NCBI GenBank assembly: GCA_947585965.1
Contig: CANPXK010000012.1
Location: 1-47,286 of the forward strand
Reading direction: 5' to 3'
Origin: an uncultured Clostridia bacterium
GTDB taxonomy: Bacteria; Bacillota; Clostridia; Oscillospirales; Acutalibacteraceae
Length of the DNA stretch: 47,286 nucleotides
Shown: positions 1 to 47,286 of the stretch, piece after piece
Position numbering within the stretch: the stretch's first letter is position 1
Layout: every line of letters starts with the position of its first letter
Position numbers and translations under genes: made by a program
The notes under the pieces: generated by a model
Seen by the model: only the letters and a program-made list of their open reading frames with translations
What the model was told of the DNA's origin: nothing
The model's database searches: none

Positions 1-49
1 ACGTGACGGATTGGTGGTAAGCGATGAAACAGTTGACTTTTGCTATTAG
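1..49 (+). CDS. C-terminal end of an ABC transporter ATP-binding protein (partial)
   Basis: An open frame enters the window at base 2 and stops at TAG 47-49. It reads RDGLVVSDETVDFCY, which resembles the last residues of MacB/LolD-type ATPases, where the terminal strand ends in (R/K)DG.(V/I)..(D/E). It overlaps the start of the next permease gene by 26 bases, the usual coupling of an ATPase to its FtsX-like permease. Only 15 codons are visible, so the call rests mainly on context. Confidence 0.55.
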   Translation, partial: RDGLVVSDETVDFCY

Positions 50-1160
50 TGAAATCAAAATTTCTTATAAAATTTTACTACTTGGTATTATGATTTCTGC
101 AGCAATTATCAGCACCTCGCTTATTTTTTATAATCTGACAGGCTATATTATGCCCGGACTCGTCTACCGGTATGACGCACAGTATGAAGATATGGTCGAG
201 GTTAATCTCAGCAATCTTAAAATCCGGAATGCGGACATACTTGATAATTATCAGACAGCAAAAGTTGATTTGACGGTTTATTCGGCAAAATGCTTCTACT
301 CCTCAAAATTTTTTCTGAAAGACGGTACTCAGCTTACAAACAGTTATATCTCTACCGGATGGGTTACCGATGGTTCCGATGTTTCGGGAATCAAGCTTGA
401 CAAAAGTTTCAATTATTCTAATAATGTCGTTGTCATTCAAGGTAATGATGATAACCGGGTTTATCATGTGGGCGATGAAATTACCGTACATAATCAGGAC
501 GATGAATTTGTCGGCACTTTCAAAGTGATCGGTATAGCTAAAGATACTGAAAATGATCAGACAACATTTTATATGCCTGCATCAACGATCATCGAAAGCT
601 ATGAAAAACAAAATTTTTATATCGATTACAAATTTTCCTGTAATTTCAAAAAGGTTTCGGAATATATAGACGCACGAGGTTCTCTTTTAAATCATGGTAT
701 TATTTGTGTTAGCCAATTTGACCGGATATTTGACCTTGTGACAACGCTGAATACTTTATTTGTCGTGATGACTGCTATTTTCGTTGTATTGTCTGTCTGT
801 GCAATTGCAGAAATATCCATTATACATATTAATACAAGGGAAAAAATGGTAGTGCTTTACAAGGTACTCGGTATGACTTCAGGCAGAATCGTTCTGATTT
901 ATTCGGTTATACTCGAATTCCAGATGATAATTTCAAATATTATAGGAAATATTCTGGGGTATGTGCTTACAAAGCATCTTATAACAGTTGTATGCAGTGC
1001 TTTTGATATAAACGCTTCAATTGATACGGGCATAGGAATATGGTCAGCACTTCTTCCTTCCATTCTGATTTCTCAGGTGGCACTGATACCGTTTTTGATG
1101 GTTATCACCGCCAGGATAAACCAAAGTGATGTTGTTTCTGTTATAAACAATAAAGATTAA
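24..1160 (+). CDS. FtsX-like ABC transporter permease
   Basis: 378 aa integral membrane protein. One hydrophobic segment lies near the N-terminus (about residues 16-38). A long extracytoplasmic domain follows (about 40-240). Three membrane segments sit at the C-terminus (about 245-266, 289-315 and 338-362). This is the MacB/FtsX permease topology, and the C-terminal part carries the typical 'REKMVVLYKVLGMTSGRI' coupling helix between TM2 and TM3. It overlaps the preceding ATPase end and is followed after 23 bases by a second permease, so the three probably form one exporter. The substrate cannot be read from the sequence; such exporters often handle peptides, lipoproteins or antimicrobials. 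Confidence 0.82.
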   Translation: MKQLTFAISEIKISYKILLLGIMISAAIISTSLIFYNLTGYIMPGLVYRYDAQYEDMVEVNLSNLKIRNADILDNYQTAKVDLTVYSAKCFYSSKFFLKDGTQLTNSYISTGWVTDGSDVSGIKLDKSFNYSNNVVVIQGNDDNRVYHVGDEITVHNQDDEFVGTFKVIGIAKDTENDQTTFYMPASTIIESYEKQNFYIDYKFSCNFKKVSEYIDARGSLLNHGIICVSQFDRIFDLVTTLNTLFVVMTAIFVVLSVCAIAEISIIHINTREKMVVLYKVLGMTSGRIVLIYSVILEFQMIISNIIGNILGYVLTKHLITVVCSAFDINASIDTGIGIWSALLPSILISQVALIPFLMVITARINQSDVVSVINNKD

Positions 1161-1183
1161 ATTTGTATTATTGGGAGATAAAA

Positions 1184-2545
1184 ATGAAATTTTCAGATGT
1201 TATCCGACTTTCATTTTTGAATATCAGATGCAATATAAAAATGGCTTTGTCTATTATCATAGGTCTAATAGTTATGCTTTTGGTCATATTGACATCTGTT
1301 GCCTACGGCTTCACCATGAATAATCATATCAGCGATATCATCAAAAACAACAGTTCTCTGACATACAATTCTACAAGTATGATGAAAACATTATCGGAGG
1401 CCGAAATTCAAAAGTTCAAAAATGACAGCCGTGTTGAAGGTATAAAATTATTATATATTTATCAATACGGCGAATATTGTGAGGATGTTTCAAACGGCAG
1501 CTATCAATTCAATAAGTATTCCCCTTCTGTCGATTTGGATCAAGCCGTTGTATCCTTTGACAATAATGAATATCAGGGTATAAACGATTATTCATTTGAC
1601 TTTAATGTTGAGGATGCCAAATTTGCTTCCAGAACACAAATGAGCGTCAACCTGAACATCAATGTGATGAATATTGATAATATACAATTTTCTTCCGGTG
1701 AACTTCAGGAGTTTCAAAATAAATTCCATTCTTCTGAAATTTTTGTTGCCGGCGGAAAGATGACAAAAAATAATCAGATAATGCTGTCCGAGTATATACT
1801 CTCAAAGTTTGGCATAACATACCCGCCTGAACAATGTATTGGAAAGAAACTGACTGTTTTGCTGAAAACCGAAAACGGCAATATTCCCGTTTTGAAGGAC
1901 TATGAAATTTGCGGTATTATTAAAACTGATTTCTTTAGAATTAATTCAAGAAAATCAACTTCACATATTATTGTTTCAAGTGCCGATATGAAATATTGTC
2001 ATTTATTGAGCCGGGAAATTTATTCCAAAAACTTTCGTGACGCGATAAGCTTTTATAATGATAATAGCAGCACCGGCAGTATCAATATGTCTGACGCTCT
2101 TAAGGAATTTTCAGAGATCGAAGCCCAGCAGCTGCTGTTTAATGAAGTTGTTATAGTGATAGGTTTTGTACTGATAGCCGCAGTTGTTTTGTTTGTATAT
2201 TTCGTGATATATTTTTATTTCAAAAAGCGAAACAGATATGTATGTATTCAAAAAGCAATAGGTCTGTATAATTTCAAGATATATGTCATGATATTTTTTG
2301 AACTCATCATGCTTGGAATATGCTCAATTATAATAGCTGTTCCCCTATATATTGTGCTTACGGAAATCCTTAACGGAATTTTTATAAATGCAGTTGCCTC
2401 CTCTTTTTTCATAACTCCTTATGCCTCTGTGATAGCCATTATTGCATCATTCGTATTTCTTGTTGTTTTTACGCTTATCATTTCAGCTGTGGAATTCCTT
2501 AAAACCACTGATTACAGCGTAGTTAACAGAGAAAAAATAATTTGA
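1184..2545 (+). CDS. FtsX-like ABC transporter permease, second subunit
   Basis: 453 aa. The start is ATG 1184, which has a GGGAG ribosome site at 1173-1177; an in-frame TTG at 1163 lies upstream of that site. The N-terminal membrane segment is at about residues 20-43. A roughly 270-residue outer domain follows, then three C-terminal segments (about 322-346, 370-395 and 415-440). The first gene has the same architecture with little sequence resemblance, so the pair probably forms a heterodimeric permease. A strong terminator follows immediately, closing the operon. Confidence 0.82.
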   Translation: MKFSDVIRLSFLNIRCNIKMALSIIIGLIVMLLVILTSVAYGFTMNNHISDIIKNNSSLTYNSTSMMKTLSEAEIQKFKNDSRVEGIKLLYIYQYGEYCEDVSNGSYQFNKYSPSVDLDQAVVSFDNNEYQGINDYSFDFNVEDAKFASRTQMSVNLNINVMNIDNIQFSSGELQEFQNKFHSSEIFVAGGKMTKNNQIMLSEYILSKFGITYPPEQCIGKKLTVLLKTENGNIPVLKDYEICGIIKTDFFRINSRKSTSHIIVSSADMKYCHLLSREIYSKNFRDAISFYNDNSSTGSINMSDALKEFSEIEAQQLLFNEVVIVIGFVLIAAVVLFVYFVIYFYFKKRNRYVCIQKAIGLYNFKIYVMIFFELIMLGICSIIIAVPLYIVLTEILNGIFINAVASSFFITPYASVIAIIASFVFLVVFTLIISAVEFLKTTDYSVVNREKII

Positions 2546-2553
2546 CGGATTAG

Positions 2554-2583
2554 CCGCTGCCATTTAAGGCAGCGGTATTTTCT
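2554..2583 (+). terminator. Intrinsic terminator after the permease operon
   Basis: An 8-bp perfect stem (CCGCTGCC 2554-2561 with GGCAGCGG 2568-2575) has a 6-base loop and is followed by TATTTTCT. It sits 8 bases after the permease stop codon. Confidence 0.85.
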
Positions 2584-2619
2584 GCACAGATGCCATGTCA
2601 TTTCAGACCGGTTTTTCTT

Positions 2620-2917
2620 GGCACAACATCATTTTTCCTGTTTCTTTAACGATAAAGTTTTCCGCGAAGTCTTTTTACGTGCTTCAGATGTACTTCATTT
2701 CCGTATATTATTTTTATCCCGTATTCTTCTTCACAGCATTGTACAAATACTGCAATATTTTACAATAGTCCCGCAAGATTCTTTGTTACTGCTTTTTTCA
2801 CACAAATGTATATTTATTTGCACATGATTCAATTTTTGTTCCATCAACAAATATATTTTCTCCTGATATTTCCCCGATCTCGTAAAGAAAATTACTCATC
2901 TGTGCCAACAGCTTTTC
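2620..2917 (-). pseudogene. IS1182-family transposase fragment (middle part), decayed
   Basis: Read on the minus strand, bases 2917 to about 2620 translate to EKLLAQMSNFLYEIGEISGE, then NIFVDGTKIESCANKYTFV, the DDE-transposase region around the first catalytic Asp of IS1182 elements. The frame breaks at the usual TFVWKKA motif, where one base is missing. It resumes as AVTKNL and EEEYGIKIIYGNEVHLK with further stops. Bases 2858-2917 match 7131-7190 in inverted orientation at 59 of 60 positions. That second fragment carries the N-terminal part of the same transposase. No start codon or intact end remains. Confidence 0.8.
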
Positions 2918-3205
2918 TATTTCGTTTGTTGTATAATCTTTTTATAAGTAGTTGTGTCCGATCATACTTCTATTTACACCAACAGCCGGATTTTTCATAG
3001 TCCGGCTGTTATTTTTTTGATATTTTTTTGGGCTGCCGCTTTTCTTACTGCGACAGCCCCTTATTTATTTTTTCATGTGAGAATGGAGCGGCTGACACGA
3101 ACCGCATACTCCTACCGTTTCCTGTCGTTGACAAACTATTTCCAAATGCAACAGACAACTGCACTTCTACCCACCAAAACGCTTTGTTTTCTCAACCATA
3201 GCAGT
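2918..3205. other. Gene-free stretch with two hairpins
   Basis: No supported gene. Two stem-loops followed by T-runs on the plus strand are visible. One has a 10-bp perfect stem (2981-2990 with 3001-3010) followed by ATTTTTTT. The other (3030-3039 with 3050-3059, one mismatch) is followed by CTTATTTATTTTTT. They look like intrinsic terminators whose gene has been lost, or boundaries left by the IS rearrangement. They are oriented towards the 3' end of the convergent kinase gene. Confidence 0.5.
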
Positions 3206-6200
3206 TCAGTCATTTTGGCTGAACAGATCACGCAGAACCTTCATCATATTATCAACATCAATAGGTTTGGACAGGTGCCCGTTCATGCCGGCATCCAATG
3301 CCTTTTTTCTATCCTCATCAAAGGCATCGGCTGTCATAGCAATTATGGGAATATTTGCTAATTCGTGGTTTTCCATACGGCGGATAACACCGGTGGCGGT
3401 ATAGCCGTCCATAACAGGCATCTGGATATCCATCAGAACCAAGTCATAATAACCCGGCTTTGATGCACGTATCATATCACAGGCTTGCTGACCGTTCTCG
3501 GCACATTCCACCTCAAGACCGACCCCCGTCAGAATCTCAACGGCGATCTCCCTGTTAAGTTCAATGTCCTCGGTCAGCAGGATGCGTTTACCCGCAAAAC
3601 ATTCCTCAACATCAGGATTATCCTGTGCCTCGGCAACTTCTGCAGTCTGCCCCAGACTGCGTTCCAACGTCTGATGGAGCTCAGATGCGAAAAGCGGCTT
3701 GCTTATAAATCCGGTTGCACCTGCCTGACGTGCCTCCTGCTCAATATCTGCCCAGTCGTAGGCGGACATGAGGATAATGGGGGAATCGTCTCCGATGATT
3801 TTCCGGATCTGTCGTATAGTTTCGATTCCGCTCATTTCAGGCATTGACCAGTCCACAATATACACCTCAAAGGGGTCTGCCAATTCAATAGCTTCTTTGG
3901 TACGGATGACGGCCTCCTTGCCTGACAAGGCCCATTCCGCCCGCATACCAATCTGCCGGAGCATCTTTGATGCACTCTGACAACAAACAGTATCATCATC
4001 CACAACCAGCCCGCGAAGCCCGTTCAATTCCGTGATGGGTTCCATTTGCTGTTGGTCATCGGTGAAACGCAGCTCCAGATTGACTGTAAATGTAGTACCT
4101 TTGTTCTGTTCACTTTCTACCTCAATTGTTCCCCCCATCATATCCACAATATTCTTTGTGATAGCCATGCCCAGACCGGTACCCTGTATACCATTTACTG
4201 TGGAAGTTTGTTCACGGGTAAAAGGTTCAAATACCGTCTTTGCAAATTCCGGACTCATGCCAATACCGGTATCGCTGATACGGAACTCATAAATGCCCCG
4301 ATCCGTCGACCGGGAAGGCTTTTGAGTGACCCTGATGGACACCGAACCGCGAGCGGGCGTGAATTTAATGGCGTTTGAGGTCAGGTTCAGCAGCATCTGG
4401 TTCAGTCTCAGCCTGTCGCAGTAAATTCCCTCATTCGTGATATCCACAGTGTCTATAAACAATTCCTGACGCTTGGCGTGGATATCAGACTGAATTATGT
4501 TCCGGAGTCCTTGCAGGATTTCAGCCAGATTTTCGGGTCTTTCATTAATGGTGACTTTGCCGGATTCAATACGGCTCATATCCAGCACATCGTTGATAAG
4601 AGAAAGCAGGTGGTTGGATGCCTGGGCAATCTTGGACAGATAATCCTTGGTTTGCTCGTTGTTACCCGGATTAGCCGTAGCAAGTGCCGTGTAGCCTATG
4701 ATAGCGTTCATGGGAGTCCGAATGTCGTGGGACATACTGTTCAGGAATGTGGTCTTGGCACGATTGGCGGCATCCGCATCCTGCAGTGCGGCGGAAAGCT
4801 CATTTGTCTTGATTTTCAGATCTTCCGTAGCCCGGTTCACTTCTTTTTGGAGCTTGTGCTGGTTATGCGTTCGTACAACCAGCATTGCCACAGTAAAAAG
4901 GAGCAAAAGGATGACAGCGAGACCAAACACAAAGTATCCCGGGTGTTGATACAAAACAGACACAAGCGAGGCGTTCTTGTTACTCTGTGTTGCATCTACC
5001 TCTCTTGCAACGATAGCATCAAGTTCTTCAGAGGTAAGACTTTCAACACCCTTATCCAATATGGAAATCAGGTAACGACCGCCTTCAATGCTGTTGCTGA
5101 CAGCGTAGGAAAACGATGTATTTCCGAAAGTTACGGAGGACAAACGGTTACGAACATCCTCAGAGACATACCACTCGGAATTATAGGCATAGAGAATCGT
5201 GGCATCTGCCTCGCCATTCAGCACTGCTTCAACACAATCCTTCGATGATGCATACCGAATTAACTCATCATCAGAATATCGGCTGGCAATATAGTCACCA
5301 AGAGCCTCTGACCTATCGATCATAGCCAGTTTTTCCACATTGCCGTCAAAATCGGTCAAGGTCAGCCGAGCAAAATTGGTCTGAAAATAGGGTGCGGTTA
5401 TCTTACATTTCTCCTCCTCGGCCAGATAATAGTCACTGGTGAAATCAAGCACTATATCCGCCGTTCCCGATTCCCGAAGGACGAAGTATTCATCCCGGCT
5501 CTCTACCGGTATGAATTCATAATCCAGCGAAAACCGTTCTGCCATAATTTCAAAAATGGCAGGCAGAATCCCCCTCGCCTGACCATTCTGAAAGTAACAA
5601 TAAGGAACACGATCAGGGTTAAACAGCAGTTTTAACGGCCTGCCTGAGTTGCTTAGTTCATCCAGAAAATTGCGTTCCCCCGCATTCAGAACAATGGAGC
5701 CATCCTTATCCGTGGAATAATATGTATCGTGCAGTGTATCCCTCCAGTTGGGATAATGAAGATCCATCTCGTTGATGGCCTCATTTATTTCCTTCATGAG
5801 GTCTGTGCGATCTTTTCCGGTACAAATATAAAACGGGCTGGAGTCGAAAGACTCCAAAAGCCATTCATCATCCAACAAACGTAAGCTGCCGGAAACAGCA
5901 GCGTCCACTGTTCCGTCTTGGAGTGCCGCTGAGAGTTCATCCTGCTCTCCAAAATACACCGCATTGAAAGTAAAGCCGTGCTCCTCGGAAAAGCGCTTGA
6001 AATTCTCATTTTTAGAGTTATTCTTCAGCATTCCGACGTCTATTCCGTCGTAAGTGGTATAATCCCCCTCCACAATGTCCCTGTTGCCCGCCTTTACCGT
6101 AAATATCGTGGAGTTTACACCAATAGGTTGGTCTGAAAAAAGGAATTCCTGTTCCCGTTCCGGCGTTTTTGACACCGAGGTGACAACATCCACCTCACCG

Positions 6201-6469
6201 TTGCGAAGCATATTCAGAGAGTCAGCGTAGGAGTCCTCATAGCCGATATATTCGTATGTCCAACCTCCATAGACGGCAAGACGCTGGAGAAACTCATATC
6301 CGTATCCGCTACGGCGTCCGTTTTCACCAACAACGTGGTAGCCCGGAAACGCAAAAAAACCGACCCTAAGGACATCTGATGTCTGCGGAGCGGCAAACGC
6401 AATGGGGCATATTGATACAAAAAGCAATAGGATAAGGAGCCATGCACATACGCGGCGTAATATTTTCAT
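3206..6469 (-). CDS. Hybrid sensor histidine kinase with two periplasmic-binding-protein-type sensor domains and two receiver domains
   Basis: 1087 aa. A signal peptide (about 1-27) is followed by two SBP_bac_3 ligand-binding domains (about 32-255 and 270-490) outside the membrane, one transmembrane helix (about 511-533) and a short coiled coil. HisKA follows with phospho-His581 in SMSHDIRTPMNAIIGY, then HATPase_c (N-box around N695/N699, G1 DTGIGM 733-738, G2 GTGLGM 763-768). Receiver 1 has phospho-Asp873 (VDWSMPEMSG) and receiver 2 has Asp1014 (LMDIQMPVMDG) with Lys1068. The layout is BvgS/EvgS-like but lacks an HPt domain. Probably senses an amino acid or similar solute. AGGAG lies 11 bases before the ATG. 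No partner regulator is adjacent, and fragments of one IS flank the gene. Confidence 0.93.
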   Translation of the reverse strand: MKILRRVCAWLLILLLFVSICPIAFAAPQTSDVLRVGFFAFPGYHVVGENGRRSGYGYEFLQRLAVYGGWTYEYIGYEDSYADSLNMLRNGEVDVVTSVSKTPEREQEFLFSDQPIGVNSTIFTVKAGNRDIVEGDYTTYDGIDVGMLKNNSKNENFKRFSEEHGFTFNAVYFGEQDELSAALQDGTVDAAVSGSLRLLDDEWLLESFDSSPFYICTGKDRTDLMKEINEAINEMDLHYPNWRDTLHDTYYSTDKDGSIVLNAGERNFLDELSNSGRPLKLLFNPDRVPYCYFQNGQARGILPAIFEIMAERFSLDYEFIPVESRDEYFVLRESGTADIVLDFTSDYYLAEEEKCKITAPYFQTNFARLTLTDFDGNVEKLAMIDRSEALGDYIASRYSDDELIRYASSKDCVEAVLNGEADATILYAYNSEWYVSEDVRNRLSSVTFGNTSFSYAVSNSIEGGRYLISILDKGVESLTSEELDAIVAREVDATQSNKNASLVSVLYQHPGYFVFGLAVILLLLFTVAMLVVRTHNQHKLQKEVNRATEDLKIKTNELSAALQDADAANRAKTTFLNSMSHDIRTPMNAIIGYTALATANPGNNEQTKDYLSKIAQASNHLLSLINDVLDMSRIESGKVTINERPENLAEILQGLRNIIQSDIHAKRQELFIDTVDITNEGIYCDRLRLNQMLLNLTSNAIKFTPARGSVSIRVTQKPSRSTDRGIYEFRISDTGIGMSPEFAKTVFEPFTREQTSTVNGIQGTGLGMAITKNIVDMMGGTIEVESEQNKGTTFTVNLELRFTDDQQQMEPITELNGLRGLVVDDDTVCCQSASKMLRQIGMRAEWALSGKEAVIRTKEAIELADPFEVYIVDWSMPEMSGIETIRQIRKIIGDDSPIILMSAYDWADIEQEARQAGATGFISKPLFASELHQTLERSLGQTAEVAEAQDNPDVEECFAGKRILLTEDIELNREIAVEILTGVGLEVECAENGQQACDMIRASKPGYYDLVLMDIQMPVMDGYTATGVIRRMENHELANIPIIAMTADAFDEDRKKALDAGMNGHLSKPIDVDNMMKVLRDLFSQND

Positions 6470-6721
6470 ATGATTGTCTCCTCTCTTGGCTTCATATTTT
6501 TCGCCCGATATTCAATCGGCGACATCTGTTTTTTTGACATACAGCATAGATGTTTAATAATTTTACATTCTTATCCTTCCGCATAACTTTCATCATGCTT
6601 CGCGTAAATAAATCCTATGACGTAACTCAAAGACTCTGATATCCGGATAAAGGACTTGTTTACAATATTTTCGCTCTTTTTTATCAACAAATTTAAAATA
6701 AATTGCTCAATCAGTAGGTTT

Positions 6722-6751
6722 ATTATAACATAAACCTCACCTTTTTTTCAA
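6722..6751 (-). promoter_or_regulatory. Candidate sigma-A promoter for the hybrid kinase gene
   Basis: On the minus strand, TTGAAA (6746-6751) and TATAAT (6722-6727) are separated by 18 bases. This would give a 5' leader of about 245 bases before the kinase ATG at 6469. No clear leader structure was recognised in 6470-6715. Confidence 0.5.
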
Positions 6752-6799
6752 CCCTATAATAAAAAAAGACACCCGGCGGAAGCCTATTCACGATATGAA

Positions 6800-6850
6800 T
6801 AAATTCTCAAAGTAAATTCCACAGTAGAATTTGTGGTGGAATTTACATTG
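6800..6850. repeat. IS-end-like inverted repeat, left boundary of the island
   Basis: Bases 6800-6822 are identical to 23 of the 24 bases of each arm of the perfect palindrome at 15123-15171. A partial second arm (GTGGAATTTAC) follows in inverted orientation at about 6836-6846. The transposase fragment starts right after it, so this is most likely the terminal inverted repeat of the IS1182-type element. Confidence 0.7.
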
Positions 6851-6866
6851 ATAAAAAAGCGCTCCG

Positions 6867-7190
6867 GTGATTTTGCTGAGTCAGTATGTGGAGGAAATGG
6901 ATTTAACTGACTTGTATTCCACTTATGAAAGAATAAGGGAAAATCAGGCAACACCGAGACAGCTTTTAAAGATATTGCTATACGGATATATGAATCGTGA
7001 GTATTCGAGCAGAGCAATAGAAACAAGATGTAAACGGGATATCAATTTTATGTATCTGTTGGAGGATAAACCGGCTCCGGATCATGCAACAATAGCAAGA
7101 TTTCGCAGTATGCATTTTTCGTTGTGTGCTGAAAAGCTGTTGGCACAGATGAGTAATTTTCTTTATGAGATCGGGGAAATATCAGGAGAA
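6867..7190 (+). pseudogene. IS1182-family transposase fragment (N-terminal part)
   Basis: About 108 codons from GTG 6867 encode the typical IS1182 N-terminus: LLSQYVEEMDLTDLYSTYER, PRQLLKILLYGYMNREYSSR, PDHATIARFRSMHF. A full transposase is about 450-500 aa. The reading stays open, but at about base 7191 it passes into an unrelated SLOG-type sequence, so the element was cut here by deletion or recombination. Bases 7131-7190 are shared with the inverted fragment at 2858-2917. Confidence 0.85.
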
Positions 7191-7496
7191 ATCGTTCTCA
7201 AGCTGCGCAATGTTGGCTTTCCTGTGAAATTGATTTGTGCTTCTCCCTTTCCCGGGCTTGATAGGTCTTGGTCGGACGATTGGAAACAGCGATACCGGCA
7301 GTTATCTGATGCAGCGGATCAAGTTTAATTTTTTTCACCCGCCTATCGTCTGTCGTGTTTCCGGGTGCGAAACGAGTGGATGGTCGATCATTCCGCTCTC
7401 GTTATCGCGGTCTATAACGGCACTCGTGGAGGAACGAATAATACCATAAAATATGCACAAAAATGTGGCGTATCGGTTTCAATCATTGATGGGTGA
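7191..7496 (+). pseudogene. C-terminal remnant of a SLOG/DUF1273 (YpsA-like) protein with an in-frame stop
   Basis: In the same frame as the transposase fragment, the sequence reads EIVLKLRNVGFPVKLICASP, then FPGLDRSWSDDWKQRYRQL and AADQV. A TAA stop at 7326-7328 follows, and then RVRNEWMVDHSALVIAVYNG and GGTNNTIKYAQ up to TGA 7494-7496. The RNxWMVDxS...IAVYNG..GGT series is the conserved end of DUF1273/SLOG proteins, Rossmann-fold nucleotide-binding proteins. The N-terminal half is missing, replaced by IS sequence. Both the fusion and the stop show that this is not functional. Confidence 0.75.
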
Positions 7497-7590
7497 AATA
7501 ATGTGTATTTTCCATTATACCGTACAGATTTTAGAAGAAGATGAAAATTCGATTTTTTTGTTAAAAATCTTCGAGAATACGAATAAGCTA

Positions 7591-7618
7591 TTGTTTTTTG
7601 AAGATTGTGTGCTATAAT
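7591..7618 (+). promoter_or_regulatory. Candidate promoter for the HTH regulator
   Basis: TTGTTT (7591-7596) and TATAAT (7613-7618) are 16 bases apart. They end 31 bases before the ATG at 7650. Confidence 0.55.
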
Positions 7619-7649
7619 AGAAGACGAAATTGAAAGCGAGGCGAGGAGC

Positions 7650-7865
7650 ATGAAAATTTCATTCAACAAACTGTTCAAATTACTCATTGACCGAGGTATG
7701 TCCAAAAAGGATCTGCGCGAGGCTGCCGGCATCAGCCAAGGCTCGATGTGGAAGATGGGCAAAAATGAATTTGTCAGTCTGGATGTGCTGGTAAAAATTT
7801 GTAACACTCTTCAGGTTGACATCGGGGACATTATGGAGGTTATACTGAAAGAACCTCAAGGTTGA
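7650..7865 (+). CDS. Small XRE-family helix-turn-helix regulator
   Basis: 71 aa. ATG 7650 is chosen because GAGGAG lies just upstream; an in-frame ATG at 7605 would overlap the -10 box. The protein is a single HTH domain of the YozG/HTH_26 type: helices at about 5-15 and 17-25, recognition helix around SQGSMWKM, and the C-terminal motif LVKICNTLQVDIGDIMEVI. Family members are small Cro-like repressors that often control neighbouring defence or mobile genes. Its position before brxF and its own promoter suggest control of the BREX-like operon, which is inference. Confidence 0.85.
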   Translation: MKISFNKLFKLLIDRGMSKKDLREAAGISQGSMWKMGKNEFVSLDVLVKICNTLQVDIGDIMEVILKEPQG

Positions 7866-7898
7866 CACTTTTGCAGAAGGTAAGGAAGCGTGGATGCG

Positions 7899-7982
7899 AT
7901 GGTCGTTACAGCCGTTGATAACTATGACGAGGAGCGGCTGGCTTACGCACTGAAATCGACGCTGTCGGAAATGTGTCTCTGA
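7899..7982 (+). CDS. Short ORF of 27 aa, possible remnant
   Basis: ATG 7899 to TGA 7980-7982 encodes MVVTAVDNYDEERLAYALKS followed by TLSEMCL. An AAGGAAG element lies about 10 bases upstream, spacing not ideal. It lies between the regulator and brxF. The opening loosely recalls the N-terminus of DUF362-type proteins, but it is too short to assign. It may be a leader peptide, a gene scar, or chance. Confidence 0.25.
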   Translation: MVVTAVDNYDEERLAYALKSTLSEMCL

Positions 7983-8014
7983 AAATGAACACACGGACAT
8001 AAAGGAGATCGGGG

Positions 8015-8437
8015 ATGGGCAAAGTTATCAATCGCGTCTCCTTCGCAAGTGCCCAAAGCAGTGGTATCTTGAAGCCAATCATCTATTGTGGCGGTATTGC
8101 TGATACAGGACAAGAGGCCGAATCGATCAATATAGAACTGGCAAAAGAACTGGAGGCTCTAAGGCCAAAGCGAAGAACGATGCATCTGGAAATGTGCTTT
8201 AATCGCGTGCTGGATGGCTTGCCGGATAATGTGGTTATAAAGGATTTTGATGTCATATTTAATCCGGCTTACAAGGTAGATGTTTTAAAGATGTTTGTGG
8301 CAACATGTAAGAGAAAGCCATTCAGTGTGATCTGGCCGGGAAAGTATGAGGACGGGAAACTGTTCTATGCGGAGGAAGGATATCCGGATCACAAGGTATT
8401 CGATATAAACAATTATGACGTGACCTGCGTCATTTAG
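8015..8437 (+). CDS. brxF: BrxF-like protein of a BREX type 3 system, P-loop degenerate
   Basis: 140 aa; AGGAGATCGGGG lies just before the ATG. In BREX type 3 loci BrxF is a small P-loop protein encoded immediately before BrxC/PglY. The second half matches the family pattern as I know it: INIELAKEL, VVIKDFDVIFNPAYKVDVLK, FSVIWPGKYEDGKLFYAEEG, YPDHKVFD. The N-terminal glycine loop expected near residues 25-35 (GxxGxGK[ST]) is absent; the sequence reads IIYCGGIADTGQEAES. The protein is also slightly shorter than usual. It may therefore not bind ATP, or may represent a divergent branch. Twelve bases separate it from brxC. Confidence 0.68.
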   Translation: MGKVINRVSFASAQSSGILKPIIYCGGIADTGQEAESINIELAKELEALRPKRRTMHLEMCFNRVLDGLPDNVVIKDFDVIFNPAYKVDVLKMFVATCKRKPFSVIWPGKYEDGKLFYAEEGYPDHKVFDINNYDVTCVI

Positions 8438-8449
8438 GAGGAAAGCCCC

Positions 8450-11400
8450 ATGAAATACTCTCAGTTAATCAGCTTTAATCTGATAGAGGACGTTATCCAG
8501 CTTGTGATGTCTGAAAATAAAGACAAGGCTCGCGAATATGTTAAAACCTATGTTATGTCTGATTCTATGGCAGACGCACTGCAGGCTCCAATGATCGACC
8601 AACTGCAGATGGATGAGGTTATAGATAATAAAGGTGTTCTTGTTGTTGGTAACTATGGTACCGGTAAATCTCATCTTATGTCCGTGATCTCTGCGGTTGC
8701 CACAGATGCAGATAATGTGCAGTACCTGCAGAATGAGAAGTTCAAGCAGCAGGCGCAGCCGATTGCCGGAAAGTTCGAGGTGCTTCGCATTGAGATCGGT
8801 GGTGTCGTTATGCCACTCTACGATGTCATTATGGGTTATGTTCAGGATGATTTTGACCGGCGAGGCATAGAATTTGAAGCACCTGATTACAGTAGTGTTA
8901 AGAGCATCAAAACCGTGATTCGGAATATGATGATGGCCTTTTCGGAAAAGTATCCGGATAAGGGTTATCTGATCGTGGTGGATGAATTTCTTTCCTATCT
9001 ATCCTCTCGTAATGAACGCGAGATTGTTCTCGACCTTGAGTTTTTCCGTGCACTTGGAGAGATGTGCTCAAAGTCCAAACTCCGCGTGATCTTTGGTATG
9101 CAGGAGAAGATCTTCGACAATCCTCGTTTCAGTTTTGTCGCAGATACACTGAAGCATGTCAGCGACCGCTTCACGCAGCTTATCATTACGAAGGAAGCAA
9201 CATCCTACGTTGTGTCCGAGAGAATATTAAAGAAATCTCCTGAGCAGAAAGCCTTGATCCGTAAACATCTGGAAAAATTCTGCGGTCTTTATTCGGGGAT
9301 GTCTTCTCGCTTGGAGGAGTTTGTCGATTTGTTCCCGATTCATCCTTCGTACATTGATGTGTTCAATAAGATTTATCTGATTGAGAACAGGCACATCCTG
9401 AAGAACATTTCTGTGACCATCAAGGAAATCTTCAACACTGAAGTGCCGGAAAACGCACCGGGTATCATCTCCTTCGATGATTATTGGTCTGCTATCAAGT
9501 CCAATGGTCTCTTAAAAAGCGATGTGACCATTAGCCGTGTTGTAAATGCCAGCCAGCAGCTGGAAGATATTATCAACCGCGCATTCCCGAAACCTGTGTA
9601 TAAGCCTCTGGCCATCAAGATAATCTATGCGCTGAGCGTTCACCGTCTGACGACCAATGGTCTGGATGTGCAGTTCGGTCTTACAGCAGAAAATCTGAAG
9701 GATGACCTTTGCCTCTATCTGCCAATGCCGGAGGAGGACGCTGACTTCCTGCTCTCACTGATTAAGACCACCCTGAAGGATATTATGACGACAGTCTCCG
9801 GTCAGTTCATTATTTATAACGATGCCAATAACCAGTACTACATCGATGTGGATAAGATTGTTGATTATGATGAGAAGATCAAGCAGAAAGCTTCCATCAT
9901 GGCAGACGGTGAGTTGAATCGCTATTTCTACGATGTGGTGTATCGTTGCCTCGAATGGGATGCCAAGCAGTACGTCACAAATTTCAATATATACGAATAT
10001 GACCTGAACTGGGATTCTCACAACATTTTCCGTGAGGGATATCTGTTTATGGGACTTCCGGGAGAGAGAAGCACAGCACAACCAGAACGTGATTTCTATA
10101 TCCACATCATGCCTCCGTATGATGTGTCTGGCACATCGGTTCAAAACCTTCCGGATGAGGTTTATTTGTACTTCAAGTCCACAGAGGAATTTCGGGAGAC
10201 AATGGGACTTTATGCTGCGGCAAACAGCCTTGCCCAGATCAGCGAAGGCAAGGACAGGGATGCATATCTGAATAAGGCTAATATGCTCCGCAAGCGCCTG
10301 ATCAAGTATCTAAGCGAAAATAAAAACACCTGCTTTGATGTGCTGTACAAGAAACAGAAGCGTCAGATGATTGAGGTGCTGAAAGGAAGATATAAGACAG
10401 ACCTCACATTTAAGGACACGATTGATCTGGCCGCGTCCCTGACATTTGATGAATATTTCAATACCAAGTATCCGGACTTCCCGGTGATGAAGACGAAGAT
10501 CACACGCCGGAACATGACAGACTGTGCACGTGCCGCTTTTGACCACTTTGCAGGCAGAAAGACGCAGCAGTCCACAGCCATGTTACAGAGCTTTGGTATT
10601 CTGGATGGTGAAAAAATCCGTCCGGAAGGATCGAAGTACGCTTCCTATTATATCGACCTTGTAAAGAATCTGCCGCCACAGGGTGTCCTGAATTACTCTG
10701 ATATGTTTGAGCAGCGTTTCATGGAGATGTATGTAGATAAGCAATTCCGGATCGAATTTATCTTCACCCCAATTATTTTCTTGTCGCTGGTTTACGGCGG
10801 CTACGCAGTCATTACGCTGAAGGACGGCAAGACCATAACGGCATCTAACCTCGATCAGATTCCGAAAATAGGTGTGATGGATCTGCGCGAGTTCAAGTAC
10901 TTGTCCAGACCCGCACAGATTTCAATGGCTGAGCTAAAGCATCTGTTTGATGTGATCGACCTAAATCCGGCTTTGCTGGATAATCCGAACGACCGTGAGA
11001 CAGGAGTGGCACAGCTTCTTGCGAAGGCACAGGAACTGAGCAATTCTTCGGTCATGGCTGCGAACAAGCTGAATAATGGCTTTGACCTCTGGGGAGAGCC
11101 TCTGGTTAGCACTACAGACTTGAATCGTCTGTGCGTCGCCTGCAATGCGGTTCGTAATGAGTTCAGCAACTACTCTGCTAAGTTCAACACTCCGGCAAAG
11201 CTGAATAATTTCAGCTTGTCGATGGACGAGGTGGACGAGCTGCAGGAACAAATTAAACTGATGATGCTAATCCCGCAGTATATGGATTTTAAGTCAGGCT
11301 GCGGAAATGTGGTGTCTTACATCCAGAACATCGAATACATATATCCGGGAGAGGCATTTAAGTCAGAAGTGGAGCAGGCAAAGAGCGAATTTCGCTCTAT

Positions 11401-12010
11401 CCGCGACAGCATTATGGATGGTGAGACCGGCGAAACGGCGGCACAGAAGGTTAATGCAGTTCTTGGAAAGGTCAAAGAAAAATACATCGATATTTACTTT
11501 GATGCACACAAGAAAAAGAGACTTGATATCACCGGTGCTCAGCGCAGAGGAAAGATTCAGGAGGGTAATGCATTGACTAACCTCCGAAAGCTGCGCTCGA
11601 TAGAAATTCTTTCTGTGGCAAAGCTCACCGATATTGAGACTGATATGTCCGGGCTGGTTGTCTGCTATGAGCTAACGCCGGAGGAACTGAAGACGACTCA
11701 CATTTGTCCGCATTGCCGGTGCCATCTTGACGACAAGGCCAAGAACATATATGGCCAGCTGGATAATATCGAAACCAGAATCGACAGCCTGTTGGATGAA
11801 TGGACACAGACACTGCTGAACACGATCTCCGATCCGATTGTTTCCAGCCAGAAGACCTTCCTTTCAGAAGACCAGCAGAAAGCTATCGACACCTTCATCA
11901 AATCCAGGTCGCTTCCGAAGCGCGTGGACGATTTCTTCGTGAAGGCTATAAATGCCTTGCTAAAGGGATTTGAGGAGAATCACTTGATGTCAAAGGCGAT
12001 GCCGTTATGA
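8450..12010 (+). CDS. brxC: BrxC/PglY-type AAA+ ATPase (DUF6079) of a BREX type 3 system
   Basis: 1186 aa; AGGAGG stands 7 bases before ATG. Walker A is GNYGTGKS (67-74, Lys73) and Walker B is LIVVDEF (174-180, Asp178/Glu179). A long, mostly helical body follows, with a CPHC zinc-knuckle-like motif near residue 1110. The length and the opening match DUF6079/PglY, the large ATPase found in all BREX systems, which acts with PglX and PglZ in methylation-linked phage exclusion. The frame is intact. Its last residues overlap a pglZ-like frame from about 11986, so the extreme C-terminus may be a deletion junction and not native. Confidence 0.82.
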   Translation: MKYSQLISFNLIEDVIQLVMSENKDKAREYVKTYVMSDSMADALQAPMIDQLQMDEVIDNKGVLVVGNYGTGKSHLMSVISAVATDADNVQYLQNEKFKQQAQPIAGKFEVLRIEIGGVVMPLYDVIMGYVQDDFDRRGIEFEAPDYSSVKSIKTVIRNMMMAFSEKYPDKGYLIVVDEFLSYLSSRNEREIVLDLEFFRALGEMCSKSKLRVIFGMQEKIFDNPRFSFVADTLKHVSDRFTQLIITKEATSYVVSERILKKSPEQKALIRKHLEKFCGLYSGMSSRLEEFVDLFPIHPSYIDVFNKIYLIENRHILKNISVTIKEIFNTEVPENAPGIISFDDYWSAIKSNGLLKSDVTISRVVNASQQLEDIINRAFPKPVYKPLAIKIIYALSVHRLTTNGLDVQFGLTAENLKDDLCLYLPMPEEDADFLLSLIKTTLKDIMTTVSGQFIIYNDANNQYYIDVDKIVDYDEKIKQKASIMADGELNRYFYDVVYRCLEWDAKQYVTNFNIYEYDLNWDSHNIFREGYLFMGLPGERSTAQPERDFYIHIMPPYDVSGTSVQNLPDEVYLYFKSTEEFRETMGLYAAANSLAQISEGKDRDAYLNKANMLRKRLIKYLSENKNTCFDVLYKKQKRQMIEVLKGRYKTDLTFKDTIDLAASLTFDEYFNTKYPDFPVMKTKITRRNMTDCARAAFDHFAGRKTQQSTAMLQSFGILDGEKIRPEGSKYASYYIDLVKNLPPQGVLNYSDMFEQRFMEMYVDKQFRIEFIFTPIIFLSLVYGGYAVITLKDGKTITASNLDQIPKIGVMDLREFKYLSRPAQISMAELKHLFDVIDLNPALLDNPNDRETGVAQLLAKAQELSNSSVMAANKLNNGFDLWGEPLVSTTDLNRLCVACNAVRNEFSNYSAKFNTPAKLNNFSLSMDEVDELQEQIKLMMLIPQYMDFKSGCGNVVSYIQNIEYIYPGEAFKSEVEQAKSEFRSIRDSIMDGETGETAAQKVNAVLGKVKEKYIDIYFDAHKKKRLDITGAQRRGKIQEGNALTNLRKLRSIEILSVAKLTDIETDMSGLVVCYELTPEELKTTHICPHCRCHLDDKAKNIYGQLDNIETRIDSLLDEWTQTLLNTISDPIVSSQKTFLSEDQQKAIDTFIKSRSLPKRVDDFFVKAINALLKGFEENHLMSKAMPL

Positions 12011-12084
12011 CGCATGGCGGAATGTCGCTCGATGAGGTCGTGGTACCTTTTATCAAAATAAAGGCGGTGCAGAATAATGGCTAA
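11986..12084 (+). pseudogene. pglZ: C-terminal remnant of pglZ (BREX phosphatase)
   Basis: In the +1 frame relative to brxC, the sequence reads DVKGDAVMTHGGMSLDEVVV and PFIKIKAVQNNG, ending at TAA 12082-12084. The motif THGG(x)S(L)(x)E(x)(V/I)(V)P(F) near the end is the conserved C-terminus of PglZ alkaline-phosphatase-superfamily proteins. Only about 32 codons remain of a usual 650-850. An ATG at 12007 overlaps the brxC stop as ATGA, but the fragment lacks the catalytic core. It lies exactly where pglX, brxHII and pglZ should stand between brxC and brxA. Confidence 0.7.
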
Positions 12085-12787
12085 AATGGTCGGATTAAGT
12101 TTAGTTGTAAAACAAGGGTGGATGAGAAAGGCTGTGGCTTTGCTGGAAGAGGATCTTCCGGAGGCAGAATACAGAAAGCAGCTGGAGGAACATCTGTCCT
12201 ATGAAATAGATAGTCCTACGAACAGACGTAAAGCTCGTGAGATTCTGATGCGCATCTGGTATCTGAACTCAGAAGGTGTAGAGGTGCTTCAGGTGGATGG
12301 TAGAAGACTTATACAAAAATATCCTGAGAAGTTGACAGAGATTGGTTGGTGTATGATGCCATTGGCTTATCCCGTTTTCTTGGATATTAGCAGGCTTATG
12401 GGAAAAATGTTCGAGTTCGAGGATACCATTACAACCACGCAGATTCGCAAAAAGATGTTTGATGAATATGGTGAGCGTGGTACTGTGGATTATTCCACAA
12501 CAAAGATTATCTCAACCATGCGTGAACTTGGTGGCATAGAATCGTCCTCGGTAGGAAAACAGGCTCGCGTAAAGGTTGAAGTAACGAATCCAGAAATCGT
12601 AACTTTTATGACTAAGGTGGCAATGCACTTGGGAGGAAGCAGCTATTACACTTTCTCTGCCCTTACAGATTTCCCGTTCCTATTTCCATTTGAATACAAA
12701 CTGGCCAAGGCAGTGATCCTGCAGGACGAGGATTTTGTAACGACTAATTTCGGAGGAGAACTGTCGGTATCTCTTAAAAGCTGGTAA
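12077..12787 (+). CDS. brxA: BrxA-like protein of the BREX type 3 locus
   Basis: 236 aa; starts inside the end of the pglZ remnant (ATG 12077, TAA 12084). It is predicted helical and soluble. Recognisable segments are EIDSPTNRRKAREILMRIW, GWCMMPLAYPVFLDISRLMG, GTVDYSTTKIISTMRELG (winged-helix-like) and FPFLFPFEYKLA near the C-terminus. Gene position directly after pglZ, size and these motifs fit the BrxA-type protein of BREX type 3 (DUF1819-class), a small DNA-binding-like component. The assignment rests largely on context and on my memory of the family pattern. The gene is intact. Confidence 0.55.
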   Translation: MAKMVGLSLVVKQGWMRKAVALLEEDLPEAEYRKQLEEHLSYEIDSPTNRRKAREILMRIWYLNSEGVEVLQVDGRRLIQKYPEKLTEIGWCMMPLAYPVFLDISRLMGKMFEFEDTITTTQIRKKMFDEYGERGTVDYSTTKIISTMRELGGIESSSVGKQARVKVEVTNPEIVTFMTKVAMHLGGSSYYTFSALTDFPFLFPFEYKLAKAVILQDEDFVTTNFGGELSVSLKSW

Positions 12788-12915
12788 GAGACGTTACTTA
12801 GGATTGCATTTTCATTATAAATTCTGCAAGAATATGGTATTGTTTAGATTTATTGCTGTAAAACGAAGCGACCAACCGACAGTATGGGTTTAGCGGAGTT
12901 TAAGGAGCATTTCTT

Positions 12916-13029
12916 ATGAAAAAGAAGAAAAAGCGTGAAGCGAAAAAGGCAAGAAAAGAAGCAAAGTTCCGAAAAAACTGGGGACTCCACGACGAATTTG
13001 ATTGGCGGCAAGATAATCAAGGCTTATGA
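12916..13029 (+). CDS. Lysine-rich 37-aa protein
   Basis: ATG 12916 is preceded by AAGGAGC at 8-base spacing and stops at TGA 13027-13029. The first half is almost entirely Lys/Arg/Ala/Glu (MKKKKKREAKKARKEAKFRK), the second half acidic/aromatic (NWGLHDEFDWRQDNQGL). A strong ribosome site and position between brxA and the repeat protein favour a real gene. It may act as a nucleic-acid-binding peptide. No family recognised. Confidence 0.5.
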   Translation: MKKKKKREAKKARKEAKFRKNWGLHDEFDWRQDNQGL

Positions 13030-13100
13030 GTACCGACTCATATATTAATCTACACACAAACCACTAATGACGGTAGAACACCACATAAGGAGGGTTGGAG

Positions 13101-15056
13101 ATGTCAGGAAAAGGCGGAGGCAATAAGGGCTTTTGGGACAGTTTCTTTGATAATCCGTTTGGAGGAATATTCGATTTCAACGGTGACGGCAAAGAAGACT
13201 TGGGTGAACAATGGCTCGGATTTAAGATTTTTGAGGAAGTTACAAAAGAGGAAGAAGAAAAGGATAGCGACATTTTAGGTGGCGGATCGTTTGCCCCTGA
13301 CGATGAGCCGGATCTTTTTTGGCGACTCACCTGTGAAGACGAATCAGAATATGGAATTGACCCCGAAGATTATACAACAGAGGAAGACTATGAAGAAGCT
13401 CTGAACGAAGCCAAATACGCATGGCGTGACAACTGTGCGGGTTTTGCTGAAACAGGCGTTGACCCGAACGATTATGAAACCGAGCAGGACTACGACGATG
13501 CCGTGCAGGAAGAAAAAGAGTTATGGTATCTTGATGCGGAGGACGGGTCGGATTTTGGGCTTGACCCGGAGGATTTCGATTCAGAAGAAGAATATACGGA
13601 AGCACTGGAAAACGCACAGTTAGGCGCCGAATTTAGTCCTGTCGTTTTTTCAAGCGGAGTCAGCCGTCCTCAAAAAAAGCAGAGAATAAAAAAAGCATCG
13701 GGTTATCCGAATAAGCGCAGATATAATGCCGCCTATGTTCTTACGGACATTGGGACGATCTATCTTAACGATGAGCTTGAAAAGAAAGAAAAACGATGTT
13801 GCAGATTTATCCTTGAAAAAGCGGATTCCATTCTTGCTGCAAACTATCTATCCCACGATTCGGGGTTCCTATACGCACAGGCTGTGAAAGACCACTTCAC
13901 GCTCATCATTTCGCTGCCCGATGAGGACGAGAAGCGGGAATACGAATTTGACGAGATGATTTTGAAAATTGCCAAACGGGATATTCCACTTTCCTTTGAG
14001 ATTTGGGAATGGTGCCTTGAGCAGTTCCTTCCCTATGCCGAATATGACAGTTTTGCTTTGAACGACATGACAACAGATGTTTTGAACACCTTATCCCGCT
14101 TCCCTGAAGATTACAGAACCCGGCTGGTTCACTATATGGATGAACACCCGGATTTCCGGGCAAAAATATTGCCCAAAAAAACTGAGTATTCCGTTGAACT
14201 CACAGAAATGATTGCAATAGCGATCCGTGAGGGACTGAAGGAAACGGCGCAGTTCATGTTTGACGCCGGGCTTGCGCAGACAAAAGGAAAATGGAAGGAG
14301 ATCAATGCCTTTGTCAGCTCCGTGATCCTCTATTGCAAAGACGGAGAAGAAGTCGAAACCATTGAATACTTCCGAGATAAAATGTTCGGAAAGATAAAAG
14401 AAATACAAAACGGTATGGTACAGGATGAGATCGGCGAATGGGAAAAGGAAATTGCTGATTACATCGAAAGCACGGAGCAGGAAAGCGACCGATATGCGTA
14501 TTCTCGCCGTAATGCCTGGCGCAAAACTGTACCCGATGGAAAACCGTATGGCTTAGACCCGGTATTCTTTTCTTCTGAGCAAGAATACATGAACGCCTTA
14601 GAGGAGGAAAGGCACGGCTGGCGACAATGGTATCAAGGTCGGGATAACGCCGGTCTTGATACCGCCGATTACGAAACGCAAGACGAATTTCGTAAGGCGT
14701 ACAACGAACAGGTGAAATTGCAGCGCCGAAAGGAGCAAGAGCGGCGAGAGAGTGAATGGAAAAAAGAACAGGAATTGAAAGAGCAGGAGCGTAAAGCAAA
14801 GAGAGCGGCTCTTGAAGCTGACAAGACCATTTATACTTACTGCGGCGTTCTTTTGCCATTTTCGGATCGTCCGTATTCATTTATTTCGGATGTGGAAGAC
14901 ATTCGGATTGGAGATACCGTTGTTGTGCCTGTTGGCGATGACGAGAAAGAAATTGAGGGCAAAGTTGTATCCGTGGGTCGATACTCTCGCCTTGGAGTTC
15001 CTTTTCCAGTGGAGAAAACAAAACATATCCGAATGGTGATTCCGAAGGAATTATGA
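13101..15056 (+). CDS. Large repeat protein with five (Y/F)G(I/L)DPxDY-type motifs and an SH3-like C-terminal domain
   Basis: 651 aa; start ATG 13101 follows AGGAGG at 13088-13093. No signal peptide or membrane segment. Residues 1-46 contain an EF-hand-like DFNGDGKEDLGE (25-36). Three copies of a motif (YGIDPEDYTTEEDYEEAL 84-101; similar at 119-135 and 152-169) precede a helical core (about 205-460). Two further copies (483-500 and 517-534) and a charged coiled coil (536-573) follow. A beta-rich end (577-648) contains GDTVVVPVGDDEKEIEGKVV, like small SH3/KOW-type domains seen on Firmicutes proteins. Function unknown. It lies inside the island but has an intact frame. Confidence 0.8.
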   Translation: MSGKGGGNKGFWDSFFDNPFGGIFDFNGDGKEDLGEQWLGFKIFEEVTKEEEEKDSDILGGGSFAPDDEPDLFWRLTCEDESEYGIDPEDYTTEEDYEEALNEAKYAWRDNCAGFAETGVDPNDYETEQDYDDAVQEEKELWYLDAEDGSDFGLDPEDFDSEEEYTEALENAQLGAEFSPVVFSSGVSRPQKKQRIKKASGYPNKRRYNAAYVLTDIGTIYLNDELEKKEKRCCRFILEKADSILAANYLSHDSGFLYAQAVKDHFTLIISLPDEDEKREYEFDEMILKIAKRDIPLSFEIWEWCLEQFLPYAEYDSFALNDMTTDVLNTLSRFPEDYRTRLVHYMDEHPDFRAKILPKKTEYSVELTEMIAIAIREGLKETAQFMFDAGLAQTKGKWKEINAFVSSVILYCKDGEEVETIEYFRDKMFGKIKEIQNGMVQDEIGEWEKEIADYIESTEQESDRYAYSRRNAWRKTVPDGKPYGLDPVFFSSEQEYMNALEEERHGWRQWYQGRDNAGLDTADYETQDEFRKAYNEQVKLQRRKEQERRESEWKKEQELKEQERKAKRAALEADKTIYTYCGVLLPFSDRPYSFISDVEDIRIGDTVVVPVGDDEKEIEGKVVSVGRYSRLGVPFPVEKTKHIRMVIPKEL

Positions 15057-15122
15057 TATGTATTGTGCGTTAATTTAAAGAGTGTAGGCATAAAAAGTTG
15101 ATTCCCGGCATATATGGTAGAT

Positions 15123-15171
15123 GTAAATTCTCAAAGTAAATTCCACTGTGGAATTTACTTTGAGAATTTAC
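15123..15171. repeat. Perfect 49-bp palindrome, IS end pair or miniature element
   Basis: The 24-base arm at 15123-15146 is perfectly complementary to 15148-15171 around a single T at 15147. The arm is the same sequence as the IS-end repeat at 6800-6822. It may be two terminal inverted repeats joined head to head after loss of the transposase, or a MITE-like remnant. It closes the accessory island on the tRNA side. Confidence 0.85.
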
Positions 15172-15208
15172 TTAATACACCTGAAAATAAAAAAATATAA
15201 AAAAGGTA

Positions 15209-15237
15209 TTGCATTTTTGAAATTAATATGTTATAAT
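15209..15237 (+). promoter_or_regulatory. Promoter of the tRNA-Val gene
   Basis: TTGCAT (15209-15214) and TATAAT (15232-15237) are separated by 17 bases. The -10 box ends 32 bases before the tRNA. Confidence 0.75.
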
Positions 15238-15269
15238 TAGTATCGTTGTTGAGAGTTCAGCAATCAGGT

Positions 15270-15342
15270 GGGAGCATAGCTCAGCTGGGAGAGCATCTGC
15301 CTTACAAGCAGAGGGTCATAGGTTCGAGCCCTATTGTTCCCA
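15270..15342 (+). tRNA. tRNA-Val (anticodon UAC)
   Basis: 73-nt cloverleaf. The acceptor stem GGGAGCA pairs with TGTTCCC, with A73. The D-arm is GCTC..GAGC and the anticodon stem CTGC/GCAG. The loop CTTACAA (15301-15307) places TAC at 15303-15305, and the T-arm contains GGTTCGAGCC. No CCA is encoded. A promoter lies just before it and a terminator just after. Confidence 0.96.
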
Positions 15343-15351
15343 TACAAAGAA

Positions 15352-15379
15352 AACGTTCGGGTTTCTCCGGACGTTTTTT
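15352..15379 (+). terminator. Terminator of the tRNA-Val transcript
   Basis: The stem AACGTTCGG (15352-15360) pairs with CCGGACGTT (15367-15375, one G-T pair). The loop is GTTTCT, and a TTTTT run follows. Confidence 0.85.
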
Positions 15380-15396
15380 GTATGTAAAATTAATAC

Positions 15397-15445
15397 CCCC
15401 TGACTTTTTCCGGTTATGACATACGGTTAAAGCAGGGGATTTTTT
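15397..15445 (+). terminator. Second hairpin between the tRNA and the convergent gene
   Basis: CCCCTG (15397-15402) pairs with CAGGGG (15433-15438), with interrupted inner pairing (CTTT/AAAG, CCG/CGG). ATTTTTT follows on the plus strand. It lies between the tRNA and the 3' end of the minus-strand GyrI-like gene, and may serve both directions. Confidence 0.5.
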
Positions 15446-15446
15446 G

Positions 15447-16073
15447 TTATATGATTGGGTGACGGATAACAGTTTTCAGTCTGTCCGGAGAAACCCTCCT
15501 TGCATCCGAAAGGTATATTTCGTGATGAAAACGTCTGTCTGAAATATCAAGCTTATATCCGTTCTGTTCCATGAATTCATGCATAAGCTGAATAGTTTCC
15601 GGCTCGGAATCATAGCTGCCGATGTGCATACATTGTACACAGAGTCCCTCGTTATATTTCAGAAACTCAACTTTTGAAAAGTCGCTTTTCTTCTTTGCGG
15701 AGGCTTCGGATATTGCCCAATCAAAGTCCTCTTTTTTTACAAAATCGGGCAATCGGATCAGTGATATCCATCGAAAGCTTTTTTTATTGTTGTAATCTAT
15801 ATCTTGTTTACCATCCTGCCACCAGAAACCCTCTAACGGCGGAACAACATAATCAAAATATCCCTCAATCTGCCGGGAGCCTTTTTTGCTCATTTTTATT
15901 GTAAAAGCAATGCCGTACAGCAGACCCATTGATTGTTTGTATTCGCCGTTTTCTTCATTTGGATCGCCACTTCCGCGAACTGCAATATAATTCATCGGCG
16001 GCACGGTTACAATCGTTGGCTTCTTTGGGGGCATATAAAATTCCCTGTATTCCTTTTTATAGTCGAACGGCAT
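15447..16073 (-). CDS. GyrI-like small-molecule-binding domain protein
   Basis: 208 aa, cytosolic. The opening (MPFDYKKEYREFYMPPKKPT, IVTVPPMNYIAVRGSGDPNE) and the later GYFDYVVPPLEGFWW, ISLIRLPDFV and HHEIYLSDARRVSPDRLKT match the stand-alone GyrI-like/YdeE family. These share the ligand-binding fold of MerR-type multidrug regulators and may bind or hydrolyse hydrophobic compounds. GGAGGAG lies 6-7 bases before the ATG. The gene is monocistronic or transcribed after the broken Imm7 gene 48 bases upstream. Confidence 0.85.
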   Translation of the reverse strand: MPFDYKKEYREFYMPPKKPTIVTVPPMNYIAVRGSGDPNEENGEYKQSMGLLYGIAFTIKMSKKGSRQIEGYFDYVVPPLEGFWWQDGKQDIDYNNKKSFRWISLIRLPDFVKKEDFDWAISEASAKKKSDFSKVEFLKYNEGLCVQCMHIGSYDSEPETIQLMHEFMEQNGYKLDISDRRFHHEIYLSDARRVSPDRLKTVIRHPII

Positions 16074-16121
16074 ATTATCTCCTCCAATGCTTTATTATCC
16101 GGGCTCCCGAAATTTCAAATC

Positions 16122-16502
16122 TCATTCTTCTACGATTGGTATATACGGTGATAAGTAAACATCTTCAAGCTTGGTTACTTTTCCTTTTGCTGCTTTGTAC
16201 ACGCAAAAGCTGTTATAATTCTTTTTGTCCTCGTCATTATGAATGTAGAGTAACCCATATCTTTCGGGTGCAATTTCACTGATTTTATAAAAAAGTTCCA
16301 ATGTTTCCCTTACCTCCTGAGAAAAATGATTTGTAAACAGAGTATGTTCGAGGTAATATTCCCCATTTTTTACCTTGATCTTCATATCAGATAAGCGGTT
16401 ATCTTTAATTTTTTGATTTATTAATCAGATCTTATCGGATTTGTTTTCGTCATCAAGAAGCCAATGTTCACGAATGGTTATCCAAAAATGCAGTTCAACC
16501 AT
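16122..16502 (-). pseudogene. Imm7-family immunity protein gene interrupted by an in-frame TGA
   Basis: From ATG 16502 the frame reads MVELHFWITIREHWLLDDEN then KSDKI, a TGA at 16425-16427, and continues without shift as LINQKIKDN...MKIKVKNGEYYLEHTLF to the stop at 16122. The whole (126 codons) fits Imm7-type immunity proteins: N-terminal EFHGWxTIRE-like segment and C-terminal YGLLYIHNDEDK and LSPYIPIVEE. A single nonsense codon separates the two parts. Restart at ATG 16385 would give only 87 aa. Imm7 proteins neutralise polymorphic toxins of competitors; no toxin gene is adjacent, so this was probably an orphan immunity gene. Confidence 0.75.
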
Positions 16503-16588
16503 TATTATCACTTCCAAATTGGGGTAAATGCCTGTTTTCATATATATGAGGTGTCCTATAAATAAACATAAATACGATCTCTGTTACA

Positions 16589-16617
16589 ATTTTATCAGAC
16601 ATAATCATAGCTGTCAA
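16589..16617 (-). promoter_or_regulatory. Candidate promoter of the Imm7 gene
   Basis: On the minus strand, TTGACA (16612-16617) and TAAAAT (16589-16594) are 17 bases apart, about 85 bases before ATG 16502. Confidence 0.6.
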
Positions 16618-16707
16618 TATATCATGTGTAGTTTTGTGACTTCTTCTTTATTTTGGGATGTCCGTTATCCAATAACTTAAAGTAGGTTTTTGTTTTTTAG
16701 ATGAATA

Positions 16708-16736
16708 TTGCAAATATACTGTTCGGGTGGTATAAT
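16708..16736 (+). promoter_or_regulatory. Promoter of the tyrA-aroB operon
   Basis: TTGCAA (16708-16713) and TATAAT (16731-16736) are separated by 17 bases, 56 bases before the tyrA ATG. Confidence 0.7.
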
Positions 16737-16792
16737 GTTCTTAGTTTATTGTAAGGGGGGAGCTTCGGGATCCTATATTCCGCAGCAAATTA

Positions 16793-17623
16793 ATGAAAAT
16801 TGTAATATACGGACTGGGAATTATCGGCGGGTCCTTTGCAAAGGCAATTAAAAAATACACAGATTGCTATGTTGTAGGTATAAATCGCAGTCGCAAACCT
16901 CTTGAGGATGCACTTGCCTGTGGTGCTATAGATGAAATAGGCAATACTGAGGCTCTTTGTGATGCAGATATGCTTATTCTCGGGACATTTCCGGGAGCAA
17001 TGATTAAATTCATAAAGGATAATGCACAGCTTATTCCCAAAAAGTGTATAGTAACGGACAGTGCGGGCATAAAGACCGACCTTTGTCGTGAGCTTACCGA
17101 TGTATCCAAGGAATACGGCTTCAGCTTTGTAGGCTGTCACCCGATGGCAGGAAAGGAGAAAAACGGCTTTTCCGCTTCCGAGGCTGATTTGTTTGTGGGT
17201 GCAAGCTGTGTAATCGTCCCGTGTGCTGCGGATAAGAGTGCGGTTGAAACCGTTGATAAGCTGATGAGAAAGCTAAGATTCGGACAGATAATGTATTCTA
17301 CACCTGAGGAGCATGACAGAATTATTTCCTTCACCTCTCAGCTTCCTCATGTTATAGCCTGTTCTTATGTTATGAGTCCGACCTGCCCTAAGCATACGGG
17401 ATTTTCGGCAGGAAGCTATCGTGATGTGTCAAGGGTTGCAAATATCAATGAAAAGCTGTGGGCGGAGCTGTTTCTTGAAAACAGAGAGCCGCTTATCAAG
17501 GAGATTAATATACTTACAGAAAATCTTAACAGCATAAAATCCGCAATACAAAACGGTGACAGAGAGGCTCTTGAGGAGCTTCTCGCAAAAAGCAGAAGGA
17601 TTAAGGAGAGTTTGGGAGAATGA
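16793..17623 (+). CDS. tyrA: Prephenate dehydrogenase
   Basis: 276 aa. Oxidises prephenate to 4-hydroxyphenylpyruvate in tyrosine synthesis, using NAD(P). The N-terminal Rossmann motif is GLGIIGGSFAKA (7-18). The catalytic and substrate region contains GCHPMAGKEKNGF and the helical dimer domain contains FTSQLPHVIA. There is no ACT or chorismate mutase domain, so it is the short monofunctional form. No other start codon is close. The AGGGGGGAG stretch at 16752-16762 is too far away to be the ribosome site, so the start is the least certain part. Its TGA overlaps the aroB ATG (ATGA). Confidence 0.92.
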   Translation: MKIVIYGLGIIGGSFAKAIKKYTDCYVVGINRSRKPLEDALACGAIDEIGNTEALCDADMLILGTFPGAMIKFIKDNAQLIPKKCIVTDSAGIKTDLCRELTDVSKEYGFSFVGCHPMAGKEKNGFSASEADLFVGASCVIVPCAADKSAVETVDKLMRKLRFGQIMYSTPEEHDRIISFTSQLPHVIACSYVMSPTCPKHTGFSAGSYRDVSRVANINEKLWAELFLENREPLIKEINILTENLNSIKSAIQNGDREALEELLAKSRRIKESLGE

Positions 17624-18666
17624 AAATTATAAATGTAAAAACGAATGATAGCTATAATGTATATATTGAAAGAGGGATACTGTCCGAAACGGGAAAATAT
17701 GTCAGAAAGGTTTCCCGTGCGGTGCGTGCGGCAATAATAAGCGACAGTAATGTTGCACCGATTTATGCGGAGAGGGTCGAAAAATCTCTAAGGGAAAACG
17801 GTTTTGAAACCTCGCTGTTTGTATTTGAAGCAGGCGAGGAAAGAAAAAGACTTTCAACCGTTGAACAAATGTACGCACATTTCTTTGATAATGATATGAC
17901 AAGAAGCGATATAGTCGTTGCCCTCGGAGGCGGCGTTGTCGGAGATATGGCGGGATATGCCGCGGCAAGTTATCTCAGGGGGATAGATTTTGTACAGATA
18001 CCGACCAGCTTGCTTGCGCAGGTGGATTCCTCAGTTGGAGGAAAAACGGGAGTTGATCTTTCAGTGGGGAAGAATCTTGTCGGAGCATTTAAGCAGCCGA
18101 AAACGGTTCTTATCGATCCTGACACACTTGATACTCTGCCGCAAAAGTTTTTTAATGACGGTATGGGAGAGGTTATAAAATACGGCTGTATACGCAGCAG
18201 GACTCTTTTTGAAAGACTGGAAAAGGAAAATGCAATGGATTTCATAGATGATATCATATATGAATGTATTTCCATAAAGAGTCTGGTTGTTGAGCATGAT
18301 GCACTCGACACGGGCGAGAGGGCTATTCTGAATTTCGGGCATACCTTCGGTCATGCATTGGAAAAGCTTTATAATTACAGCGGCATAACACACGGTGAGG
18401 CTGTCGGACTCGGCGCTTATCTTATTACAAAAATTACCGAAAAAAAGGGTATTACCGAAGCCGGAAGTGCCGATAGGATATATAAGCTGCTCAAAAAATA
18501 TGATATGACTACAAGCACGGAATTTCCGATTGATGATATCGTCAAGGCGACCAGAGGGGATAAGAAAAGCAGCGGCAAGGGTATAAGCTTTATTTTCCTG
18601 AGAAGTATTGGTGATTGCTTTATATACAGAATAGAAAACAGTGAGGTAAAGGGATTTTTTGCGTAA
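17620..18666 (+). CDS. aroB: 3-dehydroquinate synthase
   Basis: 348 aa, the usual AroB length. Converts DAHP to 3-dehydroquinate, the second shikimate-pathway step, with NAD and a divalent metal. The NAD/substrate segment is ALGGGVVGDMAGYAAASYLR (101-120), then PTSLLAQVDSSVGGKTGVD. Metal ligands are expected at Glu184 (GEVIKYG), His241 (FGHTFGHALE) and His258 (THGEAVGLG). Coupled to tyrA by a 4-base overlap, so the two aromatic amino-acid genes are co-transcribed. Confidence 0.95.
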   Translation: MKIINVKTNDSYNVYIERGILSETGKYVRKVSRAVRAAIISDSNVAPIYAERVEKSLRENGFETSLFVFEAGEERKRLSTVEQMYAHFFDNDMTRSDIVVALGGGVVGDMAGYAAASYLRGIDFVQIPTSLLAQVDSSVGGKTGVDLSVGKNLVGAFKQPKTVLIDPDTLDTLPQKFFNDGMGEVIKYGCIRSRTLFERLEKENAMDFIDDIIYECISIKSLVVEHDALDTGERAILNFGHTFGHALEKLYNYSGITHGEAVGLGAYLITKITEKKGITEAGSADRIYKLLKKYDMTTSTEFPIDDIVKATRGDKKSSGKGISFIFLRSIGDCFIYRIENSEVKGFFA

Positions 18667-18677
18667 GAATAAAAAAT

Positions 18678-18719
18678 GGGGCTGTCGAATCAGATTAAAA
18701 AAAGTCTGAGCGAAGCCCC
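18678..18719 (+). terminator. Terminator after aroB
   Basis: GGGGCT (18678-18683) pairs with AGCCCC (18714-18719), enclosing TCAGA/TCTGA. A T-rich tail follows on the plus strand, and an A-run precedes it, so it could also stop minus-strand transcription. Confidence 0.7.
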
Positions 18720-18906
18720 TTCATTATTTTCAGAATTTTCAATTGACATTTTTCTTCATTTTGCAGTAGATTTACCAACGGTCAGGTAAGTCACATACTC
18801 TCCCGCCTGCAGAGGGGAAATTCTTGCTTATCAGGTTAAATGTTCTAGTCGATACTAAATAATTGAGGTTTGATAAACAGTTAAGAAGCATATCATTACT
18901 GAATGT

Positions 18907-19557
18907 TCAGGAAAATGAGTTACGGATTTTACTTATCCATAATGAAAAATGCTTACATTCAGAGAGCATTCTATCCATATCTATATGTTGAGCCACAAGA
19001 ATTCCCTGTCTTACTTTTGAATAACCGCTGATTATGCTTTGAATTCTCTTAGACGGTGATGTATCGGGGGAGTTGTTTATATGTTCCGGTGTTTCTGCAT
19101 TATCTCTTATATCCTGTAATTTTTTTACAGATTTGTTATCCGAAATTATGGCAAAAGCCTGTGGATCGGAAAATAACAATCCTTCAAATTCATGCAGTAT
19201 CAGATTGAATATCAAATTGTTGCAACCTATATCTTTTGTAATTGCTGTTTCAATGTATTCTATGCGTTTATAAATATCAACTTCTCTGTAATCAATTTCG
19301 GGAGTATCAGCAGGCATTCCATAGTAGTCCAGCATTGTAGTGACAATTGCATTGGGATTTTGACAAAGCCTGCGCAGTTCATCTTTTATAACATTATAAT
19401 TGCTTACCCCGCCTTTATAAGATTTGGTAGGAGTGCGTTTTGTCTTATGGATAATCGGTGTGGTATAAATACCCATTCTTGATAAATACGGGGAAAGGAT
19501 ATTATTTACAAAAGCCTCTTCTGTTTGACCTTCACAGTAGATATATAGAGTTTTCAT
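18907..19557 (-). CDS. DUF4276-family protein, putative Toprim-like effector of a two-gene ATPase system
   Basis: 216 aa from ATG 19557, chosen because it overlaps the ATPase stop as ATGA; an in-frame start at 19593 would overlap more. The N-terminus LYIYCEGQTEEAFVNNILSP and the later TMLDYYGMP and LILHEFEGLLFSD are DUF4276 hallmarks. The Glu of EGQTE and the Asp/Glu residues resemble a Toprim-type metal site, so a nuclease role is plausible. DUF4276 genes regularly follow an SMC/OLD-like ATPase gene, as here. Function in phage defence is inference by analogy with OLD, AbiL and PARIS systems. Confidence 0.8.
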   Translation of the reverse strand: MKTLYIYCEGQTEEAFVNNILSPYLSRMGIYTTPIIHKTKRTPTKSYKGGVSNYNVIKDELRRLCQNPNAIVTTMLDYYGMPADTPEIDYREVDIYKRIEYIETAITKDIGCNNLIFNLILHEFEGLLFSDPQAFAIISDNKSVKKLQDIRDNAETPEHINNSPDTSPSKRIQSIISGYSKVRQGILVAQHIDMDRMLSECKHFSLWISKIRNSFS

Positions 19558-20651
19558 TTTGAGAGTCTGCCTCCCAAAATGTTTTTTTGCCACAAATCAC
19601 CTAATGAATAGTCTTCAAGCCAGATTTTAAGTTCATCTTCATTCAATCTGTTAAAAGTTGAAGCACCGTTTGCGTCTTTGTTTACAACAACAACATCTTC
19701 TGCGCTGAACTCGTTTAACAGTTCAACAGATTGAGTAGAAATAATTATCTGTTTCTTTTTGGAAATTTGTTTCACCATTTCGGCAAATATTGTAATTGCA
19801 TAGGGATGAAGTCCGAGCTCGGGTTCATCAACAATTATAGTCGCAGGCTGTAGGCTTGCAGGCTGCAGCAGCAATGTAGTAAGACAGATAAAACGCAAAG
19901 TTCCGTCCGAAAGCTGTGAAGCGTTAAAGATATCCTCGCAGCCCTTTTGATGCCATTTCAGAGTAATGAGCTCGTTATTTCCTTCTTTAGGTTCGAGCAT
20001 GAAGTCATCAAAATATGGGGCTATCAAGCGAATTGTTTCAACAATTTCATTGAAACTTTTTTCATAGTTTTTTTTGAGTCTGTATAAAAAAGCCGCAAGA
20101 TTGGAAGCGTCGAACATAAGCGATTGATTATTTGATATGTTATGTTCCTGCTTTACTTTAGCTGTTCGGCTTGTATCGTGAAAGTGATATACACGCCACA
20201 TTTTTTTCTCTAATATCGGAAAAACATAATTGTTTATTCCGTTAGAAACACCATTTTCCCACTTTGATTCCTCATGCGCCGTGGATACGGTGCTTTCATA
20301 AGTTCCCCGGCCGTAAAATTCTTTTTTAAAAATAATTCTGTTATCATCTGTTGGTACAAGATAGAAACCGTATGAATTATTATTGAAAAAGGCTTCAAAA
20401 TAGATTTCCTCCGTTTCCTTTCTGCCATTGTAGAATAAAGAGTTGATTCCGCACTGTTGAGTATACAGCTGTAATTCTTTCTTTAAAATGCTTTGGAGTA
20501 ACGTAAAAGCGGAAATAAAATTAGATTTTCCGGCGCCGTTGCTTCCAATCAGTAAATTTATGCTGTCAAGATTTAAGTCACATTTTTTTATAGATTTATA
20601 GCCGCTTATACATATCCGGCTTAATTGTCCGGATTTTATACTCATACTCAC
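19554..20651 (-). CDS. AAA family ATPase (AAA_21, SMC/OLD-like)
   Basis: About 365 aa. The start is GTG 20651 or ATG 20645, with AAAGGA upstream. Walker A is LLIGSNGAGKSNF (33-45), the signature-like motif is LSDGTLRF, Walker B is TIIVDEPELGLHPY and the H-loop is IISTQS. This is the ABC-like ATPase of the OLD/RecF group without a fused Toprim domain; the DUF4276 gene downstream may supply that function. The two genes overlap by four bases and form an operon with no other partner. It probably senses a nucleic-acid or phage signal, as related systems do. Confidence 0.85.
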   Translation of the reverse strand: MSMSIKSGQLSRICISGYKSIKKCDLNLDSINLLIGSNGAGKSNFISAFTLLQSILKKELQLYTQQCGINSLFYNGRKETEEIYFEAFFNNNSYGFYLVPTDDNRIIFKKEFYGRGTYESTVSTAHEESKWENGVSNGINNYVFPILEKKMWRVYHFHDTSRTAKVKQEHNISNNQSLMFDASNLAAFLYRLKKNYEKSFNEIVETIRLIAPYFDDFMLEPKEGNNELITLKWHQKGCEDIFNASQLSDGTLRFICLTTLLLQPASLQPATIIVDEPELGLHPYAITIFAEMVKQISKKKQIIISTQSVELLNEFSAEDVVVVNKDANGASTFNRLNEDELKIWLEDYSLGDLWQKNILGGRLSK

Positions 20652-20768
20652 TCGTTCCTTTCTTTAACTCTATTCTTTCTGTCAGCTTATGCTCCGGTCT
20701 GTATGAAATCGGGAATAGTGAGTTTATAAATACGTCTTTCAGAGCCGTGCTGTCTTCAAGGATTGTTT

Positions 20769-21386
20769 TTATGAGTTTGTTACAGCGCCGTTGTTGTATT
20801 TTTCTTCCTCTTTCATAAGAGTGATAAATTTTTTCTTAAGCTCGATTGAAAGATAGGGTCTGAGCTTTTCAAGGGTCATTTTGTTGGGTGTAAACACAAG
20901 CAGGGCAGGCTTGTGCCGTATTTTATCATGTATGAGGACATAATAGGTCGAGTCGCTTGCATTATTTTCTTCTGCATGAAGTACAAGATTATGTTTTGAC
21001 GGTTCAACATTACGCTTGCCTGTTTCGTGATTGTAATATTTTCCGATATCATCAATACCCTTTATGTCAAATACCGTGATATTACGTCGTTTTGCTTTCC
21101 CCTTTATACGCTCTATACGCATTTCACCGGTTACAAAGGTGTATTCATATTCTATTCCCGAATTCTTCACAAGATAAACGGTAAGCCATATACCTAAACC
21201 GATAAGTATAAGGGCAACCGGTATCAGAAATGAGTATATTCCGGAAAAAAATATGCACAGTGCAATTATCAGGATAATGGCACATATTGAGCCTACAAGA
21301 CTTATCATCTGTTTTGCGGTGAATTTCTTTTTGACGATCTGTTCGTAGTAGTTATCCATCCTTGTTACATCTATCAATTTATCCAT
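20769..21386 (-). CDS. DUF6106-family membrane protein
   Basis: 205 aa. Two adjacent transmembrane helices (about 27-50 and 52-73) follow a cytoplasmic start (MDNYYEQIVKKKFTAKQMI). A beta-rich cytosolic domain with EYEYTFVTGEMRIERIKGKAKR is typical of DUF6106. Role unknown; the family is widespread in Firmicutes. An AGGTATATTTATG region precedes the start, so the ribosome site is weak to moderate. It stands alone between the cyclophilin gene and the ATPase pair. Confidence 0.78.
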   Translation of the reverse strand: MDKLIDVTRMDNYYEQIVKKKFTAKQMISLVGSICAIILIIALCIFFSGIYSFLIPVALILIGLGIWLTVYLVKNSGIEYEYTFVTGEMRIERIKGKAKRRNITVFDIKGIDDIGKYYNHETGKRNVEPSKHNLVLHAEENNASDSTYYVLIHDKIRHKPALLVFTPNKMTLEKLRPYLSIELKKKFITLMKEEEKYNNGAVTNS

Positions 21387-21529
21387 AAATATACCTCCGA
21401 CATTTTTAAAAGAATATGGTTATTATACCACATATTGCACAAAAAATCAATTGATTTTTCTATATATTTTTCAGAAAATATATTATTATTATTATTTGAG
21501 GAACCTGTAAGTAAATGTAAAAATCGGGT

Positions 21530-21552
21530 ATGCCCGGGTCGTTTCCGGGCAT
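21530..21552 (-). terminator. Terminator of the cyclophilin gene
   Basis: An 8-bp perfect stem (ATGCCCGG 21530-21537 with CCGGGCAT 21545-21552) is followed on the minus strand by ACCCGATTTTTAC. It lies 30 bases past the cyclophilin stop. Confidence 0.7.
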
Positions 21553-21581
21553 ATCCGGTGTGCAAATCTATATAGGGGTAA

Positions 21582-22352
21582 TCACTTATCCTCTGTGCGG
21601 ATGGTAATTGAATTGATAATCGGTTGTTCGTTTTCGGGAATGGTTCCGTTGTCATCCGTGGGCTTTGCATCTTCACATACCTTATCAACAACATCCATAC
21701 CCTCGGTTACATGACCGAATCCGGCATAATCTCCGTCAAGGTGCTGACTGTCCTTCTGGACTATAAAAAATTGTGAGGATGCACTGTTCGGATCTGTAGT
21801 TCTTGCCATTGATATCGTACCTCTTGTGTGGGAAATTGTATTGTTATAGCCGTTTGAGCTGAATTCGCCCACGATTGTTTCCGGTTCCTCCATGCCTTCC
21901 TTAGCCTGACCGCCCTGCATCATGAATCCCTCCATGATCCTGTGGAATGTAAGACCGTCGTAAAATTTTGAATTTGCAAGCTTTACAAAGTTTTCTACGG
22001 TCTTAGGAGCGGACTCGGGGTCGAGCTCAACGGTGATTTTCCCGTAATCCTTTATATCAATGTCCGCATAATAAGTTTTGGTTTCGTCTATTATTGATTC
22101 GCCTGAGTCAAGTGAGCTTTGAGTGCTTTCCTCTGCGGAGGATTGTGAGCCGCTGCTGTCGTTTGACAATACAAGTGCAAGAATAAGCAATCCTACTATA
22201 ATTACTACAACAACGATTGCCGTTATTATGCCCGTTTTTAGCTTCTTACCCGTTTCCTTTACGTCAACAGCCGGCTGCTGCTTTTTTGGTGCGGGTGTTG
22301 TCGGAGTTTTTTTCCTTGGAGCCGGTCCTTTTTTCTTTCTGTTCTTAGCCAT
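21582..22352 (-). CDS. Membrane-anchored cyclophilin-type peptidyl-prolyl isomerase
   Basis: 256 aa. Residues 1-40 are Lys/Pro-rich and cytosolic, a single membrane helix covers 41-62, a Ser-rich spacer follows, and the cyclophilin domain (about 90-252) is outside. Cyclophilin motifs are TFHRIMEGFMMQGG, TISMARTTDPNSASSQFFIV and GFGHVTEGMDVVDKV. It should accelerate proline isomerisation in exported proteins. The catalytic Arg of FHR is present. Ribosome site AAAGGA precedes ATG 22352. Confidence 0.93.
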   Translation of the reverse strand: MAKNRKKKGPAPRKKTPTTPAPKKQQPAVDVKETGKKLKTGIITAIVVVVIIVGLLILALVLSNDSSGSQSSAEESTQSSLDSGESIIDETKTYYADIDIKDYGKITVELDPESAPKTVENFVKLANSKFYDGLTFHRIMEGFMMQGGQAKEGMEEPETIVGEFSSNGYNNTISHTRGTISMARTTDPNSASSQFFIVQKDSQHLDGDYAGFGHVTEGMDVVDKVCEDAKPTDDNGTIPENEQPIINSITIRTEDK

Positions 22353-22840
22353 TGTTTCAAATCCTTTCTTTGCTGTATGATCTTACAGCCTGTTTTAAAT
22401 TCTTATATCCTGATCCGGATAACAATAAGACAATCATAACATATTATGCGTAAAAATTCAATTTATATTTTTGATAAATAAACTTGTTGCATGGAGGTGT
22501 ACGTTATGTCGGTAAATTACATTAAGATTACAATGTGGGAGAGTGGGAAAGCGGATATCGGTTTATGCGGGAAACGGAATATTAACGTATATCTTTTCCA
22601 TGTATGGCTCCCCCGTTTTTACCCCATATCCCCACATTGTCATTCAAAGATGTTTGTTAATTGTGTTCTATGTCAGATGGCTGCACCGGACTTTCCCTTA
22701 TCCTCCATACTTCACCTTGTTGCCCTCGTTTATTATATATTCTCTGTTTTAAAAAATATTTTTTATTTATTTATAAAAAGTTGACCTCTGCCGGTCAATT
22801 TTTTTTGTTTTCTTTCCTCCTGTTGAAAGGGGGTATAAAA
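22353..22840. other. Gap before the phage-derived operon
   Basis: No convincing gene. An ATG at 22506 with a good GGAGGT ribosome site (22492-22497) opens a 92-codon frame to 22784 beginning MSVNYIKITMWESGKADIGL. Its later part is Cys/His/Phe-rich and unlike a normal protein. It may be a short real peptide or a decayed gene. No clear promoter was found, and a terminator closes the gap. Confidence 0.35.
22781..22806 (+). terminator. Intrinsic terminator directly upstream of the phage-derived operon
   Basis: TTGACC (22781-22786) pairs with GGTCAA (22793-22798), 6-base loop, then eight T residues. It lies only 35 bases before the TTG start of the terminase small subunit and just before its ribosome site. 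It either ends upstream transcription or acts as an attenuator of the operon. Confidence 0.75.
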
Positions 22841-23380
22841 TTGAATAAAAAAGAGAGGGGGCTTACTCCGAGAGAAAAACAGTTTTGTTGTGTTTATGCA
22901 AACAGCGGAAATTATAAGGAAGCTGCCTTATGTGCGGGTTTCGGCAATCCGGATAAAACAGGTGCCGCTCTTTTGCTAAGGGATGATATTAATGCGGAGA
23001 TAGAAAAAATATATAAATCCCGCACAAGAAATTATCGTCAAAGGGCAAGGGCAGGATATGAAAGACTTGCTTTCGGGAATGTTTCGGATGCTGTCAGGCT
23101 TATGTTTGAGGATAACCCATCGGAAAAAGCCCTTGAATCATATGATCTGTTCAATGTTGCGGAAATTAAAAGACCGAAGGATGGTGCGATGGAAATTAAG
23201 TTTTTCGACAGGATCAAGGCTCTTGAAAAGCTTGAATTTGCCGATGACAGCGAACAGAAAGGTATATCGGATTTTTATAGTGCCCTTATAGGCGGAATCA
23301 ACGGTTCTGATAAGAAAAACAGTACATCCGAAAATAAAGAATGTATTGAATCTGAAATTCCGGGGGATGAGATTATTTGA
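22841..23380 (+). CDS. Phage terminase small subunit
   Basis: 179 aa. Start TTG 22841 with AAAGGGGG 7 bases upstream; the frame extends further 5' but through the terminator. The N-terminal helix-turn-helix region reads LTPREKQFCCVYANSGNYKE, AALCAGFGNP, as in Terminase_2 (small subunit) proteins, which recognise phage DNA for packaging. The acidic C-terminus is typical for the oligomerisation or large-subunit contact. Overlaps terL by 4 bases. Confidence 0.85.
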   Translation: MNKKERGLTPREKQFCCVYANSGNYKEAALCAGFGNPDKTGAALLLRDDINAEIEKIYKSRTRNYRQRARAGYERLAFGNVSDAVRLMFEDNPSEKALESYDLFNVAEIKRPKDGAMEIKFFDRIKALEKLEFADDSEQKGISDFYSALIGGINGSDKKNSTSENKECIESEIPGDEII

Positions 23381-24624
23381 AGTTCAGGACTTTTTCCGAA
23401 AAACAGCTTAAACTTCTGAGGTGGTGGTGTGACGGAAGTGAAAGTTCCGACTGCGACGGTATTATATGCGATGGTGCCGTCAGGAGCGGTAAGACCTTAT
23501 GTATGAGTGTATCATTTATTTCGTGGGCAATGCTTAATTTTGAAGGCGGCAGTTTTGCAATATGCGGAAAGACTATACGTTCGGTTAAGAGAAATCTGGT
23601 CGTTCCTCTGCTTAATGTATTGGCGGATCTGGGGTTTGAGGTCAGGGACAGGCTTTCGTCAAATATACTGGAGGTGCAGACAGGAAGCAGGAAAAACATA
23701 TTCTATCTCTTCGGAGGAAGAGATGAGGGCTCGGCGGCACTTATACAGGGAATAACACTTTGCGGAGTACTTTTTGACGAGGCTGCTCTTATGCCGAGGT
23801 CGTTTGTTGAACAGGCTGTGGCGAGATGCTCGGTTGAGGAATCAAAGCTGTGGTTTAACTGTAATCCTGAATATCCTCAGCATTGGTTCTGTACCGAATG
23901 GGTAAAAAAGGTCAGGGAGAAAAATCTTTTTTATATCCATTTTACTATGGAGGATAATCCTTCCTTGTCCGAGGCTATGCTCAGACGCTATCAGAAGCTT
24001 TATTCGGGCAGCTTTTATCAGAGGTATGTCCTCGGAAAATGGACGGCTTCGGAGGGACTTGTATATCCGTTTATGTCGGACGAAAAAATGCTGTATGATG
24101 AGCCGAAGGGCGGATTTGACGATTTTGTTATTTCCTGCGACTATGGTACTGTCAACCCGTCTTCGTTCGGTCTGTGGGGACTCAGCGGGGGTATCTGGTA
24201 CAGGATAAACGAATATTATTACAGCTCACGCAGGGAGGGCTCTTCACGCACTGATGAGGAGCATTATAAAGGCTTATGTGAACTTGCCGGGGAGAGGAAG
24301 ATATCGGAAGTGATTGTTGATCCGTCCGCGGCAAGCTTTATCGAAGTTATAAAAAGACATGGCAGATTCAGAGTGACGGCGGCAAAGAATAATGTAACCG
24401 ATGGTATAAGGCAGGTTAGCAGTGCACTTAAACAGGGGGATATAAGAATATGCCGCTGCTGTATTGATTGTATAAAAGAGTTCGGTATGTATCGTTGGGA
24501 AAGCGGGGGAAGAGATATTCCGATGAAAGAAAATGATCATGCTATGGATGATGTGAGGTATTTTGTTGCTACATATCTGAACAGATATGATGACAGCATA
24601 TATGCACTGGCTTCAATCAGATAA
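23377..24624 (+). CDS. Phage terminase large subunit
   Basis: 415 aa, TTG start inside TTGA overlapping the small subunit stop. The packaging ATPase has Walker A GAVRSGKT (33-40) and Walker B VLFDEA (131-136). The C-terminal RNase H-like nuclease has its first Asp at 255 (ISCDYGTVNP) and a second acidic motif VDPSAASF. PBSX/Terminase_3-6 type. All key residues are present, so it should be able to cut and pump DNA into a capsid. Confidence 0.92.
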   Translation: MKFRTFSEKQLKLLRWWCDGSESSDCDGIICDGAVRSGKTLCMSVSFISWAMLNFEGGSFAICGKTIRSVKRNLVVPLLNVLADLGFEVRDRLSSNILEVQTGSRKNIFYLFGGRDEGSAALIQGITLCGVLFDEAALMPRSFVEQAVARCSVEESKLWFNCNPEYPQHWFCTEWVKKVREKNLFYIHFTMEDNPSLSEAMLRRYQKLYSGSFYQRYVLGKWTASEGLVYPFMSDEKMLYDEPKGGFDDFVISCDYGTVNPSSFGLWGLSGGIWYRINEYYYSSRREGSSRTDEEHYKGLCELAGERKISEVIVDPSAASFIEVIKRHGRFRVTAAKNNVTDGIRQVSSALKQGDIRICRCCIDCIKEFGMYRWESGGRDIPMKENDHAMDDVRYFVATYLNRYDDSIYALASIR

Positions 24625-24684
24625 TACCGACATAGCGGAGTCATATATACATAACCGTTTCATGCGGAAAAGAGGTGATAAGAA

Positions 24685-25833
24685 TTGGGTTGGTTCAGAA
24701 ATAAAAACAGAAATAAGACGAGCGGATTTGCCGTTCAGACGGCAGGGAGCGAGGGATATAATCACCCGTTTTCCTGTATCAGAAATTACAGCCCGCTTGG
24801 CTGCTTTGAAAAAAATCTGTATCGCTCGCTAAGGGAATCCATTCCCGTAATTGATGCGGCGATATACAAGATCATAAGACTGACAGGCAATTTTAAGGTT
24901 CAATGCTCCGATAAAAAAGCCGAAAGAAAATTAGAAGAATTTCTGAGAAATGTCAGGGTCAACGGAATATCCTATGGTGTTGACAGTTTTATATCACAGT
25001 ACCTTGAGCAAATGCTTACATACGGTACCGCCGTAGGCGAGATAGTACTCGGTGTGGACGGTAATATTGCGGCACTTTATAACAGCTCACTCGATAATGT
25101 AGAGCTTTGCTGCGGTGAGAATCCTTTTGATGTATGTATTAATGTCGTAGATGAAACAGGAGTGAAAAAGCCCGTAAGATACCCCGAGCTTATATTGTGC
25201 AGTGCAATTATGCCGGAGCCGGGGAAGCTGTACGGCACCTCCGTATTGAAGGGTCTCCCGTTTGTGAGCGATATATTCCTTAAAATTATCAATGCTATCG
25301 GGACAAACTGGGACAGAGTGGGAAATGTCCGATTTGCCGTCACATATAAGCCGACTGACGGCGACAGAGGAAGTACAAAGGAAAAGGCTATGCTTATAGC
25401 CTCGGAATGGAGCAAGGCTATGAAAAGCAGAGAGCCGAGGGATTTCGTGTCCGTGGGGGATGTCAGCATAAAGGTAATAGGTGCGGATAATCAGATACCC
25501 GACAGCGAGGTTCCTGTGCGGCAGATACTTGAACAAATCGTTGCCAAGCTGTCAATACCTCCGTTCCTTTTGGGACTTACATGGTCAACAACCGAAAGGA
25601 TGTCTTCACAACAGGCGGATATCCTCACAAGTGAGCTTGAATATTACAGGCGTGTGCTTAATGAAAGCATAAGAAAAATATGCCGTACATTTCTGCGGCT
25701 TAACGGTTTTAATGAACAGTGCGAACTTGTATGGGATAATATCAATCTTCAGGACGAGGTTGAGCTTGCAAAGTCAAGATTATATAACGCTCAGGCGGAG
25801 GAAATAGAAAATCGTATTAAAAAGGGAGAATGA
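24685..25833 (+). CDS. Phage portal protein
   Basis: 382 aa, TTG start 24685 with AGAGGTGA upstream. Ring-forming portal signature features are DAAIYKIIRLTGNFKV, SQYLEQMLTYGTAVGEIVL (stem region) and LSIPPFLLGLTWSTTERMSS near the C-terminus, as in SPP1/HK97-type portals. It would dock terminase and form the exit channel of a capsid. Somewhat short for a portal (usually 400-550 aa). Overlaps the next gene by 4 bases. Confidence 0.85.
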   Translation: MGWFRNKNRNKTSGFAVQTAGSEGYNHPFSCIRNYSPLGCFEKNLYRSLRESIPVIDAAIYKIIRLTGNFKVQCSDKKAERKLEEFLRNVRVNGISYGVDSFISQYLEQMLTYGTAVGEIVLGVDGNIAALYNSSLDNVELCCGENPFDVCINVVDETGVKKPVRYPELILCSAIMPEPGKLYGTSVLKGLPFVSDIFLKIINAIGTNWDRVGNVRFAVTYKPTDGDRGSTKEKAMLIASEWSKAMKSREPRDFVSVGDVSIKVIGADNQIPDSEVPVRQILEQIVAKLSIPPFLLGLTWSTTERMSSQQADILTSELEYYRRVLNESIRKICRTFLRLNGFNEQCELVWDNINLQDEVELAKSRLYNAQAEEIENRIKKGE

Positions 25834-26777
25834 ATGTGGAAAATGAAAACAGCAATCTGAAAGCAGGTGAACTGGAGCTTATCAACAGCTATACACGCAG
25901 ACCTCTTAAGGCTGATGAGGTATATGCCTTTTCCGTTGTTTTGTGTGATAACGAAATTGACAGGGATTTTGAAAAATTTTCTGATTCCGCACTAAAAAAA
26001 ATGGAAAAACTGTTTGTAGGGGTAACCGGAGTTCTTGACCATGACCCGAAGAGTAAAAACCAGACAGCAAGGATTTTTTCGTGCAGAGCGGAGGAAGTAT
26101 CGGGAAAAAAGACATTGGACGGGCATCAGTATATACGTCTTGCCGCAAGGGCATATATGCCGAGGACAGAGGGCAATAAGGATTTTATTATGCAGCTTGA
26201 CAGCGGCATAAAAAAGGAGGTAAGTGTCGGCTGCTCGATAGCTAAGAGGATATGCTCAATCTGCGGCTGCGAAAACGGCTCATGCGGACATATCAGGGGA
26301 AGAAGCTATGACGGTGAGGTGTGCCATAAAATACTCGAAGAACCGACGGATGCTTATGAATGGTCATTTGTTGCAGTCCCTGCACAAAAAGCGGCAGGCG
26401 TTATCAAATCATATAAAAAAGGAGAGAACGGTTTGGATATTGAAAAAAGACTTTTCAGCGGTGAGGCTGAAAGCTTCAGTGTTGACGAAATGAATATTAT
26501 AGCGGAAAAATTCCGCATATTGCAGGAAAAGGCTGCCGATGGTGAGGTATACAGAAGACGGCTTGAGGCTGATATAAATAAGCTTGCCGCCTTTACCCTT
26601 CCGCAGCTTAAAAGAGATGTGCTCGACTTCATTACAAGTAAAATGAATGCGGTGCAGCTTGAAAATCTCAAGAAGGCCCTTTCGGAGGGAAGGGAAAATA
26701 ATATGCCGCTTAAGCCCCAGCTTAGTGCGGCGGTAAAAAACATGAGAACGGATAATAATGCTTTTAAAAATATTTGA
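25830..26777 (+). CDS. Phage prohead maturation protease (XkdF-like)
   Basis: 315 aa. The N-terminal half (about 25-195) contains TGVLDHDPKS with a candidate catalytic His71, KKEVSVGCSIAKR with a Ser, and a Cys/His cluster (Cys142, 145, 147, 152, 165; His154, 166). It ends with DAYEWSFVAVPAQ, the pattern of phage prohead proteases. The C-terminal half (220-300) is helical and may be a fused scaffold. Overlaps the portal stop (ATGA). Confidence 0.78.
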   Translation: MNVENENSNLKAGELELINSYTRRPLKADEVYAFSVVLCDNEIDRDFEKFSDSALKKMEKLFVGVTGVLDHDPKSKNQTARIFSCRAEEVSGKKTLDGHQYIRLAARAYMPRTEGNKDFIMQLDSGIKKEVSVGCSIAKRICSICGCENGSCGHIRGRSYDGEVCHKILEEPTDAYEWSFVAVPAQKAAGVIKSYKKGENGLDIEKRLFSGEAESFSVDEMNIIAEKFRILQEKAADGEVYRRRLEADINKLAAFTLPQLKRDVLDFITSKMNAVQLENLKKALSEGRENNMPLKPQLSAAVKNMRTDNNAFKNI

Positions 26778-26789
26778 GGAGGATAATAT

Positions 26790-27122
26790 ATGAATGTTTC
26801 ATTTAACGGCTTCGGGGAAAATGTGGTTACATTTGAAACGGAGGGAAGCGTGAGTGCCGGTATGCCGGTTATGGTATCGGCAAGCGGAAAGGTTAAGGCG
26901 GCAAGCGGTGTATTCTGCGGAATATGTTTGGGTGTAAGAAACGGTTATGCCGCAGTGCAGCTTAGCGGATATGTTAAAACCGCTTATGATACCGCCCCGG
27001 CTGTCGGGTATACAAAGCTCGTCGGAAAAAACGGAAAAATAAGTACGGATGCATCGGACGGCAGGGAGTACCTTGTTGTTGATATTGATACCGTTGCCAA
27101 AACAGCGGGAATTATACTTTGA
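26790..27122 (+). CDS. Capsid decoration protein (DUF2190-like)
   Basis: 110 aa, beta-rich. Features are SVSAGMPVMVSASGKVKAAS, CGICLGVRNGYAAVQLSGYV, and a C-terminal LVVDIDTVAKTAGIIL. This fits small head-decoration/stabilisation proteins encoded between protease and major capsid genes. Ribosome site GAGGAGG 8 bases upstream. Confidence 0.72.
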   Translation: MNVSFNGFGENVVTFETEGSVSAGMPVMVSASGKVKAASGVFCGICLGVRNGYAAVQLSGYVKTAYDTAPAVGYTKLVGKNGKISTDASDGREYLVVDIDTVAKTAGIIL

Positions 27123-27144
27123 TTTGAAGGGAGATTATTGATAT

Positions 27145-28155
27145 ATGGCATATTATGACACTATAAAGCCGGAAAAGGGTATGTACGGCAACGGTACAAA
27201 ATCCTTTACGCAGATTCTCGAGGAGCTTGACCCGTCGGAAAATTATAAGGGAAGTGAGCTTGAGGGATTGGACGCATATCAGCGTCAGCTTAAAAGATAT
27301 GATATCAGGGTAGGGGGAAGCAATTCGGATTGTGTGCAGAAATTTTTCCAAAGCTCGGACAGTGCGGCACTTTTTCCGGAATATGTATCAAGAGCGGTAA
27401 GGCAGGGTATTGAAAGGGCGGATGTTCTTTCGGATATTATTGCTGCTAAGACCGTGATTGACGGCATGGATTACAGATCCGTTGTTTCCGATCCCTCCGA
27501 TGACGATAAACAGCTTAAGCCTGTTGCGGAGGGAGCATATCTTCCGCAGACGACCATAAAAACAAGCGGTCAGCTTGTTAAGCTGCAAAAAAGAGGAAGA
27601 ATGCTTGTTGCATCTTATGAGGCAATTAAATTCCAGAAACTTGACCTGTTTACCGTAACACTCAGGCAAATAGGGGCACATATTGCCCGTGAACAGCTTA
27701 AGGATGCAGTGGAGGTTCTTATAAACGGCGATTCGACAACATCTGCTGCCGGTACTGTTTCCGCCGCGTCTGTCGGAAATATTTCCTATGATGATCTTGT
27801 AAAGCTATGGGCGGAACTTTCGCCTTATGAAATGAATACGCTTCTTGCACCGACAGCGGTTATGACAAAGCTTCTTTCAATGAGTGAAATGAAGGATTCC
27901 CGTGCGGGACTTGATTTCCACGGCAGCGGAAAAATGATTACACCGCTCGGGGCGAAGCTTTTACATATTCCATCAATTACGGGAAATAAGATTATAGGTC
28001 TTGATAAAAACTGTGCGCTTGAAATGGTACAGTCCGGAGATGTTGTGACCGATTATGATAAGCTCATAGACAGGCAGCTTGAAAGAGCGGCAATAAGCTG
28101 TATTACGGGCTTTGCAAAAATATTCCCTGATTCGGTTAAGGTGCTTACCTGTTGA
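27145..28155 (+). CDS. Phage major capsid protein (HK97-fold)
   Basis: 336 aa. An N-terminal delta-like region of about 75 residues precedes the capsid core: ADVLSDIIAAKTVIDGMDYR, VAEGAYLPQTTIKTSGQLVK, RGRMLVASYEAIKFQKLDLF, then AHIAREQLKDAVEVLINGD. This is the order expected for HK97-fold shells from this kind of Firmicutes prophage. AGGGAGA upstream of the ATG. Position directly after the decoration gene supports the call. Confidence 0.85.
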   Translation: MAYYDTIKPEKGMYGNGTKSFTQILEELDPSENYKGSELEGLDAYQRQLKRYDIRVGGSNSDCVQKFFQSSDSAALFPEYVSRAVRQGIERADVLSDIIAAKTVIDGMDYRSVVSDPSDDDKQLKPVAEGAYLPQTTIKTSGQLVKLQKRGRMLVASYEAIKFQKLDLFTVTLRQIGAHIAREQLKDAVEVLINGDSTTSAAGTVSAASVGNISYDDLVKLWAELSPYEMNTLLAPTAVMTKLLSMSEMKDSRAGLDFHGSGKMITPLGAKLLHIPSITGNKIIGLDKNCALEMVQSGDVVTDYDKLIDRQLERAAISCITGFAKIFPDSVKVLTC

Positions 28156-28170
28156 TTGGGGGAATGACGG

Positions 28171-28536
28171 TTGAATATGGAGGAAATAATGAGAATATTC
28201 TGCCGTCTGTCCGGTCTGGATTATGAGGAAGCGGCTGATTTTCGTTTTATGTGTGATACTGCACTGAGCTACATAATGTCGCGCATAAAACACGGCTCGG
28301 ATATAAGATGCTACGGCGGCAGGATCAATTTTGCCGCCGCCGCTCTTGCATATTACAGATACGTTTTATGGAGTCTGACCGATGGAGTTATAAATGAGAT
28401 AAATGTCGGGGAAATAAGAGTAAAGCACGGCGGATTCAGTGAGCTTGATGCGGCGGACAGACTTTGCAGAGAAGCTTTGGCGGATATAGGGGAAATTCTT
28501 GAAAGTGAGGATTTTGTATTTAATTCATTTTCGTAA
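28171..28536 (+). CDS. Head-tail connector/adaptor-like protein
   Basis: 121 aa if started at TTG 28171 (GGGGG at 28158-28162). ATG 28189, with GGAGG only 5 bases upstream, is an equally good start and would give 115 aa (MRIFCRLSGL). Helical, with a conserved-looking core YIMSRIKHGSDIRCYGGRI and AAAALAYYRYVLWSL. Size and position after the capsid gene fit a gp6/YqbG-like portal adaptor. Function assigned mainly by position. Confidence 0.55.
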   Translation: MNMEEIMRIFCRLSGLDYEEAADFRFMCDTALSYIMSRIKHGSDIRCYGGRINFAAAALAYYRYVLWSLTDGVINEINVGEIRVKHGGFSELDAADRLCREALADIGEILESEDFVFNSFS

Positions 28537-28551
28537 TATATAGGTGGTTAT

Positions 28552-28878
28552 ATGAAAAAGCTTATAGATAAGGCTATTGAGAGGTTGGGAAAGGTTTGCT
28601 ATATAAAAAGTAAAAAAGGCTGTGCCGTTATTTTTCCCGAGAGGTATTCTCAGAGGATAAACGGAGGGGTAAGTATTTCTCCTCACGGCAGAGGGGATCC
28701 CGAAAAATATTTTATATACTGCAATTTTGAGATAGGGAATGGTGTACAGTACGGCGATATTGTCAGTGATACGGAAAATGCATACTATATATTGTGGAGC
28801 GATGAGGTAAAAAGCAAATACGGAGATTATGTGAAGATCTGTGCAAGGAAAATAAAAAGGGGTGATAAGTATATATGA
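28552..28878 (+). CDS. Small phage head-completion-type protein
   Basis: 108 aa, ATG start with AGGTGG upstream. Beta-rich (GCAVIFPERYSQRINGGVSI, ENAYYILWSDEVKSKYGDYV). Similar-sized stopper or neck proteins follow the adaptor in many siphophage and myophage operons. No family is recognised with confidence. Overlaps the next gene by 4 bases (ATGA). Confidence 0.5.
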   Translation: MKKLIDKAIERLGKVCYIKSKKGCAVIFPERYSQRINGGVSISPHGRGDPEKYFIYCNFEIGNGVQYGDIVSDTENAYYILWSDEVKSKYGDYVKICARKIKRGDKYI

Positions 28879-29273
28879 CATTTGCTGAAGAAATGTATTT
28901 TAAGGCTTTGGATGATCCTGCATTTTCGGATATGAAGCCGGTGCTTGAAAAGTGTGCGGGGGAACTTCCGTTTCCTCTGGAAAAGCCATATGTAAGTTTC
29001 GGAACGGAATACGAAAACGGAAGCTGTCTTTTGGGGAGCGGTATGGTTGTCAGTGAGATTATGACGGTAAATGTTGCGGTGGATGAGGAAATTAACGAGG
29101 GATATTGCAGGGAATGTGCAAAAGCAGTGACGCTTGCCGTTATGAGTCTTGATACGGGGAAAAGAATAATCTCCGTATCGGCAGGCGGGTGTGAGTATAA
29201 TGATGCAGTCGGATGCTACAGCATAAAGCTTAAATTCGGACTTCGTGAGGTACTTCGGGACGGAGGTGACTGA
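28875..29273 (+). CDS. Small phage tail-terminator-like protein
   Basis: 132 aa. Contains KPYVSFGTEYENGSCLLGSG, VVSEIMTVNVAVDEEIN and CYSIKLKFGLREVL, consistent with the alpha-beta fold of tail-terminator/neck proteins (YqbJ-like). Assignment is by size and place between head genes and the tube-like gene. Confidence 0.5.
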   Translation: MTFAEEMYFKALDDPAFSDMKPVLEKCAGELPFPLEKPYVSFGTEYENGSCLLGSGMVVSEIMTVNVAVDEEINEGYCRECAKAVTLAVMSLDTGKRIISVSAGGCEYNDAVGCYSIKLKFGLREVLRDGGD

Positions 29274-29659
29274 TCATATATTCTGAAGAGGAGAGCCTAT
29301 GCGGCAGAGATGTAAATATATATATTGACGGGAAAAAGCTGCTTCAGGCAGAAAGTATGGAAATACGCAAAAAATCGGAAATACACAATATCCGTTCATG
29401 CTTTTTTGGAGATGATATCGCACACATAAGAAGGCGCTGCAGCTATAAGGCAACTATGACGGGACTTGAATTCAAAAAGCCGTTTGAGTGCTGTTGTTTT
29501 GCCGATCTTGATAATTTTACCATGACGGTTGAAATTGACAGGAAAAGATATACCCTTAAAAACTGTATTTGGGATGATTTTTATGCGGCGGCAGACAGGG
29601 AGAAATTCAGGGAACATATAAGTGTTATTGCTATGGATATGGAATCGGAGGATATATGA
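29270..29659 (+). CDS. Tail-tube-like protein (XkdM-like), non-canonical start
   Basis: About 129 aa. The coding pattern begins right after the GGAGGTGA at 29262-29269 with CTG ATC ATA TAT (29270 on). The first in-frame ATG is 29357 and lacks a good ribosome site. The N-terminal part (LCGRDVNIYIDGKKLLQAES, MEIRKKSEI) looks like the opening of Xkd-type tube proteins, which start with a short 'G..(G)xxLDGe.m' strand. Start at CTG, ATC or ATA is therefore likely. Length is close to the usual 140-145 aa of XkdM. Overlaps the next gene by 4 bases. Confidence 0.5.
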   Translation: MIIYSEEESLCGRDVNIYIDGKKLLQAESMEIRKKSEIHNIRSCFFGDDIAHIRRRCSYKATMTGLEFKKPFECCCFADLDNFTMTVEIDRKRYTLKNCIWDDFYAAADREKFREHISVIAMDMESEDI

Positions 29660-29811
29660 AGGAAATAAATCTTGAACTTACAGAGGATATGGCTGACGAG
29701 CTTGGAAGGGATAAGACGGCACAGCTGAGGGATATATCGGAAATGATAAGGTGCGATATGCTCAGGTACAATAAAATTCTTGATGTTGAGGAGGAGATTG
29801 ATGAGGACTGA
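29656..29811 (+). CDS. 51-aa tail chaperone-like protein
   Basis: ATG 29656 overlaps the tube-like gene stop (ATGA) and the frame stops at TGA 29809-29811. Acidic, helical: MKEINLELTEDMADELGRDK, RDISEMIRCDMLRYNKIL, DVEEEIDED. Tail-assembly chaperones (XkdN-like) stand in this place, just before the tape measure gene in normal phages. Here the tape measure is absent. It overlaps the next gene by 11 bases. Too short for the gene finder, but translational coupling on both sides supports it. Confidence 0.6.
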   Translation: MKEINLELTEDMADELGRDKTAQLRDISEMIRCDMLRYNKILDVEEEIDED

Positions 29812-30322
29812 CGGAAAAATGAGTTATAAGGATTATGTCTTCCCTGTTAATCCTTCGGTTATAAAAATAAGTCATGGCAGAAAAATTGCAAAAACCAATA
29901 TTCCTGACGGATATGATACGGTCAGTGATATGGGATCTTCATATCGGATAATAAGCGGAGAAGGAGAGTTTTTCGGCGAGAAATGTGTTGATGATTTTCT
30001 TGCCCTTAAAGCTGTTATGGATAAGGGCGGCGGGGGAATGCTTTATCTTCCCTCGCAAAAGCCTGTTTATGCAATGTTTGAGGAGCTGGAGCTTATTGCT
30101 GAGGACTGTGAGGGGGTTATACGGTATAAATTTAAATTTATTGAAAGTTTTGAAAAGCATTTTTCGGAGAGATATTTGTATTGCTATGGAAACGGGTGTG
30201 ATTGTTTATGGGATATTTCCTATAAATACGGGATACATATTGATATTCTGACGGAGTTTAATCCCCATATAAAAAGACCTGATATACCTGTACTTCCTTG
30301 GGAGAAGGTGAAGCTTTGCTGA
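29801..30322 (+). CDS. LysM-domain baseplate/tail spacer protein (XkdP-like)
   Basis: 173 aa from ATG 29801, chosen for the GAGGAGGAG just upstream; further in-frame starts exist upstream to 29780. N-terminal domain begins YKDYVFPVNPSVIKISHGRK, characteristic of gp53/XkdP-type hub proteins. A C-terminal LysM-like module (CLWDISYKYGIHIDILTEFN, PVLPWEKVKL) follows. In Bacillus PBSX the equivalent protein connects tape measure, tube and baseplate hub. Confidence 0.78.
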   Translation: MRTDGKMSYKDYVFPVNPSVIKISHGRKIAKTNIPDGYDTVSDMGSSYRIISGEGEFFGEKCVDDFLALKAVMDKGGGGMLYLPSQKPVYAMFEELELIAEDCEGVIRYKFKFIESFEKHFSERYLYCYGNGCDCLWDISYKYGIHIDILTEFNPHIKRPDIPVLPWEKVKLC

Positions 30323-31233
30323 AATACATATTAAAAGATATAAATGATGTTGAAACTGCATTTGAACATCCTCTCAGTATGAGTATTGTTTCATCGGAGG
30401 ATGCACCTGCCGACAGTTTCAGAGCTGTTTTTGCTGTGAGCGGAAAAATTCCGGAATTATATTCCGTCAGGGTGCTTGACGGAGGAGAAGTTGTTTTTTT
30501 CGGATTTGTTGACGAGCAGACGGAAACGGTGGCGGACAAGGGAATTTTGCTGGAAATAAGTGCGAGAGGTCCCGAGTCTGTATTGCTTGACAATGAAGCA
30601 ATGCCTCAGACCTATTGTATGCCGACGATGAAAATATTATTTGAAAGACATTTTGAACCGCTGGGTTTTAAGGGGGTCGTAGGAGGAGAAAGAGCCTTTC
30701 CGGGGGATCTTGTTATTTCAAAGGGAATGAGCGAATGGCAGGTGCTCAGCAATTACTGCGAAAAATTTTGTAAGTCCAGACCGGTTGTAAGAAGCGATCT
30801 TGTTATAGAAACGGGGGAAAACTCGCAGCCGGATACGATATATCTCGGAGAAAACAGCTCCATAATAAAAATCAGCAGGACGATAAGCAGAAATGCACCC
30901 GTATCTGACATATATGTAAGGACTTATTTTGCCGGGGGATATGAAATGTATGTCGGAAACGAAACGGCAAAAAAACACAGGATACAAAGAAAGAGGTATT
31001 TTAACTGTGCGGACAGCAAATACAGATCGGTGCTTTATGCGGATAATATAATAAAGAATTCCAACGGTAAATATGAAAGATATACCATAGACCTGAGCGG
31101 TATACTTGGCTGCAAGGTCGGAGATACCCTGATGGTGCGGAACAGGAGGGGAAAAATGAAGATTGACGAGCTTCACTATATACTTGACGGCAGTGGGGAG
31201 CATACGAGAATTTATGCGGAGGTGATTGTGTAA
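30316..31233 (+). CDS. Baseplate hub protein (XkdQ/gpD-like)
   Basis: 305 aa from TTG 30316 (AGGTG 5 bases upstream, overlapping the LysM gene stop); an in-frame TTG at 30298 lies inside the ribosome-site region. Motifs include DSFRAVFAVSGKIPELYSV, EISARGPESVLLDNEA, a central beta domain and IDLSGILGCKVGDTLMV. This pattern belongs to late-control gpD/XkdQ hub proteins that form the trimer at the bottom of contractile tails. Confidence 0.78.
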   Translation: MLKYILKDINDVETAFEHPLSMSIVSSEDAPADSFRAVFAVSGKIPELYSVRVLDGGEVVFFGFVDEQTETVADKGILLEISARGPESVLLDNEAMPQTYCMPTMKILFERHFEPLGFKGVVGGERAFPGDLVISKGMSEWQVLSNYCEKFCKSRPVVRSDLVIETGENSQPDTIYLGENSSIIKISRTISRNAPVSDIYVRTYFAGGYEMYVGNETAKKHRIQRKRYFNCADSKYRSVLYADNIIKNSNGKYERYTIDLSGILGCKVGDTLMVRNRRGKMKIDELHYILDGSGEHTRIYAEVIV

Positions 31234-31589
31234 TGTGGATATCAAAAAATATTATTTCCCGCGGCAATGGCGGCACTGCTTCCAGCGGTGCTGTGGGTCA
31301 CAGTGCAAATATGAGGGTTTCTGCCACATCCGCGAGAGGGATAGAAAAATGTTCAATGATGACGCCCCCGGGGATTTACAGTCTTCCTACTAACAATCAG
31401 ACATCGGTTGTGCTGCAGACACAGAACGGTCCCGTTTGTCTCGGTATGAGAATGAACAGATATTACGGGATAATTGAACCCGGGGAGATTATTATGGAAT
31501 CTGAAGGGGGAGCTCAGATAAAGCTTTCAAATGACGGTATGGTCTATATAAACGGAAGGGGGTTTGCTTCGGATGGATACGGCGATTAA
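31233..31589 (+). CDS. Baseplate spike protein, Mu gp45/gpV-like
   Basis: 118 aa; ATG overlaps the hub stop (TAATG). The sequence has the gp45/gpV order: PPGIYSLPTNNQTSVVLQ, GPVCLGMRMNRYYGIIEPGE, IIMESEGGAQIKLSNDGMVY, ING. This is an OB-like domain followed by the start of a beta-helical spike. The protein is short (gp45 is about 200 aa), so the spike is minimal and lacks an added apex domain. Confidence 0.7.
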   Translation: MWISKNIISRGNGGTASSGAVGHSANMRVSATSARGIEKCSMMTPPGIYSLPTNNQTSVVLQTQNGPVCLGMRMNRYYGIIEPGEIIMESEGGAQIKLSNDGMVYINGRGFASDGYGD

Positions 31590-31908
31590 TCCGGGAGGTG
31601 ATTTTGATACCGATATAATTGGCAGACCTTATACGATTGACGGAACTGATGTGCTTCTGCAAAAAATATATATATGCCTGTCGGGACACAGGGGAGGTTT
31701 TATTTATGATCGTGAACTTGGCGGGGAACTGTATAAAATCGTACTTTCAGATGATAATGCGGAGGAACTTCTGGAGATTCGGGCAAGGGAGGCGGTCAAG
31801 GATATCAGGGAGGCGGAAGTATGCGGTGTACGGATAAGGGACGGGGCTGCATATGTTTTTGTCAATATAGACGACAGGATATATAATATTGCTTTGAGGG
31901 GGATTTAA
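31573..31908 (+). CDS. Baseplate wedge protein gp25-like (XkdS)
   Basis: 111 aa from ATG 31573 (AGGGGG 10 bases upstream; TTG 31564 is too close to it). Contains RELGGELYKIVLSDDNAEEL and REAVKDIREAEVCGVRIRDG, the gp25/XkdS fold with its (E)xR motif. gp25 nucleates the sheath in contractile tails, so its presence without a sheath gene is notable. Overlaps the spike gene by 17 bases. Confidence 0.75.
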   Translation: MDTAINPGGDFDTDIIGRPYTIDGTDVLLQKIYICLSGHRGGFIYDRELGGELYKIVLSDDNAEELLEIRAREAVKDIREAEVCGVRIRDGAAYVFVNIDDRIYNIALRGI

Positions 31909-31909
31909 G

Positions 31910-32965
31910 ATGGCATACAGCTATGATGAAATACTTGAGAGAATGGAGAATAAATATTTTGAACTGACGGGGCATGAGGCGGAGGAATGTGGGGATATCG
32001 GAATAAGGTTAAAGTTGCTTGCGGGTGAGCTTTATTCCTTGGGAAGTAATTTCGATTGGCTGAAAAGACAGCTTCTGTTCACCACGGCAACAGGTGAGCA
32101 GCTTGATATGTATGCAATGCAGAGGGGAATAAAAAGAATAAGGGGAAATAAATCAAGCGGAGAATTGTTTATTGTACTTGATACTGCATTGGATTATGAA
32201 ATGGAGATTCCCGAGGGGACTGTATGTACGACTGCGGACGGAGGACTGAATTTTATTATAGATAAGGCGACGAAGGTGACGAAGGGAAGTGTAAGAACCA
32301 TATGTCATGCCTGTGCGGAGCATACGGGTAAAAAATATAATGTCGCAAAAAATACCATTACAACCATGGTTACATATTTTTCCGCAGGAATGTATATAGA
32401 GAACGGAACTGCCTTTACAGGCGGTACTGATGATGAAACCGATGAGGAACTGAGAAAAAGGATCGAAGCGACCTACAGAAATATATCCAATGGTGCAAAT
32501 GCGGCATATTATCGCAGACTTGCGGAAAGTGTGGACGGGGTTCAATCGTCAGCCGTTGTGGAGAGCAGTACGGGAGAAGAAGGTGCAACTATTTATGTTG
32601 CGGGCAGAGGTGCGGTGTGCAGCGGGAGTTGTATTTCAAAAGTTTATAAAATTATAGAAGAGGGGAGATGTATCGGTCATAAAATCAGAGTAGTTAATGC
32701 CGGCACAGCATTATATAATGTTGATGTCGGAATATCGGTGAAATCAGGTTATGACAGTCAGGAGGTTATGGAAAACGTCAGAAACAGCATAATAAATTAT
32801 TTTAACGCACTGAATGTCGGACAGGGGGTGATTCTTGCAGAGATAGGCTGTGCCCTTATGAATACCGATGGGGTAGAAAATTATGTATTCAATAATATGC
32901 AGGATAAAAGTGCGGCTGAGTCTGTACTTATAATTATTGGAAATCTTACGGTAAACACTATGTGA
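31910..32965 (+). CDS. Baseplate J-family protein (XkdT)
   Basis: 351 aa. Typical Baseplate_J features: YDEILERMENKYFELTG, GEQLDMYAMQRGIKRIRGNK, TAFTGGTDDETDEELRKRIE, NISNGANAAYYRRLAESVDG and a C-terminal DGVENYVFN. Forms the wedges of contractile baseplates together with gp25 and gpI. One base separates it from the gp25-like gene, and the frame is intact. Confidence 0.9.
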   Translation: MAYSYDEILERMENKYFELTGHEAEECGDIGIRLKLLAGELYSLGSNFDWLKRQLLFTTATGEQLDMYAMQRGIKRIRGNKSSGELFIVLDTALDYEMEIPEGTVCTTADGGLNFIIDKATKVTKGSVRTICHACAEHTGKKYNVAKNTITTMVTYFSAGMYIENGTAFTGGTDDETDEELRKRIEATYRNISNGANAAYYRRLAESVDGVQSSAVVESSTGEEGATIYVAGRGAVCSGSCISKVYKIIEEGRCIGHKIRVVNAGTALYNVDVGISVKSGYDSQEVMENVRNSIINYFNALNVGQGVILAEIGCALMNTDGVENYVFNNMQDKSAAESVLIIIGNLTVNTM

Positions 32966-32975
32966 GGTGAGATAT

Positions 32976-33446
32976 TTGGGTGAATTTGAAATGATGTCAA
33001 AACGGCTTGCACAGACAGGTCTTTATGATATATCCGAGGGAAGCGGGGTATATGCTGAGCTGATGTCCTATGCTGTAGGATTGGATCTTTTTTTCGATGA
33101 ACTGGAGAAAATCAGGAGGGATATTTTTTTTGATATATCGGAGGGCAGTGAGGTCGGAATATATGAGAGGCTTATGTCTGTGTGTAATCTTGATAAATCT
33201 GCAGAGGGAAGAAAAAGGAGCATAATGAGTATGCTTTCGGTGACTGACAGAGATTTTACGCTTGAGGGGATTAAGAAGCTTTTGGGTATTTATAATATTG
33301 ACGGTGATGTTTCCGAGAACGGCAGATATATTAATATTAATTGTCGGAGCAGACTGAGCGAGAGTGAGGAAAAGGCAATAAACGATGATATACAGCGATT
33401 TGCACCTCTTCATACCAAAATATATGTATACGGTGCGGGTCAGTAG
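32976..33446 (+). CDS. Baseplate protein gpI/XkdU-like (YmfQ family)
   Basis: 156 aa from TTG 32976, preceded by GAGGTGA at 5-base spacing; GTG 32967 lies within that site. Features GVYAELMSYAVGLDLFFDEL, ERLMSVCNLDKSAEGRKRSI and LEGIKKLLGIYNIDGDV match the YmfQ/XkdU (DUF2313) wedge-tip family. It is the last gene of the operon. No tail fibre, holin or endolysin follows; the next gene is on the other strand. Confidence 0.75.
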   Translation: MGEFEMMSKRLAQTGLYDISEGSGVYAELMSYAVGLDLFFDELEKIRRDIFFDISEGSEVGIYERLMSVCNLDKSAEGRKRSIMSMLSVTDRDFTLEGIKKLLGIYNIDGDVSENGRYININCRSRLSESEEKAINDDIQRFAPLHTKIYVYGAGQ

Positions 33447-33494
33447 GGTAAATTAAAGATTGTATCTTACATATACGAAAATAAATACAAAAAG

Positions 33495-33521
33495 AGGCTG
33501 TCCGTTTTTGGCGGACAGCCT
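33495..33521. terminator. Bidirectional terminator between the phage-derived operon and the surface-protein gene
   Basis: 10-bp perfect stem AGGCTGTCCG/CGGACAGCCT with a 7-base loop. On the minus strand CTTTTTGT follows; on the plus strand TAAAATTTTTG follows. It lies about 50 bases after the last baseplate gene and about 30 after the convergent gene's stop. Confidence 0.85.
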
Positions 33522-33554
33522 TAAAATTTTTGTTGTTTTACTGTTATCTAGGAA

Positions 33555-34355
33555 TTAGTCCTTAGAGGAAGCCTTCTTTGTCATAACAACAGCAGTGCCG
33601 AGAGAAGCAAGAACAACAGCTACAAGAGCTATAGCAGATGTTGTATCACCTGTTGCAGGTGTTGTTGTATCCGGATCAGTGGTTGTGTCAGCAGGAGTTT
33701 CAGCAGGTGTTGATTCTGCGGGAGTTTCAGCAGGTGTCGATTCTGCGGGAGTTTCAGCAGGTGTCGACTCTGCGGGAGTTGACTCTGCGGGAGCCTCATC
33801 GGTTACCTTTTCAAACTGATCATAACCTGCGTAGAGGAATTCCCACTCCACTTCGCTGGGATCGAGCTCAGCGTTCGGATCTGCTACAGCATCAGGGTTC
33901 ATCTGGTTTGTGTCAAGGAATACTCTGAACTTTATGTGGTCGCCTGCCTGTACATCCTCTTTGATTGCAAGGTTGCACTGGCTGTCAAGTACACGAACGT
34001 GCTCAGGCTCGTAGGTTGCCCAGTTTACATCCCAGCTATTGTCAAGACGAACCTTGAACTGGAAGTGCTGCTCACCTGTGGGCTTATCATCTTTGTTCCA
34101 GTCAGTTATCCAGTCAGCCTCAACGGAGGGAATATCAATCATAGCTTCCCAAATGCCATCTCCGTCATCATCACTCATGGGGATATCCTTACCTGCTTCC
34201 CAGTTCGTAAAGGTGCCGGAAACACCAACAGTATGACCTTCACTTGTGATCTTGTCACTTCCGGCCGATGCCGATACGCTTATTGCCGTAACAGCTGTCA
34301 AAGAAGCAACGAGTGCCGAACAAATAGCTACTTTAAGTATTTTTGAATTTCTCAT
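33555..34355 (-). CDS. Secreted X25-like (starch-binding type) surface protein with C-terminal anchor
   Basis: 266 aa. A signal peptide (about 1-31) is followed by one X25-like beta-sandwich module (about 38-178; GVSGTFTNWEAG, SDDDGDGIWEA, FQFKVRLDNSWDVNWATYEP). A linker (187-232) repeats PAEST/PAET. The C-terminal sorting-like tail has TTPATGDT (231-238), a membrane helix (241-258) and KKASSKD. It shares the module type and the tail plan with the 607-aa protein at 36228. Likely binds alpha-glucan at the cell surface; no catalytic domain. AGGAGG stands 9 bases before the ATG. Confidence 0.78.
   Translation of the reverse strand: MRNSKILKVAICSALVASLTAVTAISVSASAGSDKITSEGHTVGVSGTFTNWEAGKDIPMSDDDGDGIWEAMIDIPSVEADWITDWNKDDKPTGEQHFQFKVRLDNSWDVNWATYEPEHVRVLDSQCNLAIKEDVQAGDHIKFRVFLDTNQMNPDAVADPNAELDPSEVEWEFLYAGYDQFEKVTDEAPAESTPAESTPAETPAESTPAETPAESTPAETPADTTTDPDTTTPATGDTTSAIALVAVVLASLGTAVVMTKKASSKD
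33690..33800 (-). repeat. Tandem repeats encoding the PAEST/PAET linker
   Basis: Near-identical 15-27-base units (GAGTC..CCCGCAGAAT type on the minus strand) encode alternating PAEST and PAET motifs. Such repeats vary in number by slippage. Confidence 0.75.
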
Positions 34356-34408
34356 TGTTAAAATCCTCCTAAAAAATATTTCGGATACACGTCGGTACCT
34401 TTATGACG

Positions 34409-34437
34409 ATTGTATCATGTTTACAGCCAAAAATCAA
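34409..34437 (-). promoter_or_regulatory. Promoter of the 266-aa surface-protein gene
   Basis: On the minus strand TTGATT (34432-34437) and TACAAT (34409-34414) are separated by 17 bases, 54 bases before the ATG. Confidence 0.6.
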
Positions 34438-34941
34438 GATATAATTAAAAAAATAATTATGTAAAATTTTGCATATGACATACTTCGGTGTGATTTTATG
34501 GAATAAATGAATATAAATATCACTTATATCGAGATAAATTTTTTAGAAAATAATTTGTTTTTGTTAATTACTTACATAAAAATCCGGCAAAGTATGTATG
34601 AAATAACCGTTAATTATTATTATATAGTAAAATATGAGGTATAATTATACAAATATCATATGAGTTACAGGTGATATTATGTGCAAAATGTATATAATAT
34701 CGCTATAAACAGCTATATTTCAATAAACCGTACTTTGAAAGCCGATTTTGATAAGAGAAATGATTTTCCGATACGGGAAAAATACGGAATGACAAACACT
34801 ACATTATTGAGCATACGGATCATACGGTTTAAATAAACCGTTTTCAGGATGAATTGTGAATATAGTATGGAAATCAGGGAATGATATTATTGCCGGTTTT
34901 AATGAAACGTATCGGTAATATAATGTTTGGAGGAACAGACT
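34438..34941. other. AT-rich gene-free stretch
   Basis: No supported gene. TATAAT at 34640-34645 could be a -10 box for the DUF1540 gene, but no good -35 is visible. A stretch at 34800-34840 repeats the words 'ataaaccg' and 'tacgg' in inverted orientation, without a clear stem. Confidence 0.3.
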
Positions 34942-35106
34942 ATGAAGGATCCTAACAGAAGCATAGAGTGTACCGTTGATCAGTGTCAGTATCACTGCAC
35001 GGACTGCGATTATTGTTCGCTGAATACGGTAAGAATAGGCACGCACGAAAGCAACCCCACAGAGGAACAATGTGTTGACTGTATGTCATTCAGAGTAAAG
35101 GACTGA
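34942..35106 (+). CDS. DUF1540-domain cysteine-rich small protein
   Basis: 54 aa; GGAGG stands 8 bases before ATG 34942. MKDPNRSIECTVDQCQYHCT, DCDYCSLNTVRIGTH and CVDCMSF place seven Cys with the DUF1540 spacing (C-x4-C-x3-C-x2-C-x2-C), probably binding zinc. The family is common in spore-forming Firmicutes; function unknown. A hairpin terminator follows about 60 bases downstream. Confidence 0.85.
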   Translation: MKDPNRSIECTVDQCQYHCTDCDYCSLNTVRIGTHESNPTEEQCVDCMSFRVKD

Positions 35107-35165
35107 TGCGGCAGCGGGGATGACGGAATTTTCTGTCGTTCTCAGGTGCTGCGGTCAAATATATT

Positions 35166-35213
35166 GCCCGAACGTTACATGATTTATGAATTATGCAGCG
35201 GTCGGGCTGTTTT
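35166..35213 (+). terminator. Terminator after the DUF1540 gene
   Basis: GCCCGA (35166-35171) pairs with TCGGGC (35202-35207) around a 30-base loop, followed by TGTTTTTT. Confidence 0.6.
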
Positions 35214-35263
35214 TTATGAAATCACGGCAGGAAACGCTCTGTATGCGGATAACCGTGCACATA

Positions 35264-35785
35264 TCAGGAAAAGAAATTTTTGATGACTGCAATTATGAAA
35301 TCGGCAAGATAAACCGTAGCCGCAAGTATAAGCAGGAACCCGATAAAGGAAAGTATACGCACTAAGCGTGCTTTCCCCGGAGAAAGCTCCTCCTCCGCTT
35401 GTGCGGCTTCCTTTTCGTATTCGTTCAGTTTTTCTTTTTCGCCCTCATTAATTTCGGGTATTTTATCTTCTCCGATCGCACCTATTCCGACCAATATATC
35501 AACGGCATCGGAATAGGCACTCACGGGAACGAATACCTCGCAGTTTTCCGGCGGTGCGGAATTAAGTATTCTTATTCCTGTTTCCCTTTTTTCATTCTGA
35601 TAAGAATAGGGTATTCCCGCACTGTCAAGGGCGGCTCTTATTCTTTCAAGCTCAAAACCGTTTGCGGTTACAATATAAACGGGTGAAAAATGATTTGGAT
35701 TTTCTATTAATTTTCTGCCGCATGAAGGACATCTTGCATCCGCATAATCAAAATAAAGCTTTTTACATTTGGAACAATATTTCAT
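35264..35785 (-). CDS. Zinc-ribbon membrane protein with DUF2007-like domain
   Basis: 173 aa. An N-terminal zinc ribbon (CSKCKKLYFDYADARCPSCG, Cys4, Cys7, Cys19, Cys22) is followed by a DUF2007-like alpha-beta domain (about 33-100: YIVTANGFELERIRAALDSA, CEVFVPVSAYSDAVDIL). An acidic helical spacer follows, with a C-terminal membrane helix (about 143-168). Probably tail-anchored with the domains in the cytosol. Role unknown. Confidence 0.75.
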   Translation of the reverse strand: MKYCSKCKKLYFDYADARCPSCGRKLIENPNHFSPVYIVTANGFELERIRAALDSAGIPYSYQNEKRETGIRILNSAPPENCEVFVPVSAYSDAVDILVGIGAIGEDKIPEINEGEKEKLNEYEKEAAQAEEELSPGKARLVRILSFIGFLLILAATVYLADFIIAVIKNFFS

Positions 35786-36227
35786 CTTTGTTTCTCCGTT
35801 CGGGATCTGAATTTCTTTTTGGATTTATTATATAACAATTTGTATAAAAGTCAATGTTTTTACGGAACGGATTTCAACAGCGACACGAAAAAATGTTGAA
35901 AACAAGCCGTTCCCGACGAAAAAATTAAAACTTTGTAACGAAATAGTTACATATTAGAAAGAAAATATTACCAAAAATTAACCTTTGTTTATATTTAATA
36001 TGCATAATAAAAATTCTATTTAACATTTATTTCTGCAAAAAGCATTAAAAACAATTGGCAAAATGCACAAAAAATTACATTTCCGGAAACTAAATACTAA
36101 AAATAACCTTACTTTTAGCTTGCAATTTTAATTTTTACGTTGTATAATCAAGATAAAGTAAAATTGGTGGGGTGTTCTGCCCTGTTAGGTTTTACGAAAA
36201 AAATTTATTTTTAGGAGGACAAAAAAG
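35786..36227. other. Long AT-rich leader before the 607-aa surface-protein gene
   Basis: No gene seen. Contains the promoter at 36120-36148 and, from it, a leader of about 75 bases that ends in TTTTAGGAGGACAAAAAAG before the ATG. The same AGGAGG context precedes the 266-aa surface-protein gene, suggesting similar expression. Confidence 0.5.
36120..36148 (+). promoter_or_regulatory. Promoter of the 607-aa surface-protein gene
   Basis: TTGCAA (36120-36125) and TATAAT (36143-36148) are exactly 17 bases apart. Confidence 0.75.
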
Positions 36228-38051
36228 ATGCAAACAAAGAAGATTATCAGTATTGCTTTGACAGCTGCTCTTGTTAGCTCGGTTGCTGCTGTTGCTACAC
36301 TGTCAGCATCTGCTGTTGACGTTCTGCCGGATGGATTTTCAAAGGCAGATCTCGATGGTCACACAATGGGTATCATCGGTATCAACGGATGGGAAGTAGA
36401 TGCAGCTGCTATGACAGATGCTGATGGAGACGGCATTTACTTAGGTGTAGTTGAGGATGTTGCAGCCGGAAGTTATGAGTTCAAGATTCGTCTTGACGGT
36501 GCTTGGGATTACAGCTGGGGTGTATACGAGGAAGCAGAGGATCGTACATTCAACAGCCAGACAAACTGCTCACTTACCTTGGGCAGCACTTCAGACGTAG
36601 TTGTAGTTCTTGATACAAACGGTGCGGATGCTAATGTTTGGTCAGTGGCTTATTTTGCACTTCCCGATGAGGGCGGCGACCAGAGCGGAGCTTTTGTAGC
36701 AGCAGATCATGCCTACAGTGCAATAGGTGACTTCAGCTCATGGGACGACGGCGATGTTGCCATGACAGAGATTGCAAAAGGAGTATATTGTGCTAACATA
36801 GGTGATGTAGCTGCAACTCAGGGCTTTAAGGTTCGTGCAGACGGTGCATGGGACTATAGCTGGGGCGTATACGAGGCAGCAGAGGATCGTACACAGAACA
36901 GCCAGACCAACTGCTCAATAGCAGAGGATGCTAAGAACGTACATCTTATACTTAACACAAACGGCGCTGACTTCCAGGTATGGCAGGTAGCTTATTTCTA
37001 TACTGCTCCGGACGGATCACTCAAGTTTGTAGATGTAGGTCCTAACGCTGCTACACCTGATGAACCGTCAACAGACGAGTCTTCAACAGATGAACCGTCA
37101 ACGGATGAGCCTTCAACAGACGAGTCTTCGACAGATGAGCCTTCAACAGACGAGCCTTCGACAGACGAGTCTACAGAGCCTTCAACGGAAGATCCGGACG
37201 AGCCGTCTATCGAGGAGAACTATACGACACAGATTTCAGATTATATTTTCTTTGATAACAGCGAAACAAAGTGGGAAACAGTACACGCTCATTGGTGGAA
37301 TTCTGACTATACAAAGATAGTTGACCTTGAGGGCAACCTTTGGCCGGCAGAGCCGCTTGATGAAAACGGTAATCAGGATTTCGCCAATGCTTGGCCGGGA
37401 ACTGAAATGACTAATATTGAGGGTACCGATATCTGGCAGGCAAGAGTTCCGTTCGGTGCTACAAAGATTATTTTCAACAATGGTAAGCTTGATGCTGAAA
37501 TAAACAATGAAGTTATTCCTGACGAGCAGGTTGAGGTATTGGCAAACGGTGACGTGACCATGGACAACCTGAATGCAGCAGGTGTTGGTGTTCAGACAGC
37601 AGATCTTGACTTCGATTCAACAGCTAATGCAGGTCAGATATACAAGCTCGATACTTCTGTACTTCCCACAGCTGCACGTGGTATTTATAAGAACAGAAAG
37701 TGGACATTCTCAGCAGAAGCAGGTACATGGGATGCTTACGTGGGTGAGTACATTTCCGAGTTACTTAACGAAGCTCCTGTAGTAAGTGAAGATCCTTCCG
37801 TAGATCCCGAGCCCAGTGACGACAGTGAAGAGCCCGGAGAACCCAGCGGTACAGATGTACCGGGCAATGGCACAAGCACACCTGGTGGCACAAATACACC
37901 CGGTGACGGTGGCAACAATAATGGTGGTTCAAGCACAGGTGACGGAGTAGTTTCAACAGGCGATACAGCAGTACCCGCAGTATTTGCAGTTATTGCTATT
38001 GCAGCTCTCGGTGTAGCTATTGTAGCAGCTAAGAAAAAAGAAAGAGCTTAA
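36228..38051 (+). CDS. Multimodular secreted starch-binding surface protein (two X25-like modules and a CBM26-like module)
   Basis: 607 aa; AGGAGG 8-9 bases before the ATG. Signal peptide about 1-29. Two similar X25-like modules (about 40-145 and 158-257) share FK(I/V)R(L)DGAWDYSWGVYE, and a TDE(P/S)S linker spans 278-325. A CBM26-like region (about 335-510) has YIFFDNSETKW and HAHWWN. A Pro/Gly/Ser spacer leads to VVSTGDT (574-580), a membrane helix (about 582-601) and KKKERA. There is no enzyme domain. It probably tethers starch granules or amylose to the cell, like Ruminococcus starch adherence proteins. The module names are inferred from motif resemblance. Confidence 0.78.
   Translation: MQTKKIISIALTAALVSSVAAVATLSASAVDVLPDGFSKADLDGHTMGIIGINGWEVDAAAMTDADGDGIYLGVVEDVAAGSYEFKIRLDGAWDYSWGVYEEAEDRTFNSQTNCSLTLGSTSDVVVVLDTNGADANVWSVAYFALPDEGGDQSGAFVAADHAYSAIGDFSSWDDGDVAMTEIAKGVYCANIGDVAATQGFKVRADGAWDYSWGVYEAAEDRTQNSQTNCSIAEDAKNVHLILNTNGADFQVWQVAYFYTAPDGSLKFVDVGPNAATPDEPSTDESSTDEPSTDEPSTDESSTDEPSTDEPSTDESTEPSTEDPDEPSIEENYTTQISDYIFFDNSETKWETVHAHWWNSDYTKIVDLEGNLWPAEPLDENGNQDFANAWPGTEMTNIEGTDIWQARVPFGATKIIFNNGKLDAEINNEVIPDEQVEVLANGDVTMDNLNAAGVGVQTADLDFDSTANAGQIYKLDTSVLPTAARGIYKNRKWTFSAEAGTWDAYVGEYISELLNEAPVVSEDPSVDPEPSDDSEEPGEPSGTDVPGNGTSTPGGTNTPGDGGNNNGGSSTGDGVVSTGDTAVPAVFAVIAIAALGVAIVAAKKKERA
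37059..37187 (+). repeat. Tandem repeats encoding the STDEPS/STDESS linker
   Basis: 15-base units such as GATGAGCCTTCAACA occur about eight times with silent and Pro/Ser changes, giving the extended acidic linker. Repeat number is likely variable between strains. Confidence 0.85.
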
Positions 38052-38099
38052 TTCATAAATTCTGAAGCGATTGCTTGGTTTTATATGATGTAAGTTTTC

Positions 38100-38139
38100 G
38101 GCGGACATTTCTTTTCGGAATGTCCGCCGTTTTATTTTT
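38100..38139 (+). terminator. Terminator of the 607-aa surface-protein gene
   Basis: 10-bp stem GGCGGACATT (38100-38109) with AATGTCCGCC (38119-38128), then GTTTTATTTTTG. Confidence 0.88.
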
Positions 38140-38215
38140 GTTTTCATGTATAATTTTTCTTACAGATACAAAAGATATCATTGAGTAATAAATCAATTAA
38201 TAAGGAGTTTTATAT

Positions 38216-38752
38216 ATGAGAGCAACCGGAATTGTACGAAGAATAGATGATTTGGGAAGGGTAGTTATTCCCAAGGAGATACGCCGCACGTTAAGAATAC
38301 GTGAGGGTGATCCGCTTGAAATATACACGGATTCGGGCGGAGAAGTGATTTTTAAAAAATACTCACCAATGGGAGAAATGTCGAGCTTTGCGGAGCAGTA
38401 TGCCGAGGTTATAAACAGAGTATCAAAATGTCCTGTCATAATAACGGACAGGGATCATGTTGTTGCTGCATCGGGTGTATCTAAGAAGGAATATATTGAC
38501 CGCCGGATATCGGCTGATCTTGAAGATATGATAGAAAACCGCAGGAGTTTTACGGCGGAGAGAAATTCCACCGTACTCATGCCTGTTGAGAATATTGACA
38601 AATGTGCGTCCGTTGCATATCCGATTATATCAGCCGGTGACATAACGGGGGCGATAATCATGCTTCTCCCCGAAAGCGGAGCATTTCCCAACGAAGGTGA
38701 TATAAAGTTAATGCAGGCCGCTGCCGACTTCCTCTCCAAACAAAATGAGTAG
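38216..38752 (+). CDS. spoVT: Stage V sporulation protein T, AbrB-family regulator
   Basis: 178 aa, the normal SpoVT length. The N-terminal swapped-hairpin AbrB domain (1-50: MRATGIVRRIDDLGRVVIPK, EIRRTLRIREGD) binds DNA. The C-terminal GAF-like domain (about 55-178) forms the tetramer. In spore formers it tunes late forespore (sigma-G) genes and spore germination. AAGGAG is 9 bases before ATG. Its presence points to an endospore-forming lineage. Confidence 0.93.
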   Translation: MRATGIVRRIDDLGRVVIPKEIRRTLRIREGDPLEIYTDSGGEVIFKKYSPMGEMSSFAEQYAEVINRVSKCPVIITDRDHVVAASGVSKKEYIDRRISADLEDMIENRRSFTAERNSTVLMPVENIDKCASVAYPIISAGDITGAIIMLLPESGAFPNEGDIKLMQAAADFLSKQNE

Positions 38753-38899
38753 CTCCGGTGTCCATTCGCATTTTCGCTCACTGCGTTCACTTTGACGGTT
38801 TTTATCGAAAGTATGTGTCCGCGTTAGTGAGTTTGCCTGTCGGAATGGGGCGGAAAGTGTCGGGAGCGGCTCCGCTTGTGACGGCAATTTATATAACAA

Positions 38900-38947
38900 T
38901 GGTCTGCCTTATCAGGCATCAATAAACCTGATAAGGCAGACCATTTT
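38900..38947. terminator. Strong bidirectional terminator between spoVT and the synthetase gene
   Basis: 17-bp perfect stem (38900-38916 with 38927-38943), loop CATCAATAAA, then TTTTATTTT on plus; TTGTTATAT on minus. It separates two convergent genes. Confidence 0.9.
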
Positions 38948-38993
38948 ATTTTAGATGTATTTTTAAGTTACCTGTGTGTTGATGATAACTGCT

Positions 38994-40697
38994 TTATTTG
39001 TTGTCGTTCGGCTGGTTCTCGTCCCTTACTCTGACAGCTTCCTCGTCAGCGTGCCTTATCTGTGCCCTCTTTATCTTTCCGCCTATTGTTTTTGGAAGCT
39101 CGTCTACAAACTCAATCACTCTCGGATATTTATAAGGTGCGGTTGACTTCTTTACATGATCCTGCAATTCCTTGATAAGCTTCTCGCTTGGTTCGTAGCC
39201 CTTTTTAAGTACAACCGTTGCCTTGACAACCTGACCTCTTACAGGATCGGGAGTACCTGTTATCGCACACTCAACAACTGCGTCATGCTCAAGCATCGCA
39301 CTTTCAACCTCAAACGGACCTATGCGGTATCCCGAACATTTGATAACATCGTCATTCCTGCCGACAAACCAATAATATCCATCGCTGTCACGCCATGCCA
39401 TATCACACGTATCATAGAATTTTCCGAGAAGCAACTCGTTCGTCATTTCGGGATTTCTGTAATATCCCGTAAACAAACCGACAGGAGGATTGTTTTTTAC
39501 GTCCATAACACAAATAGAACCCTCCTCGCCGACTCCTACTTCGTTTCCGTCACTGTTAAGAAGCTTGATGTCATAAAGCGGCGAAGGCTTTCCCGTAGCA
39601 CCTATCTTAATTTCATCCCACTGAAAATCCGCCATAAGCACGCTGCCCTCGGACTGACCGAAGCCCTGATATATATTATGTCCGGTGAATTTGAACCATT
39701 TATTGTTTACCTCCGGATTAAGCGGTTCACCTGCCGTTGCCCAATGTTGAATTGAGGATAAATCATAGGATGCAACATCCTCCAACAGCATAAAACGATA
39801 CATTGTCGGCGGAGCACAGAAGGTTGTCAGCTTATATTCCGACATTTTTTCAAGCAGCTTTGCCGGAATGAATTTGTCGAAATCATAGGCAAATATGACA
39901 GCACCGCAAATCCACTGCCCGTATATTTTTCCCCATCCGAATTTTGCCCAGCCGGAATCCGTAACGCTCATATGCAGCTTGTTTTCCTGTACCTGCTGCC
40001 AGTATTTAGCCGTAACAATATGTCCGAGCGGATGTGAAAAGCTGTGCTGTACCATTTTCGGCATACCTGTCGTACCCGAGGTGAAATATACAAGCATGAT
40101 ATCGTCCTTGTTCGTAGCATCCACACCTGTGGGTCTTTCAAAAACATCCGACTGTTTCTCTATCTCATCCTCAAAAAATTCCCAACCCTCACGCTTTTCA
40201 CCGACAACTATATGATTTTTTATTGTCGGGCATTCGGGAAGTGATTTTTCAAACTGCGTTATTACGAAATCATCATTAACACAAACAACAGCCTTTACCA
40301 AAGCGGAATTTGCACGGTATATTACATCCTTGCTTGTGAGCTGGAGCGTTCCAGGTATTGTAACTGCGCCGAGCTTGTGAAGTGCGACGGCACATACCCA
40401 ATATTCCCAGCGTCTGCGAAGTACAAGCATAACCACATCGCCTTTCCTTATGCCTATACTTTTGAAATAATTAGCCGCCTTGTTTGAAAGAAGGCTGATA
40501 TCCTTGAATGTGAATGTTTTCTCCCCACCGTGGTCATCACACCACACAAGAGCCTTTTTGTTTTCGTCCTGCTTTGCCCATTCGTCAACAATGTCGAATC
40601 CGAAATTAAAGTTTTCGGGTACATTTACCTTGTAGTTTTTCTTGAAGTCTTCATACGAATCAAATTCGATGCGGGGTAAAAATCTGTCAAGCAGCAT
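38994..40697 (-). CDS. AMP-forming acyl-CoA/acetyl-CoA synthetase family protein
   Basis: 567 aa. Activates a carboxylic acid with ATP to an acyl-adenylate and transfers it to CoA. The AMP-binding motif is YFTSGTTGMPKMVQHS, A5-type motif YQGFGQSEG, hinge/A8 YRIGPFEVESAM, and the C-terminal catalytic Lys in KTIGGKIKRAQIR. Similarity to medium-chain (ACSM-like) ligases (NFGFDIVDEWA near the N-terminus, GDVVMLVLRRRWEYWV) suggests a short- or medium-chain acid as substrate. Substrate is not determined by sequence. Ribosome site AAGGAGAAG before ATG 40697; monocistronic. Confidence 0.9.
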   Translation of the reverse strand: MLLDRFLPRIEFDSYEDFKKNYKVNVPENFNFGFDIVDEWAKQDENKKALVWCDDHGGEKTFTFKDISLLSNKAANYFKSIGIRKGDVVMLVLRRRWEYWVCAVALHKLGAVTIPGTLQLTSKDVIYRANSALVKAVVCVNDDFVITQFEKSLPECPTIKNHIVVGEKREGWEFFEDEIEKQSDVFERPTGVDATNKDDIMLVYFTSGTTGMPKMVQHSFSHPLGHIVTAKYWQQVQENKLHMSVTDSGWAKFGWGKIYGQWICGAVIFAYDFDKFIPAKLLEKMSEYKLTTFCAPPTMYRFMLLEDVASYDLSSIQHWATAGEPLNPEVNNKWFKFTGHNIYQGFGQSEGSVLMADFQWDEIKIGATGKPSPLYDIKLLNSDGNEVGVGEEGSICVMDVKNNPPVGLFTGYYRNPEMTNELLLGKFYDTCDMAWRDSDGYYWFVGRNDDVIKCSGYRIGPFEVESAMLEHDAVVECAITGTPDPVRGQVVKATVVLKKGYEPSEKLIKELQDHVKKSTAPYKYPRVIEFVDELPKTIGGKIKRAQIRHADEEAVRVRDENQPNDNK

Positions 40698-40890
40698 TTT
40701 TTCTTCTCCTTACTTTAATAAATATTAGCCGTAATAGCATTTTACCGTGCATAATAGCACAATAATGACATTTATTTGCAAAATAATAATTTTATCGGCT
40801 TGCTAAATATGATAACACGTTGAGTTTTGTTTGTCAAGATTACTTTTATGCATAAAATAGTTATTATAGTATCATCGGAGTGCTGAGATA

Positions 40891-41382
40891 TTATACTGCC
40901 CTGTTTGCATCCCCCAAAGAAAACATTTTTCCGTTGTACTCTTTTTCGCTTATATCACAACCGATAACTATATCATTTTGTATAATGAGGTTGAGTAAGT
41001 CGCCTTTTCGACTTTCGGGAGAAATTATTTCGTAAGAATATAATGTGCAGTTCTGTCCCTTATATTTTTCGAGGTTAAGACCGATTTGTTTTTGAATGTC
41101 ATTATACTGCAAATAAATATCATTAAAGTTCGAGGGAATGATTATGTTTTTCACGCCGATGGGTTCATCGGCGATTTTCAGACCGAAAAAATCAGCAAAT
41201 CCGGAAATTTCCTCTTTTGAGCCGGCACGGAGGGAATATGTTTTTCCCTCAAATTCCGCAGTATAAGGGTCATCATGAAATATTACAAACATCAGAGTTG
41301 TAAGCACCATAATGAATGCTGCGAGAATTATAAAAAATATTTTGCTTTTAATAAGTTTTTCGGATACAGTAAAAATAACCAA
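40891..41382 (-). CDS. DUF4830-domain membrane-anchored protein
   Basis: 163 aa from TTG 41382 (GGGGAG 8 bases upstream). One N-terminal membrane helix (about 14-35) and an outer domain with ISGFADFFGLKIADEPIGVK, NIIIPSNFNDIYLQYNDIQK and GLNLEKYKGQNCTLYSYEI. This matches DUF4830, a Firmicutes family of unknown function often encoded near cell-envelope genes. The family's final GxDxS-like motif appears as VIGCDISEKEYNGKMFSLGD. Confidence 0.8.
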   Translation of the reverse strand: MVIFTVSEKLIKSKIFFIILAAFIMVLTTLMFVIFHDDPYTAEFEGKTYSLRAGSKEEISGFADFFGLKIADEPIGVKNIIIPSNFNDIYLQYNDIQKQIGLNLEKYKGQNCTLYSYEIISPESRKGDLLNLIIQNDIVIGCDISEKEYNGKMFSLGDANRAV

Positions 41383-41575
41383 AAATTTACTCCCCTTTTC
41401 TACACAATAAATTGATAAATTATCATAGATAACTTATGCATGATAATGAAAAATCATACAAACCGATTATACATATACGATTTAAGCACATAATAATTAA
41501 GTAATAATAATTTCATAGGTTATGAATTTTATTATTATGCAGGATTTCTGCGAAAGTTTATTGAGGTGAAAAACT

Positions 41576-41779
41576 ATGTCACAGGATAATTTTTACGAGG
41601 GCAGCTTCAGTGCGATAGGAACACCGTTTGATCCGTACGGAAGAGAGGATGAATGTTGTGTGTTTAATGGCAGGATAATGCCGTTCCAGTTCAGATTTCC
41701 TATTTATCCCTATGCATTTACGATGATAAGGAATACTGTATTGGACGATTCCGATAATCCGGAAGCCCCGAAGATGTAA
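41576..41779 (+). CDS. 67-aa hypothetical protein
   Basis: ATG 41576 with GAGGTGA 7-8 bases upstream. Pro/Phe/Tyr-rich and soluble: MSQDNFYEGSFSAIGTPFDP, RIMPFQFRFPIYPYAFTMIR. Composition recalls small spore coat-associated proteins, but no family is recognised. An imperfect hairpin follows at about 41792-41831. Confidence 0.6.
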   Translation: MSQDNFYEGSFSAIGTPFDPYGREDECCVFNGRIMPFQFRFPIYPYAFTMIRNTVLDDSDNPEAPKM

Positions 41780-41862
41780 TACGGAAAAACATAGTGTCTG
41801 TACTGTCTGCTGCAATACGGTGCGGACACTGTGCTTTATAGCAACATCTCATAAGGCAGTTG

Positions 41863-41891
41863 TTGACAGAGGAATCGGATTATTATATAAT
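41863..41891 (+). promoter_or_regulatory. Consensus promoter of the SseB-like gene
   Basis: TTGACA (41863-41868) and TATAAT (41886-41891), 17 bases apart: a full sigma-A consensus, 38 bases before the ATG. Confidence 0.9.
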
Positions 41892-41929
41892 TGATGTTGT
41901 AATATTATATTAGCTTCGGAGGATAAAAT

Positions 41930-43090
41930 ATGAGCAGGATTCAAGATTTGATAAAAGAATACGGTAAAAATAAAAACCGGAATACATACCGTGATATACT
42001 TGCGAAAATACAGACGGATGAGGTTTTGTATTCCGCATTTTCACCGAGAACAAGAGGTCACTTTGTTGATTATGTTGAGGGAATACCATCGGCGTTTCTG
42101 TTTTCCGAAAAGCAGTACTGTGAGGACTTTTGCCGTCATGTAAAGGAAAGCGGACATACCGTCGGCATTGCTGAATGTAACAGGGACAGCCGTCTCAGTA
42201 TGCTTTCGGATTATCACAGGAGCGGCATAGAATCCGTTCTCATTGATAACGGCAAGGCTCATATTCTCATACCGCTCAGCGATCTCATAAATGTTCCGGA
42301 TTTCTCAAAAATTCCCGAAAATCAGCGGCCTATAATAAATCCTGCCTTGGTGTGCAGTGCAAACAGATTTTTTCAGTGTATAGAAAATAAAACCGTGACA
42401 CCCGATAAGGAGATAAATTTTCTTTCGGATGCATATAATGCAAGGTATATCATACCGATAGAGGGAAAGCCGGAGGGTAATAAGGTAAATATACCGTCAA
42501 TCGGCAGGAGTGACGGGGAAAAGGTTATACCGTTCTTTACGGATATAAACGAGTACAGAAAGCTTGATCATGAGGGTAAATTTAATCCTGTACCTGCTAC
42601 CTTTGCACATATAGAAAATCTTTGCAATGAGGGTGAAATTGTCGTATTGAATCCCTTTGGCTTTAATTTTACAATAACAAAGGAAACCTGTGAGGCAATA
42701 CATAGGGCTGTTGAGCTTGCACCTCAGAGTGAGGGCGAACGTGCGGTTATTTATACACTCGAAAAAATGCCGGACGATATAACCGATAAGCTGAGTGAGT
42801 TATTTGACAATGACGGAAGAATTGTAAGGGCGTTTTTGAAGGGTATGAGGAAAAAAAGCGGAAGTGAACTGATTGTGTCGGTTGATTGCGGTGAGTTGGC
42901 GGAGGACGAGGTTAAGACCGTACTTGAGGAAATGAAGGCTGAAACGCAAAAATACACAGACAAGACCCTTAACTTTGTGTCAAGCCGCAGCTACATAGGA
43001 GGCCTTGCTTCAAGTGAAATAGTGCCGTTCTTTGAAAGATTTGTTATTGATGTAAGTATTCCGCCTGAAAATTTTGATATGGGGGAATGA
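41930..43090 (+). CDS. SseB-family protein
   Basis: 386 aa, cytosolic, GGAGG 7-8 bases before the ATG. Contains SseB-type segments: VIPFFTDINEYRKL, ENLCNEGEIVVLNPFGFNF, and a C-terminal SseB_C-like half (GERAVIYTLEKMPDDITDKL, ELIVSVDCGE). A less conserved N-terminal domain of about 150 residues precedes them. SseB was named for enhanced serine sensitivity in E. coli; function is uncertain. Its place directly before serC-serA is suggestive, though it has its own promoter and serC has another. Confidence 0.75.
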   Translation: MSRIQDLIKEYGKNKNRNTYRDILAKIQTDEVLYSAFSPRTRGHFVDYVEGIPSAFLFSEKQYCEDFCRHVKESGHTVGIAECNRDSRLSMLSDYHRSGIESVLIDNGKAHILIPLSDLINVPDFSKIPENQRPIINPALVCSANRFFQCIENKTVTPDKEINFLSDAYNARYIIPIEGKPEGNKVNIPSIGRSDGEKVIPFFTDINEYRKLDHEGKFNPVPATFAHIENLCNEGEIVVLNPFGFNFTITKETCEAIHRAVELAPQSEGERAVIYTLEKMPDDITDKLSELFDNDGRIVRAFLKGMRKKSGSELIVSVDCGELAEDEVKTVLEEMKAETQKYTDKTLNFVSSRSYIGGLASSEIVPFFERFVIDVSIPPENFDMGE

Positions 43091-43434
43091 AAATAAAACC
43101 TACGGGAGGCAGTGTATGGACGATATAAAACACAGGTTTTATATACCATAGATACCCAAAAGATACATGAACGCAGAAGATGTATTTTGTAAATCGGATC
43201 GTCACACTGATTCCTTGTTGCTGTGTACATACGGATGTTAAGTGATATAATTGATTCCGCATCATTATTTACGGATTCGGATGATGAATGAATTGTAAAA
43301 TAAATTTTGGAAAAAATCCCCGCTTATAATTGACTTATTATGCGTTTTGAATTATAATTAAGTGGTATCATTACATAATAATGCGGGATGTTGTTATTCC
43401 CACAGCGTAAAAATATAAATGGAGGCTTTAAAGT
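43091..43434. other. Gap between the SseB-like gene and serC
   Basis: No gene. A 9-bp complementarity (43093-43101 with 43134-43142, long loop) followed by ATATA may be a weak terminator. The serC promoter lies at 43330-43358. I looked for a T-box or riboswitch and recognised none. Confidence 0.4.
43330..43358 (+). promoter_or_regulatory. Promoter of the serC-serA operon
   Basis: TTGACT (43330-43335) and TATAAT (43353-43358) are 17 bases apart; leader of about 70 bases. Confidence 0.85.
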
Positions 43435-44520
43435 ATGAAAAGAGTTTACAATTTCTCGGCAGGTCCTTCTATGCTGCCGCAGTCGGTTCTTGAAAAGGCA
43501 GCGAGCGAAATGCTCGATTATCAGGGCAGCGGTCAGTCCGTTATGGAAATGTCACACCGTTCAAAGATTTACGGAACAATCATAGAGGGTGCAGAGGCAC
43601 TTCTCCGTGAGGTTATGAACATTCCCGATAACTATAAGGTGCTTTTCCTTCAGGGCGGTGCTTCAACACAGTTTGCGGCTATTCCTCTTAACCTCGGTGT
43701 AAACAGCGGAAAGGCCGATTATGTTATCACAGGTCAGTGGGCAACAAAGGCTCAGAAGGAAGCTGCAAGATACATAGATGCAAATATCGTTGCTTCTTCA
43801 AAGGACAAGACTTTCTCCTATATCCCGAAGCTTGATCCCGATACATTTACAAAGGATGCCGATTATTTCTATATCTGCATGAATAATACAATCTACGGAA
43901 CGCTTTACCATGAGCTTCCCGAAACAGGAAATGTGCCGCTTGTTGCGGATATCTCATCCTGTATTCTTTCACAGCCGATAGATGTTACAAAATTCGGAAT
44001 TCTCTATGCTGGTGCACAGAAGAATATGGCTCCGGCAGGTCTTACGGTTGTTATTATACGTGAGGATCTTATCGGTCATGCAAAGGATATAACTCCCACA
44101 ATGCTCAATTACAAGACACACGCCGATAACGGCTCAATGTTCAATACACCTCCGTGCTATACAATCTATATAGCTAAGCTCGTTCTTGAGTGGATAAAGA
44201 ACGATATCGGCGGTCTTGAGAAGATGAAGGAAATCAACGAGAAAAAGGCTTCAATCCTTTATAATTTCCTTGATAACTCCAACCTCTTCAAGGGTACGGT
44301 CGTTCCTGAGGATCGTTCACTTATGAATGTTCCGTTCATTACGGGAAACGAGGAGCTTGACGCTAAATTCGTTAAGGAAGCAACAGAGAATGACTTTGTT
44401 AATATCAAGGGTCACCGTTCGGTCGGCGGCATGAGAGCTTCCATCTATAATGCTATGCCTGTTGAGGGTGTAGAGAAGCTTGTTAAGTTTATGGGTGAGT
44501 TTGAGGCTCGCAATAGCTAA
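43435..44520 (+). CDS. serC: Phosphoserine aminotransferase
   Basis: 361 aa. PLP enzyme that converts 3-phosphohydroxypyruvate and glutamate to phosphoserine, the second step of serine synthesis (also used in B6 synthesis in some bacteria). Opening MKRVYNFSAGPSMLPQSVLE and the PLP-lysine motif YAGAQKNMAPAGL (Lys196) are diagnostic. Phosphate-binding LQGGASTQF is present. GGAGG is about 11 bases before the ATG. serA follows after 28 bases. Confidence 0.96.
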   Translation: MKRVYNFSAGPSMLPQSVLEKAASEMLDYQGSGQSVMEMSHRSKIYGTIIEGAEALLREVMNIPDNYKVLFLQGGASTQFAAIPLNLGVNSGKADYVITGQWATKAQKEAARYIDANIVASSKDKTFSYIPKLDPDTFTKDADYFYICMNNTIYGTLYHELPETGNVPLVADISSCILSQPIDVTKFGILYAGAQKNMAPAGLTVVIIREDLIGHAKDITPTMLNYKTHADNGSMFNTPPCYTIYIAKLVLEWIKNDIGGLEKMKEINEKKASILYNFLDNSNLFKGTVVPEDRSLMNVPFITGNEELDAKFVKEATENDFVNIKGHRSVGGMRASIYNAMPVEGVEKLVKFMGEFEARNS

Positions 44521-44548
44521 TTAAAATTAATTATATAAGGTGATAAAA

Positions 44549-45712
44549 ATGTATAATGTTAAGACACTCAATAAGATTTCTTCGGTAGGGCTTTCACGTC
44601 TTGGAGAGAATTATACGGTAGGTGATGATGTTCAGAACCCTGAGGCAGTCCTTGTCCGTTCTGCGTCTATGCATGATATGGAGCTTCCTGAAAGTCTTCT
44701 TGCCATTGCAAGAGCAGGTGCGGGAGTGAATAACATTCCGCTTGACAAATGTGCGGAAAAGGGTATTGTAGTATTCAATACTCCGGGTGCAAATGCAAAT
44801 GCCGTTAAGGAGCTTGTTGTGACGGCTTTGCTTCTCAGCAGCCGTGATGTTATCGGCGGTGTAGAGTGGGCAAAGACACTCAAGGGCAACGGTGATGCGG
44901 TAGGCAAAATGGTAGAAAAGGGCAAGAGTCAGTTTGTGGGTCCCGAAATTAAGGGTAAGACACTTGGCGTTGTAGGTCTTGGTGCCATAGGCATACTTGT
45001 TGCCAATGCTGCTGTTGCACTCGGCATGGAGGTTATAGGTTACGATCCGTTCCTTTCTGTTGACAATGCACTCAGAATTTCTCACAAGGTTAAGCACGTT
45101 GTAACACTTGACGAGGTATTTGCGGCAAGCGATTATATAACCGTTCATGTTCCGCTTACTCCCGAAACAAAGGGTGTTATCAATGCGGAGAATATAGCAA
45201 AGATGAAGGACGGAGTTCGTATAATCAACTACTCCCGTGCTGATCTTGTTGTATCCGCTGATGTTATTGAGGCAGTAAAGAGCGGTAAGGTTGCAAATTA
45301 TACGACTGACTTTGCAACGGATGATATACTTGATGTAAAGGGCATTATCGTAACACCTCACCTCGGAGCTTCAACACCCGAATCGGAGGACAACTGTGCA
45401 AAGATGGCTGCCGATGAAATCAAGGATTATCTTGAAAACGGCAATATTAAAAATTCTGTTATTCTTCCGACTGTTTCAGTTCCTCGTACAGGTGCGGCAA
45501 GAGTTTGCGTAATACACAGAAATGTTCCGAATATCCTTACAACCGTCACAGCAGCTCTTTCAGAAACAGGAAATAATATTGAAAGTCTTGACAGTAAATC
45601 AAAGAAGGATTATGCATATACGATACTTGATACGGCAAATGCCGTTGATGCTGCGGCAGCGGATAAGATTGCTGCAATCGACGGCGTTATCCGTGTAAGG
45701 GTTATCGACTGA
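44549..45712 (+). CDS. serA: D-3-phosphoglycerate dehydrogenase
   Basis: 387 aa from ATG 44549 (AAGGTGA just upstream; in-frame GTG 44540 lies in that site). Oxidises 3-phosphoglycerate with NAD, first step of serine synthesis. NAD motif GVVGLGAIGILVANAA, catalytic Arg in INYSRADLV, catalytic His in VTPHLGAS, and a C-terminal ACT domain (about 315-387) for serine feedback. The Firmicutes-type SRAD replaces the usual ARGG. Co-transcribed with serC. Confidence 0.95.
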   Translation: MYNVKTLNKISSVGLSRLGENYTVGDDVQNPEAVLVRSASMHDMELPESLLAIARAGAGVNNIPLDKCAEKGIVVFNTPGANANAVKELVVTALLLSSRDVIGGVEWAKTLKGNGDAVGKMVEKGKSQFVGPEIKGKTLGVVGLGAIGILVANAAVALGMEVIGYDPFLSVDNALRISHKVKHVVTLDEVFAASDYITVHVPLTPETKGVINAENIAKMKDGVRIINYSRADLVVSADVIEAVKSGKVANYTTDFATDDILDVKGIIVTPHLGASTPESEDNCAKMAADEIKDYLENGNIKNSVILPTVSVPRTGAARVCVIHRNVPNILTTVTAALSETGNNIESLDSKSKKDYAYTILDTANAVDAAAADKIAAIDGVIRVRVID

Positions 45713-45730
45713 TAAAAACAAAAGCATATC

Positions 45731-45763
45731 TGCACCCGAGGCAATCAGTTTCGGGTGCATTTT
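45731..45763 (+). terminator. Terminator of serC-serA
   Basis: 9-bp stem TGCACCCGA (45731-45739) with TCGGGTGCA (45751-45759), then TTTTG. Confidence 0.88.
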
Positions 45764-45841
45764 GTAATTACGGATAATATATATACTATGGGTATATTAT
45801 ACTTTGGGTATAATGTATAGTGGAAAAGGGGAGAGAATAAA

Positions 45842-47286
45842 ATGTCAGATAAAAAGGTAAGAACCCGATTTGCACCAAGTCCGACAGGCTTTATGCACGT
45901 CGGAAATCTGAGAACGGCACTTTATGAATATCTTATTGCAAAATCGCTTGACGGTGATTTTATTTTAAGAATAGAGGATACCGATCAGGAGAGAAAGGTA
46001 GAGGGTGCGGTAGATATAATATATGATACTTTGAATATGGCAGGACTTAAACATGATGAGGGACCCGATGTGGGCGGTGAATACGGACCATATGTACAAA
46101 GTGAGCGGAAGGATATGTATGTACCGTATGCCGAGGAACTTATAAAAAAGGGCAAGGCTTATCGCTGCTTCTGCACAAAGGAAAGACTTGACAGTCTTAG
46201 GGAAAATGCGGACGAACCGGGAGCAGGTTATGACCGTCATTGCCGTAATTTATCGGACGAAGAGGTACAGAATCTGCTCGACAAGGGTACTCCCTATGTA
46301 ATACGACAAAAAATGCCGCTTGAGGGTACAACTATATTTGAGGATGCGGTATACGGTACTATTTCCGTTGAAAACTCAGAGCTACAGGACCAGATACTTA
46401 TTAAGGCTGACGGCTATCCCACCTATAATTTTGCAAATGTAATTGATGACCATACAATGAATATAACCCATGTCGTAAGGGGAAGTGAATATCTCTCTTC
46501 AACACCGAAATATAATCTTCTTTATGAGGCTTTCGGTTGGGAGATACCGACATATATACATCTTCCGCTTATTATGGGAAAAAATGATGACGGCTCCATA
46601 TCCAAGCTGTCAAAGCGACACGGAGCGACAAGCTTTGAGGATCTTGTAAAAGCGGGATTTCTGCCGGAGGCTATTATAAATTATATTGCTCTACTCGGTT
46701 GGGCCCCGAAGGATAACAGGGAGATGTTTACGCTTGCAGAGCTTGTTGAGAATTTCTCTATAGACAGAATAAGCAAATCGCCGGCGGTATTTGATTATGA
46801 TAAGCTGGAATGGTTCAATGCGGAATATATCAAGGCTATGACTGTTGAAAAATTTGCAGAGGCCGCAGAGCCTTATTTCGGAAAGGCACTTGGGGATAAG
46901 CCGCTTGACAGAGTTAAGCTTGCCGGAATTTTGCAGCAAAGAACCGTAAGGCTTACGGAAATTCCCGAAAAGATAGCATTTTTTGCCGAACAGCCGGAGT
47001 ATGATAAAGAATTGTTCATAAACAAAAAGAGCAAGACAAACCTTGAAAATGCCCCCGGACTTTTGAAAGCAGGTGTAGAGGCACTTGAAGCATTGACAGA
47101 ATGGAATCACGACAGCATACATGACTGTCTTATCGGTCTTGCGGAAAAATTGGGTGTAAAGAATGGCACGGCAATGTGGCCTGTCAGGATTGCAGCATCG
47201 GGAATGACGGTAACACCGGGCGGTGCGGTTGAAATACTTGATATACTCGGCAGGGACGAATCACTTGCAAGACTGCACAAGGGACT
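45842..47286 (+). CDS. gltX: Glutamyl-tRNA synthetase (3' end cut by the window)
   Basis: 481 complete codons are visible. Class I synthetase charging tRNA-Glu: HIGH-type motif PSPTGFMHVGN near residue 12-22, KMSKS-type motif SKLSKRHG, and the Firmicutes GltX layout MSDKKVRTRFAPSPTGF... with a C-terminal anticodon-binding helical domain. The usual length is 480-490 aa, so only a few residues are missing. AAAGGGGAG lies about 10 bases before the ATG. A TATAAT at 45809-45814 is a possible -10 box. Confidence 0.95.
   Translation, partial: MSDKKVRTRFAPSPTGFMHVGNLRTALYEYLIAKSLDGDFILRIEDTDQERKVEGAVDIIYDTLNMAGLKHDEGPDVGGEYGPYVQSERKDMYVPYAEELIKKGKAYRCFCTKERLDSLRENADEPGAGYDRHCRNLSDEEVQNLLDKGTPYVIRQKMPLEGTTIFEDAVYGTISVENSELQDQILIKADGYPTYNFANVIDDHTMNITHVVRGSEYLSSTPKYNLLYEAFGWEIPTYIHLPLIMGKNDDGSISKLSKRHGATSFEDLVKAGFLPEAIINYIALLGWAPKDNREMFTLAELVENFSIDRISKSPAVFDYDKLEWFNAEYIKAMTVEKFAEAAEPYFGKALGDKPLDRVKLAGILQQRTVRLTEIPEKIAFFAEQPEYDKELFINKKSKTNLENAPGLLKAGVEALEALTEWNHDSIHDCLIGLAEKLGVKNGTAMWPVRIAASGMTVTPGGAVEILDILGRDESLARLHKG

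Follow-up and report, generated by a model that had tools for sequence, protein, structure and literature searches.

The window analysed here, a 47,286-nucleotide stretch of DNA from a Ruminococcus-like gut bacterium, contains a divergent locus that encodes two secreted proteins, designated P1 (33555..34355, minus strand, 266 aa) and P2 (36228..38051, plus strand, 607 aa); both reading frames were verified at the positions originally assigned to them. P1 consists of one X25-like lobe, a PT-rich linker and a TPATGDT anchor, and P2 of two X25 lobes, a CBM26 module and a VVSTGDT anchor. The interval between them holds a DUF1540 gene (34942-35106, plus strand) and a gene (35264..35785, minus strand) whose zinc-ribbon-like product has a membrane segment at its C-terminus. 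The position of the latter gene between P1 and P2 is retained in relatives; its product may be no part of the P1/P2 system. The divergent arrangement of the pair is itself conserved in the genus. P1 is preceded by a conserved promoter-like element, TTGATT-17-TACAAT (34409..34437, minus strand), with a conserved AGGAGGA ribosome site downstream of it, and a terminator-like stem (33494..33522) separates P1 from a convergent phage-derived cluster. An Rfam search of the 33-39 kb region returned no RNA family.

A Pfam profile search found no catalytic domain in P1 or P2, bearing out the original view of both as enzyme-free. In P2, the X25 (PF22058, X25_BaPul_like) and CBM26 (PF16738) matches both exceeded their cut-offs, at 39.9 bits versus 27 and 30.9 bits versus 28.1, respectively, so the CBM26-like module expected in the larger protein is present. 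X25 lobe A (36357..36683, plus strand) carries the contact-type residues W55, K86, W93 and N109, and lobe B (36699..37013, plus strand) the corresponding W172, K201, W208 and N224. When a profile of the P2 lobes was compared with the PDB, the best match was 7rpy, the X25-2 module of Ruminococcus bromii Sca5 (E 4.5e-7), and 2wan was also matched. Sca5 W620, K654, W661 and N684 align with the conserved W, K, W and N in both P2 lobes; the position of Sca5 N687 is occupied by Thr, with an adjoining Asn. The CBM26 region (37224..37757, plus strand; core Pfam match at residues 383-419, with bounds inferred from the family alignment) matches R. bromii Amy16 (PDB 9qf9), a match that a single-sequence PDB search with P2 recovered only below threshold. 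The structural model of P2 was poor (mean pLDDT 62); with it, Foldseek placed the AmyP starch-binding domain best (probability 1.00, E 0.012) and R. bromii Sas6 at rank 50 (probability 0.75).

The smaller protein presents a more divergent case. Its lobe, at about residues 39-184 (33804..34241, minus strand), scored 15.4 bits against the same X25 profile, under the cut-off of 27, with further sub-threshold Pfam matches to CBM53 (20.4 bits) and CBM48 (13.8 bits). A fold search ranked 7rpy first (probability 0.85, E 0.05), with a low TM-score. A single-sequence PDB search with P1 gave chance matches only (parvovirus Rep, E 0.02-0.5), and the P1 family profile had no match among PDB sequences. Because the Pfam score is sub-threshold, though the fold search ranks 7rpy first, we label this lobe X25-like only. 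Residues W52, K101, W108 and W112 are invariant in 21 orthologs, and the position of Sca5 N684 is Asp (D124) in the P1 of the window. Thus the original assignment of X25-like modules to both proteins stands for P2, which has two lobes, and is reduced in P1 to one divergent lobe.

The tandem X25 lobes of R. bromii Sca5 X25-2 and of Sas20 domain 2 (PDB 7rpy) bind starch non-catalytically through conserved W, K and N contacts, and isolated R. bromii X25 lobes do not bind maltooligosaccharides (PMC9112005). P2 resembles Sca5 in its tandem X25 contacts, and Sca5 likewise ends in a sortase signal. The differences from Sca5 and Sas20 are that P1, having a single lobe, does not form a Sca5-type tandem, that P2 adds a CBM26, and that neither P1 nor P2 has a Pfam match to cohesin or dockerin at E <= 1, which sets both apart from amylosome components. 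The CBM26 of Amy16 is a starch-binding module of the same family 26 as that of P2, but in P2 it is not joined to an amylase. A further parallel is R. bromii L2-63_00923 (RBR_02940, also printed RBR_09240; PMC9112005), a predicted wall-anchored, enzyme-free starch binder thought to lie outside the amylosome; it has a Sas20d1-type domain, in contrast to the X25 and CBM26 modules described here. From contact residues and homology, starch binding by P1 and P2 is inferred. For the single lobe of P1 it is uncertain, and P1 alone may not bind starch, since isolated R. bromii lobes showed no maltooligosaccharide binding.

Both C-termini, TPATGDTTSAIALVAVVLASLGTAVVMTKKASSKD in P1 and VVSTGDTAVPAVFAVIAIAALGVAIVAAKKKERA in P2, have TGDT, a transmembrane helix and a basic tail (33558..33653, minus strand, and 37956..38048, plus strand), as originally noted. 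The accompanying claim that Leu-Pro is missing applies in full to P2 (VVSTG) and in part to P1, in which Pro is kept and only Leu is missing (T-P-A-T-G). Both proteins fall within a wider definition of the sorting signal, being secreted and having a C-terminal xxxTG followed by a helix and a basic tail. Against the NCBIfam LPXTG model (TIGR01167), P1 scored 14.1 bits, below the cut-off of 15.9, and P2 had no match. The likeness to the LPXTG anchor lies in the TG, the helix and the basic tail; the differences are that Leu-Pro is not retained here and that the P1 helix is conserved residue by residue.

In an ORF scan over 2.30 of 2.87 Mb (about 80% of the genome), TG[D/E] preceded the helix in 11 of 52 ORFs having a C-terminal helix and basic tail; the rearranged or altered motifs GT[DE], T[DE]G, [DE]GT, SG[DE], AG[DE] and NG[DE] occurred 0-1 times each among the same 52. 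This excess, together with the invariance of TGD in 21/21 aligned P1 orthologs, indicates a signal beyond chance. An over-specific DNA pattern for such tails had no match in the genome, and a very loose scan was discarded because it matched mostly chance ORFs. About a dozen further proteins of the genome have a similar [P/V]xTG[D/E] end, among them a pullulanase C-terminus (VPTTGDT); a GH13+CBM26 amylase has a VNTADN tail. The TGD tail is thus a general surface signal of this genome, resembling the (S/P)PXTG-D signals that belong to Clostridioides difficile SrtB, and the original view of it as an unusual anchor belonging to the pair is not supported in that form. The genome is rich in GH13, with 20 matches. 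Relatives have Pro or Val, almost without exception, where the canonical motif has Pro; TGD is found in nearly all P2 relatives, with Val about as common as Pro.

A sortase and further TGDT-type tails had been proposed as objects of a genome search, and both were found, so the original observation withstands the refutation test set for it. The genome encodes 11 sortases. The class B enzyme (G000:C6:32026-34719) scored 170.9 bits against TIGR03064 (cut-off 153.75) and is strongly matched in 40 of the 41 genomes of the genus; the one exception, G018, has a contig break within the gene, so absence there was rejected. The class C sortases adjoin pilin-like genes whose products carry LPxTG[GE] or LP-type tails, and a class D-like pair on C3 adjoins its own substrate-like protein bearing IKTTGFD. 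Only the class B enzyme both stands apart from a dedicated substrate and spans the genus. C. difficile SrtB, also of class B, cleaves (S/P)PXTG, its natural substrates continuing as TGD, and cleaves neither LPETG nor NVQTG (PMC4155245). The two systems would share a class B enzyme for general anchoring, and both have non-LPXTG motifs followed by D (PMC4155245); also, C. difficile CbpA has NVQTGD, with Val replacing Pro as in P2 (PMC4155245). Position 1 is S or P only in the C. difficile substrates, in contrast to mostly T/S/A/P/V here. Enzyme and signal co-occur in the genus, and the class B sortase is the best candidate for reading the P1 and P2 signals. VVSTG of P2 may be a poor substrate, as C. 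difficile SrtB failed on NVQTG, the nearest Val precedent.

From the computed domains, contact residues, tail conservation, sortase inventory and synteny, we consider it somewhat probable that P1 and P2 are non-catalytic surface proteins that jointly capture starch and are wall-linked by the genus-wide class B sortase. Signal peptides would export both proteins; the sortase would recognize x-[P/V]-x-T-G-D with the helix and basic tail, cut between T and G, and join the proteins covalently to peptidoglycan. The two X25 lobes of P2 would form a Sca5/Sas20-like clamp on alpha-1,4-glucan, assisted by CBM26, and keep starch beside surface-anchored amylases and pullulanases. P1 would display its lobe near the surface, making a weaker, avidity-dependent contact or acting as a partner of P2.

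Alternatively, P1 and P2 might bind starch while remaining membrane-held by an uncleaved C-terminal helix, with TGD a relic or part of the linker. The missing Leu-Pro of P2 and missing Leu of P1 would fit this, as would the failure of C. difficile SrtB on a Val-containing motif and the open question of how CbpA is attached (PMC4155245). We judge it unlikely, because TGD is unchanged across the P1 orthologs and almost so in P2 relatives, whereas the linker preceding it has 37% identity, and because the motif and layout recur in other proteins of a genome whose genus keeps a sortase that could in principle recognize them. Anchoring by the class D-like pair or a class C enzyme is less likely still: class D-like genes are present here, with similar ones in several relatives, and TG-type signals are also acceptable to class C enzymes, but these enzymes have their own adjoining substrate-like genes, and the D-like ones score under the class D cut-off.

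In starch breakdown Ruminococcus has a keystone role to which its adherence to the granules is thought central, and attention has been mostly on cohesin-dockerin amylosomes. The locus adds a genus-wide pair of putatively anchored, enzyme-free binders without such modules. Its tails also suggest a testable rule for predicting the surface proteins of these bacteria, with [P/V]xTGD as the signal and a class B sortase as its reader; many of these proteins would escape a strict LPXTG search.

What is new here, and had been overlooked in the original reading, is that conservation within P1 is far stronger in the helix and tail than in the starch domain. Between orthologs the anchor, including the helix (residues 235-262), is 95% identical versus 51% for the starch domain. 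Identity at fourfold sites is similar in the two (0.62 in the tail, 0.59 in the domain), which ruled out a DNA-level cause such as recombination or an overlapping element. The P1-type tail follows the pattern TGD[TSA]xSA..L.AVV.ASLGTAVVMTKKAS.KD, and near-identical tails occur on CBM26-like proteins, including one from Pseudoruminococcus. The P1 helix itself may be recognised, raising the question of whether the sorting system reads a membrane helix as well as a pentapeptide. As a tentative and rather doubtful extension, the P1-type tail could be a distinct sorting module with a helix and basic end that are read for their sequence. It would direct small starch binders with a single module, which is X25-like in this genus and CBM26-like in Pseudoruminococcus and others, to a specific envelope site or partner, served by a sortase accepting Pro or Val at the second motif position. 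A reading in which starch binding is not the main role of P1 is quite improbable in our estimate; its conserved helix and tail would then be what functions, serving a helix-helix partner, assembly or signalling, and its lobe would be secondary or degenerate. The conservation contrast, the single sub-threshold lobe with its N to D change, and the replacement of that lobe by a CBM26-like domain in tail-bearing relatives all speak for such a role; the invariant lobe residues speak against it, and because the swapped-in domain is again of starch type, starch contact seems to be the retained feature. A tail-only query of 295 genomes of the order matched only two genomes of the same genus, plus one weak match in the family, so the exact P1 tail appears taxonomically narrow. 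Separately, two relatives of P1 were observed on viral contigs.

We found both open reading frames of the original prediction where it had placed them, P1 at 33555-34355 (minus strand, 266 aa) and P2 at 36228-38051 (plus strand, 607 aa). Each begins with a signal peptide of the typical kind and, as had been described, carries TGDT near its C-terminus, followed by a hydrophobic helix and then a basic tail; searches against Pfam also upheld the claim that neither carries a catalytic domain. The host, whose assembly comprises 196 contigs and 2.87 Mb, is a Ruminococcus-like gut bacterium; its closest matches among named records are MAGs whose labels, RUG and Lapin, apparently stand for rumen and rabbit gut. 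Homologs of P1 and P2 were present in 24/24 other genus members sampled, and none was found in 15 genomes from the order's other families, apart from one genome in which the linker and tail of P1 were weakly matched twice. The divergent arrangement of the window, with a zinc-ribbon-like protein between P1 and P2, recurs with the same intervening protein in eight public contigs (L197, L198, L199, L200, L202, L203, L206 and L212), and a promoter-like TTGATT-TA(C/T)AAT plus AGGAGGA site is kept upstream of P1. Between P1 and the zinc-ribbon gene lies a cysteine-rich DUF1540 protein of 54 aa (34942-35106, plus strand), and the corresponding stretch is conserved in most aligned relatives. Directly downstream of P2 is a SpoVT-like regulator (38216-38752), syntenic in L197 and L198. 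Several MAG contigs (L191, L214-L217) start inside the P1 gene, four of them near the linker or tail, which suggests that assembly breaks at this conserved segment.

The starch modules assigned to the pair held for P2, where X25 and CBM26 scored above the curated Pfam cut-offs; P1 gave only sub-threshold X25, CBM53 and CBM48 matches. A profile built from 18 X25 lobes of P2 and its relatives had as its best PDB match 7rpy, the X25-2 domain of Ruminococcus bromii Sca5 (E 4.5e-7), followed by X25 of the Bacillus pullulanase and, with a weak match, by the AMPK glycogen-binding domain. The ligand-contacting residues of Sca5, W620, K654, W661 and N684 (PMC9112005), align with conserved P2 residues in one lobe (W55/K86/W93/N109) and in the other (W172/K201/W208/N224), equivalences counted along the printed profile alignment; the position of Sca5 N687 is Thr in the P2 lobes. 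P2's CBM26 region gives a match to the modules of that family in R. bromii Amy16. In P1, W52, K101, W108 and W112 are invariant across 21 orthologs, the Asn contact position is Asp (D124), and the AlphaFold model, confident over approximately residues 31-187, again had 7rpy as its top PDB match, with modest scores. Two-lobe X25 units of R. bromii bind maltoheptaose (Kd 0.61 uM for Sas20d2), whereas its single lobes showed no binding (PMC9112005); P2 likewise has two lobes, but P1 only one. Since its modules and contact residues match, P2 is likely to bind starch, and for P1, a single lobe with the Trp and Lys residues kept and Asn replaced by Asp, binding is plausible.

The TGDT anchor, described as unusual, turned out to belong to a general surface signal of this genome and is not peculiar to the pair. 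A scan of ~80% of the genome yielded 52 non-overlapping ORFs that end in a helix and a basic tail; TG[D/E] preceded the helix in 11 of them, while permuted or altered motifs did so in 0-1. The check set by the original prediction, whether further proteins of the genome bear such a tail, thus came out in its favour. The tails include those of LRR proteins (VPQTGDN, and LPQTGET on one that also has an X25-like lobe close to the N-terminus), a pullulanase C-terminus at a contig edge (VPTTGDT), a papain-like protease with a lectin-like domain (PVSTGEN) and a 5'-nucleotidase-like protein (VPGTGEN), as well as LPVTGDN, PVPTGDS and TAKTGDT; VNTADN stands at the C-terminus of a GH13+CBM26 protein. Of 58 P1- and P2-family tails, some from the same genome counted twice, all but one have Pro or Val two residues before Thr; the exception has Phe. 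Relatives differ between Pro and Val there, and the comparison suggests that the anchoring enzyme treats the two alike.

A search of the genome for a sortase yielded eleven genes, classified in part by profile, with the remaining class C assignments made by operon context: class C sortases with pilin-like genes (contigs C13, C24 and C42), a divergent sortase (C42), a class D-like pair adjoining a substrate-like protein with IKTTGFD (C3), and a single class B sortase that follows two housekeeping genes (C6; TIGR03064 above cut-off). The class B gene was strongly matched in 40/41 genus genomes, and in the last of the 41 the gene is cut off by the end of the contig. It lies within an 897-aa frame (L028:12026-14716, corresponding to G000:C6:32026-34716 of the window's own genome) in which ~250 residues precede the membrane segment and ~380 follow the catalytic domain; these extra parts give weak DUF1542/GA-like matches, and the frame is similarly long across the genus (~680-940 aa). 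In C. difficile, the class B enzyme SrtB is the general anchoring enzyme, recognizing (S/P)PXTG motifs and rejecting LPETG and NVQTG (PMC4155245). Given this precedent and the genus-wide gene, the class B enzyme is most likely the sortase anchoring P1 and P2; with NVQTG rejected, P1 (TPATG) would be the better fit and P2 (VVSTG) the poorer.

The conservation of the P1 anchor was unexpected. Mean pairwise identity among 21 orthologs was 95% in the anchor (residues 235-262), but 51% for the X25-like domain, 67% for the signal peptide and 37% for the linker. At fourfold-degenerate third positions these regions have diverged to a similar extent (identity 0.62 for the anchor, 0.59 for the domain, 0.57 for the signal peptide and 0.53 for the linker), and the conservation thus reflects selection on the protein. 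Identity among P2-type tails is only 53%. Nearly the same tail as that of P1, ASLGTAVVMTKKAS[A/S]KD, occurs on X25-free proteins of Lapin-021 bin18, RUG11102 and Pseudoruminococcus massiliensis, which appear CBM26-like on reading of their sequence. At L218:9986-12098, a CBM26-like protein with a P1-type tail comes after a P2-like gene, an arrangement that looks as though P1 had exchanged its starch domain and kept its tail. Residue-by-residue conservation would not be expected of a generic stop-transfer helix. It would be accounted for if a sortase or some other protein of the envelope recognised the helix, or if helices assembled with one another, a reading drawn from the sequences.

R. bromii offers precedents for enzyme-free anchored starch binders in Sca5, a scaffold that carries both X25 and a sortase signal, and in the predicted product of L2-63_00923; C. 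difficile offers one for non-LPXTG class B signals. The new details are the combination of features, the Pro/Val rule for the tails and the P1 anchor that has hardly changed among orthologs.

Elsewhere in the genome, a secreted 1377-aa protein (G000:C8:7975-12108, in L033) carries four X25 lobes, of which the first two share ~72% identity with P2, and repeats of Ig-like appearance. No sortase tail was found on it, and it is probably a starch binder that is released or attached some other way. Two cohesin matches (G000:C9:20353-20667, in a 6855-aa open frame, and G000:C25:17099-17413) are a hint that this genome encodes a scaffold protein. Finally, a compact phage-derived cluster (22661-33446, plus strand) abuts P1 tail-to-tail and encodes small and large terminase, portal, major head protein, small head proteins, baseplate hub and baseplate J; no tail tube, sheath, tape-measure, integrase or lysis genes were recognised in it. 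Its position and gene order are the same in nearly all genus loci, the head protein is 75-95% identical, and the large terminase is present in 40/41 genus genomes, mostly in single copy. The cluster resembles a domesticated, gene-transfer-agent-like or particle-forming element.
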